Made by a program: the position numbers and the translations under genes
The notes under the pieces: generated by a model
What the model was told of the DNA's origin: nothing
The model's input: the letters and a program-made list of their open reading frames with translations, nothing else
Database searches by the model: none
In this document: piece after piece, positions 1-25,348 of the stretch
Layout: each line of letters opens with the position of its first letter
How positions within the stretch are numbered: position 1 is the first letter of the stretch
DNA from: a virus
Reading direction: 5' to 3' (one strand)
Virus record (IMG/VR): IMGVR_UViG_3300010153_000099
Location: 1 to 25,348 of that record
DNA: 25,348 bases

Positions 1-3000
1 CTTTAGATACGTCAAAGCGATTACCTTTTATATCGTAATCCCAAAACTTAAATTCTCCATTTTCCATCTTACCAAAAACACCTTTTCTAGTACCATATTG
101 TTTAGCTGATGTAGTTGGAAGCATATGATGCAATCCTAAGCCTTCCATAGCCTTAGATTGAATAGGACCAGCATCAAAGTGCATATGCTTTCCTAATAAG
201 GCTCCTGGACCATCTTCTGGCGCTGATATAATAAAGTTTTTATTCTGACCACTTTCGTTATCTGCGAAGTGAAGGCCAGCTTCTTTATTTATAGCTTTTA
301 ACACATCATCTCTCATAGGACTTCCACCATCAAAATGCTCAGGAGTATCAGTGTTTTTATTAGACTCCCAAGGTTTCTTTCTTAATCCAAAACCTTTAGG
401 GATATCATCAGTAGTTTTAAGTATTATTGTGTTTAAGTTGCCATCAATTACATCAGGAATAGTGTTTAAATATTCAGGGTCAACAGAATGTCCATTTGTA
501 AACCATACTTGTAATCTTTTATTTAGAGATATAGGGTCATTAATAAAACCCTCACCAGATATTGCTTTATAATTAGCCATAGTCGGCTTCATTCCATTCA
601 TAGATAAATTGTAGAATACATTGGAAACCATACTGCGATTATATAATTCATTCGCTTTTGAATTGCCGCCTAGAACTTTACTATATTTTATTCTAAAATC
701 ACGCATATCAGTATCTATATGATTCCTATTTAATTTCATAGCTTTAATAATTTGCTCTTTATTTATAGATATTTCTTGATTACCCAAAACCTCTGCTCTT
801 GGATGCCATTTATTATATATCATTACTTCATTATCGGCCTTTCCTCCAAAGTAATACATTCCTTTATCAAGCATTTCTTTGTGCAAACTACCTATTAATT
901 CATTATAAGCATTATCAGCTTCTTCTCTGGCTTTCTTATCTCCCTTTGCATATTTTAATTCGTTGAATATTTTCTCTCTAAACTCTAAAATTCCAACTTC
1001 TTTATTTATACCATTTCCACCCTTTTGAACTACCCCATCAATTCTAATAACAGGTCTTTGAGAGGCATCTGTTATGTCAACAGTATTATTCATTTCCTTT
1101 TTATATACTTCCTCTATATAAAAGTTTACCATAGGAATACTTTTTCTATCACCAGCCATATTCTGAGGACTCTCTGCATCTAAATGGCTTATTTTTATGT
1201 CTTTTATACCGTCTAAATTATAGTATTCACCTGATTTTTTATAATTAAAGGTTACATAAGGAGAGGCTACATTCATATTCCTCTCTCCAATACGCCTTTT
1301 TAGGTAATTTCTAAAGAAATTTCTCTCTGGAGCATCAGGATTAGACATGTCAAATTGCTCTCCATATCTATTTTTCATCCAATCAGAAAGCTCATTTACG
1401 TCATCATTAAAATTCTCTGCTTTTTCTAGTAATTTTTGATGCAAATCTTCTATATGAACTTTTTTACGAGCAGCATCAATAGTCCCGTCTTCTCTTGTCC
1501 AAGAAAATTCTAAATTATCTTCTGCCCAATACTTTATTCTAGGCATTGCATCTATTTGTATTTGAGTCCCAGTATCTTCTCTTTCAGCAATACTATCTAG
1601 GGCTTTTTCTATTTCTTCCCTTGCTTCTCCCAATTTAGGCTTATGAAGCTTAGCTATTTCATCTTGTATAAATTTGTATGTCCTAGGCGCTCTTTGTGAA
1701 AGCTGAGACCTTGGAGTGTTTCCAAATCCTTCTGATGGAATAACTACAGGTTTATCTTTGGGTATTTTTTCAATTGCTTTTTGAATAATCCTTTTATTAA
1801 GAGTAAAATCCTCATCTGCAAAGAAAGATTCGAATCTCTCACCTGGCAACCTTTTTGTTGGTATACCGAATGCATTAGGCTCATTTCTTACCTCAGAGTT
1901 TCCTTTTGTTTCTCTCTTTAAAAAGTCATCTGCAAATAAAAATACCTTATCTTTGTTTGCTTGAAGATATTCAGGTGTCATTTTATCGATAGTATAGAAA
2001 TCAGGAGTTTTGTCTGAGAATACTTTTGCCTCAGTCCTCTCATCTAATAATTTGTCAACTTTTTCTTTTGATATATAACCTTTTTGTATAGCCTCTTTTA
2101 TATAAGGATAATCTTCTCCAAATCGTTTTATCATCTCTCCGACTTGAGATTCCTGTATAGAAGCTCTTGCATACTGCTCTACAACTTTTTTAGTTTCAGG
2201 AGACCAATCTTTAGCTATTAAGTCTTTATCTAATTTTTCCATCATTTTTGATGAAGTAACTTCTTTTTGAAGTTCTGTATATCTATACTTCATAGCAGTT
2301 CTTCTTGCAGAAGGAGACTCCTTAAAGCCAAAATAAGCACCTAACATATATTCATATATCTGCTCAGGAGCTGTAGCTCCTCTCATTGTGGCTGGAAGGC
2401 CTTGAAATAAGGCACCAGCAATAGAACCCAAAGCATTCTCACCTAAAGCATTTTCTCCTGGTATAGAAGATTTAAGCAAGTTACCTATACCTCTAAATGC
2501 TCCACCTGCAACTGCTCCATGAGCGAATGAGTCTACCATCGCATCTATACCTTTAGTCCACGAAGAAACAGCAGATGCAGTACCTAAATGGAACGCACCT
2601 TCAGCCATATCTCTAGCTGTATCATTATATAGTATTTTAGCAACAGTAGAAACTGCATCACTTCTTTTTCCAATAGCAGTTGTCAATGCTTTAGCGGCAT
2701 GTTTCGAAACAGGCTCTGTAACAGCTTTAGCAGCCATCATAGGTACAGACTTACCCTTTAGGTAAGATAGCGCCTTTAACACCTTAATACTACTCCCAGC
2801 CGCTGCTCCTGGTATATAGCCTACAAAACCACCAAGATGACCTAAGCTACGAGCTATTCCTTCCCATTGATTCTTAGGTTGTTCACCTATCTCTAGAGTT
2901 GTAAATCCTTCAACGAAACCAGAACCAGCTTGTTTTATGGTATCCAGCATTTTTATTTCATCATCTTCGGGATTTCTATTAAACCACATACCATAATGAG

Positions 3001-3154
3001 TGGCATGTTCTTCTAATTGAGATATTAAATTATCATTGAAGGCAGCGGGTTTGCCTTGATATTGCTTTATTAACCTTTTAGTTAAATCAGGACCATATAA
3101 TGGCTTAAATTTATATTCCTCTAGATTATCTCCAGATTCGATATTTTCTGCCAT
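1..3154 (-). CDS. Very large ejection-type virion protein, C-terminus beyond window
   Basis: An open frame starts at the ATG at 3154-3152 (MAENIESGDNLEEYKF) and runs without a stop to the left edge, giving at least 1,051 residues. Residues about 100-140 and 209-275 are Gly/Ala-rich hydrophobic stretches (for example GFVGYIPGAAAGSS) of the kind seen in phage proteins that enter membranes. The middle is charged and helical. Near residues 938-1022 there is a distinctive run with HFDGGSPM, GALLGKHMHF and TSAKQYGTRKG. It is the last and largest of four consecutive virion-type genes, matching the order of the T7 gp14-gp15-gp16 ejection proteins, so I infer an internal virion protein released into the cell during infection. 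Sequence alone does not prove homology to gp16, and no transglycosylase motif was recognised. It starts 3 bases after the stop of the preceding gene. It could also be another kind of large phage polyprotein. Confidence 0.72.
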   Translation of the reverse strand, partial: MAENIESGDNLEEYKFKPLYGPDLTKRLIKQYQGKPAAFNDNLISQLEEHATHYGMWFNRNPEDDEIKMLDTIKQAGSGFVEGFTTLEIGEQPKNQWEGIARSLGHLGGFVGYIPGAAAGSSIKVLKALSYLKGKSVPMMAAKAVTEPVSKHAAKALTTAIGKRSDAVSTVAKILYNDTARDMAEGAFHLGTASAVSSWTKGIDAMVDSFAHGAVAGGAFRGIGNLLKSSIPGENALGENALGSIAGALFQGLPATMRGATAPEQIYEYMLGAYFGFKESPSARRTAMKYRYTELQKEVTSSKMMEKLDKDLIAKDWSPETKKVVEQYARASIQESQVGEMIKRFGEDYPYIKEAIQKGYISKEKVDKLLDERTEAKVFSDKTPDFYTIDKMTPEYLQANKDKVFLFADDFLKRETKGNSEVRNEPNAFGIPTKRLPGERFESFFADEDFTLNKRIIQKAIEKIPKDKPVVIPSEGFGNTPRSQLSQRAPRTYKFIQDEIAKLHKPKLGEAREEIEKALDSIAEREDTGTQIQIDAMPRIKYWAEDNLEFSWTREDGTIDAARKKVHIEDLHQKLLEKAENFNDDVNELSDWMKNRYGEQFDMSNPDAPERNFFRNYLKRRIGERNMNVASPYVTFNYKKSGEYYNLDGIKDIKISHLDAESPQNMAGDRKSIPMVNFYIEEVYKKEMNNTVDITDASQRPVIRIDGVVQKGGNGINKEVGILEFREKIFNELKYAKGDKKAREEADNAYNELIGSLHKEMLDKGMYYFGGKADNEVMIYNKWHPRAEVLGNQEISINKEQIIKAMKLNRNHIDTDMRDFRIKYSKVLGGNSKANELYNRSMVSNVFYNLSMNGMKPTMANYKAISGEGFINDPISLNKRLQVWFTNGHSVDPEYLNTIPDVIDGNLNTIILKTTDDIPKGFGLRKKPWESNKNTDTPEHFDGGSPMRDDVLKAINKEAGLHFADNESGQNKNFIISAPEDGPGALLGKHMHFDAGPIQSKAMEGLGLHHMLPTTSAKQYGTRKGVFGKMENGEFKFWDYDIKGNRFDVSK
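2430..2459. repeat. 15-bp imperfect tandem duplication
   Basis: Two adjacent 15-bp copies, aaagcattctcacct and aaagcattttctcct, differ at two positions. In the minus-strand protein they encode ALGEN twice (GENALGENAL), inside the second Gly/Ala-rich stretch of the large ejection-type protein. The duplication keeps the reading frame. Confidence 0.7.
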
Positions 3155-3157
3155 TCA

Positions 3158-4180
3158 TTAAAAACCTGGTAATGTTTGTTGTCTCACACCATCAAAAAGA
3201 CCCATACCGCCACCACCTTGAGCCATGCCACCTTGGGTATTGATAGCAGCTGTTTGAGGACTAGAAAGTCCGTGGCTCCCTGGGAATTGTATTCTACTAG
3301 GAATAGGTGGAGGTGCCATATTAGGTCCTAATCGTAAAGGAGGGGCAGGTAGCATCAACACGTCTTTTACAGGTCTAATAGTTTGAGATTTTAAAAACTC
3401 TTCCATTCCACGTATAAAGTTCTTTTTAGGGATTTCTTTCGCCCCTGAAATGCCTGAATGTTTGTGGAACCAGTTCGCAATTATTCGTTCATTACTAGCA
3501 GTACTACCAGCCGCCCTTTGTTTTTTCATAAATTCATTCATAGATTTCATAGCATTAGGGTCTTTAGACATCCATCTCCAAGCTATTCCTGCTTCTTCTG
3601 GAGCAACACCAACCATTCCTTTGCTTTTACTAAATACGTTACCAGCACCTTTAACATTAAAAGGCCACCCAAAGTTTTGTCTGAAAGCATTCCATGCTGG
3701 AGATTTACTAGGAGCATTTAACATGCCACTAAGACCTTTAGCGCCACCCTTTAATTTCATAGCACCACCCATTGCACCAAATGCGCCTTTCGCTAGTTTA
3801 AATGGAGCTCCAAAAGGAACAGCCATACCAGCCAATCCTCCGATACTAGTAGCAATTCTTTCGTGTTCATTTAATGGAGTATATAACTCATTAGGCAAAA
3901 GACCTAACATTGCTGTATCAGCAGCCGATGCTAAACCCTTACCCATAGTTTTAATAGCACTAGTTTGTGTATCAGGCATTGGTAATCCAGCTTCCATAGC
4001 TTGTTGTTCAAGCCACATTCTTTGGTCTCTACCATATTTACCAGGGTTAATCCTATAATCCCTTAATTTAGATGCTAATTTAGACTTCTTCTTGGCATTA
4101 GCTTGTAATTGCATGTATAGCATTCTTTCTTGAGGGTCAGATGCCATCATTGGTACATTTGCTATTGTTTCGTATGCCAT
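3158..4180 (-). CDS. Gly/Ala/Met-rich virion protein, ejection type
   Basis: 340 residues; family not recognised. The N-terminal 70 residues are charged (KKKSKLASKLRDYR). Residues about 75-155 form a long low-complexity hydrophobic Gly/Ala/Met tract (IGGLAGMAVPFGAPF, GAFGAMGGAMKLKGG), and the last 60 residues are rich in Pro, Met and Gly. This make-up suits a membrane-inserting or pore-lining internal virion protein, which I infer from the position between two other ejection-type genes. The ATG has an AAGGAG six bases upstream. The large plus-strand ORF over 3450-4058 is a shadow of this gene. Scaffold-like or tail-tip roles remain possible. Confidence 0.8.
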   Translation of the reverse strand: MAYETIANVPMMASDPQERMLYMQLQANAKKKSKLASKLRDYRINPGKYGRDQRMWLEQQAMEAGLPMPDTQTSAIKTMGKGLASAADTAMLGLLPNELYTPLNEHERIATSIGGLAGMAVPFGAPFKLAKGAFGAMGGAMKLKGGAKGLSGMLNAPSKSPAWNAFRQNFGWPFNVKGAGNVFSKSKGMVGVAPEEAGIAWRWMSKDPNAMKSMNEFMKKQRAAGSTASNERIIANWFHKHSGISGAKEIPKKNFIRGMEEFLKSQTIRPVKDVLMLPAPPLRLGPNMAPPPIPSRIQFPGSHGLSSPQTAAINTQGGMAQGGGGMGLFDGVRQQTLPGF

Positions 4181-4190
4181 ATCCTACTCC

Positions 4191-5228
4191 TTATTTGTAT
4201 ATATCGTCATATAAATCCATCTCGCCTCTACCAAGATTGTATTTCAAGTCAGGAGCATGTCCTAAGTTCTTAGCATAAGGGCCTAATTGATTTACTATTT
4301 TCATCAATCCACTATCAATCATAAATTTCCTATAATCATCGGGAGTTTGAAAATCAACTCCTCTTAATTCATCCATAACTTTTTCAGACATTCTTTTTTG
4401 ATGTGGCTCTATTTTATTTAAAAAGGCTGTTCTTCCAAACAACCCACTATCTTCAACTCTTCTTTGAGCTTCTCCAGCATCCAATCCAAATTTAGATTGA
4501 TATTGGTCTGCAATTAGCTTTCTATACATATCTTCATTCAAAGGTATGTTCCCACCTGATACATTATAATTATATTCAGGCATTTGATAGCTATTTTCAG
4601 GCTTATCGGGCAATCTAGGTGGTTTTTTCTCTCCAGCTATCATATCCCAACCTTTTTGAAGTAGAGTTTTATCTCCAGAAAGAGATTGATTATAATCTTT
4701 TAATTTATTTTCGTAATCATATTTATCTTGAACATATCCTTGCATATCACTAATGCCACCAGCTTTCATTTGAGCATTCGATGTATAAGGATTTGAAGGG
4801 TCATATTGACCGAACATAGCATCAGGATTAAAACCACCTGTTTGTTGACTTGCTTGGTCTTTATGCCACCATTTATCATACTCGTCCTGATTTTTAAATA
4901 TTCCGTGATTATAGCCATATTGGTCTAAGTATTCAGGAACTCCCAATTGATTTTTAGCTGCCAATGATTTTATATTAGACACCTCATCGCCTGAGAAGTT
5001 ATAATGAGATAATATTTCATCAGGAGATTGTGCTAAAAACATATCTCTTTTACTTGGCGCTGCTTCTCGATTAAAAACAGGGTCGTCAAAGGACATATTA
5101 GATGATATATTTCTCAACTCTTCGCCTATATCTTGCTTCATATTAGATTGAAATCTATCTTGCAATTCAGGGATTCTATTTGCAGCTTGATTTAAATAAC
5201 CAAATAATGTATCACCAGTTATAGCCAT
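4191..5228 (-). CDS. Polar virion protein, ejection type
   Basis: 345 residues; not recognised by family. It is strongly polar, rich in Asp, Asn, Gln and Tyr, with no membrane segment or signal peptide. The start ATG directly follows the TAA of the preceding gene (TAAATG), with GGGAG five bases upstream inside that gene, so the two are probably translated together. The C-terminal third contains DELRGVDFQTPDDYRKFM and ends in an acidic tail. Lying between a gp14-like small protein and a Gly/Ala-rich one, it may be the middle (gp15-position) member of an ejection set, although it is much shorter than T7 gp15. The role is inferred from context only. Confidence 0.78.
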   Translation of the reverse strand: MAITGDTLFGYLNQAANRIPELQDRFQSNMKQDIGEELRNISSNMSFDDPVFNREAAPSKRDMFLAQSPDEILSHYNFSGDEVSNIKSLAAKNQLGVPEYLDQYGYNHGIFKNQDEYDKWWHKDQASQQTGGFNPDAMFGQYDPSNPYTSNAQMKAGGISDMQGYVQDKYDYENKLKDYNQSLSGDKTLLQKGWDMIAGEKKPPRLPDKPENSYQMPEYNYNVSGGNIPLNEDMYRKLIADQYQSKFGLDAGEAQRRVEDSGLFGRTAFLNKIEPHQKRMSEKVMDELRGVDFQTPDDYRKFMIDSGLMKIVNQLGPYAKNLGHAPDLKYNLGRGEMDLYDDIYK

Positions 5229-5864
5229 TTAAGCTCCCTTTTTAGGTTGAGGCCTATAGCCATATTTAAATGCATCCCACATACCCATAGGATTATCTTT
5301 TGTAAATTCACCAAATCCTGAAGAGCCTGTGAATCCTAACATTCCTGTCATACCAGGCATTAACATATTAGCTCCCAATCCTAATACAGATTGATTAAAT
5401 TGAGCTTTAGCAGCATTATTTTGAGATTGTGTATTTAAATAGGCTTCATTTGCCTGATTATGTAATCCAGCAGCTCTATCACCATATCCAGCTGATAATT
5501 TTTGTCCTTGCATCCACATATCCATAAGAGATTTATTGGTCTGTTGAAATGCTTGATTTGTAGCTCTATTTCTAGAGGCATCATTCTGAGCAAAACCAAT
5601 ACCTTGCCCACCTCCTGATTGAGCTATAGCTCTGTTATTCATATTCATTGAAGTAGCTAAACTATCTTGAGCTTGTCGATTATATATATCAGAAAAATAA
5701 CTCTTGCCTTTTTGATAATAAGGCGAGTTAAAATCCTTGTACTCCTCCTCCATCTTTTCCCATTTCTCAAGATAAGGATTACTTAATATTTTATTTTGAA
5801 CTGCTGACGGGTCTTGTGTCGCTAAAAGATTCTTATTTGCCCACCTTGATAAAAAATTTCCCAT
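5229..5864 (-). CDS. Small internal virion protein, gp14-like by position and composition
   Basis: 211 residues. It opens with a charged segment. Residues 60-160 are rich in Gln, Asn and Ala (NNRAIAQSGGGQGIGFAQND), then comes a Gly/Met hydrophobic stretch at about 161-178 (LGLGANMLMPGMTGMLG) and a short tail. Many podoviral small ejection proteins, such as T7 gp14 at about 196 residues, combine an Ala/Gln-rich helix with a glycine-rich hydrophobic patch, so I infer an internal virion protein that inserts into the outer membrane. It is the first gene of the four-gene ejection run. The ATG at 5864 has GAGG a few bases upstream. Confidence 0.78.
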   Translation of the reverse strand: MGNFLSRWANKNLLATQDPSAVQNKILSNPYLEKWEKMEEEYKDFNSPYYQKGKSYFSDIYNRQAQDSLATSMNMNNRAIAQSGGGQGIGFAQNDASRNRATNQAFQQTNKSLMDMWMQGQKLSAGYGDRAAGLHNQANEAYLNTQSQNNAAKAQFNQSVLGLGANMLMPGMTGMLGFTGSSGFGEFTKDNPMGMWDAFKYGYRPQPKKGA

Positions 5865-5960
5865 ATAGTTCCTCTAAACTTCCTCGTAATGTAACTAAAC
5901 TTTTGAATCATTTGCAATAGTATTTTTAGAATAATCTAACTGATTATCAGAACCTTCATC

Positions 5961-6056
5961 TCAATTTGCTGCAAAGCCGCAGTTTTTACACTGATAATGG
6001 CAATTATGAACATATACCACTTCAGAACATACCATACATTTACTCTCTACTATCAT
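5961..6056 (-). CDS. Zinc-ribbon microprotein, apparently cut short by TGA
   Basis: 31 codons from the ATG at 6056-6054. Two CxxC pairs (C7-M-V-C10 and C23-K-N-C26) plus C19 and two histidines make a compact zinc ribbon. An AAGGA lies nine bases upstream of the ATG and the gene begins 12 bases after the preceding fibre gene. The frame ends at TGA (5963-5961) just after CGFAAN. Beyond the TGA the same frame stays open for 21 codons with coding-like sequence (DEGSDNQLDYSKNT) to a TAG at 5897-5895. A full-length product with Trp at the TGA would be 53 residues. It may therefore be a nonsense-mutated gene, a readthrough gene or a naturally short one. Function unknown. Confidence 0.6.
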   Translation of the reverse strand: MIVESKCMVCSEVVYVHNCHYQCKNCGFAAN

Positions 6057-6065
6057 TTTTATATA

Positions 6066-6070
6066 TCCTT
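6066..6070 (-). promoter_or_regulatory. Ribosome binding site for the zinc-ribbon microprotein
   Basis: AAGGA on the minus strand, nine bases before the ATG at 6056 and overlapping the stop codon of the upstream fibre gene. It is the main evidence that this short ORF is translated. Confidence 0.55.
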
Positions 6071-8873
6071 ATGTTGATGAGTCCCATTTAAATACTATTG
6101 AAGTATTAGTATCTCCTGGCCAAACTGGAGTAGTTACTTTTAAAGCTATTATCTCGCCTTTAGTTATAGAATTAGAACCAGTAACTCCTGATGTAAAATC
6201 CTCATGATGCGTTATATCATCAGCTATATCTACTGTAGTTCCTTTGGTCATATATACTACGCCTGGAACCTCTGTTCCGTCTGATGATTTATATAATTTC
6301 CATTCTATCTCTCCATCCAATGCAACTTCAGAACGAAATGTAGCTTTTATTATTTCTCCATCATATGGAGCTACCATAGCTACATATTCATTGTAATTAG
6401 TTGTAGAAGTTCTCTCTATTACATACCCAGGCAATGGAATAAAGTTCCCAGTAGCAGTTGAATAAAAGTTACAAACTCTAATTTCATGAAACTCAGAACT
6501 AGCACCTCCTCCTGACAATGAATTTCCACTTGTAATTTGAATATCCTGACCACTCTCATTAGTATAATATAAATCAGGTGTTACATTGTTCTTTACCCAT
6601 AATTGGCCATAATTAGTTACCGAAGTAACAGGGCCATTTGATTGCATTATAAATAAGGGGACTTGACTCTCTAATTTATCATCTTTAAATGAGAACGTAT
6701 CACTATCATCTCTACATACCAATATCCCATCACTATCTGTATAAATCCTATCATTATTTGCATCACTCCCAAATACAAGTCCATTTGCACCTTTTAAATT
6801 CAAAGAATCCTCTATAGTAACATAAGAAGTGTCCGAATCTAATGACATCATAGTTGCCCCATCAACAGCCATTAATAAGCGATTTTGTTGGTCATTTTGA
6901 ATATAAATATCACCAGTTCCCAATGCTCCATCAAAACATAATTTTGAAGTGGCATTTATACCTATATTCATATTGCCATTCATACCCATAAGTCTAGTAT
7001 AATTATTTGCATCACTTGAAGAACTCCCAGCTGGGGTAACATTAAAAATAATACCACCGCCTGCGCCTGTGCCTGTACCAGCACCACCGTAAAGTTGCAA
7101 TCTATATCCAGGCTCATTAGGGCCAGACCTTGGAGGAGATTGTATTATACCATGCACTCCAGCAGAGCCAACTTCTAGAGTATCTCCTGCTATTTTGACC
7201 TCTAGACCTGTAGCATTACCTATAGTAATATCTGAATCAATATTAGCTAATTCAGTTTCTAATTCTGCTGTGCTTTTTATTAGAATTTGGTCAGTATGAG
7301 CTAAAGTCCCTGTGTAATCAGGAAAAGTCACTGTCCTGTTATCTGTATGGTTAGATACTAGAGTTAAAGTTTTATCACTAGTAGCTCCGTCAAAATCGAA
7401 TGTTATATCACGATTTCCATTAGTTCTAAGTATAATAGGATTAGTTGAAGATTGAACAATTACTTTTGCATTGAGCTGTAAATTGCCACCTAAAGTAGGA
7501 GAACTATCATCCTGTATACTTAAATTAGAATCTAACACTACCTCTCCTGTAGCATCAGGGAATGTTATACTCCTATTGTCTGTAACATTAGATATTAAAG
7601 TCAACCTTTTGCCTGATGTAGTCCCATCAAAGTCTAACCAGAGTTCTCTATCTGTATTGCATTTAAATTGTACTGCATCGGTTCCTGTTATATCTCCTAT
7701 AGAATAACTTCCTCCACCAGGATTAGTTTTTAAATCTCCTCCTAATTGAGGAGCGCTATCATTTCCAATTTCTAATGTTTCGTCTAAAGTAATAGTTCCT
7801 GCTGTATCTGGAAAGGTATAAGTTCTATCTAAAGTGTTTTCAAAAGACAATGTCGCTTTTTTAGTAGCTGTAGCTGCACTCATATCCAAAGTAACAAATT
7901 TTCCATTTTCAACAAATTCTATTAAACCTGTTCCTTTTGAGGCAATACTTAAGCCAATATTAGTATCACCACCTTTTGCAAGGACACTTGGACCAGAACC
8001 TGTTGCTGAATTTGAAATTTGAATATAGTTTACTGGAGAAACTGCATCTCCAACAGTATGAAATGATAATAATTCATCTCCAAAAGAATCTAATATAGGA
8101 TTACTTTCATCAATGCTTGAACCAGCAGAGACTGTTTGCCAGGTTCCATCCTTTCTTAAAAATTGATTAGAATGAGTACCTGACCCTGCAAGGACTAATC
8201 CAGCAGCATATGAATTGCCTGAACCCATATTTTCATTAGGGACAATCCAACTACCATCCTGTCGTAAGAACTTTGTAGTTCCTGATTCACCAGGATTGGG
8301 TACTAATCCATCAGCACTATTTCCAAAGGTCGAATTAGTTGCTAATCCTGCCTCAGAAGCGCTTTGATTAATCCATTTACTTGAACTTGAATCGTATGCT
8401 AAAATATCATCATCAGCAATGCCTGTAATAGTTGTATCTGTTAAGTCAGAAACTGTTGATGAGCCTGAGAAAAGCGTATTTAAAGTTGATTGCTCTACAG
8501 TCTTAGTAGATGCTTGAGAGCCCCAAAAGAAACCTGTAGTATCAGTTCCATGAAAAGTATCTAGAAAGTAAAAATTGTCATCATCTATAACAATTACATT
8601 ATGGTATCCATTGTATTGAGATTGTCCTGATTTTATGTAAACATTTAGATTACTATATAATATCCCGTGGTCAGTTTTGTTTGCTTTTATAGCGCCAGTT
8701 ACAGTATTTCCATAGTCTGAAAAAGTTACTGATTGAGGTATTTCAACTACAAATAAAGATTCCGCAGGTACACTCGAAACTGTTTCTGCTTCAATTATAT
8801 TTACATCTCTAGCATCGGCTAATTTAAAGGCTCCACCGCCTGCTTGTGTTAACTTCCCGCCTATACTTGGCAT
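6069..8873 (-). CDS. Long modular tail fibre / adhesin
   Basis: 934 residues with no membrane segment. Residues about 58-117 form a small beta module (QYNGYHNVIVI, NFYFLDTFHGTDTTGF), also seen in the fibre at 11778-12443. Then come a GIADDDILAYDSSSSKW module near 155 and two FLRxDGxW motifs (FLRQDGSW, FLRKDGTW) near 202 and 238. Three repeats of about 80 residues centre on TFPDxxGT at about 355, 435 and 515. The C-terminal ~140 residues contain NYNEYVAMVAPYDGEIIKA and KLYKSSDGTEVPG, resembling jelly-roll tips of other phage fibres. The mosaic of repeats with a globular tip fits a trimeric receptor-binding fibre. No S74-type self-cleaving chaperone motif was seen. Start: AAGGAG five bases before the ATG. 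Confidence 0.85.
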   Translation of the reverse strand: MPSIGGKLTQAGGGAFKLADARDVNIIEAETVSSVPAESLFVVEIPQSVTFSDYGNTVTGAIKANKTDHGILYSNLNVYIKSGQSQYNGYHNVIVIDDDNFYFLDTFHGTDTTGFFWGSQASTKTVEQSTLNTLFSGSSTVSDLTDTTITGIADDDILAYDSSSSKWINQSASEAGLATNSTFGNSADGLVPNPGESGTTKFLRQDGSWIVPNENMGSGNSYAAGLVLAGSGTHSNQFLRKDGTWQTVSAGSSIDESNPILDSFGDELLSFHTVGDAVSPVNYIQISNSATGSGPSVLAKGGDTNIGLSIASKGTGLIEFVENGKFVTLDMSAATATKKATLSFENTLDRTYTFPDTAGTITLDETLEIGNDSAPQLGGDLKTNPGGGSYSIGDITGTDAVQFKCNTDRELWLDFDGTTSGKRLTLISNVTDNRSITFPDATGEVVLDSNLSIQDDSSPTLGGNLQLNAKVIVQSSTNPIILRTNGNRDITFDFDGATSDKTLTLVSNHTDNRTVTFPDYTGTLAHTDQILIKSTAELETELANIDSDITIGNATGLEVKIAGDTLEVGSAGVHGIIQSPPRSGPNEPGYRLQLYGGAGTGTGAGGGIIFNVTPAGSSSSDANNYTRLMGMNGNMNIGINATSKLCFDGALGTGDIYIQNDQQNRLLMAVDGATMMSLDSDTSYVTIEDSLNLKGANGLVFGSDANNDRIYTDSDGILVCRDDSDTFSFKDDKLESQVPLFIMQSNGPVTSVTNYGQLWVKNNVTPDLYYTNESGQDIQITSGNSLSGGGASSEFHEIRVCNFYSTATGNFIPLPGYVIERTSTTNYNEYVAMVAPYDGEIIKATFRSEVALDGEIEWKLYKSSDGTEVPGVVYMTKGTTVDIADDITHHEDFTSGVTGSNSITKGEIIALKVTTPVWPGDTNTSIVFKWDSST
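7286..7890 (-). repeat. Three ~240-bp protein-coding repeats in the fibre
   Basis: Within the 934-residue fibre, three similar units lie near 7780-7890, 7540-7640 and 7286-7404. Each encodes a Thr/Leu-rich strand pair followed by TFPD and a Gly-Thr/Glu turn: TYTFPDTAGTITL, SITFPDATGEVVL and TVTFPDYTGTLAH. The intervening segments share DFDGxTSxKxLTL. The copies have diverged at the DNA level, so the repeat is old or held at the structural level. Confidence 0.7.
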
Positions 8874-8885
8874 TTTTGCTCCTTA

Positions 8886-9236
8886 TTAAAGAGGTGTTGT
8901 CCCATCAAGATACTTTCCAACAGCTGCAGATGCAGAAGTTCCTCCCGCAGCAGCGCTTGTATTCACTGGAAATAATTGCCTGTCTACATTAGTCGTTAAA
9001 TGAGCTATTATATTAGCTCTTATAGTAGCTACATTATCACTAGGTGCTGTATCGAAATCATTCCATTTATAAATAACTCCCAATTCATCTTGGACTTCTA
9101 CTTTCCAATATGCAAATTCAGATATATCATTGTCATTTGTTCTTTCAAATTTTAATACCCTACATCTATTGGCTTCTCCAGAAGTAAATTTTTTTAAAGA
9201 TATTGAATCAGGAGCTGTTACTATATATCTAGACAT
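8886..9236 (-). CDS. Small adhesin-companion protein, copy B
   Basis: 116 residues from the ATG at 9236 (MSRYIVTAPD). An upstream in-frame TTG at 9242 is possible but has no better ribosome site. The core FAYWKVEVQDELGVIYKW followed by IRANIIAHLTTNVD matches the core of the protein at 12459-12842 (QYWIFQVRDVEGNYYEW, IRSAIMTHLQENVD), so the two are paralogues. The C-terminus is Ala/Gly/Ser-rich. The ATG overlaps the stop of the adhesin gene at 9229-10482 by eight bases, implying coupled translation and probably joint assembly. I infer a small structural partner of the adhesin, such as a joint, cap or chaperone. No named family was recognised. Confidence 0.75.
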   Translation of the reverse strand: MSRYIVTAPDSISLKKFTSGEANRCRVLKFERTNDNDISEFAYWKVEVQDELGVIYKWNDFDTAPSDNVATIRANIIAHLTTNVDRQLFPVNTSAAAGGTSASAAVGKYLDGTTPL

Positions 9237-10482
9237 TATCAACCCAATTTATTTCAGTAAATGAGAGTACTATTGCATTATAATACATTTCGTTACTATA
9301 CATTACATAGTAATCTTCTGCAAAGCCATGTTCATTTTCAATATTTACAGTTCTAATGGTAAAATCAGACGCCATATTACCAGGCATACCTTCTGCTGTA
9401 ATAAGGTTTATTTCTTTATTTGAATTATCCCAACTCGCTTTAGGATATGCAAATAAAGGGTATGAAACACCAGGCATATCAATTTCTAGAGGAGTATCTT
9501 CCATCCAAGGGTAAGGTTTACCCATAATATCTCTAAATGTTTTATAATAAGCCATCTCAGTAGTATTTTGCCTATTAGCTTGACAGGTATTAGTTATAGC
9601 CCATTGAATGTCATCATCATTCGTTGGAAATGATTGTCCATTATCATTATACGCTAAATAGCCATAATACGCATTATTACGCCATTTAATAGCTGGAAGG
9701 CTTCCATACCATCCCATTTGATTGTGTGTTATTTGAACTTGAGTTCCTTGGCCATTATCTTCTGTACAATAAAGCCCAGTACCACTTACTTGCCCAGCTT
9801 CATTTTCCTCACCTGCTTCAATATTAAAAACAGAATTACCATTATGAGAGCCAGATATTTTGTCTGAAACTATTTTATAGCTAAATTCAGCATCTCTTCC
9901 ATTGTAATCATTAGTATTATTGCCACTTGTACTTATATTTTCAGGGTCAGTATCTTCTGTTGAAGTTTCAGTGTTTTGATTTATGTTTGGACCTAATATC
10001 CAATCCAAACCATGTTGGAGCTTATTTTGTGGTATATTGTCTGTATAATAATACTCTCTAAATTGACCATATGGAGTTCCAACATCAATACCACCAGTAT
10101 CCATACCTGTATAGATAAATTTCGCCCTTACGCCAGTGAGACCTCCATCTCCAATTAATCGCATCTGATTATGGTCTATTCTATTTGCACCAATATAATA
10201 CCCATCAAAGTGAATCGCAGGTTCGCCAATAGGATTGTAATTTACAACTTGTTGCCATACAAGGTCAGAATGAGATAGCATATGAACCCTACCTGTATCT
10301 ACTCTTTGATAAATAGAAGGATATTGAGAATCACCATCAGTCGTTACTATATATATATCCCCAATTTGAGGCATTAAAGTTGTATAATTATCTTCATCAG
10401 GTATAGTAGTCCCTCTCTTTACATCATCTAGAGAGTCTAAATCAAAGTCTCCTTCGGTAAGGAGTTTTTTCCAACCTGGCAT
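9229..10482 (-). CDS. Large adhesin / fibre, copy B of duplicated module
   Basis: 417 residues. The N-terminus MPGWKKLLTEGDFDLDSL is a short anchoring-type motif like that of other fibres here (compare AGWRKIIHSE). Residues 36-70 (LMPQIGDIYIVTTDGDSQYP) match residues near 330 of the protein at 12842-14734. The C-terminal ~90 residues (YPLFAYPKASW, then FTIRTVNIENEHGFAEDY, ending in a Trp-containing tail) match that protein's C-terminus. The pattern of an AYP-like strand, a Gly-rich turn and a Tyr-rich final strand recalls receptor-binding tips of marine phage fibres. The gene starts in a TAATG overlap, with GAGG about seven bases upstream. It is the larger member of a duplicated two-gene unit. 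Confidence 0.78.
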   Translation of the reverse strand: MPGWKKLLTEGDFDLDSLDDVKRGTTIPDEDNYTTLMPQIGDIYIVTTDGDSQYPSIYQRVDTGRVHMLSHSDLVWQQVVNYNPIGEPAIHFDGYYIGANRIDHNQMRLIGDGGLTGVRAKFIYTGMDTGGIDVGTPYGQFREYYYTDNIPQNKLQHGLDWILGPNINQNTETSTEDTDPENISTSGNNTNDYNGRDAEFSYKIVSDKISGSHNGNSVFNIEAGEENEAGQVSGTGLYCTEDNGQGTQVQITHNQMGWYGSLPAIKWRNNAYYGYLAYNDNGQSFPTNDDDIQWAITNTCQANRQNTTEMAYYKTFRDIMGKPYPWMEDTPLEIDMPGVSYPLFAYPKASWDNSNKEINLITAEGMPGNMASDFTIRTVNIENEHGFAEDYYVMYSNEMYYNAIVLSFTEINWVDNV

Positions 10483-10715
10483 TACTCTACCTCTTCAGTC
10501 GAATTAGATAGCCTTTCATGCATCGCTCTTAACTTTATTAAGGTGGAATTAGCCTGAGCTATATCCGAACCTAAAATATGAGTTTGAGACAAATACCTTA
10601 TAATGAAATCTGTATCCCTTATATTTAGTCCTATTTTATCATATTCAACCCTTTTTTGGGGATTCTTAGGATTATTAGGGCCCATTTTAGGTGAGCCCTT
10701 TGTAATCAAAGCCAT
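10482..10715 (-). CDS. Small helical protein within the fibre cluster
   Basis: 77 residues; family not recognised. A basic, proline-rich N-terminus (KGSPKMGPNNPKNPQKR) is followed by a helical C-terminal half (ANSTLIKLRAMHERLSNS). The opening MALITKGSPKMG weakly resembles MTLINKRAPRTG at the start of the fibre at 12842-14734, so it may be a stand-alone attachment segment. AGGGG lies six bases before the ATG, and its TAA overlaps the ATG of the next gene. A linker or small assembly protein for the next adhesin is a reasonable inference. Confidence 0.7.
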   Translation of the reverse strand: MALITKGSPKMGPNNPKNPQKRVEYDKIGLNIRDTDFIIRYLSQTHILGSDIAQANSTLIKLRAMHERLSNSTEEVE

Positions 10716-10730
10716 TTATTTCCCCTTATA

Positions 10731-11762
10731 TTACACTCCTGAATAGAAGTACATATCTCCATCATTAGAATTATAAGCAAACCCACCAGCTACAGTATCA
10801 AGACCAGTTATAGCGCCTCCTGCAGCTTGAACTTGGATACCAGCTATCCCAATAGGAGTCACATCATTTCTACTATACATAACCCATTCAAATGGAGATA
10901 CAGCAGTATCATTCATCCAAAAAATACCTGATTTCTTGGTAGTAGCTGCTCCATTATCTACTGTAATACCTGTTAGATTCGCACCAGCATTATTTGAACT
11001 ACCTTTTCCTAGAATAATCTCTTTATCTTCTACTTCTAATTCAGTAGTACTTATTGTAGTAGTGTCACCATTTACAGTTAAATCACCTGTTACAGTCAAA
11101 TCACCACCTACAGATGTTGTTGATGATGCATTACCTAAAGTAACACCATTATCATTGGTCGTATTAATAAGGATAGCTCCACCTGAATTAGAAAAACTCA
11201 TTTGTGAAGTTGCATTACAAACCATAGTTGTACCATCAAATTGTATAGAAGAATCAACATCAAGAATATCAACATTTGTAGTACCAGCTACATCTAAATC
11301 ATCAGCGATAACAACATTACCATCAGCAATATCAAGTGCAGTTTGAGTTGCTGTACCAGTAATTGTAAGCTTTTCATCACTTGAATCCCATACCATAGAA
11401 TCACCAGCTGTGGCACTATAAAATGTCACATCTAATCCAGAACCATCCGTCCCTACAGTTAAACCACCTGAAGCTATACTCAATCCAGTACCTGTAGCAT
11501 AGCTTAAATTAGTTCCTTCATTCGTGAATGTAGAATCGGCATTTTTAAAAGTTATAACTCCATCATCAGTCAATGCTGAAACATCTCTAGCACTACCACC
11601 TGAATTATCAGTTACGAATTGCTTAGTAGCCGCATCAGTAGTTGCTACTGGCGTTCCTAAATCTGTTATTTTTTGATTCCCCATAGAAAAAGCACCTGTT
11701 GGCGTTGCCAAATCAGATATCGTGTTTTCACTATGGATTATCTTTCTCCATCCTGCTGCCAT
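10731..11762 (-). CDS. Modular tail fibre
   Basis: 343 residues. The N-terminus MAAGWRKIIHSENTISDL is followed by LGTPVATTDAATKQFV (about 35-50), a phrase common in phage fibres. Repeated beta segments follow (LTVTGDLTVNGDTTTI), then the classic TELEVEDKEIILGKG strand and a C-terminal FEWVMYSRNDVTPIGIAG / DGDMYFYSG end. The composition (Thr, Gly, Asp, Val; few charges) suits a trimeric beta-helical shaft. There is no recognisable enzyme or binding domain, so it may be a shaft or a simple fibre whose tip comes from a neighbouring gene. AAGGAG lies six bases before the ATG. The 136-codon plus-strand ORF inside it is a shadow. Confidence 0.82.
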   Translation of the reverse strand: MAAGWRKIIHSENTISDLATPTGAFSMGNQKITDLGTPVATTDAATKQFVTDNSGGSARDVSALTDDGVITFKNADSTFTNEGTNLSYATGTGLSIASGGLTVGTDGSGLDVTFYSATAGDSMVWDSSDEKLTITGTATQTALDIADGNVVIADDLDVAGTTNVDILDVDSSIQFDGTTMVCNATSQMSFSNSGGAILINTTNDNGVTLGNASSTTSVGGDLTVTGDLTVNGDTTTISTTELEVEDKEIILGKGSSNNAGANLTGITVDNGAATTKKSGIFWMNDTAVSPFEWVMYSRNDVTPIGIAGIQVQAAGGAITGLDTVAGGFAYNSNDGDMYFYSGV

Positions 11763-11777
11763 ATTTATCTCCTTTTA

Positions 11778-12443
11778 TTAAATATTAATTCCTAAATAAA
11801 AATCTGTTCCATCAAAATATAAACCACCCAATTTTGCTGATGGTTCTGATGCCAAAGCTGGTAAGGTTAGGACTCCATCACTAGCTGAGATACTAAAAAC
11901 CTCATCAGAACCGTTGTATAATTTAAAAACATTATTGCTATTTTCAAACTTAAAAGAAAAATCATTATTTGTTCCAAATGAAAGACTTACATCATCAGGA
12001 TAATTTTTTTGTTGAGTATACGCAGCTAAAGTCTGGGCTAAAATATGCTTAGTATTACTCTGGTCTCCCGTTGCACCTATATCAACCAAAAAAGCATCTC
12101 CATCTGAAAGTGAAGAAGCGGGAGGGGGAGCTGCTCTATACCCTGCTGCATTAGTTGATTGATATGATGTATTTATAACAAAGTAATTGCTAGAAACGCT
12201 ATCTACAGTTTGATTCCCAGTATAATAATCATTATTCCCTGAAAATTCAACCATATTAACTATATCTCCTGCTTCGAATCTATGGTCGTTAAGATTTACT
12301 TTTGTTTTTACTCCGCCACTATTAGATTCAAATGAAGATATTGCATGTGAAGAAGGAATGCTAATATCTCTTCCCTTAACAAGTTGCCATCCAGTGTCTC
12401 CACCTCCACCTAATGGTTCTAAAAGTCCTGGATATGCAGGCAT
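11778..12443 (-). CDS. Short fibre-type protein
   Basis: 221 residues. A glycine-rich opening (EPLGGGGDTGWQLVKG) leads to a small beta module at about 45-102 (FEAGDIVNMVEFSGNNDYY, SNYFVINTSYQST). This aligns with residues 58-117 of the 934-residue fibre. Then comes SLSDGDAFLVDIG, and the protein ends in LGGLYFDGTDFYLGINI, a short closing motif also seen in modified form in the fibre at 10731. AAGGAG lies six bases before the ATG. It is probably a short fibre or an adaptor onto which a longer fibre stacks. Function is inferred from shared modules and position. Confidence 0.78.
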   Translation of the reverse strand: MPAYPGLLEPLGGGGDTGWQLVKGRDISIPSSHAISSFESNSGGVKTKVNLNDHRFEAGDIVNMVEFSGNNDYYTGNQTVDSVSSNYFVINTSYQSTNAAGYRAAPPPASSLSDGDAFLVDIGATGDQSNTKHILAQTLAAYTQQKNYPDDVSLSFGTNNDFSFKFENSNNVFKLYNGSDEVFSISASDGVLTLPALASEPSAKLGGLYFDGTDFYLGINI

Positions 12444-12458
12444 ATTACACTCCTTTCA

Positions 12459-12842
12459 TTATAATGTAGCATTATCTACCATTGTATTTCCGACTCCTTC
12501 AATTGCACCACCTGAAACAGCGCTATTATTATAATCTTCTGATATTTCATTTAATTGTGAATAAGGCAATTTATCTACATTTTCTTGCAAATGAGTCATT
12601 ATAGCGCTTCTAATTTGCGATTTATTTGCAATAGAGGATAAGGAATGGTCTTTCCATTCATAATAATTGCCCTCTACATCTCTAACTTGAAAAATCCAAT
12701 ATTGAAAAGTATCAGAATTATCAATTTTATGTCTGAATTTATCAGCTTTTATTAAAACAGATTGATTTGCATCTTCAATAGAAAACTTTGAAAGTCCTGC
12801 ATCAGGAACTGTAATTACTGATTTATTTATCAGAGCAGTCAT
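12459..12842 (-). CDS. Small adhesin-companion protein, copy A
   Basis: 127 residues from the ATG at 12842 (MTALINKSVITVPD). That ATG overlaps the TAA of the preceding adhesin gene (TAATG), which favours it over the TTG at 12857. The core QYWIFQVRDVEGNYYEW plus IRSAIMTHLQENVD is shared with the protein at 8886-9236; their outer parts differ. In both places this small gene directly follows a large adhesin with the same C-terminal domain, so the pair behaves as one unit. I infer a structural partner of the adhesin. The family is not recognised. Confidence 0.75.
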   Translation of the reverse strand: MTALINKSVITVPDAGLSKFSIEDANQSVLIKADKFRHKIDNSDTFQYWIFQVRDVEGNYYEWKDHSLSSIANKSQIRSAIMTHLQENVDKLPYSQLNEISEDYNNSAVSGGAIEGVGNTMVDNATL

Positions 12843-14734
12843 TATGAGGTCCACCAATTTGTTGTATGAGTAGCTTGTGGATTAGAATACCAAATTTTAT
12901 ATTGCTCTATAGCACCATGTGGATTTGTATAATTCAAGACAGTTACATTGAAATTACTAACAACATTATCACCTGGGCTATTTCCATTATCAGACCGTAT
13001 CTCTGTTATATCGGGAGTTGGATGCGTCCCTGTTACTCCAATCGGTATTCCAAACCATATATATCCTAGAGTCGGACAAGTGATGCTTTTTCGAGTCCAT
13101 TGATTATAAACATTGCTTGTATTTAATGTTTCATTATTATAACTATCATTACTTATTATAACATCAGATGGAGGTTGGCTTGAGGCTCCACAAATTCTGT
13201 AATTCCTAAAATAAATCTTTTTATAACCAGCATCAGCATCTACACTCCAAGATTGCCCATTTATACTTTCAAAGCACTCATCCATAATATCGTCAAGCCT
13301 AGTATATCCATCTCTCAAACTAGGATTAGTATTTGCAGATGCTCCCACAATACTAGAAGCATTAGAATGCAAATGATTTGAAGCTGAACTTAAATCAATC
13401 TCTACAGTAGCATTTGTATTTGCATTAGTATTATATGTCCTAAATCTAACTTTAGGAGTCCCGCTATCGATAGTCCCTATTACTTCTGCATATTGAACTT
13501 TAGCAAAAAGAGTATCTGATATCCCTATTGGTATTTGACCAGGGTCATAAGATGCACCGCCTAGTGTTTCAGTAAAATAAACATGAGTACACCTAGGGTC
13601 TGGGTCTGGAGTTGGAGCCGAAGATGTAGAGTAATTATTAGTTTTTACATAAAAAGCTCTTTCAGCCGCTGTTCTAATGTGAATTTTTGGATAACTAGAA
13701 CTACCATCACCTGTATCTTGAACATAAATATCACCTATATTAGGCATCAATTCATCATTAGTAGAATCCCAATATGTACTAACTGTATCTGTACCAAAAT
13801 TAACCCTAGTATTTATTTGTAATGTAGCTCCGCCACCTGGGTTTGTTATTGTTGCATTTTCAAAATTAAATTGACTTATATTGGAATAATCGGTACTATT
13901 GTTCACATCTTGGACATCAGGAATCGTATCTGTAGAATGAAAGGTAATAGTTTCATTACTAGTTGCGAATGACATTCCACTACCAGCTGAAAATGTTAAT
14001 GTATCTGACGTTTCTTGAGCTGTTACTGTTGCCTCTCCTGCTATTGCTATATGCTTAAAAGCATCTCCTCCACCAGCTCCGCCAATAGCTGCTCCATTAA
14101 ACTTTAAAGTTCCATTTTCATTATAAAGCTTATTAGTTGTAACTCCTGGCGCATCGTTTGAAGGCAATATTAGCCCATTAGAAGCTTGTTCTACTGTTAC
14201 AGCAACATTACTATCTGATGTACTAAAATCAACGTCTCCTATTACATTTTTAGTTCTAAGCCTATTTGTAGGTTCTCCGCTTGTTGTTCCTACAACTAAG
14301 ACACCTTTTCCACTGCCATTTTCACTAGGTGTTGCATCTATTATAACGCTTGAACTCCCCGATGCAGCAGCTGCTATAGTAGCTACTCCTGGACTACCAA
14401 ATGATATAGCCAGGGCATTGTCGGTATTTACCCATTCAAATGTCTCACTATCTTTATTATAGGCCATCATAGCATAATTATCAGGATTACGTGGCATAGT
14501 AACTGCCTTATCCCAACCTTCGCTTGTTCTAAATTCTAATTTATGCTTTGTTGTTGAGTATTTAGAGCTAGAATCTTGAATTACTCTTATATCACCTTCT
14601 TTACCCTTGCCCTCTATTGACTGGCTTTCTCCTTGATTAACCGAATTGATTACATCGTTTATATCGTCATAAATAGTTTGTATTGTTCTATTTAAATCAC
14701 CTGTTCTTGGGGCTCTTTTATTGATTAAAGTCAT
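12842..14734 (-). CDS. Large adhesin / fibre, copy A of duplicated module
   Basis: 630 residues. The N-terminus MTLINKRAPRTGDLNRTIQ precedes a short helical segment and GKGKEGDIRVIQ. Then come beta-rich fibre modules (residues 100-320). At about 328-367 LMPNIGDIYVQDTGDGSSSY matches the start of the adhesin at 9229-10482, and the last ~70 residues (FNVTVLNYTNPHGAIEQY) match that protein's end. The region between has many Asn, Ser and Tyr and differs strongly between the copies, as expected for a receptor-contacting part. It starts in a TAATG overlap with the nozzle-like gene, so it may attach directly to that tail part. No enzymatic motif was seen. Confidence 0.8.
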   Translation of the reverse strand: MTLINKRAPRTGDLNRTIQTIYDDINDVINSVNQGESQSIEGKGKEGDIRVIQDSSSKYSTTKHKLEFRTSEGWDKAVTMPRNPDNYAMMAYNKDSETFEWVNTDNALAISFGSPGVATIAAAASGSSSVIIDATPSENGSGKGVLVVGTTSGEPTNRLRTKNVIGDVDFSTSDSNVAVTVEQASNGLILPSNDAPGVTTNKLYNENGTLKFNGAAIGGAGGGDAFKHIAIAGEATVTAQETSDTLTFSAGSGMSFATSNETITFHSTDTIPDVQDVNNSTDYSNISQFNFENATITNPGGGATLQINTRVNFGTDTVSTYWDSTNDELMPNIGDIYVQDTGDGSSSYPKIHIRTAAERAFYVKTNNYSTSSAPTPDPDPRCTHVYFTETLGGASYDPGQIPIGISDTLFAKVQYAEVIGTIDSGTPKVRFRTYNTNANTNATVEIDLSSASNHLHSNASSIVGASANTNPSLRDGYTRLDDIMDECFESINGQSWSVDADAGYKKIYFRNYRICGASSQPPSDVIISNDSYNNETLNTSNVYNQWTRKSITCPTLGYIWFGIPIGVTGTHPTPDITEIRSDNGNSPGDNVVSNFNVTVLNYTNPHGAIEQYKIWYSNPQATHTTNWWTS

Positions 14735-17700
14735 TATCTTGCAGACCTATCTCTATATAGTATTCCTATAGAATGGACAATCCCAGTTACATTTGTAAAT
14801 TGCAATTGAAGCCATTTAGCCTTTCTATTTGAACCACTAAGATTGTAAACAACATTATCAGTATCATCCGAAAATGTTTTAGATACTTCTCCTTTTGAGC
14901 CTTGAATTACAGGTAATGTCCCCTCTACTAAAGAGTCACCTGTTAATCTTACTTTTTTAAAGAACTTATCTTGAGTATCTCTTCCTATTGTTAGCTTCTT
15001 GCTAAACCAACTGAAATAACTCCTATTAGAAGAAGTAGATAAACTCATAAGTCTATCACCTACTGTAGCAGATTTATGAGAGTAAAACACTTCATTTCTA
15101 GGAGATATCACAGACGATAGAAATTCTTGATTGGTACTCCATAAATCCCATCTATTTTTAATTACATTGTATATATATGCTCTACTTGCATTTGTTGAGA
15201 TTACAAAAGAATTTAATTTAGCACTATAAGAAACAATAGGCTTAAAAGTATTTTCATCTAACAAATCTTTATATCCTATTTGAAATTCTCTATCTACAGA
15301 TATTGGAGATGATATAATAGTTGGATATTCAGTTGTTTGTAAGTATATATTATATTTATCAGCAAAACACATGCCTACATCGGCAGCGAATACAGAATCC
15401 TGACTAAGACAGCCTATACCTTCATATATATCTTCTAATATTAAATTAGAATTAATTACATACATATTGCTTTCGTCCCAAGCATATATCCTTCCCCTAA
15501 AAGCCTTCATAGCAACTGGAATTGTAGGTAGTTTTAAATAATTAATAGTCCAATCAAATTGACTAAAATTACCAGGATTTGATTTAAATATATATGATGA
15601 TGCATCTGTTATATTTCTATGCCCACAATTACCAACATATAAACTTCCATCTAAAACAGTAGAAATAGTATAATTGACTGTTGTATTTCTCAATATTTCG
15701 CTCATATTATTTATAGATTCATATGTAGCCCCACTAACTCCCTCATCAATACAGACCTTTGTATATACATTAGTTCCTGATACTAAAAGACTAGTCCATG
15801 TGCTATCCATTTTTACAGACTTTACTAATCGATATAATTTTGCAGTGCTATCTGTTCTATATAGATTTAAATGCGTAATTCTTGAACTTATATTTGAAAC
15901 TTTTAATTTTAAAGATATATAACTATAATCATGAGTTCCATCTGTCGCATTGTGAGTATCAGGATAGTCTTTGCTTGCATTAAATTTCCAATGACCTAAA
16001 GTTAAAGGGCTTTCTTGGAATCCATCATATAAAAATGATATTTTATAATAATAGTCTTGTGCGCATTTAAATACAGTCCCCGTGCCTGGGTCACTAGGAG
16101 TTATTAATGATAGAAAGGAATCATTTGTGCCAAATTTATATTTCAATGGAGTTAAAGCTCTTCCAAAGTGATTTAAAGTGAAATTTTCATCACTACCAGC
16201 ATTTGTCTCTCCATCTATAGGAGATGTATTATTTATTGTGCTTATTTCGGTTCTTATATCTATATTTATAAGACCCATAGAGCTATCTCTGTCAAACATA
16301 GCTATTCTAGCTGTTGGAACTGTACTCATAACCACATCTGTAGATTGATTGTCAACTCCTGATGCATTGTAATCTTCTATTACCATTATAGAATCTTGCA
16401 TTCTAGGGTGTTGGTTATCTACATTTGTATGGCCATAAGATTTTCCATCGCCATCAAAATTTATTTGAAATAACGTATCATTAAAGTAACCCATTGGATT
16501 TAATAAGTTTAAATCTGGGTCGCTATTTAATGCTCCATTAACTTGCCTAATATCAATTGCGAATAATGAATTAAGGAAATCAACAACACCTCCTCCATCA
16601 TCATGACTTATAGGGTTGTTAAATGAATAGAATAATGCAGACCTGCCAGTATTAATAGTGGTATTAGCACTTAAACCTTGTAATCCAATTTGCTTTGGCA
16701 TCTGAGCACCATTAAAATCCATTGCCTTCATTGATGACGTAGTATCATCAAACCACCTTAATTGCCTTACGATATTATCAGGCGAACTAGATTTGAAACC
16801 TGAGAAGTCATGACTAACCTCTGTATCATAATCAGTGTCAGCACCGAGACTCTTTCCTGTAGTCCAATCTTCTGTATCGTAATAACTTAAAGCTCCATTG
16901 TTTCCTTTAAAACTAGAAATATACATTACAACTTTATTTTCAAGATTAACCCTGTATTCATTACTAGGATTGCCACCTGTATAAGTATAACCATTACTAT
17001 CAACTGTATCGCATATCAATCCGACAAAGCTACCTCCATCATCATCTGTTGCTATATCTACTTTATTTATCATCCATACACCATCTGAGCCATTTATAAA
17101 AGGATTTGTTTGGCTTCCGATTTTAGCCATACATCCAACAACAGCATTTCCATCTGAATCTGTATCACAGTCAATTCCATATTCATCTGTTAAATCTACC
17201 AAAGAATACTCTAAAGGGCATATATTAATGACACTATTCTTCGCTAATGGGCCAGCACCTGACCATGAATTATTAACAGCGCTTGTTCCAGTCCTCCATT
17301 TTGTTCCGCAATTATCACCTGTATAATTCCCAAAAACAGATGAAGTAAACATTCCTATATTCTTCGCAATAGTATAAACACCAACACCATCAGTCTGAGT
17401 GCTTCCACCTGCAGTTAGATTTGTAGAATTAAATTCAACACTTTCATCACTTTCTGCACTTTCGTCATACCTAGAAACTCTTAATAATGATTGTGTTTCC
17501 CAAATATACTCATCCTTTTTAATTCTCCATGAATAAAGATTTGAACTATAATCATAAACATTTGTCAAATCATAATAACCACTATCATCATCAAGGCTAA
17601 GAGTCCCCATATGCTGAGGAGTTTTATCTAATAAATTTATAGTAGTACTTCCTCCATCTTCATTTATATCTTGAATATTTTTTGCTGCATATAACCATCT

Positions 17701-19236
17701 ATGAGTTCTGTAGTTTCCTACATAATGAGCTAATGAACTAGGCCTCGAATCATTGTCTGAATCGTCAGCTAATGCCTCAGAGGCAGGCGTTGTTCTAAAC
17801 CAATGTTTCCTTGAATCCTCTTCTGGAGAAGAGGGTACAATTAAAAACCATAAAATAGACTTGGAATCATTACCAGTTTCTAATATATCTCCAAATCTTG
17901 CAAACCCTTGCCAGTCTTTGTCAAATAAATCATGAGTCCAATTCATCTCTTTGTTTATTTCAAATGTAAAATTATCTACTGTTTTTGTTATGCTTAAAGA
18001 AGGAGCTAGGGTCCAATCTATAGGATTAGAATCGTCATTTACTTTTAATTTATATAATTTACCAGGACTTGTTGTTTCTTCATGGTAATCAGCAGCTTCA
18101 AATGAATTATAATCATCCGAATCGACTTCTCCTGGACCACTATATGCCCATATATAAGAATCTGAACCACCAACAGATACGCATTCGCATATAATATCGA
18201 CATTAAATGGCAATCTTGAACAAATATAACTACTACTAAGGTTTGCAGGGGTTCCAGTATTATAATCTATTCTCCAAATATATGGCTGCCCTTTTGCGCA
18301 TGCATAAAGAGCATCATCATCATTTGATAATTTTATTATTTTTGTAAATTTAGCTAAAGGTTGTATTTTATCAGCTGGTTTTAATTCATTATTACCCGTA
18401 AAATAAGTATCATTAGATTCTCCAAATGATGTATTATCTAAGTATCCAGAAAATAAAGGACTAGCATTCTTCCCTCTTCCAATAATCGCATGTCGACCCT
18501 TTTTTGTAATGTCAACTTTATCAGTAAAGATGTCGGGTCCCAAGACTTTAGTCTTATCATTATAAAAATCTGATATTCTATTCAATCTATTTGTATGCCC
18601 ATCAACATATAAAAGGTCTTGCTGAGTATCCTTGGAAATAAAGCTCATAGACTTACTCATAATATTGTGATTCTTACCAGCTGTTGTTACTTCAATAGTA
18701 AATCCACTATCTCCAACATCAACTCCCGCTACAACTATTCCTTTAGCTTGATTTGTTACAGTTACTACTCCGCTATTATGAGTAGCTTCAAAAATAACTC
18801 CAGACCTTCCAGTAGACTGTACAACACTACTAACTGCTAATCCAACTATACTTGCAGCAGCATCAGTCGCATTTATGCCTATTCTTATAGGAATTTCATT
18901 TTGAGTCGTAGGAGGAGATGTACCTAGGTGTTGTATATCAAACCAAAAAACGTAAGTATCATTTGGAGTAGATATTTTAAAATACTTATTATTCAAATTG
19001 GAAGATACCATCTCTACACAAGTAATTTCAACAATCTGAGCATTGCTATTTGAAGCTGAGCCAAATCCATTCTCTGTAAATACTTCATCTGAATATCTGC
19101 CAACAATCATACCATCGCCATTATCAGCAGATACATCTAGTGAATACGGAGTAGCATCTTCGGCTAAATCAGTTTGGTCTGGAGATGTTACTATTCCAAC
19201 ATTAAATCCTTTTAGTTCATGTAGCTTTTTAGGCAT
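14734..19236 (-). CDS. Giant tail nozzle-like protein
   Basis: 1,500 residues, all soluble. The opening (FNVGIVTSPDQTDLAEDATP, then SADNGDGMIVGR) follows the pattern of podoviral tail-tube/nozzle proteins (T7 gp12 and P22 gp10 type): few residues, a list of nodes, then 'd-GxhxxR'. Near 1242-1300 AFRGRIYAWDESNMYVI and GCLSQDSVFAADVGMCFAD resemble the propeller blades of that group. The last 80 residues (KFFKKVRLTGDSLVEG ... SIGILYRDRSAR) end in the usual 'siGixYR' strand. It is about twice the normal length; the extra sequence lies mainly between residues 350 and 1100 and is Asp/Ser/Tyr-rich. Its place before the fibre array supports a tail-hub role onto which fibres attach. An alternative is a host-surface beta-propeller adhesin. 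Confidence 0.72.
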   Translation of the reverse strand: MPKKLHELKGFNVGIVTSPDQTDLAEDATPYSLDVSADNGDGMIVGRYSDEVFTENGFGSASNSNAQIVEITCVEMVSSNLNNKYFKISTPNDTYVFWFDIQHLGTSPPTTQNEIPIRIGINATDAAASIVGLAVSSVVQSTGRSGVIFEATHNSGVVTVTNQAKGIVVAGVDVGDSGFTIEVTTAGKNHNIMSKSMSFISKDTQQDLLYVDGHTNRLNRISDFYNDKTKVLGPDIFTDKVDITKKGRHAIIGRGKNASPLFSGYLDNTSFGESNDTYFTGNNELKPADKIQPLAKFTKIIKLSNDDDALYACAKGQPYIWRIDYNTGTPANLSSSYICSRLPFNVDIICECVSVGGSDSYIWAYSGPGEVDSDDYNSFEAADYHEETTSPGKLYKLKVNDDSNPIDWTLAPSLSITKTVDNFTFEINKEMNWTHDLFDKDWQGFARFGDILETGNDSKSILWFLIVPSSPEEDSRKHWFRTTPASEALADDSDNDSRPSSLAHYVGNYRTHRWLYAAKNIQDINEDGGSTTINLLDKTPQHMGTLSLDDDSGYYDLTNVYDYSSNLYSWRIKKDEYIWETQSLLRVSRYDESAESDESVEFNSTNLTAGGSTQTDGVGVYTIAKNIGMFTSSVFGNYTGDNCGTKWRTGTSAVNNSWSGAGPLAKNSVINICPLEYSLVDLTDEYGIDCDTDSDGNAVVGCMAKIGSQTNPFINGSDGVWMINKVDIATDDDGGSFVGLICDTVDSNGYTYTGGNPSNEYRVNLENKVVMYISSFKGNNGALSYYDTEDWTTGKSLGADTDYDTEVSHDFSGFKSSSPDNIVRQLRWFDDTTSSMKAMDFNGAQMPKQIGLQGLSANTTINTGRSALFYSFNNPISHDDGGGVVDFLNSLFAIDIRQVNGALNSDPDLNLLNPMGYFNDTLFQINFDGDGKSYGHTNVDNQHPRMQDSIMVIEDYNASGVDNQSTDVVMSTVPTARIAMFDRDSSMGLINIDIRTEISTINNTSPIDGETNAGSDENFTLNHFGRALTPLKYKFGTNDSFLSLITPSDPGTGTVFKCAQDYYYKISFLYDGFQESPLTLGHWKFNASKDYPDTHNATDGTHDYSYISLKLKVSNISSRITHLNLYRTDSTAKLYRLVKSVKMDSTWTSLLVSGTNVYTKVCIDEGVSGATYESINNMSEILRNTTVNYTISTVLDGSLYVGNCGHRNITDASSYIFKSNPGNFSQFDWTINYLKLPTIPVAMKAFRGRIYAWDESNMYVINSNLILEDIYEGIGCLSQDSVFAADVGMCFADKYNIYLQTTEYPTIISSPISVDREFQIGYKDLLDENTFKPIVSYSAKLNSFVISTNASRAYIYNVIKNRWDLWSTNQEFLSSVISPRNEVFYSHKSATVGDRLMSLSTSSNRSYFSWFSKKLTIGRDTQDKFFKKVRLTGDSLVEGTLPVIQGSKGEVSKTFSDDTDNVVYNLSGSNRKAKWLQLQFTNVTGIVHSIGILYRDRSAR

Positions 19237-19412
19237 TATTTTTCTTTTGTCAATACCTTTTCTAGTACTTCCATAAAAGCATCAAATACAGACTCTATGC
19301 AAGCTTGTTCTTTCTTTTCACTCACTAGAGGAATATTTATCATTCCGTTCAATTCCGTGCAAATACTCTCTTTTTTGTCCTTCAACATTGTTATAACCAT
19401 TGTTCCAATCAT
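19236..19412 (-). CDS. Short helical protein, translationally coupled to the nozzle-like gene
   Basis: 58 residues from the ATG at 19412. The sequence is helical and charged (MIGTMVITMLKDKKESIC ... ACIESVFDAFMEVLEKVL), with two Cys and no membrane segment. Two signals support it: AGGAG seven bases upstream, and a TAA that overlaps the nozzle-like gene's ATG (TAATG). The nozzle-like gene has no strong ribosome site of its own, so translation of this ORF may load ribosomes onto it. It overlaps the ORF at 19318-19479 in another frame. Family unknown; a small assembly or chaperone-like role is speculation. Confidence 0.65.
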   Translation of the reverse strand: MIGTMVITMLKDKKESICTELNGMINIPLVSEKKEQACIESVFDAFMEVLEKVLTKEK

Positions 19413-19479
19413 TCTGCTTCTCCTGTTTTATATGTTCATGATTTACTCCACAATATTCAGGGCATTCGTAATTTGACAT
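19318..19479 (-). CDS. Short Cys/His protein overlapping the next gene, possibly the tail of a frameshifted membrane protein
   Basis: 53 residues from the ATG at 19479 (MSNYECPEYCGVNHEHI), with AGGG six bases upstream. C6, C10, H15 and H17 could bind a metal. The second half (after about residue 20) overlaps the 58-residue ORF in another frame and is Asn-rich and less protein-like. The frame is open upstream to about 19580 and encodes a hydrophobic stretch (LIIIIFAIVLHYAIDL) with no standard start except a GTG at 19512. One extra A in the AAAA run at 19562-19559 would join it to an ATG at 19568. It ends in TGA, unlike every confident gene here. It may be a real short gene or the remnant of a longer membrane protein. 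Confidence 0.4.
   Translation of the reverse strand: MSNYECPEYCGVNHEHIKQEKQNDWNNGYNNVEGQKREYLHGIERNDKYSSSE
19420..19424 (-). promoter_or_regulatory. Ribosome binding site deciding the start of the 58-residue ORF
   Basis: AGGAG on the minus strand, seven bases before the ATG at 19412, lying inside the overlapping ORF at 19318-19479. It is the best-spaced site in this small-gene cluster and fixes the start among several in-frame ATGs. Confidence 0.6.
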
Positions 19480-19555
19480 ATTTGGCCCTAAATCTATAGC
19501 ATAATGTAACACTATAGCAAATATAATAATAATTAAATCTTCGTATAATACATTC

Positions 19556-19666
19556 TTATTTTCTCCATTCTCTCCACTTTATCTTAATAGCTATATAACA
19601 TATAAATATAGGTATACATATAAATATGCTTTTAAATATAGAAGAAAGCAAATGCCCCAAATCCAT
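19556..19666 (-). CDS. 36-residue single-pass membrane protein
   Basis: Starts at an ATG directly after the TAA of the gene at 19667-19903 (TAAATG), with GGAG ten bases upstream inside that gene. After a short N-terminus (MDLGHLLSSIFK) residues 13-29 are strongly hydrophobic (SIFICIPIFICYIAIKI), and the last residues are basic (KWREWRK). That charge pattern predicts the C-terminus in the cytoplasm. Its size and position next to lysis-type genes fit a minor holin or antiholin-like peptide, which is inference only. An 18-bp in-frame repeat makes part of the membrane segment (IFICIP/IFICYI). Confidence 0.5.
   Translation of the reverse strand: MDLGHLLSSIFKSIFICIPIFICYIAIKIKWREWRK
19598..19627. 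repeat. 12-bp direct repeat, 18-bp period
   Basis: acatataaatat occurs at 19598-19609 and 19616-19627, separated by six bases (aggtat). The 18-bp period equals six codons, so both copies lie in the same frame of the 36-residue membrane ORF and encode repeated IFIC segments. Confidence 0.75.
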
Positions 19667-19903
19667 TTATCTTTTACTCCAATATCTCTTCCTCGCCTTC
19701 GCTTCAAAACAATTATCAGTACTATCTACAGGAAATAAAACAAATTCATCTTCTGCTTTGTCATAATAAAAGTCACGCTCTTCCCACTTACATACCATTC
19801 CTTCGCTGTCATATGTATCTTCTAATCTAGGATACATACAATTAATACCCTCTCCAAGAGTCATAGATACCGTAACAATTAATATCCAGCTTTCAAATAG
19901 CAT
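19667..19903 (-). CDS. Small exported protein with N-terminal signal or anchor
   Basis: 78 residues. The first ~20 (MLFESWILIVTVSMTLGEGI) look like a signal sequence or membrane anchor. A Cys at 22 follows, but the context (GINC) lacks the small residue usually needed at -1 of a lipobox, so a lipoprotein is unlikely. The rest is acidic and aromatic (EERDFYYDKAEDEFVLF) with Cys at 38 and 65, and a basic end (ARKRYWSKR). It starts in a TAATG overlap with the two-helix membrane protein gene, with AAAGG nine bases upstream. A periplasmic lysis accessory or superinfection-exclusion protein would fit. Family not recognised. Confidence 0.7.
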   Translation of the reverse strand: MLFESWILIVTVSMTLGEGINCMYPRLEDTYDSEGMVCKWEERDFYYDKAEDEFVLFPVDSTDNCFEAKARKRYWSKR

Positions 19904-20343
19904 TATTTCTTACCTTTCTTAAGAGGCTTATCGTCCCCCCAGACTGGATGTTTAGGAGTTTTAGATTCCATTTTCACTCCATTACCACCAATTTTTATTG
20001 TATTTCTATCCATAGATACTTCCATATCTTTAGCAGACTGGTCTTGCAAATGATGCACCAAATCTTTAGCCACTACTGCCAATGGGTCTTCTGGTGCTGG
20101 TGGTACTACCATTCCATTAAGAACATTGATTAAACCTATCGTTATGGTCGAAATAAGGCCTGTTACAACAGCCAACTGAGATTCGCCAAGGAAATAAGCT
20201 GCTGCTATAAGCATACAAGCCATTATAAGGATAGTAGGTACACTAAATACGCCTACCCAAAACCTAAGTTTATCAATCATAAGGCGTTTAGCTGCCATTC
20301 TTTCCTTCTTTTTTTGAGCTATTTCTTCTTTAGACATTCCCAT
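19903..20343 (-). CDS. Two-helix membrane protein, holin candidate
   Basis: 146 residues. The N-terminus is highly basic (KKKERMAAKR). Two membrane helices lie at about 28-53 (FWVGVFSVPTILIMACMLI) and 57-80 (LAVVTGLISTITIGLINVL), and the tail is soluble and charged, with HLQDQSAKDMEVSMDRN and a Lys-rich end. Two closely spaced helices with both ends probably cytoplasmic match class II holins, though the ~65-residue tail is longer than usual. GGGGAG lies about nine bases before the ATG at 20343; a second ATG is two codons on. The ATG lies inside the end of the metallophosphoesterase gene (14-base overlap). Its place downstream of the peptidase supports a lysis role, but a virion membrane protein is possible. 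Confidence 0.68.
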   Translation of the reverse strand: MGMSKEEIAQKKKERMAAKRLMIDKLRFWVGVFSVPTILIMACMLIAAAYFLGESQLAVVTGLISTITIGLINVLNGMVVPPAPEDPLAVVAKDLVHHLQDQSAKDMEVSMDRNTIKIGGNGVKMESKTPKHPVWGDDKPLKKGKK

Positions 20344-21118
20344 CTATAAGTTCTCCCCATAAGCTAGTCTTTCCATTTATAATCTGAACTATATGCACAG
20401 TAAATTGACCTCCATGATAAAAATCTACTATCGCAAAAGCATGAGCCCAATTAGTAGCTCTATTTTGAAGCCATTGATTAGCCCCGTCAGACATATCTTT
20501 TAAACAACCAATTGACCAGGCTGACTTTGGGCCATCTACATGAGTAACACTCATTTGTTGTAAATCATGCCAATGTCCATACATAATATTAGCTCCAATC
20601 TTTCTTAGATGATTAGAGGTATGATATTGCCCTCCAAATTGATGTCCGTGATAGAAGTATAATTTACCTATTTTAAGCTTCTTTCCCATAGGATGATAGG
20701 TATATCCTCTATCTTTAAGATTTACAGCTTCTTTAAACTTATATTGACTCAAGTAAGGATATTCATCAACAAACATATTTAACCAATTATCATGATTACC
20801 CTCAGTAATGTGCCTATCAGTACATTTTGCTTTATCTAAGGACTTATCTATTTGGTCCATACCCTTATTTACATCTTTAACATCAGTTTCTAAGAGTGGT
20901 ATAATATGCTCTAAAGGAGGTTTTTTCTTTCGTTTATATTTCCAAGCACTAAATTCACTCCATTCTCCGACATCGCCTAAATCTATATAAATATCAGGCT
21001 TAATCCTCTCAATAGCTTTACAAAGAACATTTATAGAGGGCTGATGATGAAGCGGAAAGTGCTTATCAGGCGTTACTATAGCCCTCTTTACTACAGTCTT
21101 TTTCTTGCGTTTAAACAT
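20330..21118 (-). CDS. Calcineurin-like metallophosphoesterase
   Basis: 262 residues. All signature motifs of the two-metal phosphoesterase fold are present in order: DxH (D18-K-H20), GD (G48-D49), GNHD (107-110), HGH (157-159) and GHxH (G181-H-W-H184). These bind two metal ions and hydrolyse phosphodiester or phosphomonoester bonds. The substrate cannot be read from sequence; candidates are nucleic-acid ends, cyclic or dinucleotide signals, or phosphoproteins. The Lys/Arg-rich N-terminus (FKRKKKTVVKR) and YKRKKKPP at about 61-68 could favour nucleic acid. The start is the second ATG, since AGGAG lies six bases before it and touches the first. It is set among lysis and virion genes rather than replication genes, which is notable. 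Confidence 0.9.
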   Translation of the reverse strand: MFKRKKKTVVKRAIVTPDKHFPLHHQPSINVLCKAIERIKPDIYIDLGDVGEWSEFSAWKYKRKKKPPLEHIIPLLETDVKDVNKGMDQIDKSLDKAKCTDRHITEGNHDNWLNMFVDEYPYLSQYKFKEAVNLKDRGYTYHPMGKKLKIGKLYFYHGHQFGGQYHTSNHLRKIGANIMYGHWHDLQQMSVTHVDGPKSAWSIGCLKDMSDGANQWLQNRATNWAHAFAIVDFYHGGQFTVHIVQIINGKTSLWGELIDGNV

Positions 21119-21124
21119 GTACAT

Positions 21125-21129
21125 CTCCT
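21125..21129 (-). promoter_or_regulatory. Ribosome binding site deciding the phosphoesterase start
   Basis: AGGAG directly abuts the ATG at 21124 but stands six bases from the ATG at 21118. Normal spacing therefore selects 21118 (MFKRKKK) as the start. Confidence 0.7.
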
Positions 21130-21427
21130 AATTAAGGTTTGATTCTTCAACCTCCCAATCACTAGGTACTGTAAATACTTCTGTCGCTTTAAGAAGACGT
21201 TTTTCTGTCGTATCAATGGTATATTTAAGTAATAATCCTTCACATTCCTCACATGACCAAAATAAAGGTGAATCAATCCCAGAGCCATATACTTCTAGCC
21301 CTATTATGTCTGTCCCTCCACAATAAGCGCATCCATCTGGATGTTTCTTGAAGACCTCTTTACAAGTAATCCCCAAATCTTCAACCATCTTATCGCCTTT
21401 TTTGGCGGGAGGTTCTCTCCAGTACAT
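21128..21427 (-). CDS. Small zinc-ribbon protein
   Basis: 99 residues from the ATG at 21427 (MYWREPPAKKGDK). An in-frame ATG at 21463 would add 12 residues and overlap the preceding gene by 19 bases, but it has no good ribosome site, whereas AAAGG/AAGGA lies 13-18 bases before 21427. Two CxxC pairs, C33-A-Y-C36 and C59-E-E-C62, frame a beta-rich loop (IIGLEVYGSG) and form a treble-clef or zinc-ribbon-type site. The rest is hydrophilic and acidic at the end. It sits between the XhlA-like gene and the phosphoesterase. It may bind nucleic acid or a protein partner, perhaps the phosphoesterase. Family not recognised; it ends with TAG. Confidence 0.75.
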   Translation of the reverse strand: MYWREPPAKKGDKMVEDLGITCKEVFKKHPDGCAYCGGTDIIGLEVYGSGIDSPLFWSCEECEGLLLKYTIDTTEKRLLKATEVFTVPSDWEVEESNLN

Positions 21428-21444
21428 TACTGAGATATTTTCCT

Positions 21445-21663
21445 TTACCTTTGAAATAACCATCCTACAAATGCTATTATAACTGCTCCAAAACCTTTGA
21501 ACCAGCTTATTGCATTTTCTGCTTTACGAACTCTACCGTTTATTTTAGATACATCTTCTCTTAAGAATCCTAATTGGTCTTTTGTCCAATCCCTATAAGA
21601 TTCCGTTTCAGAATTATGGCTCATTATCATAGTCTTCAAATCTTCATTAGTGACCTTACCCAT
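21445..21663 (-). CDS. XhlA-like membrane protein, holin or holin partner
   Basis: 72 residues. An N-terminal amphipathic coiled-coil segment (SYRDWTKDQLGFLREDVSK, NGRVRKAENAISW) is followed by one C-terminal membrane helix (FGAVIIAFVGWLF) and ends in Gln-Arg. This is the layout of haemolysin XhlA-type proteins, which sit beside the holin and endolysin in many phages and help disrupt the membrane. Its ATG overlaps the end of the endolysin gene by eight bases, with GGAG nine bases upstream, so the two are coupled. This strengthens the lysis assignment, though the family call rests on layout and short motifs. Confidence 0.75.
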   Translation of the reverse strand: MGKVTNEDLKTMIMSHNSETESYRDWTKDQLGFLREDVSKINGRVRKAENAISWFKGFGAVIIAFVGWLFQR

Positions 21664-22012
21664 ACACTCCTACTCCATTTTTAACATTACCTTTTCCAAG
21701 ATGTATGAAGGTCTTACTAATAGCGATGTCTTTGAAGTATCCCATTCCTGATGCGTGCTGCAAAAGCGAAAACCGCTTATATCTATCGGTACAGTGCACA
21801 TCACATGCAGTCCCGAGAACATGGTCTCCTCTTGAGTTTTTTGATACTTTTTTATTGTGCTCATCACACCTCCATCCTGAATTTATTTTGAAAGGGAAAT
21901 TACATAAGGTTCTAAGTTCTTGTAATTTAGATATAAATTCCTCGTCCATATTGCATTTTTTACAGTGAGAACACTGAAATTCACTAGATTTAAAGTTCTT
22001 AGATAATTGCAT
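21656..22012 (-). CDS. M15-type peptidase, probable endolysin
   Basis: 118 residues. It follows the Peptidase_M15_3 (VanY/D-Ala-D-Ala carboxypeptidase-like) pattern: NFKSSEFQCSHCKKC at the start, INSGWRCDEHN at about 43-53, the zinc motif H64-x6-D71 (GDHVLGTACD), and a second zinc histidine H104 in TFIHLG. Such enzymes cleave peptidoglycan cross-links or stem peptides. Asp replaces the usual Ser before His in the SxHxxG motif (D63). The CxxCxxC cluster at 14-20 is a variant of the CxCGC site of the family and may add a structural metal. It lacks a signal peptide, so release needs a holin. It is followed by the XhlA-like gene. Confidence 0.9.
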   Translation of the reverse strand: MQLSKNFKSSEFQCSHCKKCNMDEEFISKLQELRTLCNFPFKINSGWRCDEHNKKVSKNSRGDHVLGTACDVHCTDRYKRFSLLQHASGMGYFKDIAISKTFIHLGKGNVKNGVGVYG

Positions 22013-22014
22013 AA

Positions 22015-22197
22015 TTATTTACCTTTTTTATTTTCTTTTAGGCTTTCTTGTATTTCTTCTTCTAATAAAGCCTGACAGAACTCTATAGCTCCTTGAACCT
22101 TAGCATAAGTTGTTTCTATTTGAGATAACTGTGCTTTTAGATTTTCTAATTTTTCAGCAATACCACTTTTGGTTTGCTGTGTTTTTTCTTTTGCCAT
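22015..22197 (-). CDS. Short coiled-coil protein
   Basis: 60 residues, nearly all helical. Heptad-like spacing runs through AEKLENLKAQLSQIETTYAK, and the protein ends in a Lys-rich tail (ENKKGK). No membrane segment. AGGAG lies upstream of the ATG at 22197 with a longer-than-usual spacing of 11 bases. It lies between a fibre gene and the endolysin, two bases ahead of the latter. Possible roles are a fibre trimerisation helper or a regulator of lysis. Family not recognised. Confidence 0.68.
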   Translation of the reverse strand: MAKEKTQQTKSGIAEKLENLKAQLSQIETTYAKVQGAIEFCQALLEEEIQESLKENKKGK

Positions 22198-22220
22198 TGC
22201 TTATCATTCTCCTTTTTTGA

Positions 22221-23111
22221 TTATAAGGCTTTTATTAAGCCTAAAGTTATTAAGTCATTTATTAATGTTCCTAAAACATCTGCTAGCTCTTCAGTGGTTG
22301 TTGAATTTGCATTAAAAGCCCTATCTGTAGTATGATTTGTAACTTGCCAAGGCGTTTGACTTAGTGCCTCAAAAGTATTCGCTTTTACCCTTCCTGTAAC
22401 TGTAATGCCATCAGCATCTACTTGCAATCTAGTATTAGCACCAGCTGAAGACGCTCCATTTCTAATACCAACTTGCCAAGCTCCTTTTTCAGAATTATTT
22501 GTATCATCTACTGATATGGCTTCAATTTGAACAAGAGTTCTTTCAGTACCAGAATCATTTTCATATTTATGTTGAGCTACTGATATGGTCTGAGTAGCTA
22601 ATTCTGTATTATCAGTTTTTCTAGTAAGCATATAAGGATATCGACCACTGATAGCAGTATTCTCTATTAATTCAAAAAAGGGACCAAGAGCTTCGTATGT
22701 ATTAAGCTTATAACCACTACCAGCAGAATTTAATATAGTAAATCCAGATGCGTCATTATCAGTTACTGTAAAATTACTTTGTCCTGTTACATCTAATCCT
22801 GTTAAAGTTCCAACAGAAGTTATATTTGTTTGCGCTGCTGCTGTGGCTGGTAATTGAAAAGTTCCAGTAGGAGCAGTATCAGGAGCGAGTCCAGTTATAG
22901 TAGAGACAGTATCTGCATTTCCTGTAACATCTCCTATTAAATTTCCAGTAGAAGTTATTGTTCCATCTACTGTTAATTCACCAACAGCAAAAGTTAGCAA
23001 ATCTGAATCATTTTTATGGCCAATAGTAGCACCATTTATTTTTATACTATCAACAGTCAAATCACCTGTTATTCCTATCGATTCTGTATAACTATCTTCT
23101 GTAAATGCCAT
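22221..23111 (-). CDS. Modular tail or head fibre
   Basis: 296 residues. Beta-repeat phrases fill the N-terminal half: GDLTVDSIKINGATIG, TGNLIGDVTGNADTVSTITG and TNITSVGTLTGLDVTG, all typical of phage fibre shafts. The middle (SGRYPYMLTRKTDNTELAT) is a globular segment. The C-terminal ~45 residues (QVTNHTTDRAFNANSTTTEE, then LADVLGTLINDLITLGLI) match a closing motif that recurs in many phage and prophage virion proteins; its Asn/Thr 'DRxFxAN' turn and final hydrophobic helix suggest a trimer cap. AGGAG lies five bases before the ATG. The gene is separated from the main fibre array by the lysis cassette and follows the neck genes, so it could be a collar or head fibre. Confidence 0.82.
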   Translation of the reverse strand: MAFTEDSYTESIGITGDLTVDSIKINGATIGHKNDSDLLTFAVGELTVDGTITSTGNLIGDVTGNADTVSTITGLAPDTAPTGTFQLPATAAAQTNITSVGTLTGLDVTGQSNFTVTDNDASGFTILNSAGSGYKLNTYEALGPFFELIENTAISGRYPYMLTRKTDNTELATQTISVAQHKYENDSGTERTLVQIEAISVDDTNNSEKGAWQVGIRNGASSAGANTRLQVDADGITVTGRVKANTFEALSQTPWQVTNHTTDRAFNANSTTTEELADVLGTLINDLITLGLIKAL

Positions 23112-23119
23112 ATATACTC

Positions 23120-23500
23120 CTAAAAATCTACGGGAATTATTGTTCCGCCATTAGAGTGGTTCATCCTAGACCATTTCTTTGCCCTTTTTTCGATTTCTTG
23201 ATATTCTTTTTCAAAAAAAGCTGCTAATTCTATATTTATATTACGAGGGTCTTTATAACCCATGCTAATTGCCTTAGATACTAATCCTTCATGGAACTGA
23301 GATGGTATTTGTCCATGCTCAGTAGAGCCAGGTATAGAATCCATATTTGATGATGTTAAAGGGTCAGCTTTCTTTGAACAAAAAATTCTAATAGTTTTTC
23401 CATTAGTAGTAACACTTTCCCATTTATTATTAGTACTCTTTTGTATAATAGCTATCTTGCCTCTATTTATATACCAGGCATATGTTTTTAGTAAACCCAT
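23120..23500 (-). CDS. Small neck or adaptor-type virion protein
   Basis: 126 residues. The N-terminal half is a mixed strand region (YINRGKIAIIQKSTNNKW). The C-terminal half carries IPSQFHEGLVSKAISMGY and FFEKEYQEIEKRAKKW, a helical pattern like that of phage head-tail connectors, where a 'P..fh..l...a....' helix is followed by 'eyek.l...k'. It starts in a TAATG overlap with the preceding neck-type gene, with AAGGA nine bases upstream, and ends with TAG. I infer a head-tail connection or tail completion protein; the similarity is by pattern only. Confidence 0.7.
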   Translation of the reverse strand: MGLLKTYAWYINRGKIAIIQKSTNNKWESVTTNGKTIRIFCSKKADPLTSSNMDSIPGSTEHGQIPSQFHEGLVSKAISMGYKDPRNINIELAAFFEKEYQEIEKRAKKWSRMNHSNGGTIIPVDF

Positions 23501-23784
23501 TATATTAAATCCTTATCTTCTTGCTCTGGAAATCCAGAACCTCTCTCTATATAAAAAGAGTCACCAGTATCATCTGTTAGAGTTACACCAGTTATTTTTA
23601 AAATATTTTCATTCAACCCATAATATCTTTGATTAGCAACTGTAGTATCTGTATAAGATGTCTTGATAATATCAGTTGATTCTGATAGAGCATCCATAGC
23701 CCTATTAATAAGTTTTCTAATTTCAGTCTCACCCATATGAGGGTGGTGTTGTTGCACAAGCTCTATCATCTCCTTTTGCCTCAT
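23500..23784 (-). CDS. Small phage adaptor-type protein
   Basis: 94 residues. It opens with an amphipathic helix (MRQKEMIELVQQHHPHMGE), continues with RKLINRAMDALSESTDI, and has TTVANQRYYGLNENILKITG at about 47-66. That last motif ('v..q..Y.L...il.i..v') is typical of phage adaptor/connector proteins that sit below the portal. GGAG lies ten bases before the ATG, and the TAATG overlap couples it to the gene before. Together with the genes on either side it forms a neck set. Confidence 0.72.
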   Translation of the reverse strand: MRQKEMIELVQQHHPHMGETEIRKLINRAMDALSESTDIIKTSYTDTTVANQRYYGLNENILKITGVTLTDDTGDSFYIERGSGFPEQEDKDLI

Positions 23785-24830
23785 TATTCCGCTGCTCCTC
23801 CCCCAAGCCTATTCATTTCTTCTCTAAAAAGCACCCTAAGCTCTTCAAGTTGAGATTTTATCATTCCCATAACTTCCACATCTTCTTCATCTTGAACTGC
23901 ATTAGATAGCTTAACCATTAATATATTTATAGAAGATTTCAATACAACCGCATGTTCGGCTGTTTTAGGGAAATCCGATATTTCCTCATCATTACTCAAA
24001 TCTGCTGTTCTACCTACTCTTTTCACACTTATATTGTCTATAGTGCCTACAAAATCACTTTCTGGAATAATAGTAATGACATTTGCAACTGTAGACCCAG
24101 AAACTAAAGTAACACTGCCAGAAGCAGATTGTATAGCGCTAGCTGTTCCATTCCCTACCTTAAAAGAAACCCCTCCACCACTAGTATGAGTTAAATCCCA
24201 TTTTACAATATAAGAAGCTCCATTAGTTATTGCCTTTGGATATCCAGAATGAGAAAAAGTAATATCAGTAGTATTACTTGCTGCGTGTTCTAAATTTTTA
24301 TTATCCGAACTCCAAGTCCAACCTGCTTGAGAATTTTGCCAATTACTACTAGTCACGTCAACTTCAAAATCACCATCATATCGACCAGCACTACTAAGTA
24401 ATTGCTCTCCTTCTGTAAGGTAGCTTATATAGTATATACGAGCATTATCACTGTCCGATGGTGTTGGAGCCACCTTTAAAATAGTAGTTCCAGTTGCGGT
24501 ATCTAAAGCATATATAGGAGAAAAGTTAGTTCGATAATAAATACTATTTGAATCATTTGCCCTTGAATAATCTGGTAATGTTACCTGAGTTGCTCTTCTC
24601 TCTACCCCTGAATCACTCCTTGACACATCTAGTATTTTAGAGCCTTCAGGCATACTCCATGTTGTACCTTGAGCATCGCTTAAAAGAATAGGAGAAGGAG
24701 CATATTTCATTAGCAAATCATTTGGAAGTAAATCCATCACCTCATTGATAGCAGATTGATACAAATTATCCTCACCAGTAAGCCCAGTGGTACCTATAAG
24801 AGATTCAATTCTATCTTTAATAAGACCCAT
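23784..24830 (-). CDS. Neck/adaptor-type protein with inserted carbohydrate-binding-like domain
   Basis: 348 residues in three parts. Residues 1-145 (NLYQSAINEVMDLLPNDLLM, SKILDVSRSDSGVERRA, DNARIYYISYLTEGE) resemble a phage adaptor, as does the C-terminal helix region 280-348 (AEHAVVLKSSINILMVKLSN). Residues about 147-275 look like an inserted beta-sandwich of the CBM4/9 or discoidin-like kind: W171-T-W173 start, ITNGASYIVKWDLT, GGGVSFKVGNGTA and the closing FVGTIDNISVKRV. That closing strand is a hallmark of such domains in phage proteins. The insertion would project from the neck and may bind glycans or hold a fibre. AAAAGG lies six bases before the ATG. Confidence 0.75.
   Translation of the reverse strand: MGLIKDRIESLIGTTGLTGEDNLYQSAINEVMDLLPNDLLMKYAPSPILLSDAQGTTWSMPEGSKILDVSRSDSGVERRATQVTLPDYSRANDSNSIYYRTNFSPIYALDTATGTTILKVAPTPSDSDNARIYYISYLTEGEQLLSSAGRYDGDFEVDVTSSNWQNSQAGWTWSSDNKNLEHAASNTTDITFSHSGYPKAITNGASYIVKWDLTHTSGGGVSFKVGNGTASAIQSASGSVTLVSGSTVANVITIIPESDFVGTIDNISVKRVGRTADLSNDEEISDFPKTAEHAVVLKSSINILMVKLSNAVQDEEDVEVMGMIKSQLEELRVLFREEMNRLGGGAAE
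24006..24392 (-). other. Inserted binding-like beta-sandwich domain
   Basis: This part encodes residues about 147-275 of the adaptor-type protein. It is richer in Ser, Thr and Gly than the flanks and ends in TIDNISVKRV, after which the adaptor-like helices resume. The boundaries are approximate and read by eye. Confidence 0.55.
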
Positions 24831-24901
24831 TATTTGCCTTTTCTTCTATTATCAGGCTTTATCCCATTAACAGGAGTTCCTATATCGCTTGATTTTACCA
24901 C
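24830..24901 (-). CDS. Possible 23-residue microprotein
   Basis: A GTG at 24901-24899 overlaps the TAG of the preceding gene (TAGTG). The frame then runs 23 codons (SSDIGTPVNGIKPDNRRKGK) to a TAA that overlaps the next ATG (TAATG). The basic tail and Gly-Pro turns look protein-like, and the ORF fills the whole gap. No Shine-Dalgarno is visible, so reinitiation after the upstream stop would be needed. It could instead be a spacer. Confidence 0.35.
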   Translation of the reverse strand: MVKSSDIGTPVNGIKPDNRRKGK

Positions 24902-25348
24902 TATGCTATAACTACATTTTTATGATTATTAATTACCATCCAATTACCATTTGTAAAAATAAGCCAACAATCTAAACCTACATTATTAAATTTTATATTA
25001 GTTCCATTATAAAAATTAGTTGGCTGGACATAAGTATCATTACCATTATCTGTTATCATTTTTATATATTTTATTTGACCTTCTTCTCCATCAGCCATTG
25101 TATGAGTAATATCGCCAATAGCACTACTACTTAGAGTTGTTATTGCAAGTGTAATACTAACAAAAGACCCTGCTGCACCCAGCGCTTGAGTTCCATTTTG
25201 ACCCATTGTAGCTACTGGAAATGAATTAGACCCTTTAGTCAATGTGCCAGTAGATTGTACGCCAGCTGTAGAAACCTTAAGGGCAGATGAAGAATTAGAC
25301 TTCGCTCCTTTCACTGCAGCTAAAGACCCACTTAAATTAGCATCAGTA
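24901..25348 (-). CDS. Beta-rich virion protein, N-terminus beyond window
   Basis: The frame is open to the right edge (first codons read TDANLSGSLAAVKGAK), so the start lies outside; the internal GTG at 25314 is probably not the start. At least 148 residues are visible. The C-terminal part (MADGEEGQIKYIKMITDNG, then YVQPTNFYNGTNIKFNNVG and FTNGNWMVINN) follows a pattern ('G-EGQ-K ... P-N...G..I.F...G......F..G.W') that I recognise from head-fibre or decoration proteins of phages, without a firm family name. It precedes the neck genes, consistent with a capsid-associated protein. It ends with TAG. Confidence 0.7.
   Translation of the reverse strand, partial: TDANLSGSLAAVKGAKSNSSSALKVSTAGVQSTGTLTKGSNSFPVATMGQNGTQALGAAGSFVSITLAITTLSSSAIGDITHTMADGEEGQIKYIKMITDNGNDTYVQPTNFYNGTNIKFNNVGLDCWLIFTNGNWMVINNHKNVVIA

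Follow-up and report, generated by a model that had tools for sequence, protein, structure and literature searches.

Why does one uncultured virus carry a cluster of eight genes where its relatives G002 and G003 have a single tail-fibre gene at the equivalent place? The window examined for this question is the whole 25,348-nucleotide stretch of the IMG/VR virus record IMGVR_UViG_3300010153_000099. All genes of the module lie on the minus strand, and their coordinates (Table 1) are those given by an earlier, sequence-only reading. We infer from its position and size that the 1500-aa protein next to the cluster, beside which the fibres are encoded, is tail-nozzle-like; Pfam, PHROG and PDB profile searches with it gave nothing convincing. 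Outside the region corresponding to the window, the related record G001 encodes a P22-like portal (PF16510, E 2e-69) and an SU10-like capsid protein (PF17236, E 2e-32). The portal and capsid genes of the window virus are located beyond the window, and its P22/SU10-like class rests on kinship with G001. The cluster is best explained as the host-recognition locus of a probably short-tailed phage, and the virus may carry more than one way of gripping its host.

Table 1. Features of the fibre locus (positions in the window)
Feature	Position	Strand	Remarks
1500-aa tail-nozzle-like protein	14734..19236	-	directly upstream of the fibre cluster; 41-69% identity to proteins of G001, G002 and G003
P0004, 630-aa adhesin, copy 1	12842..14734	-	anchor 1-120; domain common with P0002 ~305-630
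P0003, small protein, copy 1, 127 aa from ATG	12459..12842	-	homology to P0001 and the G005 small protein
P0007, 221 aa, third gene of copy 1	11778..12443	-	N-terminus MP..GGGG..L..RDI; match to the G005 third gene
P0006, 343-aa fibre-like protein, between the copies	10731..11762	-	
P0005, 77-aa protein, between the copies	10482..10715	-	91% conserved in G001
P0002, 417-aa adhesin, copy 2, without long anchor	9229..10482	-	homology to P0004
P0001, small protein, copy 2, 116 aa from ATG	8886..9236	-	homology to P0003 and the G005 small protein
P0008, 934-aa fibre, third gene of copy 2	6069..8873	-	residues 216-252 and 514-934 match the G002 fibre
Stretch separating the two halves of a G002-type fibre	8229..14374	-	junction at residues 120-137 of the G002 fibre

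Anchor and tip of one fibre at the two ends of the cluster

The first 120 residues of the single fibre of G002 and G003 correspond to the start of P0004 (67% identity to G002; anchor profile hhalign E 2.2e-40). At the other end of the cluster, P0008 matches the G002 fibre over the two segments listed in Table 1, with 39% identity in the tip (E 1e-68; profile E 1.9e-23), and by blastp it matches the G003 fibre over two short stretches only; P0008 gave no match to the fibre anchor. As judged from these alignments, the anchor resides on the first adhesin and the tip on the last fibre, with approximately 6.1 kb between them, whereas one gene encodes both in G002 and G003. Either this stretch separates the two parts of what is a single fibre, or the G002 and G003 lineages have lost it by deletion. 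It contains both copies of the repeated cassette described below, which extend into its flanking genes. A dip in four-fold divergence, patchy and deepest in P0006, suggests module exchange, although composition or constraint may contribute in P0006.

The arrangement resembles that of the T5-like phages DT57C and DT571/2, which have branched lateral fibres made of LtfA and LtfB in place of the single Ltf of T5 (PMC4728585). As far as the available text of that paper describes them, in both cases the one-gene fibre of a relative corresponds to several genes, the N-terminal anchor is kept on the first (here the P0004 segment shared with the single-gene fibre of G002), and the later fibres lack an anchor and have tips of their own. 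The two systems differ in gene number, two against eight here; the same text mentions no small protein after LtfA, and it describes a C-terminal autocleaving chaperone domain (pfam13884), for which neither P0008 nor the adhesins of the window gave a Pfam match. Pfam searches revealed no C-terminal Peptidase_S74 in P0002, P0004 or P0008, while the same library detects S74 elsewhere in related loci.

A repeated cassette of three genes

The sequence-only reading described a two-gene module, adhesin plus small companion, at positions 12459-14734 and again at 8886-10482. The two pairs are homologous, as proposed; however, the repeated unit comprises three genes, the third being a fibre with an MP..GGG..L..RD N-terminus. 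Residues 329-470 of P0004 align with residues 36-170 of P0002 (28% identity, E 1e-7), a second match links their C-terminal parts (587-618 and 367-397, respectively), and profile-profile alignment by hhalign gave 87.6% (E 3.5e-6). The LMPxIGDIY motif occurs in both adhesins, but its stated location near the front applies to the short P0002 alone (residues 36-44), as it stands at 329-337 in P0004; the shared C-terminal motif was also recovered, with the spacing N-x-HG-x4-Y instead of x3. The small proteins P0001 and P0003 are 33% identical (E 5e-16; hhalign 96.9%, E 1.9e-10), their alignment score was reached by none of 1000 shuffles, and both of their motifs, YW-x-(F/V)-x-V-x-D-x2-G and IR-x2-I-x2-HL-x2-NVD, read as described. 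The ATG of the small gene does overlap the adhesin stop in both pairs, by 1 nt at 12842 in copy 1 and by 8 nt at 9229-9236 in copy 2, but this is no special mark, since 10 of the 24 junctions among the listed window genes overlap.

Proteins of 221, 343 and 77 aa lie between the pairs, as had been noted, but the 221-aa P0007 belongs to the repeated unit. P0006 has no significant match to other module genes. Two candidate homologies fell short of significance and were dropped, one between the N-terminus of P0006 and P0002, the other between P0005 and the anchor of P0004 (hhalign E 0.33, 52/1000 shuffles).

The same trio is present once in the distant phage G005, whose portal and capsid proteins are 32-33% identical to their G001 counterparts. 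Its small protein matches P0003 (36%, E 3e-21) and P0001 (29%, E 7e-11), and its adhesin matches the cassette adhesins (E 2e-8 and 7e-8), including the first 60 residues of P0002 (0/1000 shuffles). The third gene of G005 aligns with P0007 (45% over 152 aa, E 5e-38) and contains three Laminin_G_3 matches (E 3.5e-24), which is what a carbohydrate-binding fibre would be expected to show. The N-terminus of P0008 matches G005 with a z of 8.0 (0/1000 shuffles), but with a blastp E of only 0.007. The likeness between the N-termini of P0007 and P0008 is weak (blastp E 0.007; hhalign E 0.043, or 0.002 with G005 added; 3/1000 shuffles). A resemblance by eye between the end of the G005 fibre and the P0008 tip produced no blastp match and is not claimed. 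Residues 160-253 of P0008 match a BcepNazgul protein annotated as tail fiber (E 2e-8); a second, weaker match lies in Pelagibacter phage HTVC202P (E 2e-3).

A relative whose version of the adjacent large protein is 69% identical keeps both adhesin-small protein pairs in the same positions. Altogether, at least five copies occur in three records, and the order adhesin, small protein, GGG-type fibre is identical in all five; profile matches to G000, G001 and G005, which arise partly by construction because these records are rows of the alignments, were used for counting copies only. With the small gene present in three records only, the fixed order may reflect shared ancestry. In this survey of relatives, the small gene followed this adhesin C-terminus in every copy and was never found without it, the genomic context of one structural relative (A0A8D9C9A7, see below) being unseen. 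Searches of G002 and G003 found neither the small gene, nor an adhesin profile match, nor P0007. Searches of named phage records returned no match for P0003, P0004, P0005, P0009, the G005 small protein or the G005 fibre N-terminus; the G005 adhesin had one weak match there, in a Bacteroides phage (E 0.2). Searches of open-licence papers turned up none that was recognised as a description of the cassette.

Predicted fold and possible roles of the small protein

The predicted core of the small protein (pLDDT 80) consists of a three-stranded sheet and a long helix, and a GG-containing C-terminal tail aligns across all five small proteins; the full-length model (pLDDT 47) was set aside. Pfam and PHROG yielded no match to the small proteins. 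Tfa and T4 gp38 are tail fibre assembly proteins; no family of this kind was found for P0001 or P0003 in Pfam at E up to 1, although a likeness in fold may still exist. PDB sequence profile searches with the small protein, the adhesin, the fibre N-terminus and the nozzle-like protein gave nothing convincing, and a PDB fold search with the core gave nothing at E 0.001 or better. Among the matches listed by a second fold comparison, the best (Z 4.0) was a small ribosomal subunit chain, from which no conclusion was drawn. The one match found in the genome collection with a four-row alignment of small proteins, 26 residues long and in an Oscillospiraceae contig, was attributed to chance, its neighbours resembling ordinary bacterial metabolism genes. 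The one viral relative by fold, A0A8D9C9A7 (BFVD), comes from an uncultured marine phage and is uncharacterised (TM-score 0.69, 30% identity, Foldseek E 1.7e-6). With a length of 97 aa it could scarcely accommodate the C-terminal tail, if at all.

The small protein is likely a dedicated partner of the adhesin, a candidate connector or chaperone, and may either be retained in the virion or assist folding only. The reading that we favour, which we put slightly below an even chance, has the first adhesin anchored, the GGG-type fibre docked through the small protein as a connector, and the two copies serving different surface features. The first adhesin would attach to the tail through its anchor, and the small protein would pair with the adhesin C-terminal domain and most likely allow the GGG N-terminus of the next fibre to dock onto it. 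Several binding tips might then be suspended from one anchor, with each copy binding its own surface feature; two parallel putative specificities, as the sequence-only reading suggested, are plausible. A connector would need the fixed order adhesin, small protein, GGG-type fibre, and this order is seen in all five copies. Against it stand the lack of matches to any function family and the weak match between the P0007 and P0008 N-termini.

The small gene directly following the adhesin in five of five copies would also suit a folding chaperone dedicated to the fibre, which would act outside the virion or as a transient fibre cap. Alteromonas phages A5 and V22 have such dedicated chaperones, with a helical body and a central beta-hairpin (PMC10579305), and the available text of that paper describes the same layout of fibre and chaperone, encoded in one host recognition module that is common to distantly related phages. 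The adhesin also behaves accordingly, since its C-terminal part is relatively conserved (92% identity at residues 376-400 of adhesin 2, 53% over the last 17 residues) and its middle variable (40-56% at residues 201-250). We nevertheless consider this explanation somewhat doubtful, because the predicted core, a sheet with one long helix, appears unlike the A5/V22 fold as described there, Pfam gave no chaperone match, and the conservation of the third gene would be left unexplained; the unit here also includes a third fibre gene and occurs twice. If the small protein is a chaperone only, its predicted fold would appear to differ from the available published descriptions of such chaperones. An improbable alternative is that the small protein itself caps the trimeric adhesin as its receptor-binding tip, a role proposed for the small Ig-like proteins whose genes come after that of the tail spike in Dhillonvirus and Littlefixvirus (PMC12309495). 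In these genera and in Traversvirus, an unannotated protein of approximately 11 kDa follows the spike gene and is proposed to join the spike tip. Size and position agree with that proposal as far as its available text goes, but the protein there has an Ig-like fold, and our model is no Ig-like sandwich. Furthermore, the small proteins are 86% and 90% identical between close relatives compared with 76% for adhesin 2 (dN/dS 0.24 for small protein 2 and 0.61 for adhesin 2), the opposite of what a specificity part would show; a protein that is conserved while the adhesin varies is more in keeping with structure or assembly than with specificity.

Under the connector reading, one could go further and, with little confidence, see in the small proteins an undescribed connector family, part of a stackable three-gene cassette. 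Uncultured SU10/P22-like phages would add such cassettes between the anchor and the tip of an existing fibre and in this way build branched, multi-specific adsorption structures. If the connector reading is right, cassettes placed between anchor and tip would offer short-tailed phages a natural route to whole extra receptor-binding arms, and a family of small proteins that has no function attached to it would be named.

Origin of the two copies

The sequence-only reading had the module duplicated in tandem and diverged, which the alignment scores do not support. For each of the three genes, copy 1 aligns better with its G005 counterpart than with copy 2: the scores for copy 1-G005, copy 1-copy 2 and copy 2-G005 were 179, 134 and 102 for the small proteins, 131, 110 and 98 for the adhesins, and 309, 68 and 80 for the fibre N-termini. 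A higher rate of change in copy 2 might give the same pattern. The copies do share gene order, orientation and a similar spacing between small gene and fibre (15 and 12 nt), as expected after tandem duplication in this lineage, but given the scores we regard such an origin as rather unlikely.

Another possibility, which we hold as tentative and somewhat less likely than not, is that the cassettes are ancestral and that the single gene of G002 and G003 arose by a deletion fusing anchor and tip. Four records, two per state, and one distant record do not allow the change to be rooted, and cassettes of this sort may pass from phage to phage; however, one cassette is present in G005 despite its divergent portal and capsid, and a deletion that fused the two fibre genes is reported for phage DT530(1) in the available text of PMC4728585.

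Two homologous pairs within a three-gene unit

The sequence-only reading had described a two-gene module, an adhesin followed by a small protein, in two copies; its gene coordinates proved correct, and all module genes lie on the minus strand. Pairwise alignment of the small proteins of copy 1 (P0003) and copy 2 (P0001) revealed 33% identity (E value of 5e-16), a score reached by 0/1000 shuffles, and a profile-profile comparison including orthologues bore out their homology (96.9%, E value of 1.9e-10). The adhesins of copy 1 (P0004) and copy 2 (P0002) aligned across 146 columns (E value of 1e-7; 0/300 shuffles), with a second aligned stretch near the C terminus, and hhalign confirmed that they are homologous (E value of 3.5e-6); in the multiple alignment, the likeness covers most of P0002 but only residues ~305-630 of P0004. 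The start of the small gene does overlap the adhesin stop in both pairs; however, this carries little weight because 10 of the 24 junctions in the window gene list overlap as well.

Although the pair is indeed repeated, the unit comprises three genes. The viral contig G005 encodes an adhesin (334 aa), a small protein (130 aa) and a fibre (>1728 aa) in succession, with a one-base overlap between each stop and the next start. This small protein matches P0003 (36%, E value of 3e-21) and P0001 (29%, 7e-11), and the adhesin matches P0002 (2e-8) and P0004 (7e-8). The N terminus of the fibre, the third gene of the cassette (GGG fibre), matches P0007, the gene after P0003 (45%, 5e-38), and the N terminus of P0008, the gene after P0001 (z of 8.0, 0/1000 shuffles; blastp E value of only 0.007). 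Direct comparison of P0007 with P0008 was weak (blastp E value of 0.007, 3/1000 shuffles; hhalign E value of 0.043, or 0.002 once G005 was added), so the relation between the third genes rests largely on the G005 bridge. P0008 also matches an annotated tail fibre, and the G005 fibre contains three matches to Laminin_G_3, whose lectin-like fold would fit a binding fibre.

Positions of features in the window and its relatives
Feature	Record	Position	Strand	Remark
P0003, small protein, copy 1	window	12459-12842	-	from ATG
P0001, small protein, copy 2	window	8886-9236	-	from ATG
Stretch between fibre parts nearly contiguous in G002	window	8229-14374		~6.1 kb
Open frame antisense to P0006	window	10936-11346	+	
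Same frame	G001 (L003)	11512-11904	-	
146-aa protein	window	19903-20343		
Metallo-phosphoesterase	window	20330-21124		phrog_221, E 5e-23
Peptidase M15 family protein	window	21656-22012		E 1e-9
Fibre-like protein	window	22221-23111		
Class II tRNA-synthetase-like gene (PF00152)	G002 (L009)	8004-8825		E 6e-16
Class II tRNA-synthetase-like gene (PF00152)	G003 (L010)	5195-6019		E 6e-19

Relatives and the single-fibre arrangement

Among 2.9 million viral contigs, the small protein yielded one close relative, G001 (IMGVR_UViG_3300030329_005429, 53,976 bases), which carries both copies and all intervening genes in the order of the window; via its P22-like portal, SU10-like capsid protein and terminase, the phage type of the window was assigned. 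The 1500-aa upstream protein, taken as nozzle-like from its place, retrieved G001 (68%), G002 (42%), G003 (41%) and the fragment G004. A scan with the adhesin alignment added G005 (IMGVR_UViG_3300030329_001746, 18,577 bases), a more distant phage given its portal (32%) and capsid (33%) identities to G001, and scans with the five-row small-protein alignment and the fibre N terminus matched only G001 and G005. Of the six records, three carry the small gene (window, G001, G005); searches for it in G002 and G003 gave no match, and G004 stops inside the nozzle-like gene, before the module.

After the nozzle-like gene, G002 and G003 have just one fibre gene (679 and 806 aa, respectively) and then a homologue of the 211-aa window gene; the adhesin and P0007 profiles had no match in these two records either. 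The G002 fibre matches P0004 over residues 1-120 of both (67%) and, with its residues 257-679, P0008 residues 514-934 (39%), both also supported by profile comparison; residues 137-173 align to P0008 216-252. These matches place the ~6.1-kb window stretch between the two parts of that fibre. The G003 fibre likewise matches the anchor (52% over 165 columns), but blastp aligned its remainder to P0008 in two short stretches only. Loss of the stretch in G002 and G003 would be mildly favoured over gain in the window lineage, as the cassette is present in the more distant G005. In phage DT530(1), two fibre genes are reported to have been fused by a deletion (PMC4728585). The PF00152 genes of G002 and G003 stand between two genes that are adjacent in the window.

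A candidate small partner

Residues 1-96 of the small protein are predicted to form a short helix, three strands and a 15-residue helix (mean pLDDT of 79.9), and an aligned GG-containing tail follows. Foldseek searches with this model found a single clear relative among viral proteins, which is uncharacterised, 97 aa long and encoded by an uncultured marine phage; PDB gave no match at an E value of 0.001 or better. Between the window and G001, the copy 2 small protein is 90% identical (dN/dS of 0.24) and its adhesin 76% (dN/dS of 0.61; 40-56% in residues 201-250). Since the small protein is conserved while the adhesin changes, it is unlikely to determine specificity; copy 1 shows no such contrast (small protein 86%, dN/dS of 0.20; adhesin 87%, 0.15). 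We favour a connector that would dock the GGG fibre onto the adhesin, because this fibre comes next in 5/5 copies; a chaperone for adhesin folding is nearly as likely. One fibre is likewise spread over several genes in DT57C (LtfA/LtfB; PMC4728585), and a small gene follows the fibre for the A5/V22 chaperones (PMC10579305) and the proposed small tip proteins of Dhillonvirus (PMC12309495). The likeness to all of these is one of arrangement, with a sequence match to none, and we file the locus as a multi-gene fibre locus with a candidate small partner, a variant of known arrangements.

History of the copies and neighbouring genes

The proposed tandem duplication is not clearly supported, as in all three genes the alignment score of copy 1 is greater against G005 than against copy 2 (small protein, 179 vs 134; adhesin, 131 vs 110; fibre N terminus, 309 vs 68). 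Either the copies split before the copy 1 and G005 cassettes did, or copy 2 may have changed faster. Four-fold-site divergence between the window and G001 is 0.46 in the nozzle-like gene (162/349 sites) and 0.13 in P0006, P0005, P0002 and P0001 pooled (44/345; Fisher p of 6.6e-23), or 31/187 sites without P0006 (p of 1.7e-12), these genes having been picked after inspection of the profile, so that the p values are descriptive. Divergence increases again downstream of this block. The dip would be compatible with a later exchange of the module; the profile is patchy and local constraint may contribute.

The frame antisense to P0006, open in G001 too, is probably a by-product of composition. Beyond its first 123 residues, which are 66% identical to a 400-aa G001 protein, the further fibre-like protein had no match in that comparison. 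The Peptidase M15 protein is possibly an endolysin, and G003 carries a phage lysozyme gene in the corresponding region. Upstream of the nozzle-like gene, the metallo-phosphoesterase is among the best-conserved proteins (91% in G001). Identity of the 146-aa protein to its homologues is 92% for G002 and G003 but 79% for G001, although its neighbours are closer to G001, a sign of putative mosaic exchange.
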